Source: CBDUXP01 sp965371225 [NCBI: uncultured bacterium] (GTDB lineage Bacteria; Abyssobacteria; SURF-5; CBDUXP01). Taken from it: a stretch of DNA of 64,000 nucleotides. The translations under genes and the position numbers were made by a program. The notes beneath the pieces were generated by a model. That model saw nothing but the letters and a program-made list of their open reading frames with translations, ran no database searches and had not been told where the DNA came from. The stretch covers positions 62,001 to 126,000 of the forward strand of contig CBDUXP010000002.1 in NCBI GenBank assembly GCA_965371225.1, given 5' to 3'. Below, one piece after another: positions 1 through 64,000 of this stretch. Positions within the stretch are counted from its first letter, which is position 1, and each line of letters starts with the position of its first letter.

Positions 1-413
1 GCTTTCATCAAGCCCATGTTCCCCGCCTGGATCAGATCCATCAGGGAGATGCCGCAGTTCGTGTACCGTTTCGCAATGCTCACCACGAGCCGAAGGTTCG
101 CGGCGGCCAGGTCCTGGTACGCCACCTGCAACGGGTCCGGGTCCCCCTGCTCGCGCAGGGTATCGATTCGTACCGCCATGGCGGCAAACTCGTCGTCGGT
201 GAGCATGGGGATGCGGCCGATGTCTCGCAGGTACAGGCGGACCAGATCCTCGGACCTGGCCGGCTGGCGGGGGGCGCGGGCGGCGGTCTTCTTCCGTGTG
301 ACCCGGGTACCGGGGGTCCGCGCCGGGGCCCGGCGCTTGGCGATCGCCTGCGCTGGACGGCGGGCCTCCCCATTCCGGAGCTGCTGTGGGGGCGTGGTCA
401 GCCGGCGGGCCAT
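1..413 (-). CDS. RNA polymerase sigma-70 factor, N-terminal part (cut by window edge)
   Basis: The minus strand reads from an ATG at 411-413 off the left end, giving about 137 residues of a primary-type sigma factor that directs RNA polymerase to promoters. The first ~55 residues are Arg/Ala/Pro-rich and basic. Region 1.2 follows ([19 protein letters not shown]), then the start of region 2 with the family hallmarks [12 protein letters not shown] and [15 protein letters not shown]. The -10 and -35 recognition parts (2.4 and 4) lie outside the window, so a housekeeping RpoD cannot be told from a group 2 paralogue. The short N-terminus, without an extended region 1.1, favours a group 2 or short SigA-like factor. 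No strong ribosome-binding site precedes the ATG, so the start is provisional. Confidence 0.9.
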
Positions 414-1737
<1,324 letters not shown>

Positions 1738-1810
1738 CGCCTCCGCCGCCCCTTCGCTAGACTAAGCGCCTTACGCCGCGGCGACCGCCGCGAGGGGCGG
1801 ATCCGCACGG

Positions 1811-3259
1811 ATGGACAAGGCCGCATTACGCGCACACTTCGATGCGATGGCGCCGGACCGGGATCGGTGGAAGGCGCGCAACGGCTTCTACTACGCGCAC
1901 CAGACGGCGCACGTTCTGGATCTCGTGGCCCCCGGCCAGCGGGTGCTGGAGATCGGCTGCGGCACGGGGGATCTGCTGCACGCGTGCCGGCCGCGCGTGG
2001 GCCTCGGGCTCGACCTGAGCCCGGCCATGGTCGGGATCGCCGCCGCTAAATATCCAGACCTGCAATTCGTGGTTGGCGACGCCGAAGCGCTCCCGCTGCA
2101 GGGGCCGTTCGACGTGGTCCTGATCTCGGACCTCGTCGGACACCTGACCGACATTCTGGAAGCGTTCGAGTGCCTGCACCAAGTCGTCGGGCCCGACACG
2201 ATCGTCGTGGTGACGTACTACAACTACCTCTGGGAGCCGGTGTTGGAGATCGGCGAACAGCTCGGCGTGAAGATGCCGCAGAACCTGCAAAACTGGGTCT
2301 CCTTCGCCGATCTGCAGAACTTCCTCACCCTCGGCGGCTTCCAGGTGACGCACACGGGCCTGCACGTGCTGCTCCCGGTCAATGTGCCGCTGCTCGCGCC
2401 CTTCTGCAACCGCGTGCTCGCGCGTTTGCCGTACGTGCGCGGGCTCGATCTGTTGGAGGTCGTGGTGGCGCGGGCGATGCCGGAGCGCCCGCCGCCCGCG
2501 GAGCCGTCCGTGTCCATCATCATCCCGTGCAAGGATGAGGCGGGGAACATTCCCGGCGCGGTGGAGCGGACCCCGCTGTTCGGGTCCAAGCAGGAACTCA
2601 TCTTCGTGGACGGCGAATCGCGGGACGGCACCGTCGAAGCGATCGAAGCGCAGATCGCCCTGCATCCCGAGCGCGAAATCCGTCTGCTCCACCAGATACC
2701 CGCGGACGGGAAAAAGGGCGGGACGTGGATGGGCTTCGACGCGGCCCGGTACGACGTGCTGATGGTGCTCGACTCGGATCTGACCGTGCCGCCGGAGGAT
2801 TTGCCGAAGTTCTACCGGGCGCTGGCGGAGGATCACGCGGACTTCATCAACGGCTCGCGGCTCGTCTATCAGATGGAGCCCGGCGCTATGCGTATCCTCA
2901 ATATCATCGCGAACAAGGCGTTCAGCCTGGCGTTCACCTGGCTGCTGGACCAGCGCATCACGGACACGCTGTGCGGCACGAAGGTGCTGCGCAAGGTGGA
3001 TTACGAACGGATCATGGCCAACCAGGCCTACTTCGGCGACTTCGACCCGTTCGGCGATTTCGACCTGCTCTTCGGCGCCGCGCATTTGGGTATGCGCATC
3101 GTGGACCTGCCGGTGCGTTACAAGGCGCGCGTGTATGGCGACATCAAAATCGACCGGTGGCGCCACGGGTGGATGCTGTTGAAGATGACGGTGGTCGCGT
3201 TTCGCAAGCTCAAGTTGCCCCGCTTGCTCGGCCGCGCCCCCGCCGCCTCGGTCGACTAG
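1811..3259 (+). CDS. Fused SAM methyltransferase - family 2 glycosyltransferase
   Basis: This is a 482-residue two-domain protein. Residues 1 to about 220 form a class I SAM-dependent methyltransferase with motif I VLEIGCGTGDLL (45-56). Residues from about 232 form a GT2 glycosyltransferase of the polyprenol-phosphate mannosyltransferase (DPM1-like) type: SVSIIIPCKDEAGN starts it, FVDGESRDGT binds the nucleotide, and the metal-binding DSD is at 321-323. No C-terminal membrane segment is apparent, so it is probably cytosolic and acts at the membrane face. It probably methylates and transfers a sugar or lipid-linked intermediate, but the substrate is unknown. It lies 73 bases after the epimerase gene and may be co-transcribed. 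Its TAG overlaps the stop of the convergent RND gene in the shared tetranucleotide CTAG. Confidence 0.85.
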   Translation: MDKAALRAHFDAMAPDRDRWKARNGFYYAHQTAHVLDLVAPGQRVLEIGCGTGDLLHACRPRVGLGLDLSPAMVGIAAAKYPDLQFVVGDAEALPLQGPFDVVLISDLVGHLTDILEAFECLHQVVGPDTIVVVTYYNYLWEPVLEIGEQLGVKMPQNLQNWVSFADLQNFLTLGGFQVTHTGLHVLLPVNVPLLAPFCNRVLARLPYVRGLDLLEVVVARAMPERPPPAEPSVSIIIPCKDEAGNIPGAVERTPLFGSKQELIFVDGESRDGTVEAIEAQIALHPEREIRLLHQIPADGKKGGTWMGFDAARYDVLMVLDSDLTVPPEDLPKFYRALAEDHADFINGSRLVYQMEPGAMRILNIIANKAFSLAFTWLLDQRITDTLCGTKVLRKVDYERIMANQAYFGDFDPFGDFDLLFGAAHLGMRIVDLPVRYKARVYGDIKIDRWRHGWMLLKMTVVAFRKLKLPRLLGRAPAASVD

Positions 3260-5565
3260 CCTTCGGTGAGTGCGGCGGCCGAGGCCATCCCCCGCGTGCG
3301 CGCGTAGGCACGCAACACCACCGGGAGTAGCACCAGGTCGGCCGTCAGGGCGATCACGATCGTCAGGGCGCAGAGGATCCCGAAATTCACGGTGGGCGCG
3401 AAACTGCCCACCATCATGACCCCGAACCCGGCGCACAGCGTGGCCGAGGTGTAGACGAGCGCTCGGCCCACCTCGACCGTCGCGCCGCGGAGCGACTCGC
3501 GCATGGGTTCGCCCCGGTCCAGGTGCAAGCGCACGCGGCTCATGAAGTGGATCGTGTCGTCCACGGCCAGGCCGATGGCGATGGACGCCACCATGGCCGT
3601 CATCCCGTCCAAAAGGATGCCGCTGGCCCCCATGACCCCCAGGCACAGCACGATGGGCAGCACGTTGGGGATCATCGCGATCGCGCCCAGCAGGATCGAA
3701 CGCAGCTGGAGGCAGAAGACGAGGAAGATGGCGCACAACGCGATGCTGAAGCCCTTCACGAGACTGATGCGGATGTAGTCTTCCATATGGGCGTACAGCA
3801 GCGCGACGCCCGTCACCGTGGCCGTGAGCCCGGGGGGAAACTGCTCCGCGATGTACTGCTCCGCCCGCGCGACGACGAGGGCCGCTTTCGACGAAGACTC
3901 CATGGTGATGCGCGCGCTCACACGCGCTTGCCGGTAGTCGAACGTCACGTACTCTTGGATATCCCCGTCCGGCGCATCCATCTCGTACAGCAACAGGTAC
4001 TGCGCGGTCTCCTCCGTGGTCGCCGGCAGCCGGTACTCCGCCGGATCGTTGTCGAAGAACGCCCCCCGCAACTCGGTGAAGTAGTCCGTGATGGATTGCG
4101 TGGACGCGATGTACGGATCCCGCTCGAGAAACGCCTGGAAGGCAGCGATCTCGCGTAGCACTGCGGGATCCTTCACGCCGTCCGGCCGGCCGGTATCCAC
4201 CATTACCTCCAGGGTGAAGGTCCCGGCGAGCGCCTCGGTCATGCGCTTGTTATCCTGCCGCACCCGCTCCGTCTCCTTGAAATACTCCATGAAGGCCGCC
4301 TCCGCCCGCCCGCGGCTCGCACCGGCGAGCCCCAGGACCACGAGCCCGATGCTCGCCAGCACGATCGGCCGGCCGCGGCGCATGGTGAAGACGTGCAGCC
4401 GATGGAGCCCGGTCGCCGCAAGGTCGTGGGCGGACCCCCGTTCAGTCCGGGGGCGCGGGGCGGGCAGGTAGCTCAACACGATCGGCACGAAGGTCATCGA
4501 CAGCAGGAAGGCGCCGAACACGCCTAGGGCCGCGAAGATGCCGAACTCGCGAATGCCTTGAATGCGGCTCACGAGCAGCGCGAGCATGCCGATGGACGTG
4601 GTGAGGCTCGTCAGCAGACACGGCACCGTCAAGTCGCGGTACACGCCCCGCAACGCGTCCCATTTCTCCTCGCCCGCCCGGCAGCGGGTCTGATAGTCGA
4701 CCAAGACGTGCATCGAATCCGCGACGCCGACCGCAAGGAGCAGCGGGGGCAGCATGCCCGTGATGATGTTCACGCGTGCACCGGACAGCACGACCCAGCC
4801 GATCGCCCACACCGTGGCGACCACCACGGTCACGAGGGGAAGCACCACGCCGATCTTCGTCCGCAGCAGCAGCCAGAGCATGGCGACGAGCAGCACGATC
4901 ATGAGCGAGGTGGTGAGCTTCGTGTCCCGCTCGGAGAGGTAGAAGAACTGTTCGTCGACCACCGGGCCGCCACCCAGGTAGAAGGTCGTCTCCGGTTCCG
5001 CGTCGAGGATCGTGCGGATCGCCGCGACCGCTTCGACCTTGTACGCGAAATCGTCCGTGCGGTGCGGCAGGCGGGCGATGATGCACGTGAAATCCCCGGA
5101 GCCCGACACCACGTTGCCCACGTAGAGGTCATTGGCCAGGGCGCGCGCGCGGATCGCCGGCAGGACCGTTTCGTCCAGCGGGAACTCGACCAGCTCGCCC
5201 ACGGTCAACATCCCCGCCTCGCCCGTGATGGACTCGATGTTCGTCAGACTGAAGACTTTCTCGACGTGCGGGGCCGCCTCCACGGCGCGCGTGACGCGAT
5301 CGATGAGCGTGAGCATATGCGGCGCGAACACGTCGGGGGCCTCCAACCCGATCATAATCAGCTCATCGCTGCCAAACGTGTCCAGGAGCCGCTGGTGGGA
5401 GCGTAGCGCCGGGTCGTCGTCGAGGAACCAAATCTCCAGCGCGTTATCGAACGACACGCGCGGCATCTGGCTCCCGGCCAGGACGGTGATCGCCGCCAGC
5501 AGGAGCAGCACCGTTTTGCGGTACGTGAGGCAGAGGGTCGCCCACCGCTCGACCAGCTGGCTCAT
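3256..5565 (-). CDS. RND superfamily (MMPL/HAE3-type) exporter
   Basis: This 769-residue inner-membrane transporter has the internal duplication of RND proteins. Each half has one membrane helix, a large extracytoplasmic loop, then a bundle of helices. TM1 is at about residues 17-34; the first bundle contains LPPLLLAVGVADSMHVLVDY, and the second contains IAIGLAVDDTIHFMSRVR with the paired Asp of the proton relay. The size and architecture match the HAE3/MmpL branch, which exports hydrophobic compounds or lipids (hopanoid or sterol carriers are in this branch), rather than the ~1,000-residue AcrB type. No fusion-protein or outer-membrane partner is adjacent. The ATG overlaps the stop of the upstream TetR gene (ATGA), so the two are translationally coupled. 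A longer in-frame reading lies over the TetR gene and was not used. Confidence 0.9.
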   Translation of the reverse strand: MSQLVERWATLCLTYRKTVLLLLAAITVLAGSQMPRVSFDNALEIWFLDDDPALRSHQRLLDTFGSDELIMIGLEAPDVFAPHMLTLIDRVTRAVEAAPHVEKVFSLTNIESITGEAGMLTVGELVEFPLDETVLPAIRARALANDLYVGNVVSGSGDFTCIIARLPHRTDDFAYKVEAVAAIRTILDAEPETTFYLGGGPVVDEQFFYLSERDTKLTTSLMIVLLVAMLWLLLRTKIGVVLPLVTVVVATVWAIGWVVLSGARVNIITGMLPPLLLAVGVADSMHVLVDYQTRCRAGEEKWDALRGVYRDLTVPCLLTSLTTSIGMLALLVSRIQGIREFGIFAALGVFGAFLLSMTFVPIVLSYLPAPRPRTERGSAHDLAATGLHRLHVFTMRRGRPIVLASIGLVVLGLAGASRGRAEAAFMEYFKETERVRQDNKRMTEALAGTFTLEVMVDTGRPDGVKDPAVLREIAAFQAFLERDPYIASTQSITDYFTELRGAFFDNDPAEYRLPATTEETAQYLLLYEMDAPDGDIQEYVTFDYRQARVSARITMESSSKAALVVARAEQYIAEQFPPGLTATVTGVALLYAHMEDYIRISLVKGFSIALCAIFLVFCLQLRSILLGAIAMIPNVLPIVLCLGVMGASGILLDGMTAMVASIAIGLAVDDTIHFMSRVRLHLDRGEPMRESLRGATVEVGRALVYTSATLCAGFGVMMVGSFAPTVNFGILCALTIVIALTADLVLLPVVLRAYARTRGMASAAALTEG

Positions 5566-6182
5566 GGGACGGCCTCCCCGGGCAGCGGTTGCAGCACGCT
5601 GGTCAGCATGCGAACGAAGACGCCGCTCTCCCGCGCCATCCGAAAGTCGTCTGGGGCCAGCACCGCTTGCAACAGACACCCGTCGAGGGCCGCGAGCATG
5701 GCCAGGGCGGCCGCGCGCGTGGGGAACGGCGCCACCTCCCCGCGCGCCACGGCGGCGTCGAGGGTCGATTCGAGTTGCGTGGTGGTCCGGTCGTAAATCC
5801 CCGCGAGGAGCGTGCGCAGCGGCTGCTCCTCGTCGCGTTTCAGTTCCGCCCAGAGGCGGAGCACCGCAAACGCCGCGTCGCTCCATGCGTCCACGCTGGC
5901 CAATCCCACCGTGAGAAACCGTTCGACCCGCTCTGCGATCGGGCCCGGCTGTTCGAGCGCCTGATCCATGCTGGTCGTCATGTCCGAGACCAGCCACGCG
6001 GCCAGATGCAGGAGGAGGGCCTCTTTGCTCGGGAAGTAGTCGTACAGCCCCCCCTTGCTCACCCCCGCACGCTCGGCCACCGCCTGCATGGTGGCGCCGT
6101 GATACCCCTGCTCCGCAAACACGGCCATGGCCGCCATCGCCAGGGCGGTTTGGCGCTCTTCCTTGTTGACGATGCGGGGCAC
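5562..6182 (-). CDS. TetR/AcrR-family repressor of the RND gene
   Basis: This 206-residue regulator has an N-terminal helix-turn-helix of the TetR type (ATMQAVAERAGVSKGGLYDY, then FPSKEALL) and a helical ligand-binding domain ending in a TetR_C-like segment. The start is taken as GTG at 6180-6182, preceded by GGAGGAAGGACGG on the minus strand. The longer reading to 6338 would run through the operator and begins with a region unlike the family. A 28-base palindrome 39 bases upstream is its probable operator. The gene is 5' of and coupled to the RND exporter (4-base overlap), the usual arrangement for a repressor that responds to the exported compound. Confidence 0.9.
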   Translation of the reverse strand: MPRIVNKEERQTALAMAAMAVFAEQGYHGATMQAVAERAGVSKGGLYDYFPSKEALLLHLAAWLVSDMTTSMDQALEQPGPIAERVERFLTVGLASVDAWSDAAFAVLRLWAELKRDEEQPLRTLLAGIYDRTTTQLESTLDAAVARGEVAPFPTRAAALAMLAALDGCLLQAVLAPDDFRMARESGVFVRMLTSVLQPLPGEAVP

Positions 6183-6220
6183 GGTTCCGTCCTTCCTCCG
6201 GGGCCGGCTCTGGCTGTCCC

Positions 6221-6248
6221 TATTATGACTGACTGGTCGGTCATAATA
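6221..6248. promoter_or_regulatory. TetR operator palindrome
   Basis: Two 13-base arms, TATTATGACTGAC and GTCGGTCATAATA, are separated by TG and pair with a single mismatch. The GACTGACTGGTCGGTC core closely resembles operators of TetR/AcrR repressors that govern RND pumps. It lies 39 bases upstream of the TetR start and 80 bases upstream of the divergent gene at 6329, so it may control both. Confidence 0.8.
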
Positions 6249-6328
6249 AAGGGCGGCGCTGCGGGGCGACCGCCGGGCCAGAGGGTCTGCTACACTCGGC
6301 TGAGGGTGCGCGGGAGGCCACACCTCGG

Positions 6329-6907
6329 ATGGAACCACTGGAAATTCTGCAGATCCTGCGGCAGCAATTGGATGCGGTGAAGGACATTAAGCCGCTGCAC
6401 TACGACAGCCCGGAGCGGAAGGCGTGGGAGAAGGACACGGTCCACCTCCTCCAGGAGCACTTTGGCGAGGGGTCCCTGGAGCTGGATGAGTTCCTCTCGG
6501 CGGCCCTGGCGAAATTCAAGCCGCACATGACCGAGGCCGAATGGCAGGACAATTACGACTACCTGCTGCGTAACCAAGCCATCGCCCTGGAGAAAATCCT
6601 CACGATGCAGCAGCAGGTGACGCTCCATCCCGAGCTGGCCGACGCGGAGGCCGACACGAGCCGTGAACTCAAGCTCGAGTTGTTCGCGAGCGACCATCCG
6701 CTGCTCGACCCCGTGGAAGCGGAGCACGCGCGCCTGCCGGAGGCGCAACGCACGGCCATCATCGCATTGGAGAATCTCCTGCGGTCCCATGCACCGTGGC
6801 GCGCGCTGCGGCAGCAGCTCACCCTAGTGCTTCAGGCGGACCGCGCGGTGGCCACTGCCGTGCTCCGCGCACTGCCAGCCTTGTTGCACCTGTGCGAGCG
6901 CGACTAA
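6329..6907 (+). CDS. Hypothetical helical protein
   Basis: No family was recognised for this 192-residue protein. It is almost entirely predicted helix, acidic and rich in Leu/Ala/Glu, with no signal peptide or membrane segment, so it is probably cytosolic. The N-terminal half contains many aromatic and charged residues (HYDSPERKAWEKDT; MTEAEWQDNYDYLLRNQ). The C-terminal half is Ala/Leu/Arg-rich and ends in two Leu-rich helices. A TACACT -10-like hexamer lies at about 6290, just downstream of the TetR operator, so the TetR protein may also repress it. Codon use matches the neighbours. Confidence 0.7.
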   Translation: MEPLEILQILRQQLDAVKDIKPLHYDSPERKAWEKDTVHLLQEHFGEGSLELDEFLSAALAKFKPHMTEAEWQDNYDYLLRNQAIALEKILTMQQQVTLHPELADAEADTSRELKLELFASDHPLLDPVEAEHARLPEAQRTAIIALENLLRSHAPWRALRQQLTLVLQADRAVATAVLRALPALLHLCERD

Positions 6908-6923
6908 GGGCGCAAAAAGACAA

Positions 6924-6946
6924 CGGCCGGGACGCGGTCCCGGCCG
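6924..6946. terminator. Intrinsic terminator between convergent genes
   Basis: A perfect 10-base stem, CGGCCGGGAC paired with GTCCCGGCCG, closes a GCG loop. On the minus strand it is followed by TTGTCTTTTTG, a good U-tract for ending the flgM-like transcript. On the plus strand it sits just after the stop of the 192-residue gene and could also stop that transcript, less efficiently. Confidence 0.75.
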
Positions 6947-6970
6947 GCACTGCGCACGGGTGATGCGCGC

Positions 6971-7282
6971 CTAACTGAGGTTCTCGAGAATCTGCTGGAC
7001 GACGCGGCGCAGGACGGGAGGCGCGTCCAACTCCCCCGCGTCGAGGCGCTCGCGGGCGGCCTCCACCCGGTCCGCGCGTACGTCCGGGGCGGCCCGGGCA
7101 AACTCCGCGAAGCGTAGGGCCTCGGCGGCCCGGCGTGCTTCACGGCTGATGGCGACGCCGTCGTTCTCCGGGGCCCCCGTCGAGCCGCTCTGGCGCGTAC
7201 GGCGCCGCTCGGCTTCGAGCCGGTTCGCGTCGTCCGGACGCTGGGGGTCTGGAATGCCGCCGATGCGGCCCACGTCAACCAT
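6971..7282 (-). CDS. flgM: FlgM-like anti-sigma-28 factor
   Basis: This 103-residue protein has the layout of FlgM, which binds the flagellar sigma factor FliA/sigma-28 and is exported on hook completion. The N-terminus is disordered and charged. The conserved C-terminal helices begin with VAISREARRAAEALRF, and VRADRVEAARERLDAGEL matches the FlgM signature (VR.E.V...R..I..G.Y). The protein ends shortly after VVQQILENL, as in the family. No other flagellar gene is nearby, so the assignment rests on the motif and size. A bidirectional terminator follows the gene. The HDOD regulator next upstream on the same strand is often linked to motility control. Confidence 0.72.
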   Translation of the reverse strand: MVDVGRIGGIPDPQRPDDANRLEAERRRTRQSGSTGAPENDGVAISREARRAAEALRFAEFARAAPDVRADRVEAARERLDAGELDAPPVLRRVVQQILENLS

Positions 7283-7413
7283 AGTCTTAGCGCTCCAGGC
7301 GAAGCCGCCGAACGGCTTTCACCCTACCCTTAGTATATCGGCAGGGAGCCGGGGGACCTTGAGGGCGGGCGGCAAAGCTGTAAGGTGCTGCGCACCAACA
7401 GGTTCTGGCTCTG

Positions 7414-8277
7414 CTACGCGGCCAGGGCGGCATCGGCTTGGGCCACCTCGTCCAGTTCCAGGATCAGGGACTCCAGCATCCCCGTTTTGAGCCCCAAATG
7501 CGCCCACGCGGCCTCGTTCAGTTGTGGATGTACCGCGCCGCCGCCATGGCCGATGGGCCGCAGCCGCGCGATGATGTCCGCCACGTGGACCATGCACGGC
7601 GCCAACTCTTCCCCGACCGGCGCCTCGGTGGGATTGTGGTGGAACTGGGCCGCCGTGATGATCTCCGGGGCCAGCGCCCACCGATTGGCCAACAGCGCAC
7701 CCACGTCCGCGTGCGTGAACTCCAGTAGCTTCTGCTCCGCAGCCACCAGCGGGATCCGCTCGGTCGCGGTCAAGTCCAAAGCCTCCACGAACCGGTCGTG
7801 CAGGTGCTCGCACATGATGATCTTGCCCACGTCATGGAGCAGCCCGCAGATGAACGCGCCTTCCACTTCCTTCCGGCCCAGATCCATGCGGTCGGCCAGG
7901 AGCCGGTTGGCGGCGGCGGTGGCCATGCAATGCTTCCAGAACGCCTCGTGGTTGAAGTGCGGGTGGTTTTCCCCTTGGTTGAAATCCCCGAACACCGTGG
8001 CCGTGATGGCCAGGTTCTTAATGATATTGAAGCCCAGCATGGCGATCGCATGCTGCACCGAACTGACCTTCGAGCGCAGCCCGTAGTACGCCGAGTTCGC
8101 GAGGCGCAGCACCTTCGTAGCAATCGCCACGTCCGTCTGAATCACCTCTGCCACGTCCGCCGCGCTCGAATTCTGATCGGCGATGAGATCGTTGATCTGT
8201 CCGAGAATCGTCGGCAGGGTGGGTAAGGTGACGAGGTCGTCCACCAACTGCCACAATTTTTCTTGCTCGCTAGGCAT
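7414..8277 (-). CDS. HDOD-domain regulatory protein
   Basis: This 287-residue single-domain HDOD protein belongs to a degenerate HD-hydrolase family that acts as a signalling scaffold in chemotaxis, motility and cyclic-di-GMP circuits rather than as an enzyme. The core LPTLPTILGQINDLI at the N-terminus, VLRLANSAYYG (~57-67), AIAMLGFNIIKNLAI and CGLLHDVGKIIM (an HD pair is retained) are typical. ATG 8277 overlaps the stop of the upstream 85-residue gene by eight bases (ATGCCTAG), which implies translational coupling. The length is normal for the family. Confidence 0.88.
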   Translation of the reverse strand: MPSEQEKLWQLVDDLVTLPTLPTILGQINDLIADQNSSAADVAEVIQTDVAIATKVLRLANSAYYGLRSKVSSVQHAIAMLGFNIIKNLAITATVFGDFNQGENHPHFNHEAFWKHCMATAAANRLLADRMDLGRKEVEGAFICGLLHDVGKIIMCEHLHDRFVEALDLTATERIPLVAAEQKLLEFTHADVGALLANRWALAPEIITAAQFHHNPTEAPVGEELAPCMVHVADIIARLRPIGHGGGAVHPQLNEAAWAHLGLKTGMLESLILELDEVAQADAALAA

Positions 8278-8527
8278 CAGTCATGGGTCCTGGGTCGTCG
8301 CCGCCCAGCGAGCGGCTGACCACATCGATCGCGTCGACCACGCGCAGCCGTTCCAGGAACGTGCTCAGGTCGCCGGTGGGTGTCGTGGTACCGATCTCTT
8401 CGGCTGTTTTGATGCCCGCGAAGAAGTGGACGGTCCCATCCTCAGAGACGCGGACCCACACATTCTCTGCATCTGCAAGAGTCACCGCGCGACCCCGTCC
8501 ACCGTCCACGGCTTGCCATTCCAGCAT
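8270..8527 (-). CDS. Small hypothetical protein coupled to the HDOD gene
   Basis: The 85-residue protein is not recognised. It contains a probable small beta-rich domain (VWVRVSEDGTVHFFAG) followed by helices, and has no signal peptide. The ATG at 8525-8527 is preceded on the minus strand by GGAAGGGAGCC. An extended reading to 8578 has no better start. Because its stop lies inside the start of the HDOD gene, both products are probably made together and may interact. Confidence 0.6.
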   Translation of the reverse strand: MLEWQAVDGGRGRAVTLADAENVWVRVSEDGTVHFFAGIKTAEEIGTTTPTGDLSTFLERLRVVDAIDVVSRSLGGDDPGPMTDA

Positions 8528-8625
8528 TGGCGAAGGCTCCCTTCCGCTAAATCCGCTAATTCTGCCTAAGCCTACCACGTCTCGGGTCCCGGGTCAATGG
8601 CCCGGACCCGTCCTAACTCCATTCC

Positions 8626-8655
8626 TTGTCCGGGGTTCTGCATGCGTGATAGACT
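8626..8655 (+). promoter_or_regulatory. Sigma-70-like promoter for the small membrane protein operon
   Basis: TTGTCC at 8626-8631 and TAGACT at 8650-8655 are 18 bases apart. The predicted transcript start near 8662 leaves a ~30-base leader to the ATG at 8692. Several genes in this window have a similar GC-flanked TATACT/TAGACT hexamer 25-60 bases before their start. Confidence 0.5.
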
Positions 8656-8691
8656 CGCGCCGCCAGGGCGAGTGCCGGGCAGGGGGCCAAC

Positions 8692-8850
8692 ATGCTGCGA
8701 AAATTGATCGGAGTGGGACTCCTAGGGGCGCTCGGCTACGGCATCTACACGTTCGCCAACAACTCGGACTTCTTCGGCACCCGCGACCACGACCGGAACG
8801 AGCGGATGAACGAGGTGGAATCCGCCGCGAACCAAGGGCTCGGCGGCTAG
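8692..8850 (+). CDS. Small single-pass membrane protein
   Basis: The 52-residue protein starts at an ATG preceded by AGGGGGCC. Residues 3-22 (RKLIGVGLLGALGYGIYTFA) form one membrane segment or signal anchor. The rest is a short, charged, polar tail with Asn/Asp/Arg (FFGTRDHDRNERMNEVESA). It has no recognised family. It lies 21 bases before, and probably in one transcript with, the zinc-ribbon membrane protein gene. Confidence 0.6.
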   Translation: MLRKLIGVGLLGALGYGIYTFANNSDFFGTRDHDRNERMNEVESAANQGLGG

Positions 8851-8871
8851 CCCGCCCGAAAGGTCCCGCCT

Positions 8872-9183
8872 ATGCCCACCGCCTTCTGCGCCTATCATCC
8901 CGACCTGCAGGCCGTTGCCCGCTGCAAGGGCTGCCGCAAGCTCCTCTGCGCCAAGTGCCGCACCCGGGGCCACGACGGCTGGTACTGCGACGAAGAGTGC
9001 ATGAAGACGCAACAGGCGCAACAGCAGCAGGTCGACACCGCCGATCGCGGCACCACCCGCGGTGGCATGGGCAAGTGGGTCGTGCGGCTGGTGATTCTCG
9101 GCGCCCTCGCCGGCGCGCTCTACTGGGTCTTCATCGCCCAAGACGTCCGCAGCATCTCCGACCTCCGCAACCTCCTGCCGTAG
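8872..9183 (+). CDS. Membrane protein with N-terminal B-box-like zinc-binding domain
   Basis: This 103-residue protein begins with a Cys/His cluster (CAYHPDLQAVARCKGC, then LLCAKC and WYCDEEC) spaced like the B-box-type zinc ribbons found at the N-terminus of some bacterial membrane proteins. A Gln-rich linker (TQQAQQQQ) follows, then one membrane segment (WVVRLVILGALAGALYWVFI, ~69-88). The zinc domain would be cytosolic. The partner is unknown; the upstream small membrane protein is a candidate. Confidence 0.7.
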   Translation: MPTAFCAYHPDLQAVARCKGCRKLLCAKCRTRGHDGWYCDEECMKTQQAQQQQVDTADRGTTRGGMGKWVVRLVILGALAGALYWVFIAQDVRSISDLRNLLP

Positions 9184-9250
9184 ATCCGCGCGAACCGTCC
9201 TGCGTGTAGGGCACGAATGCGAATCCGTGCAGCGCACCACGCATCACGCG

Positions 9251-9309
9251 GGTAGGGGCGAATCTTGTATTCGCCCATCTCGCTGGGCGATCACAAGGAT
9301 CGCCCCTAC
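9251..9309. repeat. Palindromic intergenic repeat, unit 1
   Basis: The unit holds two hairpins, GGGCGAAT/ATTCGCCC (loop CTTGT) and GGGCGATC/GATCGCCC, enclosed by a perfect 10-base inverted repeat (GTAGGGGCGA at 9252 and TCGCCCCTAC ending 9309). This cruciform REP-like architecture, with GTAGGGG at the rim, resembles repetitive extragenic palindromes of several GC-rich environmental lineages. It is noncoding. Confidence 0.8.
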
Positions 9310-9321
9310 GATTGCTCCGCG

Positions 9322-9360
9322 GTAGGGGCCGGTCTGTAGACCGGCCCGCGCTCGCCCTAC
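9322..9360. repeat. Palindromic intergenic repeat, unit 2
   Basis: GTAGGG at the left rim and CCCTAC at the right rim enclose the stem GGCCGGTCT-GT-AGACCGGCC. It has the same design as the neighbouring unit with a different hairpin core. The stop codon of the minus-strand pseudopilin-like gene lies inside the right rim, so the repeat has fused with the end of a gene. Confidence 0.75.
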
Positions 9361-10325
9361 GGGCAATCCCCCCACGGCACGTCCGGCCCGCCCTCTGCCG
9401 GGCGCGTGCTCATGTTCAAGGCCGCGAACGCGGGGGTCGTCGGAAACCGAACGTTCTGATTCGTATACCGGATGTACTCCACGTGTCCGTCCATGTACAA
9501 CACGTTCTGCCCGGCCGGGACATGGCTGAACTCGGCAATGTCCGTCGAGATTTGATCCCAAAGCACCGGTATGAAGCTGGGGGCTACGGGACTGCTGACG
9601 AACTGCCAGCCTGCCCGACGCGGTCGCGACCTGAACAACGTTTCATATACATCGTATTTCAGCCTGTACAGAGTGTTGTCGGGCGGTCCGTCGTAGCCGT
9701 ATTCCGCCAACTCGTCGTCGGACGGCATGGGTTCCGTATACCCCAGGGTCGCCACATTGAGATTGGTATCTCGCCACGCGTTCACCGGCCGCCCATCTTC
9801 GCCCAGCGCACCGTTCGACCACGCGGCCAGTCCGCCCAGCGCGTCCACTGCGAAGAACCATGCCTTCACGTCCGCTTCCGTGAGCAGGGCGTAGCCCGTG
9901 TATCCGTAGGAGGTGGCATCCACGCAATCCGGGTGCGGCTCTCCGGCCTCCAAGCCTGCGTGCCAGCCGGGTTCGGAGATTCTCGCCAGCCGAAAGCTGC
10001 GCTTTGGGTCAAACTCGGGGTCTGAAGGACAGCCCAGTAGGTTCACGTCCCCCAGGTACTCGGGATAGATCACACTCCCGTCGAACATGAGGTTCCCTGA
10101 CCGGTCGTCCAGCGGCGGAAACCGGTCCTGGTTCTCGTTGGCGTAAAGATTTAGGACTAGGCCGAGCTGACGCAAGTTGCTGACGCACGCCGACCGGCGT
10201 GCTGATTCGTGCATCCACCGGGGATGCATCGAGGGGAGCAGCAGGAAACCCAGCACTCCGAACAGCGATACCACGAGCACGAGATCCCGGCGGCTCATCT
10301 TGAAGAATGGGCGCGGTTCAGTCAT
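9357..10325 (-). CDS. Pseudopilin-like exported protein with H-x-DG motif
   Basis: This 322-residue protein has an N-terminal membrane helix (LVLVVSLFGVLGFLLLPSM, ~15-33), then CVSNLRQLGLVLNLYANENQDRFPP, the conserved segment after the pilin helix in the DUF1559/H-X9-DG group of type II secretion pseudopilins. The C-terminal HVPAGQNVLYMDGHVEYIR matches the H-x(9-10)-DG signature. A canonical prepilin cleavage site (FTLIE) is not evident, so it may be a diverged, uncleaved member. Such proteins are abundant in Planctomycetota, Lentisphaerae and Hydrogenedentota. A start at 10298 (MSRRDLVLVV) is an alternative. The last codons and stop are supplied by a palindromic repeat. Confidence 0.75.
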   Translation of the reverse strand: MTEPRPFFKMSRRDLVLVVSLFGVLGFLLLPSMHPRWMHESARRSACVSNLRQLGLVLNLYANENQDRFPPLDDRSGNLMFDGSVIYPEYLGDVNLLGCPSDPEFDPKRSFRLARISEPGWHAGLEAGEPHPDCVDATSYGYTGYALLTEADVKAWFFAVDALGGLAAWSNGALGEDGRPVNAWRDTNLNVATLGYTEPMPSDDELAEYGYDGPPDNTLYRLKYDVYETLFRSRPRRAGWQFVSSPVAPSFIPVLWDQISTDIAEFSHVPAGQNVLYMDGHVEYIRYTNQNVRFPTTPAFAALNMSTRPAEGGPDVPWGDCP

Positions 10326-10422
10326 GCGGTCGTCTGGTCTGCCTCAGGGAAAGTCTGCCATGGGGCGGCTCGTAGTGCACTCCCCCTATGGATATTCCCC
10401 TCCGTTCGAATGTTCACTTCCT

Positions 10423-10445
10423 CGCCTGGGCGCTGCGCCCAGGCG
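10423..10445. other. Strong GC hairpin in divergent intergenic region
   Basis: CGCCTGGGCG pairs perfectly with CGCCCAGGCG around a CTG loop. There is no U-tract on either side, so a simple intrinsic terminator is unlikely. It lies ~100 bases upstream of both divergent starts (10325 minus, 10555 plus). A leader structure or repeat relic is possible. Confidence 0.45.
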
Positions 10446-10554
10446 TGCGTAGAGCCGATCCTCGCGATCGCCCGTCCCGGGGAGGGCTTTGCCGCCATGT
10501 CCACCACAGGTGCTCCGTGGCCGTGGCGGTCGTTGCTATACTTGCGGGACCCGC

Positions 10555-10992
10555 ATGGCGCATTCGGATCCGACCGCGTTTTTCGTCTATGGCACGCTCA
10601 TGCACGGGCAGGCGAATTTTGACGCGTGCGCGGCGGACGTGCTCACCGCGACCCCCGCTACCCTCACTGGTTCCCTGTACCATTTGAGCGCGGGCTATCC
10701 GGTCATGTTCGACACCGAGGACGGTACCGTGGTCGGAGAGATCATGACTTTCCCCGACCCGGCGCGGACGCTGACGGTCTTCGACGAGTTGGAAGGCGTG
10801 GATCCAGCGGCCCCCGAGCGCGGCTTCTACATGCGCGTGGTGCGCAAGGCGCAGCCCGTGGACGGCGGCCCGCCCGTGCGTTGCTGGACCTACCTGGCCC
10901 GGCCGGAGCAGTTGGGGCGCGTCCAGCCGTACGCGACCCCCGTCCCGGCCGGCGACTGGGCTGCCTTCCTGCGCGAGGAGATGGCGTCGTGA
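10555..10992 (+). CDS. Gamma-glutamylcyclotransferase-like (GGCT/AIG2) protein
   Basis: This 145-residue cytosolic protein has the family motif YGTLMHG (12-18), which binds the gamma-glutamyl group, and the catalytic acid region VFDELEGVDP, with Glu80 in the position of the family's catalytic Glu. Members release 5-oxoproline from gamma-glutamyl peptides or amines; the substrate here is unknown. ATG 10555 gives the normal family length; upstream in-frame sequence is Arg-rich and unlike a protein. A TATACT hexamer occurs at about 10534. The stop overlaps the GTG of the next gene (GTGA), so the two are coupled. Confidence 0.82.
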   Translation: MAHSDPTAFFVYGTLMHGQANFDACAADVLTATPATLTGSLYHLSAGYPVMFDTEDGTVVGEIMTFPDPARTLTVFDELEGVDPAAPERGFYMRVVRKAQPVDGGPPVRCWTYLARPEQLGRVQPYATPVPAGDWAAFLREEMAS

Positions 10993-13886
10993 TCCACCGA
11001 CTGCTGCTGGCCCTGCTCCTGACCGCCGCGACCGGCCCGGCGTTCGCGGACACCCTGCAACGCGGCGTCGCCCTCGGCGATACCGTCACCGTGCACGCGA
11101 CCCCGGACGGCGACGCATTAGCGATTCGCACGCTCGCCGACGGCGACGCGGTGCTAGTGCTTGAACAGTCCGCAACGCGCGCGTGGCTCGGCGCGGAGAA
11201 GGATTTCTGGTATCGCATCGATGACGGGCACGGGGGCGACGGCTGGGTGCACGGCAGCCAACTGTTGCGGTCCGACTTGGAAGCCCAGGTCAGCGCCTCC
11301 GGCGTGCGCATGCGCGACGCGCCCGGTACCCACGGCGGCTTCGTGCGTTCACTCAGCGGCGGCGCGTGGGTGTCCGTGCTGGACCGGTCCCCCGAGCCGG
11401 AAACGATCGGGGAACGCACTGCGCGCTGGTATCAGGTACGCGCGGGCACCGCCACCGGCTGGGTCTACGGCGCGTACTTGCAGCTTGCCTTGACGGCGCC
11501 CAGCAGCGCACACGCGCCGTTTCTCGGCTGGCGCTGTTGGCCCGGCAAGCCCGGCCAGCCGCGGCCCACCGAGGCGCAGATTCTCGTGGGCCTCACCCGA
11601 TGGCGAGCCGCGGTCGATGCCGACATCTCCCGCCGGTTGGCCTCGGGTGACAGTGACGACGCGAGCGACGCAACGAAGGCTCTCGCGCTCGGCTGGGAGG
11701 CGCTCCGTGCAGACGATGCAACGGAAGCGATCCGCCTGCTGGCACCGCTGATGCAGGTGGCCGAGGACATGGCGACCCCGTTGGGTTCGGCCCAGGCCGC
11801 GGCGGCCGTGTTTTATGCGGACGCGGTCGCGCGCGGCACCGCATCGGCCGGCGACGCGCTCCCCGCAATCGAGCAGGCCCTGGCCACAGGGCGCGGCAAG
11901 ATTCTGACGGGCACGGACTGGAGCGCCCCCGCGGACCTGGCGGCGCTGGATCGCGGGCTCTTCCTGTTGGAGCAAGAGTTGAAGGACGCAAGAATGGCGC
12001 GGACCTGGGCGGAGCGGCTGGCCACCGACCCGGCGCAGTCGCCCCTCGTCCGTGCCGCCGCCGGCGTCGCCAGCGCGCGGCTGCACTTCGCAGCGCGGCG
12101 CGAGGCCGCCGCGATTACTGCCGCCCGGCGGGTCTTCACACTCAGCGCGGACGCGCAGGTGACGTGCGGTTCGATTCCGGTGCACTTCGGCGCCACAGCA
12201 TTAACCCTCGTGTGCGACCAGTTGGCGGCCGTCGGCGGCGCCGAGGAAGCGGCGGCCATCTGCGAATCCCTGTCCAGGTCCGGCGACCCCACGCTGCAAG
12301 CCGTTGCGCGGGCCCGCCTCGCACGGTTGCGGGACATCGGCACGGCGGACATGGAGGCCGTCATCGCCGCCTATGAGTCCGTCCCCGACTTCCGCGTGCG
12401 ACTAGCGGATTTGCGCACACTGGATGGCGGCGATAGCGCCGCCCGCGCCCAGAGCTTGCGCGCGTTGAGCGAGCGCGTGGGGGCGAGCGACGAAGCGTGG
12501 GTCAGCGGGGACCGGGTGCGCCTGCGCGCGGCCCCGTCGCGGCGCGGCGCCGTGCTCGCCGCCCTGAGTCGCGACACGGTCGTGCGCCTGCTGTACCGCC
12601 GGCCGGCTTGGGCCGCGCAGGACGAACTCGCGTGGATCAAAGTGCGCGTGCGCGGTGGCCAGACGGGATGGATGGTCGAAGACTACCTGGAGCTAAAGGC
12701 GCCGCGCATCGCCGCCCTGCCCCAGGCGACCGGCATGCTCTGGAGTCAACCGGGCGGCACGCCGGACGGGCGCGCCACCGCGCCGGGCGCGGAGATCGAC
12801 GAACCCGTTGTGCTGTGGCAAATTCCGGACGTCCTCAGCGGTGGCCCCGCGCTCGGCGATGCGAACGGTGACGGCACGGCGGACCTCATCGTGACCGGCG
12901 TGGCCGGTGACCGGGCGTGTCCCCGGGGGGTGGCCGTCCTCGACGGCCGCACGCAAGGAGAGTTCTGGCGCGCGCAGACCGCCGGATGCACCAGCGGCCG
13001 CAGCGTCGCCGTCGACGGCGACCTCGTCTTCGCGGTGTCCGATGCGCGCACGCTCGAAGCGTTCGACCTGCGCACGGGCGACCTCGCGTGGACCTGGCAG
13101 GCGGCCGCGGGCGCGAAGATCACGGCGCCCGTCGCGGCATCGGACATGGTCGCCATTGGCGCCACGGACGGTAGCGTGACCGTACTCGAGGCACGCAGCG
13201 GGCAACAGTGGCTGCGGGCGCGCCTCGGCGCCGAGGTGACCGTGCCGCCCGCCATCGTCGGCGACGTCCTGTACGCCGTGAACGAGCGCTACGTCAGCGC
13301 CGTGGATCTGCGGTCGCAGCGGCCTCTGTGGCGCGCGCGCCTCATGCGCCACCCCGCCCGCGCTACCGCCGCGGGCCGGGCGGCGGGCGGCCTCGCGGTG
13401 CAGGGGGACATGCTGTTCGCCGCCTCGCCCGGCGGCATCCTCGTGGCGTGCCACCGCACCCGCGGTGACTCACGCTGGCAACTGGACCTGGGCGGGACGC
13501 CCGTCGGCGGGCCGGTCGCGGATGGGCACCGAGTCATCGTCGCGTTGGCTAATGGGGACGTGAGCGCGTGGCTCGCGGAGGACGGCAGCCCGGACTGGCG
13601 CGTGAGCGCGCCGGGCCCCATCGCGTCCCGGATGCTGGTGGCCGACCACACGCTGGTCGTCGGGTCGAGCGACGGGTCCCTCAGCGGGTTGAGCCGCGTG
13701 GACGGTCGGCTGCGGTGGCGCCTCCCGCTCGGCGCGCCGCTGGATCGCGGTCCCGCGGGTGGCGGGGGCCGGGTGGTGATCGGGTCCAGCAGGGGCCCGC
13801 TATTCGTAGTGGGCGATGCCAGTGCACCGGCGGCCATCGCCGCGCCCCTGCGTTCTGGCGTCTCGGGCAGCCCCCGTAACTACTAG
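10989..13886 (+). CDS. Exported protein with three SH3-like domains and a C-terminal PQQ-type beta-propeller
   Basis: The 965-residue product starts at GTG 10989. A signal peptide (LLLALLLTAATGPAFA) is followed by two bacterial SH3-like domains, each ending in a GWVHG or GWVYG motif (~residues 25-95 and 98-165). A helical tetratricopeptide-like middle (to ~490) comes next, then a third SH3-like domain ending TGWMVEDYLEL. From about residue 590 there is a beta-propeller: an FG-GAP-type calcium loop (DANGDGTADLIV) and repeated PQQ/WD-like blades such as FDLRTGDLAWTWQ and LRSQRPLWRARL. SH3 domains of this kind bind cell-wall peptides, and such propellers scaffold assembly in the periplasm. A role in envelope maintenance is inferred. 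Its TAG is shared as CTAG with the convergent halogenase gene. Confidence 0.82.
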   Translation: MIHRLLLALLLTAATGPAFADTLQRGVALGDTVTVHATPDGDALAIRTLADGDAVLVLEQSATRAWLGAEKDFWYRIDDGHGGDGWVHGSQLLRSDLEAQVSASGVRMRDAPGTHGGFVRSLSGGAWVSVLDRSPEPETIGERTARWYQVRAGTATGWVYGAYLQLALTAPSSAHAPFLGWRCWPGKPGQPRPTEAQILVGLTRWRAAVDADISRRLASGDSDDASDATKALALGWEALRADDATEAIRLLAPLMQVAEDMATPLGSAQAAAAVFYADAVARGTASAGDALPAIEQALATGRGKILTGTDWSAPADLAALDRGLFLLEQELKDARMARTWAERLATDPAQSPLVRAAAGVASARLHFAARREAAAITAARRVFTLSADAQVTCGSIPVHFGATALTLVCDQLAAVGGAEEAAAICESLSRSGDPTLQAVARARLARLRDIGTADMEAVIAAYESVPDFRVRLADLRTLDGGDSAARAQSLRALSERVGASDEAWVSGDRVRLRAAPSRRGAVLAALSRDTVVRLLYRRPAWAAQDELAWIKVRVRGGQTGWMVEDYLELKAPRIAALPQATGMLWSQPGGTPDGRATAPGAEIDEPVVLWQIPDVLSGGPALGDANGDGTADLIVTGVAGDRACPRGVAVLDGRTQGEFWRAQTAGCTSGRSVAVDGDLVFAVSDARTLEAFDLRTGDLAWTWQAAAGAKITAPVAASDMVAIGATDGSVTVLEARSGQQWLRARLGAEVTVPPAIVGDVLYAVNERYVSAVDLRSQRPLWRARLMRHPARATAAGRAAGGLAVQGDMLFAASPGGILVACHRTRGDSRWQLDLGGTPVGGPVADGHRVIVALANGDVSAWLAEDGSPDWRVSAPGPIASRMLVADHTLVVGSSDGSLSGLSRVDGRLRWRLPLGAPLDRGPAGGGGRVVIGSSRGPLFVVGDASAPAAIAAPLRSGVSGSPRNY

Positions 13887-15490
13887 AGGGCGGACGTGCC
13901 GGGCGGCAGGTCGGCCCGCAGTTGCGCGAGATAGTCCGCGTGCGGGGGCAATTCTGCGAGCAGCCGGGCCGTCGTCTGCTCGATATCCGCGAATACCGCC
14001 TCCGCCTTGCGCACCGCGTCAGGTAGAAATCGGAGCAGGGGCATCGGCGCTTCCGGGAGCACTCCCATCCCCGCAAGAATGGCCACGTAGTTGCTGTTCG
14101 TCCAGAACCGGTCGAAGCTCGCATCGAACACCAGCTCGTTGTAGTGCGCCGCCCCCGTGTATGGGAGTTTGATCGGCACGCCGGCCCGGTATTCCTTCAG
14201 GAGCGTGCGGACGCGGTCGGGCACGTGGAGTTCGTGCTTGTTGGCCCGCCAGAAGGGCGTGTCCTCGCGCTGCGTCGTGCAGTAGTGCAGTACGAGAAAA
14301 TCCCGCACGTCGTCATACATGTATGCGACGCGTTCGTTGAACTTGTCGCGCAGGGGCGGCGCGATGGCGGCGTTGGGGAAATAGCGCACGAGGTAGTGCA
14401 GGGCGGCGAAAACGAAGTAGATGCTCGTGGCTTCCAGCGGCTCGAGAAAGCCGCCGGCGAGTCCCAGGCTGACGCAGTTGCCCGCCCAGGCGCGGCGGTT
14501 GCGGCCGATGCGCCACTGGAGCCGCCGGGCGGATGCCTCCGCGGCGCGGGGGCCCAGGAAAGCGCGCAGGGCGGTTTCCGCGTCGTCGTCCGAGACGAAA
14601 CGGCTGGAATACACATAGCCGTTCCCCGAGCGGCCGGGCAGGTCGATCTCCCACGTCCAGCCGGCGTCCTGCGCCGTGGCCGTGGTGTAGGGGCGAATGC
14701 GCTCCCCGTCCGGGTGGGGGAGGCGGATGGCGATTGCGCGATCGCACAGCAGGCTCTCGCCGTAACTCTCGAACGGTTCGTGCAGCGCGCCGCGGATCAG
14801 GAGGCCGGGCAGCCCCGAACAGTCGAGGTACAGGTCCGCCGTATACGTGCGGCCGCTCTTCCCGCGCAGGCTCGCGATCTCGCCCGCGGCCGTGAGCTGC
14901 ACGTCCGCGATCTCGTCGGTGACGTCCTCAACCCCGCGCGCGACGGCCCAGTCCTTGAGGAATGCCGTGAGCAGTTGGGCGTCGAAGTGATACGCGTGCG
15001 GGGCCTGGGCCTCCGCGCCGAATCGTTTCGGGGCCCGGTCGGCGTCGCAGAGTGCCGCGGTCGTGTAACACGCGTGGGCGAATGGCTGGTCGAAGCCCGC
15101 GAGCGTCTTCTGGAGCCAGAAATGGGTGATGGGGATCCCGTCGATTTCCCGCGCCTCGCCGAACGTGTGATAGAAGTGCGCGGCGCTCGGCGTGCCCCAA
15201 TTGACGAACTTGATGCCGAACTTGAATCCCGCGTTGCTGGCGGCCATCCAGTCCGCTTCCGGAATACCGAGGAAATCGAAGAAGACGGGCCGGATGCTCG
15301 GGACCGTCCCCTCGCCGACGCCGATGGTGCCGATGTCGGCGGACGCAACGAGGGTGATGTCCACCTGCGCGCCACTCGCGTTGAGCGCCCGCGTCAGGTA
15401 CGCGGCGGCCATCCAGCCTGCCGTGCCCCCACCCACGATGACAATGTTCCGGACCGGCCCCTCAGCCGGTCCGTCTGCCCGGTCTTGCAC
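13883..15490 (-). CDS. Flavin-dependent (tryptophan-type) halogenase
   Basis: The 535-residue protein starts at GTG. It has the FAD-binding GGGTAGWMAA near the N-terminus, GVGEGTVPS, the catalytic lysine region GFKFGIKFVNW (equivalent of PrnA Lys79) and GGFLEPLEATSIYFV, which carries the conserved Glu of the active site. The second signature, usually WxWxIP, reads GWTWEIDLPG, with Asp in place of Pro. These enzymes use FADH2, O2 and chloride or bromide to halogenate tryptophan or other aromatic substrates via a lysine chloramine. A separate flavin reductase would be needed and is not adjacent. There is no biosynthetic cluster around it, so the substrate is unknown. Length and motifs support a functional enzyme. 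Confidence 0.9.
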   Translation of the reverse strand: MQDRADGPAEGPVRNIVIVGGGTAGWMAAAYLTRALNASGAQVDITLVASADIGTIGVGEGTVPSIRPVFFDFLGIPEADWMAASNAGFKFGIKFVNWGTPSAAHFYHTFGEAREIDGIPITHFWLQKTLAGFDQPFAHACYTTAALCDADRAPKRFGAEAQAPHAYHFDAQLLTAFLKDWAVARGVEDVTDEIADVQLTAAGEIASLRGKSGRTYTADLYLDCSGLPGLLIRGALHEPFESYGESLLCDRAIAIRLPHPDGERIRPYTTATAQDAGWTWEIDLPGRSGNGYVYSSRFVSDDDAETALRAFLGPRAAEASARRLQWRIGRNRRAWAGNCVSLGLAGGFLEPLEATSIYFVFAALHYLVRYFPNAAIAPPLRDKFNERVAYMYDDVRDFLVLHYCTTQREDTPFWRANKHELHVPDRVRTLLKEYRAGVPIKLPYTGAAHYNELVFDASFDRFWTNSNYVAILAGMGVLPEAPMPLLRFLPDAVRKAEAVFADIEQTTARLLAELPPHADYLAQLRADLPPGTSAL

Positions 15491-15588
15491 TACTGCCTAC
15501 TACTTCTAGCGAGTCCTTCGAATTGTACGGGTCGCGGGAGGACCTTCGCCAGTCTCTCTCGGGCCGCCGGGGGTACGATAGTGGCACT

Positions 15589-16614
15589 ATGGACGAGCAA
15601 GCGCCACGCGATGGGGAGGTCGTCGTCGGTGTCGACGTGGGCGCCACCAGCATTAAGGCCGGCCTCGTCGACGCCGGCGGGGGATGCGCGCCCCTGGAGG
15701 GCCGGCCCACGGACGCCGACGCGGGGCGGGCGCGCGTGCTCGAGAATCTCGCGGCCGCGGTGGACGCGGCGCTTGCGTACGCCCGCGCGGCCGGTTCGAC
15801 CGTGCGTGGAATTGGCGTGGGTACGCCCGGCGGTGTGCGGCAACCGGAGGGTACGGTGGTCGCCAGTGGGCTGAACATCCGCGAGTGGAACGGCACGGTG
15901 GTGGGCACCGCCGTGTCCGAACGTGCGGGAGGTCTGCACACCGTCGTGGATAACGACGCGAACGCGGCCACGCTGGCGGAGTGGACCTTCGGCTCAGCGT
16001 TCGGCGAAGCGCAGATCGGGGTCGGCCTGACGCTGGGCACGGGCCTGGGGGGCGGCGTGCTCATTGATGGTCAAGTGCTGCGCGGGCGCGAGGGGTTGGT
16101 CGGCGAGTTCTGCCACATGGGCATCGCGTTTGACGGACGCCTCTGCCTGTGCGGCATGCGGGGCTGCCTGGAGGAGTACACCGCCATTCGTGGCGTCGAA
16201 GCACTTGCGGAGGATGCGCGGTCGGCGGGATGCCATGCGCCTTGGACGAATGTGACGGGACCGGCCGTGGTCCCGGCCGCGCTCGAGGCCGCCCGCGCGG
16301 GTGACACGGACGCGCGAGCACTGTGGGAACGCTACGGGGAGTTCCTCGGCTACGGAATCGCGGGCATCAGCGCGGCGCTGCGGCCCGAGGTGTGCGTGCT
16401 GTTCGGCGGGATCGCCCACGCCGCCGAGTTCTTCCTGCCCGCGGTAGAGGAAATGTTGCAGCGCCGCGTGGACGTGGGCACGCCCGTGCCCGTGCGCGTG
16501 ACCACCCTGGGCGACCACGCCGGCGTCCTCGGGGCCGCCGCGCTCGTGTGGGCCGCCCTCGGTCGGGAGCGTGCGGCGCCCGACGGAGCGCCGCGTGCCC
16601 CGCGTCTCGACTGA
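15589..16614 (+). CDS. ROK-family sugar kinase (glucokinase-like)
   Basis: This 341-residue cytosolic kinase has the phosphate-binding VVVGVDVGATSIKAG at the N-terminus and the ROK signature with its zinc site CLCGMRGCLEEY (residues ~183-194). Upstream is LTLGTGLGGGVLIDG, then GEFCHMG with the metal-binding His. The usual substrates are glucose, N-acetylglucosamine or fructose. The short distance between the catalytic Asp (VVDNDANAA) and the ExGH-like HMG favours glucose or a related hexose, but this is not decisive. ATG 15589 is chosen over an in-frame start at 15523 because the intervening peptide is not family-like and a GATAGT hexamer lies there. The next gene is a membrane protein on the same strand. 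Confidence 0.88.
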   Translation: MDEQAPRDGEVVVGVDVGATSIKAGLVDAGGGCAPLEGRPTDADAGRARVLENLAAAVDAALAYARAAGSTVRGIGVGTPGGVRQPEGTVVASGLNIREWNGTVVGTAVSERAGGLHTVVDNDANAATLAEWTFGSAFGEAQIGVGLTLGTGLGGGVLIDGQVLRGREGLVGEFCHMGIAFDGRLCLCGMRGCLEEYTAIRGVEALAEDARSAGCHAPWTNVTGPAVVPAALEAARAGDTDARALWERYGEFLGYGIAGISAALRPEVCVLFGGIAHAAEFFLPAVEEMLQRRVDVGTPVPVRVTTLGDHAGVLGAAALVWAALGRERAAPDGAPRAPRLD

Positions 16615-16641
16615 GCGCATGTCGCTCCCCTGCGCGCCCGG

Positions 16642-18423
16642 GTGGTCGCACACGAGCGGCGGCCCGTGCGCGTGAGCGCGGAGCCGGGGCTCCGGCGCAT
16701 CCTGGGGTACGGGTGGCTCGCGGCCGGCGGTGCCGTGGTACTCAGCACGGTCGGCTTCGTCATCAGCGGCTACTCGCCCGTTCCGTACTGGGATCAGTGG
16801 TTCGAGATCGCCTGGCTGGAGCGCTATTACGCCGGCGAGGTCGGGCTGGGCACGCTCGCGCGCAGCGTGGGCATTCACCTCCCCTTCGTGCCGCGCCTGT
16901 TCACCTTCGCCGACATGCATTACTTCGGGGGCGCGAATCTGCTGCTCATCCCCACCATCCTGCTGATGCAATCGGGGTCGTGCGCGCTCTACTGCCGCGA
17001 AGCGCTTCGGGCGCCCGACCTCTCCGCGGGGGTGCGCCGGTTCCTCATCGGTGGGTACCTGATGCTGCTCCTCACGGCGGCGCAGATCGAGAATCTGCTC
17101 TGGGGCTTCCAAGTGGCGTTCGTGCTCGCCTATGCGGCGCCGCTGGTGGCGCTCGTCGCCCTCTCCGCGGCGCTCGCACCGGCTGCGACCCACGCGGGGA
17201 GGTGGGCGTGGTTCTCCTTGAGCCTCGCCGCGGCGGCCGTGGCCACCTTCACTGAGGGCAACGGGGTGCTCACGTGGCCGCTGCTCCTGGGCATGGCGTG
17301 TCTGTTTCCGTGCGGGTGGCGCGCGCGCGGGATGTTGCTCGCTGCGGCGGTCCTCGTCCTGCTGGCATGGCGCACGCGCATCGTGCTGTGGTTCCCGGAA
17401 ATGGACGGCGAAGCGTCCGTCGGCCTCGTGTTCGATTTCCTGCTGCGTCAACTGGGGCTGCCGTTCCACACGTCGGCGTGGGCGGCGCGCGTCTTCGGTG
17501 CGGTGGGGCTGGTGGCGGCGGTCGCCGTCACGGTGGCGGCCGCGCGCCGCTGGCGGCAGGTGACCCGGTTTCAGTACCTCCACCTCGCCATGCTCGGGTA
17601 CGCTCTTGCCTCGGCCATCGTGACCGCGCAGACGCGGGCGCCCGTCCTGCGGTCCTGGGGACTGGGAATTCGCTACACCACCACGGCCGTCTTTTTCTGG
17701 GCCAGCCTCCTCACGCTGTTAGTGATCCACGCACGACGCCTGGAGCGGGGCGCGGGTCGCGCCCAGGCGGTGCTCGCAAGCGCGACCGTCCTTGCGTGCG
17801 GGCTCTTCCTCTGGCCCGCTCACCTGCGTGCGGGGGGCACCGCGCGTCCCCAGCGGCTAGCGCGGGAACAGGGTGGGCTGGCGTTGATCGTCGGCGTCCA
17901 TGACCTGGATGCCTACCGGCACTTCACGCTGTTCACCGGCCCCATCCCGCGCCTGGCCAGCTTTCTCCGCGTCCACCGGCTCAGCGTCTTTCGCCCCGAC
18001 TGGCCGCATTGGCTCGGCGACCCCGTAGCGGCGCACGCTACCATCGCCGACGGCGGTGACTTGGCGGGCGCCCTCGAACACGTCGACGCGGTGGAGACGC
18101 CGGCACCGGCGCAAGCGACGCAGGTGGGGTACCGCGTCACCGGCTGGGCCTGGGATCAGACCCGCGACCGGCCGAGCCCGCTGGTGGTGTTGGTGGACGA
18201 AGCGGACCGCATCTGCGGATTCGCCACGCCGACGGTGGACCGGCCCGACCGCGCCGCGGACACGGGCCGCCGACGCCTGCGCCGGTCCGGATGGTTGGGA
18301 TTCGCCCGCCTGCCGCCGGGAACTGGCATCCGCGCGTATGCGCTGACCGCTGACCGGGCGCACGCGGAACTGATCGGAATGTGGCCGCCGCCGGAAATCA
18401 CTGGAGCGCCCGAAGGAGGCTGA
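16642..18423 (+). CDS. Polytopic membrane protein, possible GT-C-type glycosyltransferase (paralogue of 47241-49391)
   Basis: This protein of about 593 residues has roughly nine to ten hydrophobic segments to residue ~395, then a soluble extracytoplasmic tail. The first loop after TM1 has VPYWDQWFEIAW, an acidic motif where GT-C glycosyltransferases carry a catalytic Asp. Other fixed points are QIENLLWGFQVAFVL, TFTEGNGVLTWPL, YTTTAVFFWASLLTLLV and PDWPHWLGD. The tail contains RVTGWAWDQ and a beta-rich stretch. All of these recur in the paralogue 30 kb away, which shows a real conserved family. Function is inferred only from topology and the loop motif. Start candidates are GTG 16642, 16666 and 16672. 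The neighbouring ROK kinase and the window's glycosyl genes fit a surface-sugar role. Confidence 0.75.
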   Translation: MVAHERRPVRVSAEPGLRRILGYGWLAAGGAVVLSTVGFVISGYSPVPYWDQWFEIAWLERYYAGEVGLGTLARSVGIHLPFVPRLFTFADMHYFGGANLLLIPTILLMQSGSCALYCREALRAPDLSAGVRRFLIGGYLMLLLTAAQIENLLWGFQVAFVLAYAAPLVALVALSAALAPAATHAGRWAWFSLSLAAAAVATFTEGNGVLTWPLLLGMACLFPCGWRARGMLLAAAVLVLLAWRTRIVLWFPEMDGEASVGLVFDFLLRQLGLPFHTSAWAARVFGAVGLVAAVAVTVAAARRWRQVTRFQYLHLAMLGYALASAIVTAQTRAPVLRSWGLGIRYTTTAVFFWASLLTLLVIHARRLERGAGRAQAVLASATVLACGLFLWPAHLRAGGTARPQRLAREQGGLALIVGVHDLDAYRHFTLFTGPIPRLASFLRVHRLSVFRPDWPHWLGDPVAAHATIADGGDLAGALEHVDAVETPAPAQATQVGYRVTGWAWDQTRDRPSPLVVLVDEADRICGFATPTVDRPDRAADTGRRRLRRSGWLGFARLPPGTGIRAYALTADRAHAELIGMWPPPEITGAPEGG

Positions 18424-18447
18424 CCGGGCCGAGCCCGGCGTCGCCCG

Positions 18448-19068
18448 TCAGGCGCGGTGCAGTGCCGCGCGCCAGGCGACGTCCACGGCCGCCTCCAGTT
18501 CCTCGCGGGTCCCGTCGTTGCGCAGGACCACGGTCGCGACCGCGAGCCGCGCATCATCGCTCGTCTGCGCGGCCTGTCGCGCGCGCACCTCCTCGGCATC
18601 CAGTCCACTGCGCGCGGCCACCCGGTCGGTCACCGCCGCCGCCCCCGCAGTGGTTACCCACACCTCGTCGACCACTTTGTCGTACCCGTTTTCCACCAGG
18701 AGCACGATCTCGAGCACGACGGCGGACACTTCCGGCCCCTGGGCCATGCCCTCCTGCATGCGACGGCGGAGTTCCGTCCCGATGGCCGGGTGTGTCAGCG
18801 CCTCCAGGCGTTTGCGCGCGTCGGGATCGCCGAAAACCCGCGCCCCCAGCACGGCCCGATCAATGGCGCCGTCCGGGGTGAGAATATCCTGCCCGAACTC
18901 CTTGACCACGGCGTCGTACGCCGCCCCGCCGGGCAGCAGCACGTCGTGGCCGAGTGTGTCCGCGTCGATGACGACCGCTCCGCGCGCGCGCAGCATGTCC
19001 GTCACCGTGCTTTTGCCCGTGCCGATGCCGCCGGTGACGCCGATGAGGGGCTTGGGCCAGCTAGCCAC
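18448..19068 (-). CDS. coaE: Dephospho-CoA kinase
   Basis: This 206-residue enzyme makes the last step of coenzyme A synthesis, ATP-dependent 3'-phosphorylation of dephospho-CoA. The P-loop GVTGGIGTGKST is at residues 10-21, the substrate-binding ADTLGHDVL follows, and LTHPAIGTELRRRM is the CoA-domain signature. RSGLDAEEVRARQAAQ near the C-terminus and VLRNDGTREELEAAV complete the family pattern. It starts with GTG inside the end of the upstream protease gene (8-base overlap GTGGCTAG), so it is coupled to that gene. The length is normal. Confidence 0.95.
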   Translation of the reverse strand: MASWPKPLIGVTGGIGTGKSTVTDMLRARGAVVIDADTLGHDVLLPGGAAYDAVVKEFGQDILTPDGAIDRAVLGARVFGDPDARKRLEALTHPAIGTELRRRMQEGMAQGPEVSAVVLEIVLLVENGYDKVVDEVWVTTAGAAAVTDRVAARSGLDAEEVRARQAAQTSDDARLAVATVVLRNDGTREELEAAVDVAWRAALHRA

Positions 19069-21529
19069 CGACGGCGTCCGCGACCATCGGGCCGATTGCC
19101 GCGTCGCCCATCAGCTCCAGCAAGCGCCGGGCGGAGTAGTTTTCCGGCGTAGCCTCCAGGACCGCGTGCAGGTCCGGTCGCGCGAGCGCGTACGCACCGA
19201 GCCGGTAGTACAGGCACGCGCGACGGAAGCGTTCCTCGGTCGCCGCGTAGGCCTCCGCGGTCTCCGGATTGCTCGGCCCGAAGGCATGGTACCGCGCCGT
19301 GGCAATCGAGGAGACGGTGATGAACTTCACGCGGCTGCACGTGGCCCCGTCCGGTGCGCCCAGGTCCGCCACGTTGGCCTCCGGAACGATAATGGTGCGG
19401 ATGTCTTGTGATACGGCGGCGAGCACCTTCGCTTGGACCTCGCCCACCGGCTCCACGCGGCCGTCGAGCCGAATCGCGCCGGTCACCGCCACGTTCTGGA
19501 GGACCCGTTGCTCGGTCACAGCGGAGCAGAGGGCGAGGGCGATCGCGCACCCGGCCGAATCGCCGCCCTTCGCCAGGTACAGGCTGAGCCCGCCGAACGT
19601 GATCGTGGTATCCCACTGGTTAGGGAAACTGTTGTCGACTTCGTTCCCCACCCAATCGAAGGCTTCCTTGAACGAGATGACGGAGAACAGATCGAACAGG
19701 GGATTGCCGTTCACTTCCAGTTGGCCACGGCCGTTCTTCGTGCAGACGGCGATGATGGGCATGAGGTCGCCCTCGAGGGTGTCGCTATACACGCCCAACC
19801 CGTTCGCTGCGCCGATCCGGGCATAGGTGAACGCATCCTTCTGTTGTGCCTTCAGGTCGCGCGCGTACCACCGCGGCACGGCCAGAATCGCATCCGCCAC
19901 GTCGTACAACTGCTGGGTGGGGCCCGGCAGATCATGCGGCTCGATGGCCGCGAGAAGCGCGCGGGCCTCCTCGACGCGTTGCTGGTGCGCGCGCACCAGG
20001 GCCAGCAGGGTTTTGGCCCGCGGATCGCTCTGGGCCGCTTCGAGCGCCGCGCCCGCGTCGTCCAGGCGCCCGGCCGCGAACTGCAAGTAGCCCCGGTAGA
20101 ACGTGACGCTCGGCGTGACCCTGCCCCCGGTTTCCAACTGCGTCAGACACACTTCCAACGCGCCGAGCGCACGGTCGCGGTGGACGCCCCTCCCTATCTC
20201 GGCCGCGGCGCCCAAGTGGCGCAAGGCGGGCCCCGGCTCGCCCTCCTTGAGAAAGGCGAGCCCCAAGACGCGGCGGTGCTCGCTGCGGTCCAGGCGGAGG
20301 CCCGCGGGGGCGGTCCAGCGGACTTCGGGCTGCCCGCGGTGCTGCGCGATGAGCTGCTGGGTGATTTTGATGGCGGCGGTTTCGATCGCGCGGGCGCGCG
20401 GCGCTTTGGGTAATTCGATGTACGCCAGCGCGTGGCCCAGCGCGGCCGGCAGATCCTGCGCGTGATTGGCGTACGCGGAGACCAGGTAATAATGCGCGCG
20501 CGGGGCGGTGGCCGGATCGCCGACGGCCATCTCGAATAACTCGATCGCCGGCTCGTAGTCCTTCAGGGTATATAACGCGACCGCGTGGGCGAAGCGCGCG
20601 TCGACCGCGCCGGGCCGCTTGCGTTCCGCCAGGCTGAACTGCCGTGCCGCCCGGGCCGGCTGGCCTCCTTTCAACAGCGCCCGCCCCGTCCGCATGTTCT
20701 CGGCGTAGGTGATCGCGTCGTACGTGAAGGGTTCGCGCAGATCGTCCGCGCTGCGGACGGACCGGCCCATGCCCTTGTATTTCGGCTCGGGAGTGAAGCT
20801 GCGGATCTGGCTCTTCCGGATGGTCGTCTCCTGGCCGGCCAGCGTGCGCAGTACGAGCACGTTGTCGGTGGGGCTGGGTCCGTAGGTGCGCCCGCGGAAT
20901 TGGCCGCCGACGATGATGCCGCGGTACACGTCGAATCCCGTGCCGATCTTGACGATCGTCGCGTTCTGCTTCGCCTCCCGGAGCCACCGCTCGACCAGCG
21001 GGCGCTCGCCCCGTTTGGTGGGAAACATGTCGGCCAGCCGCTGGTACCACTCCTCGGCCCGGTTGTACGCCTCCCCGTGCAGGAACAGGGCGTGCGCGGC
21101 GTTGGCCAGGGCCTGGAACTCCTCCGGGCGCGCCGCCGCTACGGCGACCAGTTCGCCGATGCCCCGATCCGTCTCCTCCGCGGCGATCGCCGCCCAGCCG
21201 AGGTTCGTGCGGAAACGGTATGCGAACGGCGAGTCGGGGTCGAGGTCCAAGGCGCGTTGATACGCCCGGACCGCGGCGGCGGGATCATCCAGCAGTGATT
21301 CGACCAGCCCCAGGTGAAACCACTCCTCGGCGCCCGCATCGGCGGCACGGGTAGCGGCGGTGTACTGGCGCCGCGCTTCCTGAAACTGGTTCTGCTGTTG
21401 CGCGGCAAAGCCGTCGGCGAAGGGATCCGCTGCGGCTGGCAGCGGCACGAGACCAGTGAGGAGCGCCGCCAGCAGAGACAGACACAGCACGTGGCGGCTG
21501 CGGGCAGGCGGCGATGCGTGATGCACCAC
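19061..21529 (-). CDS. Secreted TPR protein with C-terminal Lon-type (S16) protease domain
   Basis: The 822-residue protein has a signal peptide (LCLSLLAALLTGLVPLPAAADP). TPR-like helical repeats fill much of residues 40-560, interrupted at ~185-260 by a beta-rich insert (GFDVYRGIIVGGQFRGRTYG). At ~600-740 comes a Lon/S16 serine-lysine protease domain: Ser658 in KGGDSAGCAIALALC and Lys701 in GEVQAKVLAAV. They are 43 residues apart, the same as in E. coli Lon (Ser679/Lys722). No AAA+ module exists, so unfolding would depend on another factor or the enzyme would act on flexible peptides. The signal peptide puts it in the periplasm or outside, unusual for Lon-type catalytic domains. coaE follows with an 8-base overlap. 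Confidence 0.82.
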   Translation of the reverse strand: MVHHASPPARSRHVLCLSLLAALLTGLVPLPAAADPFADGFAAQQQNQFQEARRQYTAATRAADAGAEEWFHLGLVESLLDDPAAAVRAYQRALDLDPDSPFAYRFRTNLGWAAIAAEETDRGIGELVAVAAARPEEFQALANAAHALFLHGEAYNRAEEWYQRLADMFPTKRGERPLVERWLREAKQNATIVKIGTGFDVYRGIIVGGQFRGRTYGPSPTDNVLVLRTLAGQETTIRKSQIRSFTPEPKYKGMGRSVRSADDLREPFTYDAITYAENMRTGRALLKGGQPARAARQFSLAERKRPGAVDARFAHAVALYTLKDYEPAIELFEMAVGDPATAPRAHYYLVSAYANHAQDLPAALGHALAYIELPKAPRARAIETAAIKITQQLIAQHRGQPEVRWTAPAGLRLDRSEHRRVLGLAFLKEGEPGPALRHLGAAAEIGRGVHRDRALGALEVCLTQLETGGRVTPSVTFYRGYLQFAAGRLDDAGAALEAAQSDPRAKTLLALVRAHQQRVEEARALLAAIEPHDLPGPTQQLYDVADAILAVPRWYARDLKAQQKDAFTYARIGAANGLGVYSDTLEGDLMPIIAVCTKNGRGQLEVNGNPLFDLFSVISFKEAFDWVGNEVDNSFPNQWDTTITFGGLSLYLAKGGDSAGCAIALALCSAVTEQRVLQNVAVTGAIRLDGRVEPVGEVQAKVLAAVSQDIRTIIVPEANVADLGAPDGATCSRVKFITVSSIATARYHAFGPSNPETAEAYAATEERFRRACLYYRLGAYALARPDLHAVLEATPENYSARRLLELMGDAAIGPMVADAVGG

Positions 21530-21538
21530 AGCCCTATA

Positions 21539-22837
21539 TTACCACGGCATGAGGAGGCCGGCGGCGGCTTGCACTTGAATGTCCGCGTTCGCATCATCCA
21601 GCGCGCGCCGTAGCAGGCGGCGGCGATCGGGATGGTGCACGTTTGACAGGGCGCGGGCCGCCGCGATGCGCGCATGGGCGAACTCGCTCGCGAGGGCGAC
21701 TTCGTACGCGGGGACCAGCGCGGGATCCGCATAGGCCTTGATGAGGTCGATCGCGTCTTGCCGGGGCGACTGGCGCTCGTCCCGCAGAGCCGCAATAAGG
21801 TGGGGAACGGCCGTGGCGGGGGCGTGTTCCGCCAGCAGGTGCATCAGCGCGTTCCGGACGCTATCCATCGGTTCGTCGCGCAGCCGGGCCTCGGCGGCGG
21901 CCAAGGCGGCCGGCGTGGCGGCGTGCTGCAACGCCCGCGCCGCGGCCAGACGCCGCGCCGGATCCGCATCGCGTAGGCGCGCCTGCAGGCCGGTGCGGTC
22001 GTGGGCCTCGGGCGGAAGCGCGGCCAAGGTCTTGGCCAGGAACGCCGCCTTCACCTGCGCGCGGACCGCGGGGGGCGCGTTCCACACGGTGTCCCACTCT
22101 GCGTCGGCCGTAATCTTCCTGCCCAGGCGCCAACGCAGCACGGCGGCGTCGGCCCCGGCCAACCCACCGCCCATCTCGAAGTCACGCAGGATGGCATCGA
22201 TGGTCAGGTCCACCACATCCCGCTCGGCCTGGGTCGCCTTCGCGTGGAAGCGCTTGCGGTGCGTGAGCCACGCCTCCAGGGTGGTCCCGCGATCCAGGCG
22301 CCGAGCCTCGCAGAGTTCGCGGGTGACAATCTTGGCGGCCCGCGCCGGGTCCCCGATCCACAGGGCCTTCAGGAGGATTGTCGGGCTGACCCGGACCCTT
22401 TCTTCCCACAACGTTTCCACCCGCGCGTGAGCGGCGGGCTCCTGCATCTGGCCCAGCGTCATCACCGCGCGGTTGCGGACGACGGCCGCGTCGTCCCGCA
22501 GGGCCTCTTCGATGAGCGGGAACGCGCGCTCGCCGAACGGGACGAGCCGCAACATGGCGCTGTGTCGCGCCGCGACATTCGGGTCGCGCGCCGCGCGTTC
22601 GAGGATCGCAAAGCCCCGGGGATCGCCCAGGCGCCCCAGCAGGCCGGCACTGTCGATCCGGACAAACGTGTTCGTGTGCGTGAGGCCGCTGATGAGGATG
22701 GCCCGCGCGCGCGTCTCGATGGCGGGCCGGCGGTAGGCGACCCACCGGCGTTCGAGCGCCGCCCGCTGGCTGGCCAGACCCGCCGCGAGCGCCGCTCCCA
22801 GCAGCGCCGCCGCCAAGCCCCACGCCCGCGGGCGCAT
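21539..22837 (-). CDS. HEAT-repeat protein, membrane-anchored
   Basis: This 432-residue protein has an N-terminal membrane helix (WGLAAALLGAALAAGLAS) followed by HEAT-type alpha-solenoid repeats, such as LLGRLGDPRGFAILERAARD, VMTLGQMQEPAAHARVETL, LHPPEA-type linkers and ALSNVHHPDRRRLLRRAL. They resemble the scaffolds of PBS-lyase/HEAT families, which mediate protein binding. The ATG shares its A with the TGA of the VWA gene upstream (TGATG), so it is translated from the same message. A longer in-frame reading over the VWA gene is a shadow. It probably partners the VWA protein at the membrane. Confidence 0.8.
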   Translation of the reverse strand: MRPRAWGLAAALLGAALAAGLASQRAALERRWVAYRRPAIETRARAILISGLTHTNTFVRIDSAGLLGRLGDPRGFAILERAARDPNVAARHSAMLRLVPFGERAFPLIEEALRDDAAVVRNRAVMTLGQMQEPAAHARVETLWEERVRVSPTILLKALWIGDPARAAKIVTRELCEARRLDRGTTLEAWLTHRKRFHAKATQAERDVVDLTIDAILRDFEMGGGLAGADAAVLRWRLGRKITADAEWDTVWNAPPAVRAQVKAAFLAKTLAALPPEAHDRTGLQARLRDADPARRLAAARALQHAATPAALAAAEARLRDEPMDSVRNALMHLLAEHAPATAVPHLIAALRDERQSPRQDAIDLIKAYADPALVPAYEVALASEFAHARIAAARALSNVHHPDRRRLLRRALDDANADIQVQAAAGLLMPW

Positions 22838-25800
22838 CAGGCGGTCAGCCCGCGGTACACCTTGGGCAGTTCGCGGGGCAGCGCACGCACGTCGTCGATC
22901 ACCAGATAATCGCGGCCGCCGCACATTTGCCGCAAGTAGTCGTGCCCGGCTTGGTCGATGGTGAGGCAGAACGCCAGGATGCCCGCCTGCCGGGTTTCCT
23001 GGAGTGCCACCATGGTGTCGCTGAGGCCGTACGCGCGGCTGGTGCGGTCTTTGCCGTAGTCCATGTCCTGCGGGTAGCCGTCGCTCAACAGGATAAGCGT
23101 CTTCACCTTGGCGGGTTGTTCCGCCAGCAGCGCGGTCGCGTGGCGGATGGCGGCGCCCATGCGCGTGCTCTTGTGTGGTTCCAGGCCCGCGAGGCGTGCG
23201 CGCACTTTGTCGCCGTAGGCTTCGCCGAACGCTTTCACCGGGAACAGATCCACGTTCTCGCGCCCGTACCCGCTGAACCCGTAGATCGCGTACTCGTCGC
23301 CCAGCCCTTGCAACGCCTCGGCCATCACCACGACCGCCGCACGTTCCATGTCGATGATGCGTTGTTCGCGCGCCACCGCGATGTCGCGACCGCCGCTGGC
23401 GCCGCCCGCGCTCGGATCCCACATGGCGCGCAGATCGTCCAGGTCAACGAGCGCCCGCCCGGCGGGCGCCGGCGTGGCACCGGGCCCATCCGATGTCTCA
23501 TCCGCGCTGGTGTCCTCGATCCATTCGTCGGTCGAGGCGCTCACGTCGATGAGGAACATGGTGGCCACGTCGCGCTGCTGGCGTTGGCGCTCCTGGTAGA
23601 TGCGGTCATCGGGCGTGCGCCGGCTCTTGCGATCGATGACCGCGGCGATGGCATCGTTCAGATCCAGTTCCTCGCCGTCCGGCAGCCGCCGGACCTTCCG
23701 CAATTGTTCCGGTTTGACCATCTGGAATTGTTGACGCACCGCGCGGATGAGGTCTGCATGTTCGCGGATGGTGCGTTGCACCACGTCCGGCGGGCCGGCT
23801 TCGACCGGGACTTCCTTCACGCGGCACCAGTGGTGCAGGTAGTCCGAGATGTCCGCGCTCCACTCGTCGTAGTAGAACACCCGCTCGGCTTCCAGCGGTT
23901 CGTCGAGCACGTCCGCCGCCAGCCCATCGATCACCTGCCGAATTTGCTCCCGCTCTTCGGTCGTGAGGTCCTCCAACTCTTGCTGAATGTCCGGAAGGCC
24001 CGGCCGGTTGTCCATCTCCGTAATAAACAGATCGGACGATTCGAGGAGCTGCTGCAAGTCGAGTTTCTTAATGTTGATGTTCACGCCCATCTCGAGCAGT
24101 TGCCGCAGCAGTTCCGCCGAGAGCGGTTGCCCGTCATCCGTCTGTTCGCGCAGGGCGTCCTGCAACACCTCCACCACGGCACGTTTCTGTACCAGCTCGG
24201 GCCGCAGCACGCCCCGGAAGGGCAAGTCCGGTGGACGGGCGTACGGGTGGTCGCCTTCATCCGCCTCGGGATAGAACAGCGCCCCTTCCTCCTCGGACGC
24301 CTCGGTGAACTCGGCCGGCGCCTGGTCCACCAGCGTGGCCACCACCTCCGCGGGCACGTTCGGCCGATTGGGCAGGCGCACCACCAGCGTGTACAACTGC
24401 AGGGTCGCCAGCGCGGCATCCGAGACAGTGGCCCCGTGGTGCAACACGTGCCCAAGCCCATGGCGGAGCGGCTGGTCCAGCGCCTGCAGGGGGGCCGGTG
24501 CGGGGCCCAGCTCAAGGCGGGTGAGCGACAGGCGCACGAGCCATTCCACCACCGCCTGCCGCAGCGGCATGCGCTCCAGCGGCGGGCGCGACGCCAGCGC
24601 ATCGGCGATGGCCGTCGCGAGGGGCGCGCGCAGGCCCGGGTACGCATTCACGAGTTGCTGATCGATGCGCGCGTCCTCGCACGCGGCGAAGATGTCCCGC
24701 GCCAGCGGCGGCTGCGCGAACAGGGTGAAGAAACGCTCGAAGTCCGAGAGGGCCGGGTGCAGGACGCCGCGCTCCCGGGCGGACGCGAGCAGCGCCTCGA
24801 ACTCTGGGTGGTCCGCCAGGACGGCCAGGTCGAAGCGGAAGGTGCCGAACTCGAAGTAGCCGGTCTGGTGGGCGGTGGCCAGCTTGTACTGCGCGAAGTT
24901 CGTGGCCCGTTCGCGGAACCGCTCAATGGCCGGCGGGAGATAAATGGTGCGGCCGTCCGTGGTGGGCAGCTCGGCGTTCAGGGTGCGCAGCTCGAAGGGC
25001 ATCTCCGACGTCGCGCGCATCCCCAGGCGTGCCCCGCACAAGCCTTCGGCGTACCGCTGCAGCACGGGCGCCACCGTCTCGAAGTGCACCACCTGCCGCA
25101 GCTCCTGCAGGCGCGCAGCACTCGCCTGCGACTCCTGGCGCAAATACGCGCCGGCCGCGTCGGCGCTCGTCTCCAGTAACGCCAACCCGTCGTCGAACCA
25201 ACTGCGAATTTCCTCCGGCGTCAGTTGCTCGTACAGATTGCTGCTCGTGGTGAAGAACTCCAGGGCCGTCAGGGGATGCCGCGCCGCTACGTCCCGGGTC
25301 AGGTGCAAGAGGGTGCCGTGGTGGCGCGCGGGGATCTGGGCGAACACGCCGGGGCTATGGCTAAGGAAATCCCGTGCCACCATGAGGGCGTCGGGGGCCA
25401 CCATCGCCGCGAGGGCCACGATGCCGTCGGCCGCTTCGGGAGGAAGCGTGGGGGCGGCGTCGGCGATCGTCGCCCACCAGTCTTTGGCGAGCGCGCCGCT
25501 CATGCGGCGGAACCGCTCGGCCAGATCCAGCACGGCCTCCGCGGTGTGCGGCTGCAGGTCGGCGAACCAGATCCAGTCGCTGTCCAGCACGGCGCCCGCT
25601 GCGCCGGGCGAACTGTTGCCGAGGGCGATGAGCGTCGTCAGCCAGCGGTCCAGCACGCTGGCCGGCGCGCGCGTGAGGACTGGCGCGGACACCGCCAGAA
25701 AGGTTTCGGCGGCCTTGATCCCCCGCGCCGTTTCCGTGGCCAGCCGCAGGGCGCTGTCGAACCACGCGTCCAGGTGCCGCGGTCCCGCCGCCGCGCAGAA

Positions 25801-26214
25801 GGCGGGCGACAGGCGCATGGCCGTCTGCCCGAGCCCCATCTGCACGTCCGCCAGGCCGCGACACCGGCGCAGCCAGTTCGGGAGCGCGTCGCCCAACGCG
25901 GGGACGACCCGCGGCGAGACGCGGAAGTACTCGACGGCGAGTTCCCAGTGCTGGGGCGCCAGGGTCTGCCCGCCGTTGACCCAGGCCTGGAACGGGGCGC
26001 CGTCCAGGTGCGGCGCCACGAGGGGGGCGCCGCGCAGAAACGCTTCGGCGATGCGGGGCGTGTAGTACGCCAGCGCGTTGGCCGTTTCCAGCACCGCGCC
26101 GCCCAGGTGCGCGTCCAGGTCCGGGAGCGTAGCCCGGCCGAAGGTCGGCCGCTCAAACGGGTTGGCCCACAGCGCCTCGATCCACTCGTCTAACGTGCGT
26201 TCCGCGTTCGCCAT
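22837..26214 (-). CDS. Large VWA-domain protein, NorD/CbbO-like
   Basis: This 1,125-residue protein is mostly helical. The C-terminal von Willebrand A domain is at ~885-1125, with the metal site (MIDAS) intact: DVSAST at 890-895, KSTRMGAA and LLSDGYPQDMDYG. The layout, a long N-terminal region plus a C-terminal VWA near a downstream scaffold, matches NorD/CbbO proteins, which work with CbbQ/NorQ AAA+ ATPases to insert or remodel metal cofactors in target enzymes. A matching AAA+ gene lies at 52049-52921, 26 kb away rather than adjacent. ATG 26214 (MANAERTLDEW) is preferred over a start at 26295. It is not a CoxE (shorter), and the target enzyme is unknown. Confidence 0.82.
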   Translation of the reverse strand: MANAERTLDEWIEALWANPFERPTFGRATLPDLDAHLGGAVLETANALAYYTPRIAEAFLRGAPLVAPHLDGAPFQAWVNGGQTLAPQHWELAVEYFRVSPRVVPALGDALPNWLRRCRGLADVQMGLGQTAMRLSPAFCAAAGPRHLDAWFDSALRLATETARGIKAAETFLAVSAPVLTRAPASVLDRWLTTLIALGNSSPGAAGAVLDSDWIWFADLQPHTAEAVLDLAERFRRMSGALAKDWWATIADAAPTLPPEAADGIVALAAMVAPDALMVARDFLSHSPGVFAQIPARHHGTLLHLTRDVAARHPLTALEFFTTSSNLYEQLTPEEIRSWFDDGLALLETSADAAGAYLRQESQASAARLQELRQVVHFETVAPVLQRYAEGLCGARLGMRATSEMPFELRTLNAELPTTDGRTIYLPPAIERFRERATNFAQYKLATAHQTGYFEFGTFRFDLAVLADHPEFEALLASARERGVLHPALSDFERFFTLFAQPPLARDIFAACEDARIDQQLVNAYPGLRAPLATAIADALASRPPLERMPLRQAVVEWLVRLSLTRLELGPAPAPLQALDQPLRHGLGHVLHHGATVSDAALATLQLYTLVVRLPNRPNVPAEVVATLVDQAPAEFTEASEEEGALFYPEADEGDHPYARPPDLPFRGVLRPELVQKRAVVEVLQDALREQTDDGQPLSAELLRQLLEMGVNINIKKLDLQQLLESSDLFITEMDNRPGLPDIQQELEDLTTEEREQIRQVIDGLAADVLDEPLEAERVFYYDEWSADISDYLHHWCRVKEVPVEAGPPDVVQRTIREHADLIRAVRQQFQMVKPEQLRKVRRLPDGEELDLNDAIAAVIDRKSRRTPDDRIYQERQRQQRDVATMFLIDVSASTDEWIEDTSADETSDGPGATPAPAGRALVDLDDLRAMWDPSAGGASGGRDIAVAREQRIIDMERAAVVVMAEALQGLGDEYAIYGFSGYGRENVDLFPVKAFGEAYGDKVRARLAGLEPHKSTRMGAAIRHATALLAEQPAKVKTLILLSDGYPQDMDYGKDRTSRAYGLSDTMVALQETRQAGILAFCLTIDQAGHDYLRQMCGGRDYLVIDDVRALPRELPKVYRGLTA

Positions 26215-26357
26215 GTTCCGTTCCGGAGCCTCGCCCGCTCTGGGCCCGGCCATTGTACGGGAGCAAGGGTAGCGTGGCAGGAGCGGGGTCCGCATCCGGC
26301 GCGGGGAGCGGCGCCAGCCCGCAGCGACGGACGGGGCGGAATGTGGGCGGGCGGCGC

Positions 26358-29300
26358 TTAGCCTTCGAGGGCGGCGCGGACTTTGTCGAGCAGGGCCGAG
26401 GGGTGGTATGGCTTCTGGATGAAGCCGGCGAGGCCCTTGCCGGAGAATTCGTTCGTGGCGTCCTGTTCGTTGAAGCCGCTGGAGAGGATGACGCAGACTT
26501 CGCTGCGCAGGCGCCGCAGCTCGCGGAAGGTTTCATCCCCGGCCATGTGCGGCATGGTCATGTCCAGCAGCACGAGCACGATGTCCTCCTCGTGCTCCTT
26601 GAACACTTCCAAGGCCTCCACGCCGTCGTTCGCCGTCAGGATCTCGAAGCCGGCGTGCTCCAGCGTCGCTTTGGCGACCGAGCGCACGTTCTCCTCGTCG
26701 TCCACGACCAAGACCAGGCCGCCGCTCCGCCACTCGCGCGCGGACGGCGGCTCCTCGGGCGCGGGGAGCACCTCTTTGTTGACGGCGGGGAAGAGGACTT
26801 TGAAGGTGCTGCCCCGGCCCGGTTCGCTGTACACCTTGAGCGCCCCATGGTGGCCGCGGACGATCCCGAGCACGGCGGCCAGGCCGAGCCCGCGCCCCGT
26901 GAATTTCGTGGTGAAGAAGGGATCGAAGATCTTCGCGATCGTGTCCACGTCCATGCCGATGCCGGAATCCGATACCTCCAGGTACGCGTAGATGCCTTCG
27001 GCCAAGTCCTCATCCAGGAAGGTCTCGGTGAGGTAGGCGCGGTCCGCGTGCAGGCGGCCCGTGGTAATGCTGATGGCCCCGCTCTTGTTTTCCACCGCGT
27101 CCGAGGCGTTGGTGATGAGGTTCATGATGACCTGCCGCACCTGGGTCGCATCGCCTTCGATGGCCGGGAGGTCCGTGGCGAGGTTCAACTTGAGCACGGC
27201 CTTCTTCGAGATGACCGTCTCCAGGAGATGGGCCATCTCCTCGACGAGGGCGGAGAGGTGCAGCGGCCGGATGATGAACTTCCCGCGGCCGGAGTAGGCC
27301 AGGAGTTGGTTCGTCAGGTCGGCGGCCCGCTGGGCAGCGGTTTCGATCCGCTGCAGGTAGCCCACCGAGGGGGAGCTGTCGGGCAGGTCCATGAGCGCCA
27401 AGCCCGCGTTGCCGAGCATCCCCACCAGGAGGTTGTTGAAATCGTGGGCGATCCCGCCGGCAAGCACACCCAGGCTTTCGAGCTTTTGCGTGTGCTGGAT
27501 CTGCTGTTGCAATTCATGCCGCTCCGCTTCGGCCTGCTGCCGTTCGGAAATATCGCGCGCGAACGCGCAGTTGAAGCGTTTGTCCCCGTACTGCAGCAGG
27601 TTCGCCGTGATCTCCACCGGGAAGGTCGTGCCGTCCTTGCGGCGGTGCCGGGTTTCCAGCCGGAAGACGCCGTCGCGCGTGAGGCTGTCCCACACCACCG
27701 GCCACTGCTCCCGGGTAAAGTCCGCGTCGATGTCGAACACGGACAGGGTGAGCAATTCCTCGCGGCTGAGGCCGAGCGAGCGGCAGGCGGCGTCGTTGAC
27801 ATACGTGAATCGCGCGTCGGGGTCCATCCAGAACACGGCGTCCGCGGCGTGGTCGACGGCGAACTGCGTGAACTGGAGTGCCTCCTCGGCCCGCTTGCGC
27901 TCGGTGATGTCCTGCACGGTGCCCATCCCGCCGATGGGCGTGCCGTCCTTGTCGTACACCACCTCGCCATGCTCGTGCACCCACCGCAGGGTGCCGTCCG
28001 GCCGCCGCACCCGATGGTCGATGCCGTAGGGCGTGCCCTGGCTGAGGGAGGCCTGGATCGCCGCCTCGACAGCTTCGCGGTCGTCCCCATGGACAAAACT
28101 CATGAAGGAGTCGTACGTCCCGGCGAATTCCTCGCGTCCGATGCCGAATATGCGGTAGATCTCATCGGACCAGGTGAGCGTGTCCGTGGGGATGTCCCAC
28201 GCCCAATTGCCCATCTGCGCGAGTTGCTGAGCTTGCGCCAGACTGGCTTCGCTGCGGCGCAGGGCCTCTTCGGCCTGTTTGCGCTCGGTGATGTCCCGCG
28301 CCGCACCCTGGCGCAGGCGGATGCGGCCGTCAGCATCACGCAGCACCGTGACGGCAATTTCGCACCAGACCTTCTCACCGGCCCGGTTCAGGATGGGCAC
28401 CTCGATGCGGTAGGCATCCAGTTCCCCCGCCTCCACTTGCCGAGTGAGGTCGGAGATCGACACGTTAGCCTCTTCGGTGACCAGGCCGGTCAAGTAGTGG
28501 TACCCCAGCACCTCCTCGGGCCTGAAGCCCGTGATGCGCTCGATCGCCGGACTCACGTAGGTGAAGTGCCCTTCGGCATCGGCGATCCAGATCATGTCCT
28601 GGGCGTGGTCGGCCAGCGCGCGATAGCGCTCCTCACTCGCGCGCAGGGCCTGCTCCGCCTCCCGGCGTTCCGTGATGTCGCGGGTCACGCCGTTGATGCC
28701 TACCAACTGCCCATTCGCGTCGCGCAGCACCACGCAGTTCACCTCGCACGGACAGACGCTGCCGTCCTTCCGGCGCAGCGCACTCTCGAACATCAATTCG
28801 TCAAGTTCGCCGGACGCCGCCTGGCCGAAGAGCTGCATCCCCTGCTCCAGATAGTCCGGGTGCATGATCGCGTCGAGGCCTCGACCCATGACTTCTTCCG
28901 GGGTGAAGCCCGTGATGCGCTCCAGGGAGGGGCTGCAGTAGGTGAAGCGTCCGCTGCTGTCGATGGACCAGATGATGTCGCGGACCTGTGTGGCCAGGTG
29001 CCGGTGGCGCTCTTCGCTCTCGCGCAAGGCCGCGTCGGCCTGCCGGCGTTCCGTGATGTCGCGTGCCACGCCCTGGACGGCCATTGGCCGGCCGGCGTCA
29101 TCCACGAGAAAGACCGCGTACAGTTCATACCAGATGGGTTCGCCGCTGCGCGGCACCAACCGGGCTTCGAAGCGGGCTTCCGTCCGGGTCCCGGCCATGC
29201 CCTCGGCGAACAGGCGATTGGTCATCTCCAGCGCTTCCGGCGCAAGGAGTTCGGCAAAGTGGTGGCCGAGCATCTCCGTCGTGTTGAGCCCCAGGAAGCG

Positions 29301-32162
29301 CTCCACGGAGGGGCTGAGGTACGTGAACCGCCCCTCGACATCGATGGACCAGATCAGGTCCTGCGCGTGTTCGGTCAGCACGCGAAACCGCTCTTCGCTT
29401 GTGCGGAGGGCCGCCTCGGACAGCCGGCGCTCCGTGATGTCGCGCGAGACGCCTTGGATGGCGACCAGGCGGCCGCCCGCATCCCGCACGGCGGTGACGG
29501 ACACCTCGCACCAGATGGCTTCGCCCGTCGAGGTCGCCTGGCGGATCTCCACGAGCCAGTTGTCCGGCAGTACGGCGCCAAGGTCGTCGGCGTCAATCCA
29601 CGCCCGGACTTCTGGATCCACATGCTCCTGGTCGGCCGCAACCACGCTCGACAGGAAGTGGTAGCCGATCAGTTCGTCTGGCGGGAAGCCGAACAGGCGC
29701 TCGGCTGAGGGACTCACGTAGGTGAACAGCCCCTGCGCGTCCGCCGCCCAGATCACGTCGCGCGCCTGGTCGGCCAACACGCGGTAGCGCTCCTCGCTGG
29801 CCTGCAGCGCGCGTTGGGCCGTAGCGCGGTCGGTGTAATCCGTCGCGACGCCGCTGACCCCGGTGACGGTCCCGTCCGCGTCCCGGAGGGGCGTGTAGTG
29901 CACTTCGTACACGAGGTCGCCGATTTCCGTGAGGGCCGACACGGGCGTCCCGGCCAGGGCTTGGCGGACGTTCTCAAGGATTTGGGGCACGTCGCGGTAC
30001 AACTCGTACACCGACTGCCCGACAATCTCGCCCGGCCATAGCCCTTGGGAGGCGAGCCCCTTGCCTTCGGACAGGGTGAAGATCCCGTCTCTGTCGATAC
30101 CGAACAGCACGACGGGGGCGTTCGCCACCAGGCTGCCCAACTGTTCTTCCGCGCGGCGCCGGTCTTCTTCGGCCTGCGCATGATCCTGCACGTCCGTCGC
30201 GACGCCCATGATGCCTTCGACCTCGCCCGTGCTGCCACGCACCGGCGAGTAGCGCACGTCGAATAGGCGGCCCGCAAACGGAAACTTCGCCGTGACCTCT
30301 TCTCCCGCCAGCGCCCGGCGCATGTGGTCCACTATCTCCGGGGCTTCGCCGATGCGCGTGAACTGCGGAGCTGCCGTGCTATCCGGAAGCACAGTGGTGC
30401 CCACGATGTCTTCTGGCTTCAGCCCGATGGATCGCAGGGCCTGGCCCTCGGCGAACGTGCACACGCCGCGCGCGTCCGCCGTGAAGAGGACCAACGGCAG
30501 GCTGGCCATCACGGTGCGCAGCCGCGCCTCGGTGGCCTCGAGGTTCGTGAGGGCGCTCCGGGTTTCCGTAACATCCCGGAAGCTCCACACCCGGCCGGAC
30601 GGCTCGCCCTCGACCCGCAGGGGGTGAGAGTGGTGTTCGATGATCCGGCCATCCTTGAATTCCAGAATATCGATGCTCTCGGCGTGCGGGTCGCCGTACA
30701 ACTCTTGCACCTTGGCGCGGAACGCCTCCGGCTCCGTGAGCTGGTCGAGCACAAACTGGAGCGCCTGGTCACCGTCGCGCGCCGCGAGGATCGCTTCGGG
30801 CAGCCCCCACATTTCGACGAGCTTCTGGTTGTAGGTCAAGAATTGGCCGTTGGCGTCGACCACCAGGACCCCGTCGGCCGTCGCATCCAACGTCGCGCCC
30901 AGCAGGGCGTCCGATGGGACCGGCCCGGCGACCGATGGGGCCGGCAGCGCATCCGATGGGGCCGGGTCGGGCGCCGTCTGCGTCCGGTCGCCGACCTCGC
31001 GCACGATGGCCTGCACCCGGCCGTCCTCCAGCAGGGTGGCCTGCGCTTCCACGAGCACGGGGGCACTATGCTTGCCGAGCAGGCGATGTTCGCTGACGGT
31101 CGTCTCGCCCCCGGGCGCGTCGGCCAGCAGAGCCTGCGCCGCCGCGGAGTCTTCCGGCGACAGGAGATCCGCGATGTTCCGCTCGCGCAATTCCGCTTCG
31201 GTGTAGTCGAGCATCGCGCAGAACCTGGGGTTGGCCGAGAGGAAATTACCCTGCCGGTCCACGATAAAAAGGCCGTCGGACGTCTGCGTCCTGAGGGCCT
31301 GGTATCGCTGCTCGCTGGTGCGCAGCCGCTGCTCCGCCTGCTTGTGGTCGGTCACGTCCAGCAGCACGGCCATCCCGCGCACGAACGCGCCGGTGTCGTC
31401 GCGCGTGGTCGTGGCTGACATCACGACTTCGAGCGGGGTGCCGTCCTTGGTCGCATATTGATACGGCACGTTCATGGCCAGCCCCGTCTCACGCAGACTC
31501 GGCAGGGCCACCTCTTCGGCGTACCGGCGAGATTCGGGCGTGAGGAAATCCGTCGCGGGCCGGCCCAGCACTTCCTCACGCGCGTACCCCAACCGGTCCA
31601 GCCAGGAATCACTCACGCTGACGAGCGTGCCCTCGGCGTCGATGGTCTGCAACATGATGGGGGAGTGGCTAGTAGACAGCAGGCGGAAGAAGTCTTCCTG
31701 CTCCTCCGGAACACACGTGGCTGGCGAAGTGGGCGCGGGCTTCCAGGCCCCCCGCCGGGCGGCTGCCGAGGCCACCTTGGCCGGCAGGAGGACGGTGAAC
31801 CCCTGGTGATCGTCCATGACCACACAATCGGCTGCCCCGGCTTTCAGGGCCCCTGCGGCTTCCGTCTCTTCCCCGGGAGCCACGAGCAAGATCACGGGCA
31901 TGTCTGGAACGGCAGCCAGGATCCGGGCACAGAGTTCCTGTCCCGACATGTCCGGTAAATCCTGGTCGATGAGTACCAGGTGGCAGTCGTTCGCCCTCCG
32001 TTGCTGCCGCAGTGCTCCCAGGGCGGCCTCACCGCTCTCGCACCGGGTGATGATGCACGGCATATCGCTCTTCAGGAGAGACCGGCGGATCAGGTCGCTC
32101 GCACTGTCGCTCGTTTCGGCGAACAGTATCTTGAGCGGAACTGTTGGGGCGTGATCCGTCAT
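26358..32162 (-). CDS. Giant hybrid sensor histidine kinase with N- and C-terminal receivers and ~11 PAS domains
   Basis: The 1,934-residue cytosolic kinase begins with a receiver-like domain (LVLIDQDLPDMSG, phosphoacceptor Asp in place). About eleven PAS/PAC units follow (PAC ends recur as RDITERR or TDVQDHA), from ~residue 145 to ~1555. The HisKA domain has its phosphorylated His at ~1573 (GGIAHDFNNLLV). The ATPase has N-box MNLITNASDAVENK, DSGIGMD and GRGLGLAAVLGIVRG. The C-terminal receiver has Asp at ~1867 (LVLLDMTMPHMAG). PAS domains sense redox, oxygen, light or small molecules; none shows an obvious flavin or heme motif, so ligands are unknown. No membrane segments are seen. A start at 32342 is possible but the extra N-terminus is not family-like. 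The 32163-32617 region holds its promoter. Confidence 0.93.
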   Translation of the reverse strand: MTDHAPTVPLKILFAETSDSASDLIRRSLLKSDMPCIITRCESGEAALGALRQQRRANDCHLVLIDQDLPDMSGQELCARILAAVPDMPVILLVAPGEETEAAGALKAGAADCVVMDDHQGFTVLLPAKVASAAARRGAWKPAPTSPATCVPEEQEDFFRLLSTSHSPIMLQTIDAEGTLVSVSDSWLDRLGYAREEVLGRPATDFLTPESRRYAEEVALPSLRETGLAMNVPYQYATKDGTPLEVVMSATTTRDDTGAFVRGMAVLLDVTDHKQAEQRLRTSEQRYQALRTQTSDGLFIVDRQGNFLSANPRFCAMLDYTEAELRERNIADLLSPEDSAAAQALLADAPGGETTVSEHRLLGKHSAPVLVEAQATLLEDGRVQAIVREVGDRTQTAPDPAPSDALPAPSVAGPVPSDALLGATLDATADGVLVVDANGQFLTYNQKLVEMWGLPEAILAARDGDQALQFVLDQLTEPEAFRAKVQELYGDPHAESIDILEFKDGRIIEHHSHPLRVEGEPSGRVWSFRDVTETRSALTNLEATEARLRTVMASLPLVLFTADARGVCTFAEGQALRSIGLKPEDIVGTTVLPDSTAAPQFTRIGEAPEIVDHMRRALAGEEVTAKFPFAGRLFDVRYSPVRGSTGEVEGIMGVATDVQDHAQAEEDRRRAEEQLGSLVANAPVVLFGIDRDGIFTLSEGKGLASQGLWPGEIVGQSVYELYRDVPQILENVRQALAGTPVSALTEIGDLVYEVHYTPLRDADGTVTGVSGVATDYTDRATAQRALQASEERYRVLADQARDVIWAADAQGLFTYVSPSAERLFGFPPDELIGYHFLSSVVAADQEHVDPEVRAWIDADDLGAVLPDNWLVEIRQATSTGEAIWCEVSVTAVRDAGGRLVAIQGVSRDITERRLSEAALRTSEERFRVLTEHAQDLIWSIDVEGRFTYLSPSVERFLGLNTTEMLGHHFAELLAPEALEMTNRLFAEGMAGTRTEARFEARLVPRSGEPIWYELYAVFLVDDAGRPMAVQGVARDITERRQADAALRESEERHRHLATQVRDIIWSIDSSGRFTYCSPSLERITGFTPEEVMGRGLDAIMHPDYLEQGMQLFGQAASGELDELMFESALRRKDGSVCPCEVNCVVLRDANGQLVGINGVTRDITERREAEQALRASEERYRALADHAQDMIWIADAEGHFTYVSPAIERITGFRPEEVLGYHYLTGLVTEEANVSISDLTRQVEAGELDAYRIEVPILNRAGEKVWCEIAVTVLRDADGRIRLRQGAARDITERKQAEEALRRSEASLAQAQQLAQMGNWAWDIPTDTLTWSDEIYRIFGIGREEFAGTYDSFMSFVHGDDREAVEAAIQASLSQGTPYGIDHRVRRPDGTLRWVHEHGEVVYDKDGTPIGGMGTVQDITERKRAEEALQFTQFAVDHAADAVFWMDPDARFTYVNDAACRSLGLSREELLTLSVFDIDADFTREQWPVVWDSLTRDGVFRLETRHRRKDGTTFPVEITANLLQYGDKRFNCAFARDISERQQAEAERHELQQQIQHTQKLESLGVLAGGIAHDFNNLLVGMLGNAGLALMDLPDSSPSVGYLQRIETAAQRAADLTNQLLAYSGRGKFIIRPLHLSALVEEMAHLLETVISKKAVLKLNLATDLPAIEGDATQVRQVIMNLITNASDAVENKSGAISITTGRLHADRAYLTETFLDEDLAEGIYAYLEVSDSGIGMDVDTIAKIFDPFFTTKFTGRGLGLAAVLGIVRGHHGALKVYSEPGRGSTFKVLFPAVNKEVLPAPEEPPSAREWRSGGLVLVVDDEENVRSVAKATLEHAGFEILTANDGVEALEVFKEHEEDIVLVLLDMTMPHMAGDETFRELRRLRSEVCVILSSGFNEQDATNEFSGKGLAGFIQKPYHPSALLDKVRAALEG

Positions 32163-32617
32163 AGCAACTAGTGGCGGTTCTGGGGTCGCCCAGGGCGCGC
32201 TGCGCCAGCGGTCACGCCCGCACGCGCCTGGTCGCTCCAGCCGCTGTCGACGGGCGTCCGCCCACCTGTCATCCGTCGCTGCCCCGCCACTGCACTGCCT
32301 CGCTCTTCGCTCTAGCCGGCCCCGATGCAAACCGACACGCATATATACTGATACTACTAATAATACTACTATTGCTGCACGTCTGTATAGGTTCCAGAGG
32401 GGCTTAAGTGCTAGTTCAGCACTACTTCTGTGCTACGACGTGCGACGGATGACGGTCAGGGGGAGGGTACTGCGCGATGGCCTCAGGGGGGAGCTCTAGC
32501 CAGCGTGGCCGAGTCCAGGCGCAGGCCCCTTACCCGGCGGGTGGGGCGGGAGAGGAGCGCCGCCCAGAGGGGGGCCGGGCGGCACTCCCGGGGGCGCTGC
32601 GGCCCCTCAGGGAACGG
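32163..32617. other. Kinase promoter region with tandem direct repeat
   Basis: This gap upstream of the kinase contains an AT-rich patch at 32338-32390 in GC-rich DNA. Within it, ATACTACTA occurs twice, at 32351-32359 and 32363-32371, a 12-base period that could hold a regulator on one face of the helix. A small hairpin, AGTGCT/AGCACT (32407-32423), also lies here. No coding gene was recognised. Confidence 0.55.
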
Positions 32618-34063
32618 CTACACGATGCCGGGGGCGAAGTTGCCGTGGAAGCCGGCGGGAATCCGGTGCCTGACGGTCAGCTTGGCGACGGGCGCGGCAT
32701 CCAGGTTCTGCGCCTCCAGGATCGCGAGATAGCTGCTCCCGTTCGGGCTGTCGTGCACGACAGTGAGGATGTACCCTTCGTCCTCCGCCGCATCGGCGGC
32801 ACGCGGCACGAAGATGGGCTCGCCCGGGAAATGCCCAAGCCCGAAGTCATGCACCACATTCGGCCCACCCTGCCGATCGTACTTTACGATCTGGTGCCTG
32901 CCGCCCGCGAAGAACTGCCCATCCGCGATCACCGCATACCCATACTGGTTCGGGTACCCCACCAGCCGGTCGTCGAGCCGCGGGAATTCCGCCGTACGCT
33001 CGCTGAGCTGCCGTTCGCTGCACCGGCCGGTCGCCAGGTCCAACTCGTACAGGAAGGGGTTCGCCCCGCTGCCGGGCACCACCTCGCCGGCACGAATGGT
33101 TTCTAAGGATTTCAGGAGCGCGCCGCCGTCCAGGTAGCTGCACGCGTCCATGTAGATCTTGCCGTCCGCCTCGTACGCGTTGCCCGGATGAAACATGAAG
33201 GCCGGGGTCGGCGCGTCGAACCACTGGACCGTCGCCCCCGCCTCGCGCTTGCGGACGCCGAACTTCAGCCCGCGCTCCGGGCGCCACTTGACCCAGTCGG
33301 AGAATCCCCCTTCGGGCCCCGCCGCGCCCATGATCGGCTCCACCACGATCGGCGTGAGCAGGATGATGGCGTAGTGTTCCGTGATCGCGATGTCGTGCAT
33401 CATCGTCGGATACGGCACGTCGACCGCTTCGGCCAGGCTGCACGTGCCGTCGGGTTCGATGACGTAGAGCTGCACGAACGGCGGCATGAACTGGTAGCCG
33501 TGGATGACCATCTGCCCCGTGCGGCCGTCGATTTTCGGGTGCGCGGTAGTGGACATGCCGAGCATCCGGCCGCCGAACGTGTGTTCGCCGATGGGGTCGA
33601 GGGTGCGCGCGTCGATCTCGAAGGGGTACGCGTTCTCCACCATGGCCATAAGCTTGCCGCCGTGGTGCACCACGTTCGTATTGTGCTGCTGGCGCATAAG
33701 CACGGCGTCCGTGGGATTGTCGACGGTCACCCCCACGGAATTCTGATTGAACCGGCCTTCGGCCTGTTCCGCGAGAAAGCTCGCGTTCCGCACGAACCGG
33801 TCGGTGTAGTGCACCCGCCCGTCCTCGAACCGGAACGCATGCACCAGGGCGTCCCCATCGAACAGGTGAAGCGCGCCGTCGCCCCCCGGCGGCAGGATCT
33901 TCTGCGACGGCCCGTTGCGGTAGAGCGTGCCGTAAATCTCGCGGGGCACCTGGCCCTCGACGTCGGTAATCTCGTAGCTGTCCTCGTTCGTTGACGGACG
34001 CCACGCGTCCACCCACCACCCCAGGTGCGTCTGCACATCCACCGTCTGTTCCGCTGTGGTCAT
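32618..34063 (-). CDS. Carotenoid oxygenase / retinal-pigment-epithelium family dioxygenase
   Basis: This 481-residue seven-bladed propeller enzyme cleaves carotenoid or stilbene-type double bonds with non-heme iron. All four iron-binding His are visible: His175 (STTAHPKID), His223 (MMHDIAITEHY), His292 (FMFHPGNAYE) and His473 (AGFHGNFAPG). The N-terminal REIYGTLYRNGP and the LHLFDGDALVHAF stretch are family hallmarks. Length is normal and there is no signal peptide. Its ATG overlaps the stop of the TetR gene at 34060 (ATGA), so the enzyme is expressed with and probably controlled by that regulator. The substrate (a carotenoid, apocarotenal or lignostilbene) cannot be read from sequence. Confidence 0.93.
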   Translation of the reverse strand: MTTAEQTVDVQTHLGWWVDAWRPSTNEDSYEITDVEGQVPREIYGTLYRNGPSQKILPPGGDGALHLFDGDALVHAFRFEDGRVHYTDRFVRNASFLAEQAEGRFNQNSVGVTVDNPTDAVLMRQQHNTNVVHHGGKLMAMVENAYPFEIDARTLDPIGEHTFGGRMLGMSTTAHPKIDGRTGQMVIHGYQFMPPFVQLYVIEPDGTCSLAEAVDVPYPTMMHDIAITEHYAIILLTPIVVEPIMGAAGPEGGFSDWVKWRPERGLKFGVRKREAGATVQWFDAPTPAFMFHPGNAYEADGKIYMDACSYLDGGALLKSLETIRAGEVVPGSGANPFLYELDLATGRCSERQLSERTAEFPRLDDRLVGYPNQYGYAVIADGQFFAGGRHQIVKYDRQGGPNVVHDFGLGHFPGEPIFVPRAADAAEDEGYILTVVHDSPNGSSYLAILEAQNLDAAPVAKLTVRHRIPAGFHGNFAPGIV

Positions 34064-34692
34064 CTCTCTCCTCCGGCGGCCCCAGACGAGCCGCGGTTCC
34101 CGGCGAATACGCTTGCGAGCATCGGATCCACCAGGTCCTCGAGCGCGCGGCCCATGATCAGCTTGTGCGCCAGGTGCAAGGACACCAGTCCGTGCAGCCC
34201 GGCCCAGAACACGTGGGCCACCGTGTCCGGATCGCCCGCGAGCAGGCCCGCCTCAATGAGGGCGGCTACTGCCGCCCGGCAGTGGCCCCAGCTCCGGCTC
34301 GCTTCCGCGTCCAAGGTCGGCGACGCGGCGGTCTCCGGCTGGTCCAGTTCGAACATCAGGCGGTAGGCCCCCGGCTCGGCCAGGGCGAACCGAACATACG
34401 CGCGGCCCAGCGCCCGCATCCGCTCCGGGGGGTCGTCGACCCCGGCGGCGGCCGCTTCCAGGGCTTCCGAGAACCGGCTGAACGCCTGCGCCCGCACCAC
34501 CGTGAAGATGTCCGCCCTGTCCGCGAAGTAGCGGTAGGGGGTCATGGGCGAGCAGCCCACGTCCGCGGCGATGGCGCGCAGGGTCACCGCCTCGTACCCG
34601 CGCTCCGCAAACAGCCGCGCGGCGGACGCGCACACCCGTCCGCGAAAGCTCTCGATCTCCGGTTCCGTCAGCGTGGTCCGCGGCATGGGCAT
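34060..34692 (-). CDS. TetR-family regulator of the carotenoid oxygenase
   Basis: This 210-residue regulator has an HTH domain (AVTLRAIAADVGCSPMTPYRYF, residues ~35-56) and a C-terminal TetR_C13/WHG-like ligand domain (VAHVFWAGLHGLVSLHLAHKL). Two in-frame ATGs exist, at 34692 and 34686 (both M-P). Promoter spacing puts the RNA start at about the second ATG, so 34686 is probably the true start and the message leaderless. The gene leads a two-gene unit with the oxygenase (4-base overlap). A palindrome in the promoter spacer is a likely autoregulatory operator. Confidence 0.88.
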   Translation of the reverse strand: MPMPRTTLTEPEIESFRGRVCASAARLFAERGYEAVTLRAIAADVGCSPMTPYRYFADRADIFTVVRAQAFSRFSEALEAAAAGVDDPPERMRALGRAYVRFALAEPGAYRLMFELDQPETAASPTLDAEASRSWGHCRAAVAALIEAGLLAGDPDTVAHVFWAGLHGLVSLHLAHKLIMGRALEDLVDPMLASVFAGNRGSSGAAGGER

Positions 34693-34693
34693 A

Positions 34694-34722
34694 TATATAC
34701 CACGTAAACTTTACAATGTCAA
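34694..34722 (-). promoter_or_regulatory. Strong consensus promoter with operator in spacer; leaderless start
   Basis: On the minus strand, TTGACA (34717-34722) and TATATA (34694-34699) are separated by 17 bases. The -10 box directly abuts the ATG at 34692, and the expected RNA start, seven bases after the -10 box, falls on the A of the ATG at 34686. The spacer contains the perfect palindrome GTAAAGTTTAC (34704-34714), well placed to be bound by the TetR product. Confidence 0.78.
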
Positions 34723-34816
34723 ATAAACGATCTCGGCCTCCGAATCCGTTGAGATGGGCCAACATTCGTGGAGGCCCTCCCGTACGGATCGGAGGCGGCC
34801 GCCCTGGGAGCGCTTC

Positions 34817-34934
34817 CTGGGGGGGTTGTGATAAAGCCTAGGGAATACGTGTCATAACCCCGTGGCGAAGGGGGTCAGAAGGGGGGGAGAATGGGGTGCT
34901 CAGCGCAGTATTTGCGACGGGCTCAGGTGGTGCG
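34817..34934 (-). repeat. Left inverted repeat of the TIR island (118 bp)
   Basis: Read on the minus strand, this matches the plus strand of 36834-36951 at roughly four positions in five, with few or no gaps. Fixed blocks are CGCACCACCTGAGCCC, ATACTGCG, TTCTGACCCC, GGGGTTATG and CCCTAGGCTTTAT. It contains CGTGTCATAA (34848-34857) and TTGTGATAA (34826-34834). It may be a transposon-type end carrying the 3' end of a lost gene. Confidence 0.75.
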
Positions 34935-35114
34935 CTCTGGCGCGTGCGGCGCGTCGAGGTGCAGGCAGTTGCCGAAGTGGTCGCACCAGGCGCTGCACTA
35001 GCAGCCGGGGCAGATGCGGTTGACCAGGTGCACGGTCAGCGTGCCGTCGCCGTGATCCTCGACGACGCGCTCGACAGCCGGCGCGTGGTGCGCCTGGGCG
35101 CCTTGTGCGCCTCG
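34926..35114 (-). pseudogene. Cys-rich protein remnant interrupted by TAG
   Basis: An open minus-strand frame of 63 codons has one TAG at 34998-35000 and no start codon. The residues before the TAG end VHLVNRICPGC. Those after it read CSAWCDHFGNCLHLDAPHAP, with ERTT before the TGA. The Cys/His spacing and codon use look like a once-functional zinc- or metal-binding protein. The last ~10 codons lie in the left inverted repeat; the right copy has a similar but diverged end (HAPPRTT). Read-through of the TAG as an amino acid cannot be excluded but decay is more likely. Confidence 0.35.
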
Positions 35115-35138
35115 TCATCTCTTGCTAGGCTCGGAAAT

Positions 35139-35384
35139 ATGAACAGAGCGAACCCAGTCATTCGAGTTGAAACCTTCATCGAGCCGCTCCGGCCGGGCCG
35201 CTGGCGTGCAGGCGTGGACCTCGTCCGCGCGAACGGCATGGTCGGATCGGTGCACGAACTACCACCCACACGTCGCCCCTGCGGATCGGTGTGGGAGGAA
35301 TTCACGTCCACCGGAGCTGCCGACCGCGCGACTGCCAAGTCGAAGGAACACTACGAGCTGATCCACGGCCTGACCACGCTATAG
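35139..35384 (+). CDS. Small hypothetical protein in the TIR island
   Basis: The 81-residue protein has no recognised family. It is basic and hydrophilic, without a signal peptide, and ends in SKEHYELIHGLTTL. It lies between the left inverted repeat and the truncated methylase, and the methylase fragment continues in the same frame after its TAG. It may be real, or the first part of a damaged longer gene. Base composition is closer to the island than to the flanks. Confidence 0.4.
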   Translation: MNRANPVIRVETFIEPLRPGRWRAGVDLVRANGMVGSVHELPPTRRPCGSVWEEFTSTGAADRATAKSKEHYELIHGLTTL

Positions 35385-35386
35385 CT

Positions 35387-35723
35387 CCAAGGCCCTCGCA
35401 TCAGCGTCGCGGATCGCGTCGGCCTCTTCGATGGAGTCGAAGACGGCCTCGCGGTGGGCGATGTGCGGGCCGGGCGGGGGTTCTACCGGAGCCTTGTGGC
35501 CGAGACGGTGGCGGCCTGCCAGGCGGCTGGGGCCTATCTCTACAACGACGCTGTGCTCGTCACCCCAGCCGGCTCCCTGCCCCTCAGGACGGCTCGGGCC
35601 TTCCCCGCCGGCCGTAAGCTGGGGAAGTCCCACCAGAACCTCCTCGTCTTCTACAAGGGCGATCCGCGCCTCATCAAGCAGCACTTCCCCCCGGCCGACC
35701 TGATATGCGATGACCGCCCGTAG
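35387..35723 (+). pseudogene. C-terminal fragment of a phage-type DNA methyltransferase
   Basis: The frame opens just after the TAG at 35382-35384. It carries the C-terminal part of a DNA methyltransferase of the type found in phages: GAYLYNDAVLVTPAGSLPLR, then a GRKLGKSHQNLLVFYKGDPR stretch that resembles the conserved end of this family. The catalytic N-terminus (motifs I and IV, such as DPPY) is missing, so it cannot be active. A GTG at 35454 could start an 89-residue peptide. It lies directly before the TIR gene, so it probably belonged to a methylase-containing defence or phage module. Confidence 0.65.
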
Positions 35724-35740
35724 CTATACAATTGTGCCTC

Positions 35741-36589
35741 ATGGCTACACAAGTCCCCCTCGTGGAGCAAGGCAAGTTGGATAAGGCGCTGACCCTGCTC
35801 AGGAGACGGCAGGAAGAACTCGCGCAATTCAAGGATCAGGACCGCCAAGGAGCCGAGACGCACCAATGGACAAACCTCACTCATTCAGACGTCCGGGACA
35901 TCTTCGGCCGCGGCTCCGATCAGGATCACGCCTTTCAGGGAGCATTTTACGCCGTGGAACTCACCGATGGATACGGGGACATTGTGCCCGGTGCGCAGCG
36001 GGAAATTTGGAGCTATGTCGATGCCGTGTTGTCGGGATTTGTCCAGCACATCGAGGAAAGGATTGAGCTAGGGTTGCAGGCCGCGGAGCAGGGCAGCGGC
36101 GCTGGGGGAAGTGGGACAGTCCCCGGCCCTTCTTCCCGTGACGTGTTCGTCGTGCATGGCCATGACCGTGTGACACGCGATAGAGTCGAACTTTTGTTGA
36201 GGCAGCTAAAGCTGAATCCTATAGTGCTGGAAAACCAGCCCAGCAAGGGGCAACACGTTCTCGGAAAAGTCCAGGCCAATGCGGATGTATCGTTCGCGGT
36301 CGTGCTCCTCACGCCGGATGATGCGGGCGGTGAGGCCGTGGACAGCGATACCCCAATAGCCCACGTCACCCAGCATCGGGCCAGGCAGAATGTAATTCTT
36401 GAACTGGGATTCTTCCTCGGCAAATTGGGCCTGAGCCACGTGTGCGCACTCTACACCCCGGGTGTTGAGCTTCCAGGCAACTACGGGGGCGTGGTGTACG
36501 TGTCCTTGGATCTTCCCGATTGGCCCCTCCGCTTGGGGAGGGAGATTGATGCGGCCGGAATCGATGTCGATTTTAACCTCCTAAAATGA
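35741..36589 (+). CDS. TIR-domain effector, CAP12/Pycsar type (PF10137-like)
   Basis: This 282-residue protein has a helical N-terminal half (residues 1-115, beginning VEQGKLDKALTLLRRRQEEL). A Gly/Ser linker follows, then a TIR-like nucleotide-binding domain from ~134. Motifs are VFVVHGHD (135-142), QPSKGQHVLGKVQ, VVLLTPDD (187-194) and RQNVILELGFFLGKLG with Glu221. Family knowledge: such TIR domains degrade NAD+ in CBASS, Pycsar and related anti-phage systems, with Glu as the catalytic residue. No cyclase gene is beside it, so this may be an orphan effector or a relic. A start at 35732 (TTG) is possible. Codon composition is clearly less GC-rich than the flanks, and inverted repeats bound the region, which suggests transfer. 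Confidence 0.85.
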   Translation: MATQVPLVEQGKLDKALTLLRRRQEELAQFKDQDRQGAETHQWTNLTHSDVRDIFGRGSDQDHAFQGAFYAVELTDGYGDIVPGAQREIWSYVDAVLSGFVQHIEERIELGLQAAEQGSGAGGSGTVPGPSSRDVFVVHGHDRVTRDRVELLLRQLKLNPIVLENQPSKGQHVLGKVQANADVSFAVVLLTPDDAGGEAVDSDTPIAHVTQHRARQNVILELGFFLGKLGLSHVCALYTPGVELPGNYGGVVYVSLDLPDWPLRLGREIDAAGIDVDFNLLK

Positions 36590-37036
36590 CTGAACGTAGG
36601 GCAGTTGTTCCACGGTGGCGCGCGCTCAGTTAGCCCCGGTTCTGTTCATAGGCGCCCCCGTCGTCGCAGATACTGCGATGGAACCGCCCCGCTAGTTATG
36701 ACACGTTTCCGGCCCCAGTTATGACACGCGCCCCCACCGAGGGGCGCGCCGTCGCAGATGATGCAACGGGGGCGACCTAAGAGGCGGCTGGGGTGATGAG
36801 CTGCTCGCGGGCCTGGCCAGCCATGCGCCACCACGCACCACCTGAGCCCCTCGCAGATACTGCGGTAGCCGTCCTGTACTCCCACCGTTCTGACCCCATT
36901 CCACCCGGGGTTATGGCGCGTTTTCCCTAGGCTTTATGACACGCGCCCCCAGCGAAGAGCCGGCGACTGAATTCGGACGGCTCTTCCGGCATACTTCCTA
37001 GGTGATAACCGGTATGTACTTCAGAGGGTCCCGTCC
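36590..37036. other. Repeat-rich end of the TIR island
   Basis: This gap contains no recognised gene. It holds TTATGACACG at 36696-36705, 36719-36728 and 36934-36943, plus a degenerate copy at 36911-36920. GTCGCAGATACTGCG-type elements occur near 36663, 36752 and 36848. The right inverted repeat is in its distal part. Repeated copies of a short end motif are typical of IS21- or IS481-like transposon termini, but no transposase is present. Confidence 0.6.
36834..36951 (+). repeat. Right inverted repeat of the TIR island (118 bp)
   Basis: This is the inverted partner of 34817-34934. Both copies start with a CGCACCACCTGAG block ending in the same TGA and finish in CCCTAGGCTTTAT followed by a G/C-rich tract. 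The copies are imperfect, so any transposition or duplication is old. Confidence 0.75.
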
Positions 37037-38653
37037 ATGACCGAGGAATGGAACCGGCCGGAGCGGCTGACTACACGTCCCGCCGAGGTGGTCGAGGCCC
37101 CCGACCCGGTTGGGATCTCGCCGCCACCCAGCGGCGGGTCGATGCTGCCCTGGATGCTTGCCCTGGGGCTGGTATTTGCGATCGTGCTATTGACCGTGGT
37201 CGGCAGCGGCGCGGTCTACGTGGCGGTCATGCTGGAGGGCGCCAAGACGCCGCTCCACTTGGCCGCGGAAATGGGCTCCCCACGGCTGGCACAGTTCATC
37301 ATCAATCGCGGCGCGGACGTGGACGCCCGGGACGATGCCTATGCGACGCCCCTGCACGTCGCAGCCGCGCGCGGGCATGCGGCGGTGAGCGACGTCCTGG
37401 TCGCCGCCGGCGCCGACGTGACCGCGGCCGACGACAACGGGGACACGCCGGTGCACATCGCCGCGTACCGCGGTTTCGTTCCCGTGCTTCGGATCTTCGC
37501 CGAGCACGAGGTGCATTTGGACGCGCCGACCCCCTCCGGGGAGCACACGCCGCTGCATCGGGCGGCGCTCGAAGGCCAGGCCGACGCTGTGCGTTACTTG
37601 GTTGGGCAAGGGGCGGATCCCGATGCGCACAATGTCGATGGCGACGTCCCCCTGCATATGGCCGCCCGGCAGGGGGAAGTGGGTGCGGTCGCCGCCCTCC
37701 TTGAGGCAGGAGCGGACGTGAATGTCCAGAACTCCAAGGGGTTCACCCCGCTGCACGAAGCGGCGTGGAAGGACTGGCCCGACGTGGTGCCGTTGCTCCT
37801 GGACGCCGGCGCGGACCTCACCCTCACCGACGGGGGCAACGACACGCCGTTTCAGGAAGCCGCCTATGGTGGATCCATCCCGGTCATGCGCTTGTTGGCT
37901 GCCGCCGGCGCGGACGTGCACGCTGCCACATCGAAGCACAAGGCTACGCCCCTACACGGCGCGGCGAAGTACGGGCATCCGGAGGCCGTGAAGTGGCTCC
38001 TCGATCGGGACGCGGACATCCACGCGCGCAACAACAACCAGGAGACTCCCTTGCACTACGCGGCCACGCGTGGTCACGTGGATGTCGTTCGCGTGCTGTT
38101 GGAACATGGCGCGGATCCCGACGCGATGGAGGAGGACGGCAGCACACCCGTGCACGAGGCCGCTTACGAGGGCGAAGTGGACGTGCTCGAAGCGCTGGCG
38201 ACGCACGGCGCCGACCTGGAGGCGCAGGGCGGAGACTGGCGTGCGTCCCCCCTGCACGGCGCAGCCAAGTACGGGCATGCCGCGGCGGCGACCTTCCTGC
38301 TCGATCGCGGGGCGAGTCCGGCCGCCCGCAACAAGGAGGGGGCCACGCCCCTCCATTACGCGGTGGGGTGGGACCACGCAGACGTGGTACGTCTACTGCT
38401 CGACCGCGGGGCGGCGATTGACGCCGCAAGAGACGACGGCGATACCGCCCTGCACCGCGCCGCGCAGGGCGGAAAATACGCCATGGTGGACTTGCTGCTC
38501 AAGGTCGGGGCGAGTCCCCACGCGGTCAATGCCGGTGGGGAGACGCCCCTGGACCTGGCTGTTGCAAACGAACATGAGAGCTGCGCCCGGCTCCTGCGCC
38601 AGGCCGAGTCGCGTCTCGGCTACCAGCCCGACTTGGCCGAAGCCGCCCGCTGA
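37037..38653 (+). CDS. Membrane-anchored protein with 14 ankyrin repeats
   Basis: The 538-residue protein has an N-terminal Pro-rich segment and one membrane segment (WMLALGLVFAIVLLTVVGSG). About 14 tandem ankyrin repeats follow, from residue ~67 to the C-terminus; the consensus unit is TPLHEAA..G...VV..LL..GADV.A. Only the last repeat is weaker. Ankyrin stacks bind proteins; the anchor places the stack on the periplasmic or outer face (inferred). The start follows ATTCGGACGG and is supported by the N-terminal membrane signal. It sits immediately outside the right inverted repeat and has GC-rich codon use like the main chromosome. Confidence 0.9.
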   Translation: MTEEWNRPERLTTRPAEVVEAPDPVGISPPPSGGSMLPWMLALGLVFAIVLLTVVGSGAVYVAVMLEGAKTPLHLAAEMGSPRLAQFIINRGADVDARDDAYATPLHVAAARGHAAVSDVLVAAGADVTAADDNGDTPVHIAAYRGFVPVLRIFAEHEVHLDAPTPSGEHTPLHRAALEGQADAVRYLVGQGADPDAHNVDGDVPLHMAARQGEVGAVAALLEAGADVNVQNSKGFTPLHEAAWKDWPDVVPLLLDAGADLTLTDGGNDTPFQEAAYGGSIPVMRLLAAAGADVHAATSKHKATPLHGAAKYGHPEAVKWLLDRDADIHARNNNQETPLHYAATRGHVDVVRVLLEHGADPDAMEEDGSTPVHEAAYEGEVDVLEALATHGADLEAQGGDWRASPLHGAAKYGHAAAATFLLDRGASPAARNKEGATPLHYAVGWDHADVVRLLLDRGAAIDAARDDGDTALHRAAQGGKYAMVDLLLKVGASPHAVNAGGETPLDLAVANEHESCARLLRQAESRLGYQPDLAEAAR

Positions 38654-38670
38654 GCGCGGCGCCGCGAAGG

Positions 38671-39264
38671 TTAGCGCTGAAGCGCGATGCCGGTCTCGCC
38701 GGCTTGGCGCGTCCCCTCATCCAGTTGCAGGCCGAAGCCGTCGGCGAGTCGCGTCAGGTAGTTGAAGATGCCGACAATGTGGCCCACTTCCAGGCACGCT
38801 TCGTCCTTGAAGCCTAACTCGCGCAGAGCGGCCCAGTCGGACTCGACCATGCGCGTGGGGGTGCCGGACAGTTTTTCCGCCACGTCGCACAGGGCCCGCT
38901 GCCGCGCCGTGAGGTCGGGCACTTCGCGCCACGTCTTGGTCTTGATGGCCTCGACCAATGCGGAGTTGCCGTCTTCGACACGCAGAAACTCTGCGTGGGA
39001 CTGCGTTCAGTAGTGGCAGTCCTGCGCGGCGGCGGCTACGGCGGCGACCATCTCCTTCTCCGTCCGATCCAGATGCCCCGGCGCGAACATGATTTGCGAA
39101 AACAGGGCACCGAACAGCGGTCCGATCTGCTGGTGCGTCATGCTCAGGCACGCCATGGCAGGTAGGAACCCGAAATCGTACGGATGGCCGGCCGGAATGA
39201 ACTCCCGCAACGCCGCTTCGCTCGGCATGGTCACCCACGCATCGGGGATCGTGTGGTCGCTCAT
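38671..39264 (-). CDS. Selenocysteine-containing AhpD-like peroxidase (CxxU), UGA at codon 86
   Basis: The minus-strand frame from ATG 39264 to 38671 is open except for a TGA at 39007-39009. Reading it as Sec gives a 197-residue AhpD/carboxymuconolactone-decarboxylase-fold protein with the redox motif CHYU (Cys83, Sec86) followed by His90. This is the family's CxxCxxxH with the second Cys as UGA. Coding continues in frame (QSHAEFLRVEDGNSALVEA) and the downstream half (DEACLEVGHIVGIFNYLTRL) is typical AhpD. A perfect 8-base-pair hairpin with loop GTT starts nine bases after the UGA. AAGGAG precedes the ATG. Such proteins reduce peroxides with a thioredoxin-type partner. No sel genes are in the window. 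Confidence 0.86.
38979..38997 (-). promoter_or_regulatory. Bacterial SECIS-like hairpin
   Basis: On the minus strand, CACGCAGA-GTT-TCTGCGTG forms a perfect 8-base-pair stem with a 3-base loop whose first base is G. It starts nine bases after the UGA, and the loop begins 17 bases after it. These values fit the published description of bacterial SECIS elements (small apical loop with a guanosine in the first two positions, at short distance from the UGA), which recruit SelB with Sec-tRNA. Confidence 0.78.
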
Positions 39265-39387
39265 GACTACTCCTTCGCATTGGCCCAAGGTGGGCGGGGC
39301 CGGCGCGCACCACTATAGTTCACCGCGTCAAGCGACATGGTAGGATGCCGCCGCAAACTTGCCCAGCACACAAAGTAGAGCAATCGT

Positions 39388-40347
39388 ATGACGACATCAC
39401 AGCGCGAGCATGGCCACATTCCGCAGCCGGGCGGTGGCGAGTACCACTGGACGTGGCCGCAGGTGGAGGGGCCGGAGGTTTTCACGCGCCTTTACGCAAA
39501 GGCGGTGGCGGGGCAGTGGGCCGCGGATGACATGGATTGGGCGGGGGGCGCGCCGTTGGCGCAGGCCGCCGCCGTGCCGGACCACATGGTGCCCATCTTC
39601 GGCACGCCCCTGTGGGACGACTTGGGCCCGGAGCGCCAGCAGCACCTGCGCGAGGGCATGATGGTGTGGAACCTGAGCGGGCTGCTGCACGGCGAGCGTA
39701 GCGGCATCGTCGGACCCGCGGCCACGGCGTTCAGCGTGCCGTGGGAGGATGCGAAGAAGGTCGCGGCGGTGATGCTCTGCGACGAGGCGCGCCACACGGA
39801 CGTGCTCGAACGCTATTTCGCGGCGAAGGCGCCGGACACGGAGGTCACGCCCATTAGCGGCCCGCTGAGCACGCTGCTGGAGACCGCGCTCAACGAACCG
39901 CGCTCGGCATTGCGGCATCTCGTCGCCGGCTGCGTTGCCGAGGGGCTCGCGCTCGCCATCTACGGCGGCACGCGCATGGTGACGGACGATCCGCTGCTGA
40001 GCGCGATCCTCAAGGGCATCGTGGATGACGAAGCGCGGCACGTGGCGTTCGCCGTGGCGCTGGTGGAGAACACGAAGGACGAGTGGAGCGCGGCGGAACA
40101 GCACGAGGCGGAGGACATGGCCCTCGCCGCCGTCGAGCAGATGGCGCAGGGCGGCAACTTCGAGCCCTTCGCCGACGTGGGGCTGGATCCCGCGGACGTG
40201 CAACGCTGCGTCACCGAGCGCCAGGAGCAGGGCCAAGGCCGAAGCAACTTCGTCTTCAGCCACGTGACGCCTAACCTTAAACGCCTGGGCATGATCACCG
40301 CCCGCACCCGCCCGCGCTACGCCGAACTCGGCCTCGTCGACGCCTAG
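39388..40347 (+). CDS. Ferritin-like diiron oxygenase-type protein
   Basis: This 319-residue helical protein has the ligand pattern of a ribonucleotide-reductase R2-like or AurF-like diiron protein: Glu103 (HGERSG), Glu133/His136 (CDEARHTDV), Glu185 (VAEGLALAIY) and Glu215/His218 (DDEARHVAFAV). The two DEARH motifs at the ends of separate helices are a strong signature of the diiron four-helix bundle. Such proteins activate O2 to oxidise substrates or serve in radical enzymes. R2 needs a Tyr beside iron and a NrdA partner, neither of which is seen, so an oxygenase is more likely. It is separated by 65 bases from the haloalkane dehalogenase gene, and the divergent neighbour is the selenoprotein. 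Confidence 0.85.
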   Translation: MTTSQREHGHIPQPGGGEYHWTWPQVEGPEVFTRLYAKAVAGQWAADDMDWAGGAPLAQAAAVPDHMVPIFGTPLWDDLGPERQQHLREGMMVWNLSGLLHGERSGIVGPAATAFSVPWEDAKKVAAVMLCDEARHTDVLERYFAAKAPDTEVTPISGPLSTLLETALNEPRSALRHLVAGCVAEGLALAIYGGTRMVTDDPLLSAILKGIVDDEARHVAFAVALVENTKDEWSAAEQHEAEDMALAAVEQMAQGGNFEPFADVGLDPADVQRCVTERQEQGQGRSNFVFSHVTPNLKRLGMITARTRPRYAELGLVDA

Positions 40348-40412
40348 CCGCGCTGGGCCCCGGGGGGGGGCGCTTCATTCGGATAGGATGTGGTGGTCTG
40401 GAGGAGGGCCGA

Positions 40413-41309
40413 ATGGAAATCTTACGCACACCCGAGGAGCGGTTCGCGAATCTGCCGGGGTATCGCTTCGCGCCGCACTACGCAGAGGTGGACGGGCTGC
40501 GGGTGCACTACGTGGACGAGGGCCCAGCCGATGCGGCGCCGGTGCTCTTGCTCCACGGCGAACCCTCGTGGAGCTACCTCTATCGCAAGATGATCCCGGT
40601 GCTCATGGCGGCGGGGCATCGCACCGTCGCGCCGGACCTGGTGGGGTTCGGGAAGTCGGACAAGCCGGCCGCGCAGGAGGATTACACCTACCAGCGGCAT
40701 GTGGATTGGATGCGCGCCGTCCTGTTCGATCACCTGGACCTGCGCGACATCACCCTGGTCTGCCAGGACTGGGGCGGGTTGATCGGGCTGCGGCTCGTGG
40801 CGGAGCACCCGGACCGGTTTGCCCGGGTCGTGGTGGCGAACACGGGGCTCGCAACCGGGGACCGGTCGCCCGGCGAGGCATTTCTCGCGTGGCGCACGTT
40901 TTCGCGGGAAGCGAAGGCCTTCGACGTCGGCCGCATCATTAGCGGCGCCACCGTCACCGACGTGCCCGAGAACGTGCTTGCCGCGTACGACGCACCCTTC
41001 CCCGACGACACGTACAAGGCGGGGGCGCGTATCTTTCCTTCGCTCGTGCCCATCACGCCGGACGACCCCGCCGCACCGGCGAACCGCAAAGCGTGGGAAG
41101 TGCTCAGCGCGTTCACCAAGCCGGTGCTCACGGCGTTCAGCGACAGCGACCCGATCACGCAGGGCGGCGAAGGGGTGTTCCAGAAGCTCGTGCCGGGGGC
41201 GACCGGCCAGCCGCACACTACCATTGCCGGCGCGGGCCACTTCTTGCAAGAAGATAAGGGCGAGGACCTGGCCTGGGTGGTCAACGATTTCATCGCGCGG
41301 ACGTCGTAG
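40413..41309 (+). CDS. Haloalkane dehalogenase (HLD-I-like)
   Basis: This 298-residue alpha/beta hydrolase converts halogenated alkanes to alcohol plus halide. HGEPSWSYLYRKM is the oxyanion-hole segment. The nucleophile is Asp119 in VCQDWGG with a halide-binding Trp120 next to it. Trp160 (FLAWRTFS) is a candidate second halide Trp. The other acid is Asp246 (or 244, FSDSDPIT) and the base is His276 (GAGHFLQED). The nucleophile-Trp pair and Asp after strand 7 favour subfamily HLD-I (DhlA-like) over the HLD-II Asn type. A true epoxide hydrolase would have Tyr pairs in the cap. It has a plausible start 65 bases after the diiron gene, and a DUF1330 gene follows with its own SD. Confidence 0.9.
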   Translation: MEILRTPEERFANLPGYRFAPHYAEVDGLRVHYVDEGPADAAPVLLLHGEPSWSYLYRKMIPVLMAAGHRTVAPDLVGFGKSDKPAAQEDYTYQRHVDWMRAVLFDHLDLRDITLVCQDWGGLIGLRLVAEHPDRFARVVVANTGLATGDRSPGEAFLAWRTFSREAKAFDVGRIISGATVTDVPENVLAAYDAPFPDDTYKAGARIFPSLVPITPDDPAAPANRKAWEVLSAFTKPVLTAFSDSDPITQGGEGVFQKLVPGATGQPHTTIAGAGHFLQEDKGEDLAWVVNDFIARTS

Positions 41310-41340
41310 GGACGCCGTCGCGCTGCCCACAGGAGGGACC

Positions 41341-41709
41341 ATGGCTGAACTGCCGAATCCGGATCAGATGGAAGCGTTTCTCGCGCGCAAGGACGATGGC
41401 CCCGTCGTGATGCTGAACCTACTCAAGTTCAAGCCCGACGGCGGGGCCGAGAGTTATGCCCAGTACGGCGCGGCGGTCGCGCCCCTGCTCGAAAAGACGG
41501 GTGGGCGGAGCACGTACATGGGCGCCGCCGCGGAGCTGCTCATCGGCACCGAGGACTGGGATATGATGCTGATAGTCGAGTATCCCACGCGTCAGGCGCT
41601 GCTCAACATGATCACGTCAGACGAGTATCGCGCGGTCCAACACCTGCGCGACGATGCGATAGTGCGGTCGGTCTTGCTGGCGACCGACCCCGTCGCCGCT
41701 CCGGGTTAA
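41341..41709 (+). CDS. DUF1330/EthD-like small protein
   Basis: This 122-residue ferredoxin-like alpha/beta-barrel protein has the DUF1330-type start DGPVVMLNLLKFKPDGG and the later IVEYPTRQALLNMITSDEYRAVQHLR, which resembles the dimeric family of small oxygenases and EthD stress proteins. AGGAGGG five bases before the ATG is a clear ribosome-binding site. It comes third after the diiron and dehalogenase genes, so it is likely an accessory protein of that pathway. The last stop, TAA, is shared as TTAA with the convergent FapA gene. Confidence 0.82.
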   Translation: MAELPNPDQMEAFLARKDDGPVVMLNLLKFKPDGGAESYAQYGAAVAPLLEKTGGRSTYMGAAAELLIGTEDWDMMLIVEYPTRQALLNMITSDEYRAVQHLRDDAIVRSVLLATDPVAAPG

Positions 41710-43775
41710 AGCCCGACGGCGCGCACCTCGCGCTTCTTGGGGTCGAGCACGAACCGCGTCGCTTGTAAAGCATCCTGGGTGCGCAGCCGGAAACCGCGGA
41801 TGTAGATTTCCACCCCGTAGTAGCACGTGTCTTTCACGTCCACCATCGGCGCCGCCCCCTCCTGCACCTTGGCGTCCAGCTCCTCGCCTTGGGCCGTGAG
41901 CGCGTTCGCCTCGTCCTGGAGCAAGCCCTGCTGTTCCCGGAGTTTCTCTGCGGCCGCAGCTTGGTCCGGCGTCAGTGCCGTCCCCGGATGCCGCAGCCCG
42001 GCCTGCTCCAGGACGCTCGCGATCTTCTCCAGTTGCGCTTCCACGTCGGTCAACCGCTCCCGCACGTCGCGGAGCTCGCGGGCTTTGAGCGGGTCATCCC
42101 CCACGGCGACCAGGGTGGGTGCGCCGAAATCCGAGCCGAGCACCCGCGCCACCAAGCCGCGCCCCGCCAGGTAGCGGCCCCCCATCAGCCGCCCATGGCC
42201 GTCCGCGGCGAGCAGTTGGCCGGCGCACTCGATGACGCTGTTGGAATCCGAGTCCCGAATCACGACATCCCCACCACTCGTAATGTATGCGTGTTGCGCG
42301 AAGTTGGCCGTCACCCCAAGCTCGCCGTGCACCCGCGCATCGTCGCCGCCGATGATGCCATGCCGCACTAGAACTTCACCGCCCGCTTCCACAATCGCTT
42401 CCTCGATGGATTCCTGCACGGTGATGTCATGCTTGGCGGTGACGCGAAAGCCCGCGCGGATGGTGCCCTTGACCAGGATGCTCCCGGTCGCGTCGATGTT
42501 GCCGACGCTGAAGTCCACGTCGCCCGGAATGAGCATCACCTCCACCACGTGGAGCACGTCGCCGGGCTTCAGCACCGCCATCCCATCCATCACCGCCGCA
42601 ATCAGCACGCTGCCGTCCTCTTGTTCTTCCGTTTCGACGTTCTCCCCCGCGGTGAGGGTCCCCTCCGTCCCCGGGTCGGCCGGGAGCACCGTCCCGTCCA
42701 CCCCCTGTCCCGGCTCACCCGGTCCGGCCGGGCGCCACGTGCCCAGCAGCTGCCCTTCCCGCACGTTGTTGACCGTGCCGCGCTCGCGAAAGTCGATGCG
42801 GCCGCTCTCTTCCGAGAGGTTCCCTACGCCCTGCGCCAGGTCGAATTCGAAGTCGATACCCGCGTCCCGGCCCCGTTGGGGGGGCGTCCCGTCCGCGATC
42901 CGGATGGGCCGCGGCAGGTCGCCCCGTTCCAGGTGCGCCGCCCACGCCGCATCCAACCGCTTGGGCAGCAGACCATGCGCCACGCCCGCGGCCGCCAACG
43001 CAGCGTCCAGTTCCCCCCGCTGCAGGGGTTCCTCATCCGCCGTGGGAGTTCGCAGATCGATGAACGCGTGCATGTGGTCCTCACCGATCGTGACCGCGGG
43101 GACGACGGTGGGAAGATCGTTCGGCCCGAATTCCAGATAGCCGAACCCGGGCGCGGCCGCCGTCCACCGGTTCTGGCCGGCGCTGACGGAAATGCCGGAC
43201 CCGGTGGTCACCTCCTCCTGGGCCCCTTGCGGGGCGGGCATGGTTTGGCCCACCACCGTGAAGCCGGGGGTCCCCGGCTTGCTGTCGTCCTGCTCGATCA
43301 AGAGTTCGCCTTCGCGCACGATGCGCCGCCGCCGTTCCGGTTCCGCCTCGGTGGGTTGCAAGTAATGGCGCACCACCTTCCCGTCTTCCCCCGGAACGGG
43401 CCGGCGGCCCCGAGCCACGACCACGTTGCGCTTTTCTACGGGCTCCGCTGCCATGTCCGCGACGAGCGCGTCGATCTCACCGAGGAGCACGCCTTGCGTA
43501 ACACCGGCCGCCGCCATCGCGACGACCAGATCGTCCCGGGTCGGGAGCGGCGCATCGCCGATGGGCGGCGTCATCAGGGCGATGGTCGCTTCGAGATTGT
43601 CGAAACTGACGTTGACTGTGATGCTGCTCCGCGCGCGAACGACGGTGACGCGGTATTCGCCCGACGCGAGCTCTTCGGCCTCGACGTCCTCCGGGGGCAC
43701 GTCGAGTTCTCGCGCGCCCGCGTCACGAGCGCTTTCCAGCGAGGCTTCGTGGACTGTGCAGAACCGTGTGGACAT
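41706..43775 (-). CDS. FapA-family (DUF342) beta-solenoid protein
   Basis: The 689-residue protein has the FapA domain (GSISV-to-YLEFG region, then VTIGEDHMHAFIDLRTP) and a right-handed beta-helix (SVGNIDATGSILVKGTIRAG...GGEVLVRHGIIGG). A C-terminal coiled coil follows (LRDVRERLTDVEAQLEKIASVLEQ, in pieces), then a final beta segment VDVKDTCYYGVEIYIRG. FapA proteins are cytosolic and include members implicated in cell-surface or polar growth; the precise role here is unknown. ATG 43775 follows a GGACAT context and is preferred over a 14-residue longer reading. Its stop overlaps the DUF1330 stop within TTAA. Confidence 0.88.
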   Translation of the reverse strand: MSTRFCTVHEASLESARDAGARELDVPPEDVEAEELASGEYRVTVVRARSSITVNVSFDNLEATIALMTPPIGDAPLPTRDDLVVAMAAAGVTQGVLLGEIDALVADMAAEPVEKRNVVVARGRRPVPGEDGKVVRHYLQPTEAEPERRRRIVREGELLIEQDDSKPGTPGFTVVGQTMPAPQGAQEEVTTGSGISVSAGQNRWTAAAPGFGYLEFGPNDLPTVVPAVTIGEDHMHAFIDLRTPTADEEPLQRGELDAALAAAGVAHGLLPKRLDAAWAAHLERGDLPRPIRIADGTPPQRGRDAGIDFEFDLAQGVGNLSEESGRIDFRERGTVNNVREGQLLGTWRPAGPGEPGQGVDGTVLPADPGTEGTLTAGENVETEEQEDGSVLIAAVMDGMAVLKPGDVLHVVEVMLIPGDVDFSVGNIDATGSILVKGTIRAGFRVTAKHDITVQESIEEAIVEAGGEVLVRHGIIGGDDARVHGELGVTANFAQHAYITSGGDVVIRDSDSNSVIECAGQLLAADGHGRLMGGRYLAGRGLVARVLGSDFGAPTLVAVGDDPLKARELRDVRERLTDVEAQLEKIASVLEQAGLRHPGTALTPDQAAAAEKLREQQGLLQDEANALTAQGEELDAKVQEGAAPMVDVKDTCYYGVEIYIRGFRLRTQDALQATRFVLDPKKREVRAVGL

Positions 43776-43892
43776 CCCGGGGCCTGGCGCGGACCGCGTG
43801 TGCCCCCCCCCACGCACGCACTGCCGTGCGCCACGCTCTTACTTCAGGATAGGGGTTCGGCCGCGCGATTGTCCATCAACGCGCGGGGGGAA

Positions 43893-44966
43893 TCACTCCG
43901 CCGGGGGGCCGGGCGCCGGTTCCATGGCTGTGGCCGCAGTCGGAAGCGGCGGCCGGGCCGCCGGCTGGAGGACGGACGCGAGCAGCGCGCCGAGTGCGGC
44001 GTGGCCCGCATCCCCGAAGTGCGCGGGGTCGAGGAAATGCTCCGGCGCGACGGCCAAGGTGGCGTCGACGAACCGCACGCTCTCGCTCGCGCACACCTGG
44101 CGCGCGTGCGCGATGAACTGCGGCCAACTCCGCTCCAGGTACGCCGCGTGTTCCGGCCGGTCGTACGGCGGCGGCAGGGTCGCGCCGGCTAGCACGCCGT
44201 TGGGTTGCGCCACGAAGATCAGCTCCATCTGCGCGCCCCGCGCCAGGGCGGCCATGGCCCGGAGGTTCGTCTCCCACGCGTCGAGCACCGCGCTGAGCTG
44301 CACGGGATGGATCGCGCGCCGCCCCGACGTGCGCGCATCGGTTTCCGCATCGAAGTTCTGTACCGCGTTCGTGAGCAGCAGATTCGCCAGGGCGGACTTC
44401 TGGCCCAGCCACGCGGCCAGGCTGTTGCCCGGGCTCTGGAACAGCCACTGCACCAACCGCCAGTTCGTGGGATAGCCGGGCGGGGTGCCGAACACTGCCG
44501 GGGCGTACACGTCGTTCAGCCCGCTGACCAGCACCACGCGCTCCGGATGCCGCGGCAGCACGTGCAACGCGAGCATGACCAGCTCCTGGCCGCTCACGTG
44601 GGCGGGGTGCGCCGCGCTGACAATCTCCAGACCCGTCGCCGCCGCCGCCTGCCGGAAAAAGGTGTGCTCGTAGTCCGACGCCTTCGCGCCGGCGGCGGTC
44701 GAGCCGCCGAGAATAACCGTCAGCGGCCGGTCGGCGGGCCACGGCCGATCGCCAAAATACGGCGACCGGTCCACCGCCGCGCGATCATATGGGGCGAACC
44801 CGAACTGCGTGTACGGCGTCATCGCCATCCGCTCCCGTACCGCCGCCCAATCGGCCCCCTGGTCCCGCCGGCTGCGTGCCCGTGCCACCGCCTCCACCAC
44901 GCCCAGGAGGACCACGAGCCCACACAGGCCCAGGGTTACGTACAGACGCTTATTTCGCACTGCCAT
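43893..44966 (-). CDS. Membrane-anchored SGNH hydrolase
   Basis: This 357-residue protein has an N-terminal signal anchor (LYVTLGLCGLVVLLGVVEAV) and a catalytic domain of the SGNH/GDSL esterase type: block I TVILGGSTAAGAK with Ser89, block III VSGLNDVYAP with the oxyanion Asn, and block V FLDPAHFGDAGH with the Asp-His pair. Its extracytoplasmic location and substrate (O-acetyl groups on surface polymers are common) are inferred. The length is normal for the AlgX/YjeF-unlike membrane SGNH group. It diverges from the LLM gene across a 285-base gap. Confidence 0.85.
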   Translation of the reverse strand: MAVRNKRLYVTLGLCGLVVLLGVVEAVARARSRRDQGADWAAVRERMAMTPYTQFGFAPYDRAAVDRSPYFGDRPWPADRPLTVILGGSTAAGAKASDYEHTFFRQAAAATGLEIVSAAHPAHVSGQELVMLALHVLPRHPERVVLVSGLNDVYAPAVFGTPPGYPTNWRLVQWLFQSPGNSLAAWLGQKSALANLLLTNAVQNFDAETDARTSGRRAIHPVQLSAVLDAWETNLRAMAALARGAQMELIFVAQPNGVLAGATLPPPYDRPEHAAYLERSWPQFIAHARQVCASESVRFVDATLAVAPEHFLDPAHFGDAGHAALGALLASVLQPAARPPLPTAATAMEPAPGPPAE

Positions 44967-45162
44967 TGGTACCGGGTAACGCCTTGGCCGCCGAGCTGCA
45001 TCTGTCGCGGGGGCTGCTCGGATCGCGGCCCGGCGAGAATTCTACACGGCTTCCCGTTTCGGTCTAGGTTCCCGCATGGCGGAGACGGGGCGACGGACCG
45101 CGCCCATCGCCCAGGCGGCCTAGACACGGAAACTCTTGCTACGTGACAGGTTATACAGGGCA

Positions 45163-45190
45163 TTGACCAAATATAACAGTGTTATATACT
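45163..45190 (+). promoter_or_regulatory. LLM gene promoter with 17-bp palindromic operator
   Basis: TTGACC (45163-45168) and TATACT (45185-45190) are 16 bases apart. The perfect palindrome ATATAACAGTGTTATAT (45171-45187) fills the spacer and overlaps the -10 box, an ideal place for a repressor. The TetR gene downstream in the same unit (46552-47151) is the likely binding protein. The LLM start is 60 bases further on. Confidence 0.78.
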
Positions 45191-45251
45191 GAGGCCGAAG
45201 CCTGGCCTGGCCGCAAGAGAACTCCACCGGCCCGGGCGTGAGGAGTGCGAG

Positions 45252-46523
45252 ATGAAGTTTGGCATTTTCTACGAGCACCAATTGCCGAAGCCCTGGACGG
45301 CGGAGCGGAACGATCGGGTGCTGCTCGAAGAAGCGTTCGAGCAGTGCGAGGTGGCCGACCGGCTGGGCTACGACTACGTCTGGGAGGTGGAGCACCACTT
45401 CCTGGAGGAGTACTCGCACTCCTCGGCGCCAGAGGTGTTCCTGGCTGCCGTGAGTCAGCGCACGAAGAACATCCGCCTGGGCCACGGCATCATCAACATG
45501 CTGCCGGGCGTGAACCATCCCGCCCGCGTCGCCGAGCGGCTCGCCACGCTGGACTTGGTCAGCAACGGGCGGGTGGACTGGGGCACGGGCGAGTCCAGCG
45601 CGCGCTTGGAACTGGAGGGGTTCGACCAGGACCCGGCGAAGAAGCGGGCCATGTGGACCGAGTCGGTGCGCGAGTGCGCGCGCATGATGGCGCTGGAGCC
45701 GTATCCCGGGTTCGACGGCGAATTCTTCCGCATGCCGTGCCGCAACGTGATGCCCAAGCCGGTCCAGAAACCCCATCCGCCGCTCTGGGTCGCCTGCTCC
45801 AGCCGGGAGACCATTCACCTGGCGGCGCAACTCGGTATGGGGGCACTGACTTTTTCCTTCGCCGATCCGACAGAAGTCAAGTATTGGGTGGAGGACTACT
45901 ACACCACGTTCAAGGCCGAGGCGGTGCCCCTGGGCGCGGCGGCGAATCCGAACATCGCCATGGTGACGAGCTTCAGCGTGCACCCGGACGCGGACGAAGC
46001 GGTCGCGCGCGGCCGTGACGGCTTCCGCTTTTTCACCTTCGCGCTGGCGCACTACTACTTTTACGGTATGCATCAGCCCGGGCGCACGAACATCTGGGAC
46101 CGGTTCAACTCCGTGGAGTTCGAATTCCCAGTCTCCCCCGGGTCCCTCGGCGGCATCGGCACGCCCGAAACCGTCGCCGAGCATTGCAAGATCTATGAGG
46201 ACGCGGGGGTGGACCAGGTCATCTTCATTCAGCAGGGGGGCAATAACAAGCACGAGCACATTCTGGATTCCCTGGAGCTGTTCGCCAGCGACGTCATGCC
46301 CCCCTTCAAGGAGCGGGCCGCCGCGCGCGAGCAACGTAAGCAGGAGGACCTGGCGCCGTACATCGAGCAGGCGGACGTGCGGAAGCGGGAGCGGGAGGGG
46401 GATCCCAACGGGTTCGAGCCCCCGATCGTCCCGTCCTACGGTCGCACGATCGCCGAGGGCACGCCCGGCGGGAAGCCCATCGCCGATCGCAGCGTGCACG
46501 ACTCGCACCAGAAAGTGCTGTAG
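45252..46523 (+). CDS. LLM-class flavin-dependent oxidoreductase
   Basis: This 423-residue TIM-barrel monooxygenase is of the bacterial-luciferase type (FMN or F420 dependent). N-terminal MKFGIFYEHQLPKPW, VWEVEHHFLEEYSHS, GHGIINMLPGVNHPARVAER and GRVDWGTGESS are typical of the alkanal/nitroalkane-type LLM group that oxidises hydrophobic or halogenated substrates. AGGAG precedes the ATG. A long C-terminal charged extension (KERAAAREQRKQEDL) is unusual and may bind a partner. It is transcribed from an operator-controlled promoter and is followed 28 bases later by a TetR gene. No adjacent flavin reductase is present. Confidence 0.9.
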   Translation: MKFGIFYEHQLPKPWTAERNDRVLLEEAFEQCEVADRLGYDYVWEVEHHFLEEYSHSSAPEVFLAAVSQRTKNIRLGHGIINMLPGVNHPARVAERLATLDLVSNGRVDWGTGESSARLELEGFDQDPAKKRAMWTESVRECARMMALEPYPGFDGEFFRMPCRNVMPKPVQKPHPPLWVACSSRETIHLAAQLGMGALTFSFADPTEVKYWVEDYYTTFKAEAVPLGAAANPNIAMVTSFSVHPDADEAVARGRDGFRFFTFALAHYYFYGMHQPGRTNIWDRFNSVEFEFPVSPGSLGGIGTPETVAEHCKIYEDAGVDQVIFIQQGGNNKHEHILDSLELFASDVMPPFKERAAAREQRKQEDLAPYIEQADVRKREREGDPNGFEPPIVPSYGRTIAEGTPGGKPIADRSVHDSHQKVL

Positions 46524-46551
46524 CGCGGCACCGCCCGGGTCGCCCGCGTAT

Positions 46552-47151
46552 ATGGCTCGCACTGCCACTACCGGATTGCGGGAGCAGGTGATCGAGGCCG
46601 CGCTCCGCCGCCTGGATGACGCGGGGCCCGACGCCGTGACGCTGCGCGAGGTTGCGGCGGATGTGGGCCGGTCCACGCAAGCCATCTACTCGCACTTCCG
46701 GGACCGCGAGGGGCTCATGCACGCGTTGCGCGTGCGGATCACCGTGGACATGGCCGCCCGTTCACGCGCGCACGTGGAGCGGTTGGCGGCGCCGGACCTG
46801 GACGCCATGCTCGAAGCCACGGGGCTGAGCATCCTCGATTTCGCGCTCGAACATCCGCACTTCTACCGGCATGCGAACACGGGCCCATCCCTCGCCGGGT
46901 TCGCCGAACCACCCGAAAGCCCGGACGTGGCCGCCGCGTGGTCGTTCCTTTTCGAGCCCCTGCGCGCCGCCCGTCCCGGAGCAAGCCCGGAGACGCTGCA
47001 GACTGAACTACAACTCCGCGTGGCCATGAATCACGGTATCGCAATGCTGGCGATCAACGGCCATTACGGCCCGAAACCCCGTTCCACGGCGCAGGCGCTC
47101 TTGCATGCGGCCATGCGCTTGCGGCCGGTCGAGGGCTGGGCCGCGCCGTAG
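46552..47151 (+). CDS. TetR-family regulator of the LLM operon
   Basis: This 199-residue regulator has an HTH domain (VTLREVAADVGRSTQAIYSHF, residues ~29-49) and a C-terminal ligand pocket of the TetR_C/WHG type (RVAMNHGIAMLAINGHYG). It lies 28 bases after the LLM gene in the same direction, and is the best candidate to bind the ATATAACAGTGTTATAT palindrome upstream of that gene. The start at ATG 46552 gives normal length; the longer frame through the LLM gene is an artefact. Confidence 0.9.
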   Translation: MARTATTGLREQVIEAALRRLDDAGPDAVTLREVAADVGRSTQAIYSHFRDREGLMHALRVRITVDMAARSRAHVERLAAPDLDAMLEATGLSILDFALEHPHFYRHANTGPSLAGFAEPPESPDVAAAWSFLFEPLRAARPGASPETLQTELQLRVAMNHGIAMLAINGHYGPKPRSTAQALLHAAMRLRPVEGWAAP

Positions 47152-47240
47152 GTTGGCCGCCGGGTGCCGCGCGGGCGCTCGCTATACTAGCCGCTCCCGA
47201 GCGAGCGGCGCGTCGCGTGGACGCGCGGCCCACGCGCCCT

Positions 47241-49391
47241 ATGCGGTCCCGACTTCAGCAGTACGCGGCGGTCTTGTGGCTCCTGGCCGCCTGCGCCGTG
47301 CCCCTCAGCACGATCCGCAACGTCATCGCGACGTACGTGCCCGTCCCATTCTGGGACCAGTGGTTCGAAATCCGCTGGTACCAGGCTTATCTCGACGGGA
47401 CCGCGCCCCTCACGACGCTTTGGCGGTTACATAACGAGCACAACATTTTCTTTCCGCGGTTGACGTTCCTCGCCGACCTCTCCTTGCTGCACGGCACCAA
47501 CGTCTCGCTGCTGGTGTGGTGTCTCGTCATTCCGGCGGTCACGTGCGCGCTCCTCATACGCGAAGCGCGGCTGGCGCCGGGGCTCGGCAAGGGAACCGTC
47601 GCGTTTCTGGCGGGCGTGTACGTGATGTTGCTGTTCTCCTTTACCCAAATGGAGAACTTCGTCTCGCCGTTCCAGGTGCAGTTCGTCCTCGTCGTCGGCG
47701 CTCCCGTCGCGGCCTTCGTCTGTGTGGCCGACGCGGTGGACCGCCGCGACCACCCGCGGGCGGCGCTCGGGTGGTTGGGGCTCAGCAGCGTGTGCGGGTT
47801 TGTCGCCACCTTCTCCATGGCCAACGGGGTGCTCGTGTGGCCGTTGCTGCTTCTGGCCGCGTGGGTGGGCGGCCTGCCGCGGCGCGCGGTCCTGGGCCTG
47901 GGGGTGGTCGCGCTGTGCACCATGGCCCTGTGGTATGCAGACCGCGCCGCGATCGGCGTCGCGCCGGCCGGCCCGTACCGTATCGATCGCGCGCTGGTAT
48001 TCCTGACGCTCTACCTGGGTGCGCCGCTGGCCGCGCTTTCGGAGGAGGCGTCGGGGATCGTCGGCACGCTCGGCCTCTGCCTCGGCATCGGCCTGTCGCT
48101 GGTGGCGGTGCGCCGCGGGCGCGCGCTCAGTCGGTTCGAGCGCGTCTCCCTGCTCATCCTCTGGTTCACCCTCGCAAGCGCGGCGGCCACCACCTTGGGG
48201 CGCAGCGAGTGGGGGCACACCATCGCCCTCGTGTCGCGGTACGCCACCACCAGCCTCGTGTTCTGGGCCAGTGCCGTGTCGCTGCTCGTGTACCTCGTCG
48301 CACAACTGGAACGGGGACGCCGCTTCGCGCTGCCGCTGGTGCTGGCGCTGGTGGCGGGCGGGCTCGTGTTGCTCCTGACCCCTGCGCACATCGCCACGGC
48401 TCGCCAAGCGCAGCGGGACGTGGAGAAGAAACGGATGGGTGAGCTGGCGTTAGTGGTCGGTGTGGACGACGCGTACCTTGGCTCCCTGTTTCCGGAGCGC
48501 GACACGCTCTTGGGATTGCGGCCATTCTTGGCGGAACAGCGCCTCGCACCGTTCGTCACGGAATGGCCCCACTGGGTCGGCCGGCGCATGTCCGACGTGC
48601 TGGACCTTGCGAGCGCCCCGGACGTGACCGGCCGATTCGCGAACGCGCGCGTACACGTGGCCCCGTTCGGCACGCCGGATGCCGATGCGGGCGTGCGGGT
48701 GCGCGGCTGGGCCTGGAACGAAGCGACCACTGCCGCGCCGGCGTTGGTGGTGCTCGCGGACGATTCGGGGATCATTCGCGGGTTCGCGCGACCGAACGCG
48801 CGGCCCGATGCGGTCGACGCACTGTACGGCGCGCGTGCCACGCCGGCGGCCGCGTGGTTCGGGTACGCGCGCACGGATGGCAGCCGGCCGCTTCGGGCGT
48901 ACGCCTTGTCCGCGGACGGGCGATCCGCCCATGCGCTCGCCGGCGTCCAGTTCGCCGGTAATCTGACGGTCCACCGTTCCCCCGTCGCGGCCGGCGCGTG
49001 GCAGAGTGTGGGGGAGTGGACGCCGCAGCCACGCGCGCAGGTGGGCAGCCGCTTCGTGGGCGGGTACGCGTTCGGTTCCCCGCGGGCGCGGCAGGTCGGG
49101 ACCTTGTATTCGGAGGCTTTTACGCCCGGGGATGCCGGCTATCTCCTGGTCCCGTTTACGACGGGGCCGGACACGGCTGGCGCGCAACTCTATGTAGTGG
49201 ATGCCGAGACCGAGCGGGTGGTCGCTCGCTGTGATCTGACCGACGCCGTCCCCGTGTGGGTCGTGTGGACGATCCCGATTAGTGCGGGGTTCCCGCAGGC
49301 GGTCGTGATTCGCGTGGCCGACGCCGGGGACTCGCCCGACCAGTGGATCGCTATCGGCCAGCCGCGGCTGGTCTCGCCACCGACGCAGTAA
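47241..49391 (+). CDS. Polytopic membrane protein, possible GT-C-type glycosyltransferase (paralogue of 16642-18423)
   Basis: This 716-residue protein shares with the 16642 gene VPFWDQWFEIRW after TM1, QMENFVSPFQVQFVL, TFSMANGVLVWPL, YATTSLVFWASAVSLLV, EWPHWVG and RVRGWAWNEAT with a following ALVVLADDSGIIRGF segment. It is longer by a C-terminal beta-rich extracytoplasmic domain of about 120 residues (GGYAFGSPRARQVGTLYSEA). About ten membrane segments precede the soluble part. Acidic residues after TM1 resemble the catalytic site of GT-C transferases, but this is inference. GTG 47217 is an alternative start. A TATACT hexamer lies at about 47181. Confidence 0.75.
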   Translation: MRSRLQQYAAVLWLLAACAVPLSTIRNVIATYVPVPFWDQWFEIRWYQAYLDGTAPLTTLWRLHNEHNIFFPRLTFLADLSLLHGTNVSLLVWCLVIPAVTCALLIREARLAPGLGKGTVAFLAGVYVMLLFSFTQMENFVSPFQVQFVLVVGAPVAAFVCVADAVDRRDHPRAALGWLGLSSVCGFVATFSMANGVLVWPLLLLAAWVGGLPRRAVLGLGVVALCTMALWYADRAAIGVAPAGPYRIDRALVFLTLYLGAPLAALSEEASGIVGTLGLCLGIGLSLVAVRRGRALSRFERVSLLILWFTLASAAATTLGRSEWGHTIALVSRYATTSLVFWASAVSLLVYLVAQLERGRRFALPLVLALVAGGLVLLLTPAHIATARQAQRDVEKKRMGELALVVGVDDAYLGSLFPERDTLLGLRPFLAEQRLAPFVTEWPHWVGRRMSDVLDLASAPDVTGRFANARVHVAPFGTPDADAGVRVRGWAWNEATTAAPALVVLADDSGIIRGFARPNARPDAVDALYGARATPAAAWFGYARTDGSRPLRAYALSADGRSAHALAGVQFAGNLTVHRSPVAAGAWQSVGEWTPQPRAQVGSRFVGGYAFGSPRARQVGTLYSEAFTPGDAGYLLVPFTTGPDTAGAQLYVVDAETERVVARCDLTDAVPVWVVWTIPISAGFPQAVVIRVADAGDSPDQWIAIGQPRLVSPPTQ

Positions 49392-49426
49392 GGGCCGCCG
49401 CCAGGCGCCCGCGGGCGGCGGGTCGC

Positions 49427-50533
49427 CTAGGCGAAGCCCTGGGCCTGTGCGGCGAGTTCCCGGTTGGCCTCCGGGCTGCCGAGGAGATGCTTATTGAGGC
49501 TGGCGCGCTTGTAGTACAACTGCATGTCGCACTCCTCCGTGAACCCGATGCCGCCGTGGCATTCCGTAGCCGTCTTGGCGACGAACATGCCCACATCCCC
49601 CATGAGCGCTTTGGCCAACGCCGCATGCACGGGCACCTCGTCCGGCGCCGTGTCGAAGGCGTGCGCCGCGTACCACATGTACGCGCGGATCGGTTCGGCC
49701 GCGGTCACCATGTCGGCGCACATGTGTTTCACGGCCTGGAAGCCGCCGATGGGCCGATTGAACTGCTCACGCGTCTTGGCGTACTCGAGCGTCATGTCGA
49801 TGGACCGTTGGGCGGTCCCGACCCCGTCGGCCACGAGCGCAATGCGGCCCGCATCACAGGTTCGCGCCAGCGCCGCTGCCCCGCCCCCCTTGGCGCCCAT
49901 GACCATGTCGTCCGTGACGCGTACGCCCTCGAAGGTCACCTCGCAGATGCGGCGCGTTTTGTCGATGGTGAGCAATTGCGTGACGCCGAGGCCGGCGGTG
50001 CTGCGGGGGATCAGGTACAGCGTGGTGCCCCCGTCGGCCGCGATGGGGACGATCAGCGCGTCGGCTACCTGCGCCGCCGGCACGAACAGAATATTCCCGT
50101 TCAGCGTATCCCCGTCCAGGGTGAGGCTTTCTTCCGCCGGCCGGCCATTGGGGGAGGACGCCGCCAGCGTCACGATAGCTTCCCCCATGGCGATCTTCGG
50201 GAGCCACTCCGCTTGCTGGGCGTCCGTGCCGGCCTCGCGGAGGGCCACCACGGCCATGACCGCGCACTCCACGTAGGGCGTCGGGGCCGCGGCCATGCCC
50301 AGCACTTCCGCCACGAGCGCGGCATCGAGCATGGCGAGGTCAATCCCATCATGCGCCTCGGGCACCAGCAGGCCGAGCACGCCCAATTCCGCGAGCCCGG
50401 CCCAGATGGCGGGGTCGTGCCCCGACTCTCCGCCCATGACTTCGCGCACCTTGGTGGTGGGGAGCTTGTCGTTGAGGAACTTGCGTACCGTGTCCTGGAG
50501 GGCGGTCTGTTCTTCAGAGAGTCCGAAATCCAT
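49427..50533 (-). CDS. Acyl-CoA dehydrogenase, smaller partner
   Basis: This 368-residue flavoprotein oxidises acyl-CoA to 2-enoyl-CoA. It has FAD-domain segments FEGVRVTDDMVMG and TREQFNRPIGGFQAVKH, and an end CHGGIGFTEECDMQLYYKRA, which is characteristic of the branch that includes heterotetrameric steroid-side-chain dehydrogenases. It lies 9 bases after the larger ACAD gene, so the two may form an alpha2-beta2 enzyme. The C-terminal YEGT-type catalytic Glu of medium-chain enzymes is not seen here. Confidence 0.9.
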   Translation of the reverse strand: MDFGLSEEQTALQDTVRKFLNDKLPTTKVREVMGGESGHDPAIWAGLAELGVLGLLVPEAHDGIDLAMLDAALVAEVLGMAAAPTPYVECAVMAVVALREAGTDAQQAEWLPKIAMGEAIVTLAASSPNGRPAEESLTLDGDTLNGNILFVPAAQVADALIVPIAADGGTTLYLIPRSTAGLGVTQLLTIDKTRRICEVTFEGVRVTDDMVMGAKGGGAAALARTCDAGRIALVADGVGTAQRSIDMTLEYAKTREQFNRPIGGFQAVKHMCADMVTAAEPIRAYMWYAAHAFDTAPDEVPVHAALAKALMGDVGMFVAKTATECHGGIGFTEECDMQLYYKRASLNKHLLGSPEANRELAAQAQGFA

Positions 50534-50542
50534 GGCGCCCCC

Positions 50543-51781
50543 CTAGTTCCTGTGCTTGGCCTGGGCGGCCAGCTGTTGGGCGACGGCGGGCAGGAACTTC
50601 GATTCCCGCGGCAGGCCGAGGCCGCGCTCGGCGATGATGTTCCGCTGGATCTGGTTCGTCCCGCCGGCGATGATCATGCCGAGTTGGTACATGCCGGCGC
50701 GCTGCCACTCACCACCCCGGCGCAGGTACTTGGACTTGTCGTAGAGGACGCCGAATTCGCCGAGCACGTCCACGGCGAGCTGGTGGATCTCGTACCCGAG
50801 TTCCGTCCCGCTGACCTTTGTGATCATGCGCGCGTAGCCGGGATCCTCCTTGCGCAGCGTGCACGTGAGCAGGCGCATGGCGTGATACTGGTTCGCGAAG
50901 GCGCGCGCTTGCAGCTTGAGGAAGCGGTCGCGGAAGATGGGGTTGTCCATCGCCTTGCGCCCGTCGCGCGTTTCCTTCTGCATCAGCCTGATGAGGGCCT
51001 TGAGGTAGTCGGCCGTTTGCGACGCGTTCCCGATGTTGCCGCGCTCGTGCTTCAGGGTCGTGTTCCCCACGAGCCAGCCTTCGCCGCGCTTCCCGATGAG
51101 GTTTTTCTTCGGCACGCGCACGTCCGTGAGGAAGACTTCATTGAAGGACGAGTCGCCGTTCATCTGCACGAGCGGACGCACTTCGACGCCAGGATGCTTC
51201 ATGTCGATCACGATGTAGCTGATGCCGCCGTGCTTGCCCTTGTCCGGGTCCGTGCGGACCATGGCGAACATGCGGTCCGCGATCTGGGCGGCCGACGTCC
51301 AGATCTTCTGGCCGTTGATGATGAAATCGTCCCCGTCTTCCACGGCGCTGGTGCGGAGGCTGGCCAGGTCGCTCCCGCTTCCGGGCTCGCTGTAGCCCTG
51401 GCACCAGGTCATGTCTCCGCGGATGGTCTGCGGGATGTATTCCTTCTTCTGTTCCTCCGTGCCATGCACCAGGCACGTGGGGGTGAAGAGGCTGATGCCC
51501 AGGCCACGCATGCCACGCGACGCGCCAGCCTGGCGGAACTCATCTTCGATGATGACATTTTCGAGAATGTCCGGCGTGGCGCCGTAGCCGCCATACTCCT
51601 TCGGGATCGTCCGGCAGGCGTAGCCGTTGTCGATCAGGAGCTGCTGCCAGCGCTTGGCCGCTTTCCGGTCGCGGTACTCCAGCGCATCATTGGCCGGCAC
51701 CGCCTCATCCTTATGCTGCTCGATGAAGCTGCGCACTTCTTCCCGAAACTTCTCATACTTTTCCGTGTAGTTCAGATCCAT
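50543..51781 (-). CDS. Acyl-CoA dehydrogenase, larger partner
   Basis: This 412-residue enzyme has typical ACAD signatures: CQGYSEPGSGSDLASLRT (FAD and substrate binding), DGDDFIINGQKIWTS and IIAGGTNQIQRNIIAERGLG near the C-terminus. At the medium-chain catalytic position (YEGT) this reads AGGT, so the acid base must lie elsewhere, as in several bacterial branches. It leads the two-gene unit with the 49427 gene. Substrates may be branched or ring acyl-CoA (inferred from the pairing). Confidence 0.92.
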   Translation of the reverse strand: MDLNYTEKYEKFREEVRSFIEQHKDEAVPANDALEYRDRKAAKRWQQLLIDNGYACRTIPKEYGGYGATPDILENVIIEDEFRQAGASRGMRGLGISLFTPTCLVHGTEEQKKEYIPQTIRGDMTWCQGYSEPGSGSDLASLRTSAVEDGDDFIINGQKIWTSAAQIADRMFAMVRTDPDKGKHGGISYIVIDMKHPGVEVRPLVQMNGDSSFNEVFLTDVRVPKKNLIGKRGEGWLVGNTTLKHERGNIGNASQTADYLKALIRLMQKETRDGRKAMDNPIFRDRFLKLQARAFANQYHAMRLLTCTLRKEDPGYARMITKVSGTELGYEIHQLAVDVLGEFGVLYDKSKYLRRGGEWQRAGMYQLGMIIAGGTNQIQRNIIAERGLGLPRESKFLPAVAQQLAAQAKHRN

Positions 51782-51910
51782 GACCCACCAATCCTGCGGG
51801 TGTAGCAGCGTCCGGTGGCCCCCCCACGGCGGCCCGGGCGCGAGCTCGGTTGGGCAGTTCGATCCAGCGGAACCTTCATTCTACGTGGCGTGATTCGCCT
51901 GGAGCAAGCC

Positions 51911-51943
51911 CACGTAAGTTCTTATTCTATAGAGACTTGCGTG
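51911..51943. promoter_or_regulatory. Imperfect inverted repeat in the ACAD promoter region
   Basis: CACGTAAGT (51911-51919) and ACTTGCGTG (51935-51943) pair with one mismatch across 15 bases. It lies in the 267-base gap between the ACAD pair and the AAA+ gene, where AT-rich TTATTCTATAGA suggests the ACAD promoter. A regulator is not identified nearby. Confidence 0.45.
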
Positions 51944-52048
51944 TGATGCCGCCTTCAGATTCCCGCATATTTGACCGAGCGGCCAGTTATTCTGCCTCCC
52001 GCGGCATCCCATCCCGGGGGCAGAAGGGGCGCATCCCGCCTCGGCGGC

Positions 52049-52921
52049 CTACGCGAAGAAGGTGGTGATCAGTTCGTCGATGGCGCGTTCGGTGTCCGGG
52101 TCGTCCGTGATGGCTTTGCTGACAGCGATCTGGCAGGCGCGCTTGATGGGGATGTCCTGAATCACGAGCTGCCCGGCGTAGATGAGCAGCCGGGTGCTGA
52201 CGCCTTCTTCGAGCCCATGGTCCTTCAGGTTGCGCGTCTTCTCGCCGAGGCCGGCGAGGGCGGCGGCGGTGTCCGCGTCGATCCCGCTTTCGTGCGCGAT
52301 GATTTCCGCTTCGCGGTCGCGGGGCGGGTAGTCGAAATCGATCGACACAAACCGCTGCCGCGTGGATTGCTTCAGGTTTTTCAGGACGCTCTGGTACCCG
52401 GGGTTGTAGGAGATGACGAGCAGGAACTGGGGGTGCGCCTCCAGCACCTCGCCCCGCTTCTCGATGGGCAGCATGCGCCGGTAGTCGGCCAGGGGGTGGA
52501 TGATGACGGTCGTGTCCTTGCGCGCCTCGACGATTTCGTCCAGGTAACAGATGGCGCCGACCCGCACGGCGCGGGTGAGGGGCCCGTCCAGCCACACGGT
52601 CTCGTCGCCGTGCAAGAGATAGCGCCCCACCAGGTCACTCGCGGACAGGTCCTCGTGACACGCGATGCTGACGAGCGGCGTCGTTTTGCTGTCCACGTCG
52701 CCCCGGGCCACCCGCTCCTGGTGCAGCGTGTAGGCCATGTACTCGACGAACCGGGTCTTGCCGCAGCCGGTCGGCCCCTTGAGCAGCACGGGGAGGCGGG
52801 CCTGGTAGGCGGCGCGGAACAGTTGTTCCTCATCCTGGATCGCCAGGTAGTACGGCGCCTCACTGAACTGGTATTCCTCGAAAAACTGCGCGGTGCCTCC
52901 GCGCGCGGCCACTGTGGTCAT
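52049..52921 (-). CDS. AAA+ ATPase, CbbQ/NirQ/NorQ (MoxR-type) family
   Basis: This 290-residue cytosolic ATPase has Walker A GPTGCGKT (49-56), Walker B CYLDEI with Asp128/Glu129 and sensor 1 [12 protein letters not shown]. The C-terminal helices [21 protein letters not shown] are like those of NorQ and CbbQ, which activate enzymes through a partner VWA protein. The candidate partner, a NorD-like VWA protein, is 26 kb away on the same strand. Nothing else adjacent fits the pair. Confidence 0.9.
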
Positions 52922-53042
52922 TCCCTACCCTCGGCTGGGCATCCTACGCTGCCGCTGGGGCTACGGTAAAGGTCACGGCTGTCGCGGACGGCCCAGGCAC
53001 GCTATAGTACGCCGCGCCGCGGGAGGAAACGGGGACTTTCGC

Positions 53043-54062
53043 ATGGACTACATCATTTACGGCGCCGGGGCGATCGGCAGCATCCTGGGCGCGGGCCTCG
53101 CGAAAGCGGGGCGCACGGTCACGCTCGTCGCCCGCGGGCCGCACGTGGTGGCCATTCGGGAACGGGGCCTGACGGTGGAGGGGCACCTGAGCGTGGACGG
53201 GCTGCGGCTGCCCGCCGTCGAACGCTTCGCCGACGCGGAACTGACGGACGACACGGTGGTGTGCCTCACCATGAAGACGAACGATACCGTGTCGGCCCTG
53301 GAGGCGGCGGGCGAGGCGCTGGCCGGCCGGCCCGTGGTGTGTTTCCAGAACGGGGTGCACAACGAACGCCTCATGGAGGAGCGCGGGCTCCGCGGCTACG
53401 GCGGACTCGTGTATTGCAGCGGCAAGTTTCTGGAGGCGGGCCTCGTGCACAATCCGTCGGATGGGTTGTTCGGCATCGGCTGCTTGCCCGAGGGGCGGGA
53501 CGACGTGTGCGAACGGGTGGCGGCGGACATTACGGCGGGGGGGCTCGAGGGCCAGGTGTTCGACGACATCATGGCCGTCAAGTGGAACAAGTTGCTCGGT
53601 AACCTGAACAACGCGTTCCGGGCGATGACGGATTTGGATTTCATGACGGCGGCCAAGTACGAGGACAGCCGGTTTTTCATGGCGACCATTATGGAGGAGG
53701 CGGTACGCGTGCTCCGTGCGGCCGAGATCGCGTACACCCCGTTCCGGAAGGGCCGGACCGTGGACGAACAGACGGACGCGATGCGGCGGCCAGGTGAGCG
53801 CTCCTTCGATCCGCCTACCAATGAGGATGACAAGATTCACTCGAGCACGTGGCAGGACCTGAAGCTCCAGCGCGGCAAGGTCGAGGTGGAGTATTTCAAC
53901 GGGGAGATCGTGCGCGTGGGGAAGCGGGTGAATGTGCCGACGCCGTACAACACGCTCATGTGGACCCGGTGCGCGAAGATGGCGCGCGACCGGATTCCAC
54001 CCGGCGCGGAAACCGTCGCCTCCCTCCAGGCGCGGCTCGACGATCCGGAACATCACCGGTAG
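53043..54062 (+). CDS. 2-dehydropantoate 2-reductase-like (ketopantoate reductase family) protein
   Basis: This 339-residue protein has NADPH-binding GAGAIGSILGAGL (7-19), VCLTMKTNDT, CFQNGVHNE and the catalytic-Lys motif VKWNKLLGNLNNA of PanE. The extra C-terminal ~50 residues (REPPTN-to-QARLDDPEH, with FNGEIVRVGKRVNVPTPYNT) are typical. PanE forms pantoate for CoA synthesis; many paralogues reduce other 2-keto acids, so panE is not assigned. ATG 53043 is used; a longer in-frame start lies over the intergenic region. A TATAGT hexamer lies about 40 bases upstream. Confidence 0.87.
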   Translation: MDYIIYGAGAIGSILGAGLAKAGRTVTLVARGPHVVAIRERGLTVEGHLSVDGLRLPAVERFADAELTDDTVVCLTMKTNDTVSALEAAGEALAGRPVVCFQNGVHNERLMEERGLRGYGGLVYCSGKFLEAGLVHNPSDGLFGIGCLPEGRDDVCERVAADITAGGLEGQVFDDIMAVKWNKLLGNLNNAFRAMTDLDFMTAAKYEDSRFFMATIMEEAVRVLRAAEIAYTPFRKGRTVDEQTDAMRRPGERSFDPPTNEDDKIHSSTWQDLKLQRGKVEVEYFNGEIVRVGKRVNVPTPYNTLMWTRCAKMARDRIPPGAETVASLQARLDDPEHHR

Positions 54063-54068
54063 CGCGCC

Positions 54069-55853
54069 TTACTCGCCCGCCCCCTGCACGAGTAGCTTCG
54101 TTGCGTCGAGCACGGCTTCCGCGAGGGCGAGCGCGGGTTCGTACGGCAGAGGGGCGTACACACGCGATCTGGCAATGCGCTCATGCACCACTGCCAGGTC
54201 CACCGCGGCGTTCGAGTCCGGGGTCCAACAGGCGATGTCCACGATGAGGTCTCCACGGGCAAGGCGCAGGTGGGCGGGGGTTTCGGCACTCGGCCGCCGT
54301 AAGGCCGCGGCCGCCTGGTTCAGGAGTTCCTCGGGGGTCCGGTGCCGTTCCGGGGAGGCCGCGCGGAAGAGACCGAGGCCGCCCGGGCGGTACTCCAGAA
54401 TGACGTCGCCCGCCTGCACGGGCCAGGCACCGATTCGTGCACTATCGACTGCGTTCACGATCCAGCGGGGGTTGTCCTCCAAATCCATCCCTGCAACCAG
54501 GCTTAGGGCCTCGACGAGTTCGTCCACCCGGTCACGCCGCAGAGCCTTGTCGTGTGGCAGCACCATGTTGACCCATTGCTGTCCCGCGTACAGTTCATAC
54601 CCGGGCGGATCGGCGAATACTTCCCGTGGACTCACTCGGCCGCGTACGTGCTGCCACTCATCCCATTCGACATCCTCCACCGTCTGCTGTGCGCCCGGCA
54701 TTGGTAAGTCGAGAGGTTGACCCTCGGCGTCCACCCGTTGCTCCTCCCACGTCCTTTCGATGCGTCGCGGGAACCAGGCGCCGTTCGCGCGGCGGCGCCA
54801 GCCCGTGAAGGTGTAGGTGTCGCGTCGTTCCACGTACGGATGGGCCTCCCAATCGAAATACCCGATTGCCTCCTTCTTTTTCCGCAACAGCGCGTTCAGT
54901 TCCGCCGGAGGCAAGGGAAGCGGCGGATCGCGATTGTGTGATTGATTTAGCATCTCCACCAGTTGTTGAAATTCGTTCCGTACATCAACCGTTTCCCATT
55001 CTTGGGGTACGAAGGCGCGGCGCGGATCAGTGGCAATGGAGACCTGCCGTCCATCAATCGATGTCCATTGCATCACCACACGGGCCCCTTGGGCATCACT
55101 CTGCTCCTGTATCCGCGTCGGCGGCCCTTGTTCCAGCAAGTACTGCAACGCCTCCGTCAGATGTCGCTCGCCGATCCACGCATGGATCATGAAAAGCTGG
55201 CCAAATCTGGTGTAGGCCGGCGCAAGCCACACGCCGGTGTCGTCCGGTCGCTCCGGAAGCATAGTCCAGCCTTGCAGACCACCCCAGGCACGCTGTACCA
55301 CGTGATATCCATTTCCCCCTTCCCTTCGGAAGTGAATTTCGATACGCAACCGCCTGGGTGAGGCAAGCAACCGCGTATAGTTGTTAGTCCACTGCGTTTC
55401 GATCCGATAGGGTCGCTTGGAATCGCCGCTCTGGCTGAAATGGGGATGGTCCCGTTCGTCCAGCGTCATCGAACCGTACTGCTCCTCACGTGCGACCTCC
55501 GCACGATAAGAGTCTTCGTCCATGTGCCAGACCCATCGCGAACCGGTGTGGAGTTCCACGCTACCGTCCGCCACGACGGTGATCGCGCCGGCGAACGCGC
55601 GGAGAAGGTGTAAATAGCGTGGGTCCTGGCCGCGGAACCGGTCTTCGGTCGTCGCGGGGATCAATCCTTGAAGGTGTTCAGTTTCCTCCTCGAATGTTTC
55701 AATCCCATCGAGATCGGCGCGGCGGACGTCGCTGCCGAACCAGTGCCACCTGCCGGCTTGCGCCGGAGACGCGGACACAGCACCGGCGAACACCACGAGC
55801 ACCCCCGCTAGAACTAATTGGCCGTGGAGATTGCGCACCCTCCTGCCCAACAC
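54069..55853 (-). CDS. Exported protein of unknown family (paralogue of 56706-58388)
   Basis: The 594-residue protein starts at GTG 55853, preceded by AGGAGGGG. It has a signal peptide (LVLAGVLVVFAGAVSASPAQA) and a long soluble part. Shared with the paralogue are RGQDPRYLHLLRAFA, VVQRAWGGLQGW, TDPRRAFVPQEW, GWRRRANGAWFPRRIE, GRVSPREVFADPPGYE and LARGDLIVDIACW. The Trp- and Arg-rich beta-like blocks suggest an extracytoplasmic binding domain. No function is recognised. A TTG at 55871 is a less likely start. Confidence 0.72.
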   Translation of the reverse strand: MLGRRVRNLHGQLVLAGVLVVFAGAVSASPAQAGRWHWFGSDVRRADLDGIETFEEETEHLQGLIPATTEDRFRGQDPRYLHLLRAFAGAITVVADGSVELHTGSRWVWHMDEDSYRAEVAREEQYGSMTLDERDHPHFSQSGDSKRPYRIETQWTNNYTRLLASPRRLRIEIHFRREGGNGYHVVQRAWGGLQGWTMLPERPDDTGVWLAPAYTRFGQLFMIHAWIGERHLTEALQYLLEQGPPTRIQEQSDAQGARVVMQWTSIDGRQVSIATDPRRAFVPQEWETVDVRNEFQQLVEMLNQSHNRDPPLPLPPAELNALLRKKKEAIGYFDWEAHPYVERRDTYTFTGWRRRANGAWFPRRIERTWEEQRVDAEGQPLDLPMPGAQQTVEDVEWDEWQHVRGRVSPREVFADPPGYELYAGQQWVNMVLPHDKALRRDRVDELVEALSLVAGMDLEDNPRWIVNAVDSARIGAWPVQAGDVILEYRPGGLGLFRAASPERHRTPEELLNQAAAALRRPSAETPAHLRLARGDLIVDIACWTPDSNAAVDLAVVHERIARSRVYAPLPYEPALALAEAVLDATKLLVQGAGE

Positions 55854-56038
55854 AGCCCCTCCTGATCTCAAAACGATAGCACGCGCTCTGGTCGACTTCC
55901 ACGGGTATGTTGCAAGCAGGGCGGCTAGCTGGTGCTAAGATGCGGCGCGGTGGCGGGAGAGGAGCGTGATGCGTGATACATCCGGTAAGTCCCGGGACCG
56001 GCTCAGGAAAGCGGCCGGCCTGCGGGGCCGATGCCGCC

Positions 56039-56665
56039 ATGGCCGACGCCAGCTTTCACCTCGCCCCAGCCGCCCCGGCGCACGTGGAGACGGCGGCGGC
56101 GCTCATCTACGCCACGGGGCCGCGGGTGTTCGATTTCGTGTACGGCAACCAAGCGGTCGCGGAGGACGTGGTGGTGTTCTGTTTCGGGAAGCGGTGGAAC
56201 CCGTACTCCTATCGGTACGCCACCGCGGCCGTGGCGGACGGGCGCATGGTGGGACTTGAACTGGGCTTCGATGCCCACCAGAAGCGTCGGCTCGATCAAA
56301 TGAACGTGCCGTACCACCTGTGGCGGCTGCCCCCGCGGCGGTGGCGCGGCCTGTTCACTGCGTCCCAGGCCCTCGGCCCCTGTTTCCCCCCGCCCGCGCC
56401 CGGCGAGTACTACGTGCAGAACCTGGCCGTGGCGTCCGAGCGGCGCAGCTGTGGCATTGGCGAACGGTTGCTCCAGACCGCATTCGATCGCGCCGCGGCC
56501 CGCGGGTACGCCGCGTGCACCCTCGACGTGGCACTTACCAATGCCGGTGGGATTCGCTTCTACGAACGCATGGGCATGACCGTGCAACAGGAACTCCCAC
56601 CCCCCGACATCGACCCGCGCCACGCCGTGCCCGGACATCTGCGGATGGTGAAGCGACTCGCTTGA
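56039..56665 (+). CDS. GNAT-family N-acetyltransferase
   Basis: The 208-residue enzyme has the acetyl-CoA-binding motif A (VQNLAVASERRSCGIGERLL, ~128-147), helix 4 (FDRAAARGYAACTLDV) and motif B (NAGGIRFYERMGMTVQQEL). It transfers an acetyl group to an unknown amine. ATG 56039 (MADASFHLAP) gives normal length; an upstream in-frame start at 55973 is less family-like. It lies divergent from, and between, the two paralogous unknown secreted genes. Confidence 0.88.
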   Translation: MADASFHLAPAAPAHVETAAALIYATGPRVFDFVYGNQAVAEDVVVFCFGKRWNPYSYRYATAAVADGRMVGLELGFDAHQKRRLDQMNVPYHLWRLPPRRWRGLFTASQALGPCFPPPAPGEYYVQNLAVASERRSCGIGERLLQTAFDRAAARGYAACTLDVALTNAGGIRFYERMGMTVQQELPPPDIDPRHAVPGHLRMVKRLA

Positions 56666-56705
56666 CCTACTGACCGTGCTGTCGCCAAGGCAGGGGCGCG
56701 GGGGA

Positions 56706-58388
56706 TCAGTCTTTGGAACTGCGGGCGAGGGTCTGCGTCGCGTCGCGCACGGCTTCCGCGAATACTTCGATCTTCTTGGAGGGGAGGGGTGGGTACTCGC
56801 GCTGCGTCAACATGCGCTGGTACACCGTTTGTTGGTGGCCCGCGGCGCTGGATTCCGGAAACCAACAGAGCACGTCCACGATGGTCTCGCCGCGCGCGAG
56901 TCGAATGGGGACCGGCGCATAACTGGTACCTCCTTCGAGCGCGGTGGCAATGGCATTGAGCGGTTGGGAATGGGCTCCGTCCAATGCGACGGTTCCGACC
57001 TGCAGCAGCACATCGTGGCGTTCGAATGGCCAAACGCCCAGCTCCACCAGATTTACGTCGGCCACCACCCACCGGCGGGCTCCGGTAAGGTCCTCCCCGT
57101 GGCTGAGCGACATGGCGGACCACAGGCCCGCCACCATTTCCGCCTGGGCGCCGGGGTCGTGCGGCATGATGACGTCTACCCATTCCTGCCCCGTGTACGG
57201 TTCATAGCCGGGCGGCGGCGCGAACGCTTCCCGCGGTGAGACGCGTCCGCGCGCCCGCGTCCATTCCACCCAGCTGCGAGCTTCTGGCGCCGCAAAGCGG
57301 CCCGAAACGCCATCGAGGAACGGGCTCAGCCACTTCGGGATGTCCACCATGGCTGGGGTGCTCTCTCCGCGCCGGCCAGCCTCGGTAACGCCGCGCCGCG
57401 GTTCCACCGTCATCTCCATGCGTCCGGGCAGCCACGTCCCGGCTCCCCGCAGCTGCCAGTCAGTGAACGTGATGCGCCGGTGCAGTTCGTTCGGCAGGGT
57501 GGTGATCCATTCCTCAATAGCCCAGCGCCCTATCTTGAGAACCCGCTGCGCCATTTCGTTGTCGGGATTGTCAAGAATCGTGTTCGCGAACTCCTGCATC
57601 AGGTCGTATCGGGTGACGCGCGTCCACTCCACCGGCACGTACCCGCGGTGCGGGTCCGTTCCGACACGCACCTCACTGTTCCCGCCGACCTGCCAGGTCA
57701 TGACCACCCGGTAGCCCCGGGAATCGCTCGCCTCGCGGATGTCCTGGGGCGCCCCCATGGCGATGAGCGTCGCCAGAGCCTTGCCCAGGAGGTGCACATC
57801 CCGCCAGCCTCGCTGCAATACCCAATTGCTCCCATGTGAACCGGCGGCTTCCAACTGCGTTGACGCATGCATTGCCCCCAGGGGCGACTGCCCCCAATAC
57901 TGCGCGCCGCCCCAGGCCCGCTGGGCAGTCTGGGTCCATGACCTTTCATCGAATCGGCTCTCTTCCTTGACCCGGAGATTGGTTTCTGAGGCGACAACCC
58001 GACTCGAGCGGGAGACGTTACCGGTGCGCACTTCATGGGTGTAGTCGGGCCGCCCGGTTGCCCCCACCATCCCCGGGGGCAACTCTGAACCCGGCGGCGC
58101 TTGGGCCAGCATGGATTGGTAGGCCGTGGCGTCGGCCAAGACGGAGAACTGCTGGCCGATTTCAAACTCTGCGCTGCCGTGACTCAGCGCCAGGATTGTG
58201 CGCGCGAGCGAGTGGAGCAGTGTCAGGTAGCGCGGATCCTGACCGCGAAAGTCATCCTCTGAAAGGGCCGGCGAGTCCGGAACAGTTTCGGAATACCATG
58301 CTTCGGGATCCTCGCAGCCGGGCACCAGGAGAACCGTGGCGCCCCAGGCCAACGCGACCAGTCGACTGCGTACGCAACGGCGGCGCAT
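56706..58388 (-). CDS. Predicted lipoprotein of unknown family (paralogue of 54069-55853)
   Basis: The 560-residue protein has a lipobox (LLVPGC, Cys acylated) after a hydrophobic signal, so it would be anchored in a membrane. Blocks shared with the 54069 protein are FRGQDPRYLTLLHSLA, QRAWGGAQYWG, GTDPHRGYVPVEW, FTDWQLRGAGTWLPGRME, GRVSPREAFAPPPGYE and LARGETIVDVLCW. ATG 58388 is chosen; a 58436 start adds 16 unlikely residues. The duplicated pair may act together, but no partner motif or enzymatic site was seen. Confidence 0.72.
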   Translation of the reverse strand: MRRRCVRSRLVALAWGATVLLVPGCEDPEAWYSETVPDSPALSEDDFRGQDPRYLTLLHSLARTILALSHGSAEFEIGQQFSVLADATAYQSMLAQAPPGSELPPGMVGATGRPDYTHEVRTGNVSRSSRVVASETNLRVKEESRFDERSWTQTAQRAWGGAQYWGQSPLGAMHASTQLEAAGSHGSNWVLQRGWRDVHLLGKALATLIAMGAPQDIREASDSRGYRVVMTWQVGGNSEVRVGTDPHRGYVPVEWTRVTRYDLMQEFANTILDNPDNEMAQRVLKIGRWAIEEWITTLPNELHRRITFTDWQLRGAGTWLPGRMEMTVEPRRGVTEAGRRGESTPAMVDIPKWLSPFLDGVSGRFAAPEARSWVEWTRARGRVSPREAFAPPPGYEPYTGQEWVDVIMPHDPGAQAEMVAGLWSAMSLSHGEDLTGARRWVVADVNLVELGVWPFERHDVLLQVGTVALDGAHSQPLNAIATALEGGTSYAPVPIRLARGETIVDVLCWFPESSAAGHQQTVYQRMLTQREYPPLPSKKIEVFAEAVRDATQTLARSSKD

Positions 58389-58536
58389 ACACGTCCCCCT
58401 CACCTCCCGCCACGCACACTCTCGTGCGCCTTCCAAACGCTAGCATGCGATGCGGTGCGCGGCCACCGGTTGCATGCTCGTGGGTCGGCCGCAGGGCAGA
58501 CTGGTCGGCGGGTCCACGGGGCAGTACGCTCTGGTG

Positions 58537-59094
58537 ATGCAACATGATGGTGGATGGCAGCGGACGGCGCGGCGGGACCTGTTCGAGAGCCGCTGGTTTA
58601 CGCTGCGGCAGGATGAGGTGACGCTCCCGAACGGGGACGACATCACGTACACGTACGTGGTGCATCCGGGCTTCGCGATGGTGGTGCCGCTTTTGGCGGA
58701 CGGGCGGGTCGTGATGGAGCGCGTGTACCGCTATACGGTGCAGCAGACCACGCTCGAATGTCCCAGCGGGGGGCTCGACGGCGAGGCGCCGGCGACTGCC
58801 GCGCGGCGGGAACTGGAGGAGGAGACCGGCTACCGCGCGGGGACGCTCGCACACCTCGGCCATTTCATGGGCAGCAACGGGTACAGCGACGAGGAGTACG
58901 ACGTGTACCTGGCCACCGACCTGACGGCGGACGGCACCATCCGGCGGGAGAACACGGAACAAATCGAAGTGGTGCTCCTGCCCCTGGCCGAGTTGCACGC
59001 GATGGCTGTGCGCGGCGAGATTGCGGATGCGCCGAGCGCGCTGGCGCTCCTGCTCGCATGGGAGCACGTGCGCGCGCGGGGGGACGCGCCCTAG
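58537..59094 (+). CDS. Nudix hydrolase, ADP-ribose-pyrophosphatase-like
   Basis: The 185-residue enzyme has the RELEEETGY end of the Nudix box (R-E-x-x-E-E-x-G), with Glu in the metal-binding positions. The preceding loop is SGGLDGE, one residue shorter than the usual G-x5-E spacing. LFESRWFTLRQDEVTLPNGD at the N-terminus is typical of the ADP-ribose pyrophosphatase group. ATG 58537 is preferred. It overlaps the convergent lysA by CTAG. Confidence 0.88.
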   Translation: MQHDGGWQRTARRDLFESRWFTLRQDEVTLPNGDDITYTYVVHPGFAMVVPLLADGRVVMERVYRYTVQQTTLECPSGGLDGEAPATAARRELEEETGYRAGTLAHLGHFMGSNGYSDEEYDVYLATDLTADGTIRRENTEQIEVVLLPLAELHAMAVRGEIADAPSALALLLAWEHVRARGDAP

Positions 59095-60365
59095 GCGGTG
59101 ATGGGAATCTTCTCGCCGCGGATGAGATCGTCGAACGTCTGGCGTTCGCGGATGAGGTGCGCGCCACCGTCGCTGATGAGCACCTCGGCGGCCAGGGGCT
59201 TGCCGTTGTAGTTCGAGCCCATCACGAAACCGTACGCGCCCGCGCACTCGATGACGAGGTAATCGCCCACCTGCGCAGTGGGCAGGCGCCGCGTCACCAC
59301 GACGCCGCCCTCCTCCTGTGTGAAGATGTCGCCGGATTCGCAGAGCGGGCCGCCCACGACCACGTCCTGCAGCGGCCGCTCCGCCGGGCCGCCGACGGGC
59401 GTGATGGAGATGGGCTGGTACGCGCCGTACATGACCGGCCGCACCAGATTGTTGAACCCCGCGTCCACCAGATAGAACGTGTTGTCGCCCATGGTCTTGA
59501 CCGAGCGAATTTCCGCGAGCAGGTACCCGCACTCGGCCACCAGGTAGCGCCCGGGTTCGATTTCGAGGCGCACCTTGTGGTCGAACGCGTCTTCGAGGCC
59601 CCAGCGCATGTCATCCCAGAGCTTGAAGTACGCCGGCACGTCGACCACCGTAGCCCCCGGTTGATAGGGGACGGGCAGGCCGCCGCCCGCGCTGATCTCG
59701 TGCACGGAGGGGCCCACCTCCTTCGCGACGGTCTCCATGGCCTCGACCACGCGCGCGAGATGTTCCAGGTCCGAGCCCGAGCCGATGTGCATGTGCAGGC
59801 CCGTGACCTTCAGGTCGTGCCGCTCCGCGCGCGCCAGGCAATCGCCGAGCTGCTCGTGCCAAATGCCGTGCTTCGATTGCTCCCCGCCGGTATTGACCTT
59901 CCGGTGCGCGCCGTGGCCGAAGCCCGGATTGATGCGCAGCATGACCTCGCCGCCGCTCACGCGCTTCCCATATTGGTCGATCATGTCCGGCGAGCCGCAA
60001 TTCACGCGCACGTCGTGCGCCACGACCGCGTCGAGCGCTTCCTGGTCGAAGATGTCCGCCGTGTAGAAGATGGGTGCGGGCTCGCCGTCGGCCGCGTACC
60101 CGGCGGCCAACGCCCGGCGGATCTCGTTCGTGCTCACCGCGTCCACCAGCACCCCGCGGCGCCGCATGAAATCGAGGATCGCCAGGTTCGAATTCGCCTT
60201 CTGCGAATAGCGGATCACGTCGAACGCGCGCAGCGTCTCGATCTGCCGCCGGATCGTCGCCGCGTCGTACACGTACGTGGGCGTCCCGAACTCGCGCGCG
60301 AGTTCCTTCACCGGAATCCCGGCGATCTCCGTGCGCAGCAACTGCGCGTCAGCTTCCGTTGGCAT
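59091..60365 (-). CDS. lysA: Diaminopimelate decarboxylase
   Basis: The 424-residue PLP enzyme makes L-lysine from meso-diaminopimelate. The PLP-lysine is Lys56 in RYSQKANSN; GSGSDLEHL is the phosphate site region, and GPLCESGDIF (the C-terminal Cys/Glu substrate site) is typical of LysA. The TIM-barrel and C-terminal beta domains are complete and length is normal. Related arginine/ornithine decarboxylases usually lack the CESGD motif. The stop is shared as CTAG with the Nudix gene. It is followed by a repeat element on its 5' side. Confidence 0.92.
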   Translation of the reverse strand: MPTEADAQLLRTEIAGIPVKELAREFGTPTYVYDAATIRRQIETLRAFDVIRYSQKANSNLAILDFMRRRGVLVDAVSTNEIRRALAAGYAADGEPAPIFYTADIFDQEALDAVVAHDVRVNCGSPDMIDQYGKRVSGGEVMLRINPGFGHGAHRKVNTGGEQSKHGIWHEQLGDCLARAERHDLKVTGLHMHIGSGSDLEHLARVVEAMETVAKEVGPSVHEISAGGGLPVPYQPGATVVDVPAYFKLWDDMRWGLEDAFDHKVRLEIEPGRYLVAECGYLLAEIRSVKTMGDNTFYLVDAGFNNLVRPVMYGAYQPISITPVGGPAERPLQDVVVGGPLCESGDIFTQEEGGVVVTRRLPTAQVGDYLVIECAGAYGFVMGSNYNGKPLAAEVLISDGGAHLIRERQTFDDLIRGEKIPITA

Positions 60366-60393
60366 GGCGCATCATCTTACTGGACAGGAATGG

Positions 60394-60535
60394 AACCGCC
60401 AAGACGCCAAGGACACCAAGAGCAAAATGACCGGGCGGGAGGGCCACTCTGCGGCGACATTCTTCCAATGTCCTTCGTGTCCTGCCGGGTGGTCTATGCT
60501 CCCGCGTGCTTGGCGTTCTTGGCGTCTTGGCGGTT
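60394..60535. repeat. MITE-like element with 18-bp perfect terminal inverted repeats
   Basis: AACCGCCAAGACGCCAAG at 60394-60411 is the exact reverse complement of CTTGGCGTCTTGGCGGTT at 60518-60535. The 142-base element is noncoding and holds a central hairpin (GACATT/AATGTC). It lies between lysA and the radical SAM gene. The TAA stop of the latter begins within the element's right end. Confidence 0.82.
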
Positions 60536-62015
60536 AGTGTTCGACCGTCATGCGCTTGGCCATCTTCACGTGCCAGGCGAAATCCGTCCACGAGTGGATC
60601 TTCTTGAGGCGCCCCCAGATATACGCGGGGCGGAAATAGTAATTGAAGAACGCCTTCCGCATGCGTTTGTTGAGCCAGGTGCGGTCGAACTCCGGTGACT
60701 CGAAGAACGGAATCGGGTCGTCGGTCCGCCCCTCCTTGAGCACGTACTCGCGCCAGTAGTCGTACTCCAGGTATCCCTCGCGAATCGCCAGGTCGTACAG
60801 GTCCGTGGCGGGGTAGGGGACCGCGATGGAGTAGTACGCGAAGTCGGGGTTGAGCTTCCGCGAGAACGCCACGGTATCCTCGATCATCTCGCGCGTTTCG
60901 CCGGGCGAACCGAGGATGAAATACGCGAGGATGTTGATCCCCGCGTCGCGCGTCCACCGGAACGCCTGCTCGGCCTGCTCCATGGTGATGCTCTTGTTCA
61001 GGACCTTGAGGATCTCGGGATGGAACGCTTCGATGCCGTAGCTGATGCGCTGACACCCGGCGGCCTTCATCTTCTTCAGCAACCCGGGATTCACGCAGTC
61101 CACGCGCGTGCGGCAATCCCACAGGACGTGCAGCTCCCGCGCGAGGATCTGGTCGCAGATCTGCTCGGCCCGCTGCTGGTTCGCGGTGAACGTGTCGTCG
61201 TAGATCACGATCTCGTCCAGCCCGTACTCCCGAACGATGTGCTCGATTTCGTCCACCACGTTCTCCGGGCTGCGCGTGTCGTAGTGGCCGCCGCGGATGT
61301 GGCGTTCGCAGAAGCTGCAACTGAACGGACAGCCGCGCGCCGTAATCATGCTCGTGACGGTCTTCGTGATCGTGGTCGCGTCGAAGTACCGGTCGTTCGG
61401 CAAATCCTCGCGCGCGGGCGGGGGGAACGTGTCCAGCGCCCGGCTGCGTTGCGGCGGCGGATTGGTATGTATCTGGCCATTGGCGCTTGATGCACAGGAG
61501 GATTTCCACACCAGCCCTGGCACACTCTCGTATCCGTCGCCGCCGCGGGCGAACGCGTCGAGGAACTGCGGGAGCGCTTCTTCCGCGTCGCCCTGTATGC
61601 CGAAATCGATGTGCGGGTTGACGAGCGTGAGGTCGGGCATCAGGGTCACGTGTGGCCCGCCGAACAACACGGGGAGTGTGGGATCCACGCGCTTGACCGC
61701 CGCCGCCACGTCACAACAGATGGTGAACATGGGCGTCACCACCGTGACGCCCACAATGTCCGGGCGCGTGTCGCGAATGTACGCTTCGATCTCCGGGATC
61801 CCCATCTCCAGCGCGTTCGCGTCCAGCAGGTCGGCCTGGAACCCGGCTTCGTGCAGGGTGGAGACTAGATACGCCGGCCCCAGCGGCGGCAGCACGCGCG
61901 CCCGCTTGATGAAGCTCGCCGAGCCAAACGCCACGCCGTCGCGCTCCTGGGCGATGACTTCGGGGGGCACCACGATCAGCAGTCTGACGTCGCGCCCGGT
62001 TCGGGTGGCGTTCAT
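60534..62015 (-). CDS. Cobalamin-binding radical SAM protein (B12-rSAM)
   Basis: This 493-residue protein begins with a B12-binding domain (GPAYLVSTLHEAGFQADLLD; no DxHxxG is obvious). A radical SAM core follows, with CPFSCSFC at 229-236 (Cys229, Cys233, Cys236) binding the 4Fe-4S cluster, then SAM-binding IVIYDDTFTANQQ and SYGIEAFHPEILKVL. It is in the HpnJ/BchE group that alters hopanoids, tetrapyrroles or other compounds, but the substrate is unknown. No hopanoid cluster is seen here. Length is normal. Confidence 0.9.
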   Translation of the reverse strand: MNATRTGRDVRLLIVVPPEVIAQERDGVAFGSASFIKRARVLPPLGPAYLVSTLHEAGFQADLLDANALEMGIPEIEAYIRDTRPDIVGVTVVTPMFTICCDVAAAVKRVDPTLPVLFGGPHVTLMPDLTLVNPHIDFGIQGDAEEALPQFLDAFARGGDGYESVPGLVWKSSCASSANGQIHTNPPPQRSRALDTFPPPAREDLPNDRYFDATTITKTVTSMITARGCPFSCSFCERHIRGGHYDTRSPENVVDEIEHIVREYGLDEIVIYDDTFTANQQRAEQICDQILARELHVLWDCRTRVDCVNPGLLKKMKAAGCQRISYGIEAFHPEILKVLNKSITMEQAEQAFRWTRDAGINILAYFILGSPGETREMIEDTVAFSRKLNPDFAYYSIAVPYPATDLYDLAIREGYLEYDYWREYVLKEGRTDDPIPFFESPEFDRTWLNKRMRKAFFNYYFRPAYIWGRLKKIHSWTDFAWHVKMAKRMTVEH

Positions 62016-62177
62016 ATCTCCCCTACACTCCAGGAATTCCGGGGTGGGCCGGGTCCGCGGATCCTCCCGCAGCGCTCTTCCCTACCCCCACTCATCAGTA
62101 TAGAGACGCGGAGGCTCGGAGTCAGCGGGAGACCGGGCTAGTGCCTGACCGGCCACACTGGCCGAATTCCCTTCACA

Positions 62178-62207
62178 TTGACAGGCTTTTGAAGCCGATG
62201 CTACGGT
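62178..62207 (+). promoter_or_regulatory. Sigma-70-like promoter of the amidohydrolase gene
   Basis: TTGACA (62178-62183) and an extended -10, TGCTACGGT (TACGGT at 62202-62207), are 18 bases apart. The -10 match is weak, but the TTGACA is perfect and this is the only such pair in the divergent gap. Its RNA would start about 55 bases before the ATG at 62268. Confidence 0.5.
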
Positions 62208-62267
62208 CCGCCGCGGCCCAGGGCCCCCAGCGCTGGCCGCCGGCCAGTGCTAGATAGGCCATAGATC

Positions 62268-63476
62268 ATGTCAATACAACCACTTCTCGATCGCATCGCA
62301 GCGACCGTGGCTGAAGCCTATCCGCGTCTCGTCGAGATTCGCCGCGACATCCACGCCCACCCGGAACTCGGGTTTGCGGAAACCCGAACGGCGGGCCTCG
62401 TCGCCCGCACCCTGGAGGGGCTGGGCCTGGAGGTGCAGCGCGAAGTCGCGCTCACGGGCGTGGTGGGCACCCTGCGCGGGGGGAAACCCGGCCCCACCTT
62501 CGCCGTCCGGGCGGACATGGACGCGCTGCCCATGCCCGAGCAGACGGGGCTGGACTTCGCCTCGACCGTGCCCAACGTGATGCACGCCTGCGGGCACGAC
62601 TGCCACGTGACCATGGCGTTGGGCGCGGCCATGGCCCTGAGCGCGGTGGCTGACCAGTTGCCCGGCACGGTGAAGTTCGTCTTTCAGCCGGGCGAAGAGG
62701 GGATGGCGGGTGGGAAGAGCATGGTGGAGCAGGGGGTGCTCCAGACGGCGCCAAAAATCGAGGCGATGCTCGCGCTCCACCTGGCACCGACCGCGCCGAC
62801 GGGCACAATCCTTACCCGGCCGGGGGCGATTATGGCGGCGGGAGATATCTTCTGCGTGGAAATCGTGGGCCGAGGCGGGCACGGCGCGCGCCCCCACGAG
62901 TGCATCGATCCCATCTTCGTCGCGTCCCACGTGGTGCAGGCGTTCCAGGGCATCGTCAGCCGGATGACCAACGCGGAGGAGAGTGTGGTCATTAGCGTGA
63001 CGAAGATTCAGGGGGGCACCACGTACAACGTGATTCCGGACGTGTGCGAACTGCTCGGGACCGTGCGCACGCTGAACGAGCGAACGCGGGCGGAGGTGGA
63101 AAGCCTGGTGGAACGCGTGGTTGGTGACGTGTGCCATGCCTTCGGCGCCACCGGCAAGCTGCACTACGCCCACGGGTACGGGGTCACGAGGAACGACGAA
63201 CGCATGGCCGCGTACATAAAGGACGTGGTGGGCGAAGTGCTCGGTCCCGAGCGGTATTTCGAGATGCCCGCGCCGATGATGGGCGCCGAGGACTTCTCGT
63301 ACTTCTTGAACGAGGTGCCCGGGGCGTTCTGTTTCATCGGGTGCTCCGGCGGGCGCCGGGACGCCGCCCCCATCCACTCGAGCCACATGGTGGTCGATGA
63401 GCCCGTGCTCGAAATCGGCGCCCGCTTCGCTGCCAGCGTCGCCGCGAAGTACCTGCACGAGCAGCCGTTGCGCTGA
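62268..63476 (+). CDS. M20-family amidohydrolase (N-acyl-amino-acid/hippurate hydrolase-like)
   Basis: The 402-residue metal-dependent hydrolase has metal-ligand motifs HACGHDCH (106-113), QPGEEG with catalytic Glu-Glu and a C-terminal APMMGAEDFSYFL with ligand Glu. The dimerisation domain (GRGGHGARPHECIDPI) is inserted in the usual place. Family members cleave N-acyl amino acids, hippurate or IAA conjugates; a precise substrate is unknown. The length is normal. Confidence 0.92.
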   Translation: MSIQPLLDRIAATVAEAYPRLVEIRRDIHAHPELGFAETRTAGLVARTLEGLGLEVQREVALTGVVGTLRGGKPGPTFAVRADMDALPMPEQTGLDFASTVPNVMHACGHDCHVTMALGAAMALSAVADQLPGTVKFVFQPGEEGMAGGKSMVEQGVLQTAPKIEAMLALHLAPTAPTGTILTRPGAIMAAGDIFCVEIVGRGGHGARPHECIDPIFVASHVVQAFQGIVSRMTNAEESVVISVTKIQGGTTYNVIPDVCELLGTVRTLNERTRAEVESLVERVVGDVCHAFGATGKLHYAHGYGVTRNDERMAAYIKDVVGEVLGPERYFEMPAPMMGAEDFSYFLNEVPGAFCFIGCSGGRRDAAPIHSSHMVVDEPVLEIGARFAASVAAKYLHEQPLR

Positions 63477-63647
63477 CGCGCGCGTCCGCCACCCCCGCGC
63501 GCGCGAAACCCAAAGCGCGCCGCTGCGTATGGTACCCTGGGGTGACGCTCCACGTAACTTCTCGCACAGTGTTGTGAACGGCGCCCACGGCGACTCGGGA
63601 GCGCAGCAGTTCCCGAGCCCGCCATCGCATGGGCGAGGGAGAACGCC

Positions 63648-64000
63648 ATGGCCAACGGCGAATCCGCGGTCCCGGTGACGGTCGACCTCGGCGGGTGGCT
63701 GCAGAACGCCTGGGAGTACTTCATCGAAGACGCCCTCCCGTGGTGCCTTATTGGGCTCCTGTACTTCGCGGTCTTGGGGGTGCTGTCGCAGATTCCCATC
63801 ATTGGGTGGATCGGCCTGCTGGTGTTAAGCGGCCCGCTGGCGGGCGGCCTGTTCTACGCCGCCTTCGCCCGCATGCGCGGAACGCGGCCCACGGTGGGCA
63901 TGCTCTTCGCCCCCATGCAGACAGATTTCCTTCAGCTCAGCCTCGTCGGTCTGGTCGGCGGGCTCCTCACCGCGCTCATCGCCACCGTGACCTGCGGCTT
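63648..64000 (+). CDS. Polytopic membrane protein, N-terminal part (cut by window edge)
   Basis: The plus-strand frame from ATG 63648 (preceded by GAGGGAGAACGCC) runs off the right end after ~117 residues. Three hydrophobic segments are visible (PWCLIGLLYFAVLGVLSQIP, GLLVLSGPLAGGLFYAAF and LSLVGLVGGLLTALIATV). The pattern resembles DUF975/glycerophosphoryl-diester-phosphodiesterase-like membrane proteins, but the fragment is too short to assign. Confidence 0.8.
   Translation, partial: MANGESAVPVTVDLGGWLQNAWEYFIEDALPWCLIGLLYFAVLGVLSQIPIIGWIGLLVLSGPLAGGLFYAAFARMRGTRPTVGMLFAPMQTDFLQLSLVGLVGGLLTALIATVTCG

What the first reader, a model, noticed from the sequence alone, without database searches (positions are those of the whole stretch)
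38671..39264. Probable new selenoprotein: AhpD-like peroxidase with Cys-x-x-Sec active site
A UGA codon sits exactly where the second active-site Cys of the AhpD/CMD family belongs (CHY-UGA, then TQSH). The frame is open on both sides and both halves match the family. A perfect 8-bp hairpin with a G-first 3-base loop starts nine bases after the UGA, matching the bacterial SECIS description. Automatic annotation would split this into two short fragments or call a pseudogene. Sec-AhpD proteins are known in some lineages, but this divergent member beside a diiron protein and a dehalogenase is notable.
Basis: partly seen in the sequence, partly recalled or inferred. Interest (0 to 1): 0.86.

Follow-up and report, generated by a model that had tools for sequence, protein, structure and literature searches.

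The report
Selenocysteine-containing AhpD-like redox enzyme gene
A stop codon inside this bacterial gene is very probably read as selenocysteine in the active site of a small antioxidant-type enzyme; the gene is a well-supported new member of a selenoprotein family described in 2005, so it is a sound annotation rather than a surprise.

Summary
The ORF lies on the minus strand (39264 to 38671), with an in-frame TGA at codon 86 (39009-39007) where AhpD-like proteins have the second Cys of CxxC. The selenoprotein reading is strongly supported by relatives. All 25 related loci, found without selecting for TGA, carry TGA at the site. All 25 of their genomes hold a tRNA-Sec gene with anticodon TCA. 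The hairpin fits the published bSECIS model, its codons are fixed at silent sites beyond nearly all others in the gene, it shows compensatory changes, and it is absent from Cys homologues. The predicted fold is AhpD-like. The window's own genome is not held, so its sel genes could not be checked.

The family is known: a 2026 review lists "AhpD-like protein, TIGR01926, CxxU", citing the 2005 Sargasso Sea paper. The protein is not especially divergent (about 71% identity to relatives), and the AurF-like and dehalogenase neighbours are not conserved in the flanks held. Verdict: a genuine but ordinary new member of a known selenoprotein family.

The parts
38671..39264 (-). CDS of an AhpD-like (TIGR01926) selenoprotein, 197 residues with Sec86, stop TAA
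39270..39275 (-). Shine-Dalgarno-like AAGGAG, 5 bases before the ATG
   Evidence: read from sequence
39007..39009 (-). TGA, read as Sec86
39016..39018 (-). Cys83 (TGC), first residue of the CxxU pair
   Evidence: invariant in alignment A1
38979..38997 (-). bSECIS hairpin CACGCAGA-GTT-TCTGCGTG; also encodes residues from His90 to Arg95 and the first base of codon 96
39388..40347 (+). neighbour: AurF-like diiron protein (PF11583), divergently oriented; no match in the loci held
40413..41309 (+). neighbour: haloalkane dehalogenase-like alpha/beta hydrolase (NF002043, 481 bits)

Best explanation
The gene encodes a small all-helical AhpD-like thiol/selenol oxidoreductase of the TIGR01926 'peroxidase-related' group. 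At UGA codon 86, SelB bound to the hairpin at 38979-38997 delivers Sec-tRNA, so the protein carries Cys83-His-Tyr-Sec86 with His90 and Glu71, at the spacing of the proton-relay residues of known AhpD proteins. Sec86 most likely is the residue that meets the peroxide (or another electrophile), and Cys83 resolves it as a selenenylsulfide that a cellular thiol donor reduces again. Shown here by comparison: conserved TGA, conserved hairpin, family, predicted fold, Sec machinery in relatives' genomes. Inferred: Sec insertion in this organism, the catalytic role, the substrate and the reductant.
For: 25 of 25 related loci have TGA at the site (23; L015 and, read by eye, the frameshifted L025); the one search peptide that spans the site was written with Cys and cannot match TGA. 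RF01852 over cut-off in 25 of 25 of their genomes, and ARAGORN calls tRNA-SeC with anticodon tca in the best locus of each, 25 of 25; selA over cut-off in 21 of 25, selB in 19 of 25. Silent sites: six hairpin codons have a mean top-codon fraction of 0.95 against 0.595 for 94 other codons; GCA 21 of 22 (9% elsewhere in these genes), TTT 22 of 24 (16%), CGT 25 of 25 (11%). Covariation: pair 17-27 is CG in 23, GC in 7, UA in 1 and unpaired in 5 of 36 distinct rows; covariation score 0.143 against a shuffled mean of 0.082 (0 of 500 as high) and at most 0.085 when slid. Pairing in 22 TGA forms from the surveys exceeds that in 20 Cys forms (p = 5e-6). The published bSECIS model is met: loop 3, stem 8, G first, spacing 17 nt, -19.3 kcal/mol for a 63-nt stretch (model). 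The window lies in a clade of 26 rows, all Sec, SH-aLRT 99 (quick tree). Model pLDDT 93.4; best PDB match by E-value an AhpD, 6k40, TM 0.77-0.78. Glu71, Cys83, Tyr85, Sec86, His90 have the spacing of Glu36, Cys48, Tyr50, Cys51, His55 of PA0269 (passages of PMC3141380).
Against: The window's own genome is not held, so its sel genes are unseen, and its lineage was not identified. Hairpin energy is not exceptional, and 463 of 1252 window TGAs meet the model's minimum stem. L005 and L018 keep TGA but pair only 5 and 3 of 8 positions; 7 of 22 survey TGA forms pair fewer than 6. Two of the 94 background codons are as fixed as the hairpin codons (F51, C126). On the pair count, the number of pairs with double changes (2) and of further pair types (6) do not exceed shuffles (139 and 104 of 500), and slid versions reach 3 and 7. 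selA does not sharply separate TGA-bearing from Cys-bearing Chloroflexota genomes: 15 of 16 against 15 of 19. No experiment bears on it.
Confidence: 0.93

Rival explanations
1. A nonsense mutation: the gene is a recent pseudogene of a Cys-containing AhpD, or of a Sec gene carried into a genome without Sec machinery.
For: The window's own sel genes are unseen; Cys forms of the wider family exist, 19 of 40 matches in the Chloroflexota survey.
Against: TGA at the same codon in 25 of 25 related loci; the window gene is otherwise open and keeps a perfect hairpin with codons that are rare elsewhere; all 26 rows of its clade are Sec.
Confidence: 0.04
2. A sequencing or assembly error that turned TGC or TGT into TGA.
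For: No reads were available.
Against: The same TGA occurs in 25 other loci, followed by a hairpin that Cys forms lack.
Confidence: 0.01
3. TGA is reassigned genome-wide (for example to Trp) and is not read as Sec.
For: None found.
Against: The neighbouring ankyrin-repeat gene ends in TGA; by the filter only two window TGAs have coding-like frame on both sides; homologues carry Cys at the site.
Confidence: 0.01
4. A real selenoprotein whose job is not peroxide reduction but reductive dehalogenation, like the related debrominase Bmp8.
For: Bmp8 (6ohi) matches by sequence (E 5.4e-5) and by fold (TM 0.78, as high as 6k40); a haloalkane dehalogenase lies nearby and a tryptophan halogenase homologue in the same window.
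Against: Five AhpD-like 'peroxidase-related' chains match with far better E-values in sequence (7e-20 to 3e-16) and in fold search; the neighbours are not conserved in the flanks held.
Confidence: 0.05

Closest known systems
AhpD-like selenoprotein, TIGR01926, CxxU (PMC13188914 Table 1, citing PMC1088965)
   Same: Same NCBIfam model (104.4 bits, above cut-off) and same CxxU motif; PMC1088965 reports SECIS-like stem-loops downstream of the UGA of all its new selenoproteins (passages).
   Different: No difference found; the listed representative (MCB9421940.1) was not compared.
NF041238 AhpD_rel_CFYUT (alkylhydroperoxidase-related selenoprotein)
   Same: Related domain; CxxU motif in PMC13188914 Table 1.
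   Different: Model of 357 positions; the window protein scores 60.7 against a cut-off of 175 and matches only positions 216-342.
AhpD of Deinococcus radiodurans (6k40) and PA0269 of Pseudomonas aeruginosa (2o4d), Cys proteins
   Same: Fold; for PA0269 the spacing of the proton-relay residues.
   Different: Cys in place of Sec; 27% and 24% identity in the structural alignment.
Debrominase Bmp8 (6ohi)
   Same: Fold (TM 0.78) and a weak sequence match.
   Different: Much weaker E-values than the AhpD-like structures in both searches.

Membership tests
TIGR01926 peroxidase-related (AhpD-like) enzymes | Score above the curated cut-off | tested here: met
   104.4 against 81.8 bits
TIGR01926 peroxidase-related (AhpD-like) enzymes | All-helical AhpD-like fold | tested here: met
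   Model pLDDT 93.4, helices only; 6k40, 2prr, 3c1l TM (query length) 0.77-0.83
AhpD-like catalytic site | Glu, Cys, Tyr/His, Cys (here Sec) and His at AhpD spacing | tested here: met
   E71, C83, Y85, U86, H90 invariant in 25 rows; reference residues from passages of PMC3141380
AhpD-like catalytic site | Peroxidase activity | not testable with these tools
   needs an assay
Bacterial selenoprotein | In-frame UGA at a Cys position of homologues | tested here: met
   Cys in the four PDB alignments shown, 6k40, 2oyo, 3c1l, 2prr, and in 19 of 40 Chloroflexota matches
Bacterial selenoprotein | bSECIS within the published model | tested here: met
   loop 3 nt, stem 8 bp, G first, spacing 17 nt (model from passages)
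Bacterial selenoprotein | tRNA-Sec, SelA and SelB in the same genome | tested here: inconclusive
   own genome not held; genomes of relatives: 25 of 25, 21 of 25 and 19 of 25 over cut-off
NF041238 AhpD_rel_CFYUT | Score above the curated cut-off | tested here: not met
   60.7 against 175 bits
Bmp8-type reductive debrominase | Debromination of halogenated pyrroles (recalled; the PDB title names a tribromopyrrole complex) | not testable with these tools
   only fold and weak sequence similarity seen

The most novel reading that the evidence does not exclude
The window belongs to a Sec-only subfamily (26 of 26 rows in its clade, from records labelled Chloroflexota, Binatota, Dormiibacterota, Pseudomonadota, Myxococcota and Campylobacterota) that has specialised as a selenocysteine-dependent reductive dehalogenase, a Sec counterpart of Bmp8, rather than a peroxidase.
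Probability: 0.04. Interest if true: 0.6.

Novelty: new member of a known kind. Interest (0 to 1): 0.2.

Why it matters
Under the standard code the gene reads as two ORFs of 93 and 95 aa, so an annotation that does not recognise Sec would lose the enzyme (no annotation pipeline was run here). The set assembled here adds a Sec-only clade, seen in records labelled with several phyla and with a SECIS held at silent sites, to a family first reported in 2005. It is useful for annotation and for SECIS models; it opens no new mechanism.

Tried and rejected
Parent genome: not available as a file or for search, so sel genes were sought in the genomes of relatives. Parent lineage: the FapA protein of the window matched 0 of 26 genomes (25 of relatives and G217) and 34 of 118 genomes of the phylum of G022, the best at 36% identity; the radical-SAM/B12 protein matched 15 of 400 Chloroflexota genomes at E 1e-60 or better, 28-37% identity. 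The lineage was left open.

Functional neighbourhood: AurF, RPE65, TetR, TIR and the small ORF at 41343 had no match at E 1e-8 in the loci held (at most 6 kb of flank, often less; ankyrin matches were not printed). The dehalogenase matched strongly (66-72%) only in L094-L101, fetched for this stretch and not beside the Sec gene; weak hydrolase matches (34%, 41%) lie about 5.5 kb from the gene in L008 and L025, and a third (31%) in L046.

Other results without weight: hairpin energy z-score; selA as a separator of Sec-bearing and Cys-bearing genomes; Rfam at gathering score and ARAGORN on the window found nothing; promoter and terminator scan found 0 and 2 sites, expected 0.0 and 0.7. Plasmid collection: 137 records match, all below 60% identity; Sec or Cys was not checked there.

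Papers: PMC13188914, PMC2398784, PMC1088965 and PMC3141380 were seen as passages found by term. Others (PMC9312934, PMC1794560, PMC7435645, PMC9402790, PMC3290545, PMC13083753) only in search listings. Searches: selenoprotein + AhpD-like + SECIS, 7 papers; selenoprotein + Chloroflexota + peroxidase, 1, off topic by its listing; alkylhydroperoxidase-related + selenocysteine, 0; TIGR01926 + selenocysteine, 1; selenoprotein + SAR202, 0; selenoprotein + carboxymuconolactone decarboxylase + metagenom, 2.

Rows left out: L025 (frameshifted) from A1, the silent-site test and the pair counts; hairpin codon 96 and other codons with fewer than 18 rows of the window's residue from the silent-site means; 10 of the 22 survey TGA forms were fetched after A3 was made and are not; G069 (site outside the match) from the TGA/Cys count but not from the selA count; L064, L065 and L102 from the tree and as repeats of L002, L016 and L006.

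Full report
Observation. Its only interruption is TGA at codon 86 (39009-39007). Table 11 gives two ORFs of 93 and 95 aa. Read with TGA as a residue it scores 104.4 bits to TIGR01926 (cut-off 81.8) and 39.9 to Pfam CMD, and the TGA falls on the second Cys of CxxC in the four PDB alignments shown, 6k40, 2oyo, 3c1l and 2prr.

Relatives. One scan of genome contigs gave 25 loci, 49-75% identical in the best segment. The one search peptide that spans the site was written with Cys, so TGA was not selected for. All 25 have TGA there: 23, L015, and the frameshifted L025 by eye in the DNA printed. In the 24 loci counted, 22 pair at least 7 of 8 stem positions; L005 and L018 pair 5 and 3.

Sec machinery. 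In the 25 genomes of these loci RF01852 is over cut-off in 25. As that search also exceeds its cut-off in 5 of 14 control genomes, ARAGORN was run on the best locus of each genome: tRNA-SeC, anticodon tca, in 25 of 25. SelA is over cut-off in 21 of 25 (1 of 14 controls) and SelB in 19 of 25 (2 of 14 controls). The window's own genome is not held.

SECIS. The hairpin meets the model in PMC13188914 (passages): 3-9 nt loop (here 3), 4-16 bp stem (here 8), G in the first two loop positions, spacing 16-37 nt (here 17), energy at most -7.5 kcal/mol (a 63-nt stretch folds at -19.3). This alone is weak: 463 of 1252 window TGAs have a stem of at least 4 pairs in such a place, though only 6 have 8 or more, and the energy is not unusual against shuffles. 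Silent sites are the stronger test: codons 90-95 have top-codon fractions of 0.88-1.00 against a mean of 0.595 in 94 other codons (two of which, F51 and C126, also exceed 0.9), although GCA, TTT and CGT are otherwise rare in these genes (9, 16 and 11%). On 37 TGA-bearing sequences (36 distinct; window, 24 loci and 12 survey forms) 87.2% of cells pair, against 18-67% when slid, with 9 doubly changed cells (shuffled mean 2.8, 0 of 500 as high; slid at most 5). The number of doubly changed pairs (2) and further pair types (6) do not exceed shuffles or slides. Relatedness can inflate such counts.

Sec and Cys forms. In 301 Chloroflexota genomes (phylum of G002, itself and G016 included), 37 gave 40 matches at E 1e-20 or better. 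At the site 20 have TGA, 19 TGC or TGT, and one lies outside the match. In 148 genomes of the phylum of G006 (itself included), 2 gave 6 matches, 5 TGA and 1 Cys. Hairpin pairing is 2-8 (median 6) in 22 TGA forms from these surveys and 0-5 in 20 Cys forms. SelA is over cut-off in 15 of 16 TGA-bearing (14 of 15 without G069, whose site is unread) and 15 of 19 Cys-bearing Chloroflexota genomes, and in G367, so it does not separate the forms sharply. A quick tree places the window in a clade of 26 rows, all Sec, SH-aLRT 99. The records in that clade are labelled with several phyla; transfer or mislabelled bins are both possible.

Mechanism. The AlphaFold model (pLDDT 93.4) matches AhpD-like crystal structures (TM 0.77-0.83 for 6k40, 2prr, 3c1l); the debrominase Bmp8 has a similar TM (0.78) with weaker E-values. 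Glu71, Cys83, Tyr85, Sec86 and His90 have the spacing of the proton relay of PA0269 (Glu36, Cys48, Tyr50, Cys51, His55) given in PMC3141380 (passages). I infer a thiol/selenol peroxidase-type oxidoreductase; that Sec86 rather than Cys83 attacks the substrate is inference, and substrate and reductant are unknown.

Neighbourhood. The AurF-like and haloalkane dehalogenase genes exist. No AurF match lies in the loci held; strong dehalogenase matches (66-72%) lie in loci fetched for that stretch, away from the Sec gene, and weak hydrolase matches (34%, 41%) lie about 5.5 kb from it in L008 and L025. Flanks held are at most 6 kb, so this is a limited test; it gives no functional hint.

Novelty. PMC13188914 Table 1 lists 'AhpD-like protein, TIGR01926, CxxU' with reference 59, the 2005 Sargasso Sea paper. 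That paper reports 27 AhpD-like sequences with CXXU, and PMC2398784 reports AhpD-like 1 and 2 with CxxU. All were seen as passages. This is a new member of a known kind.

Noticed in passing
L005:6259-6297, L018:286-324, L072, L111, L112: TGA is kept but the canonical 8-bp hairpin is not (3-5 of 8 pairs); all five share the 3' arm CCTCCGTG, which may mark a different SECIS class.
   Followed up: no
L025:60-631: The related gene is frameshifted upstream of the TGA but keeps TGA and hairpin; assembly error or pseudogene.
   Followed up: no
L113 (G002:C26:41158-41846): A divergent second family member in a Sec-positive genome with both a TGA and a TAA in frame.
   Followed up: no
L102-L107 (G006, G367): Some genomes hold several family members: G367 three with TGA; G006 two with TGA and one with Cys.
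   Followed up: partly
35732-36589: ORF with a CAP12/Pycsar-type TIR domain (PF10137), a possible defence effector.
   Followed up: no
13883-15490 (minus): Tryptophan halogenase homologue, 513 bits.
   Followed up: no
26358-32342 (minus): A 1994-residue sensor kinase with many PAS domains and two receiver domains.
   Followed up: no
16612 (plus): The only other TGA with coding-like frame on both sides; it ends the ORF 15523-16614, and the ORF 16642-18423 follows in the same frame.
   Followed up: partly
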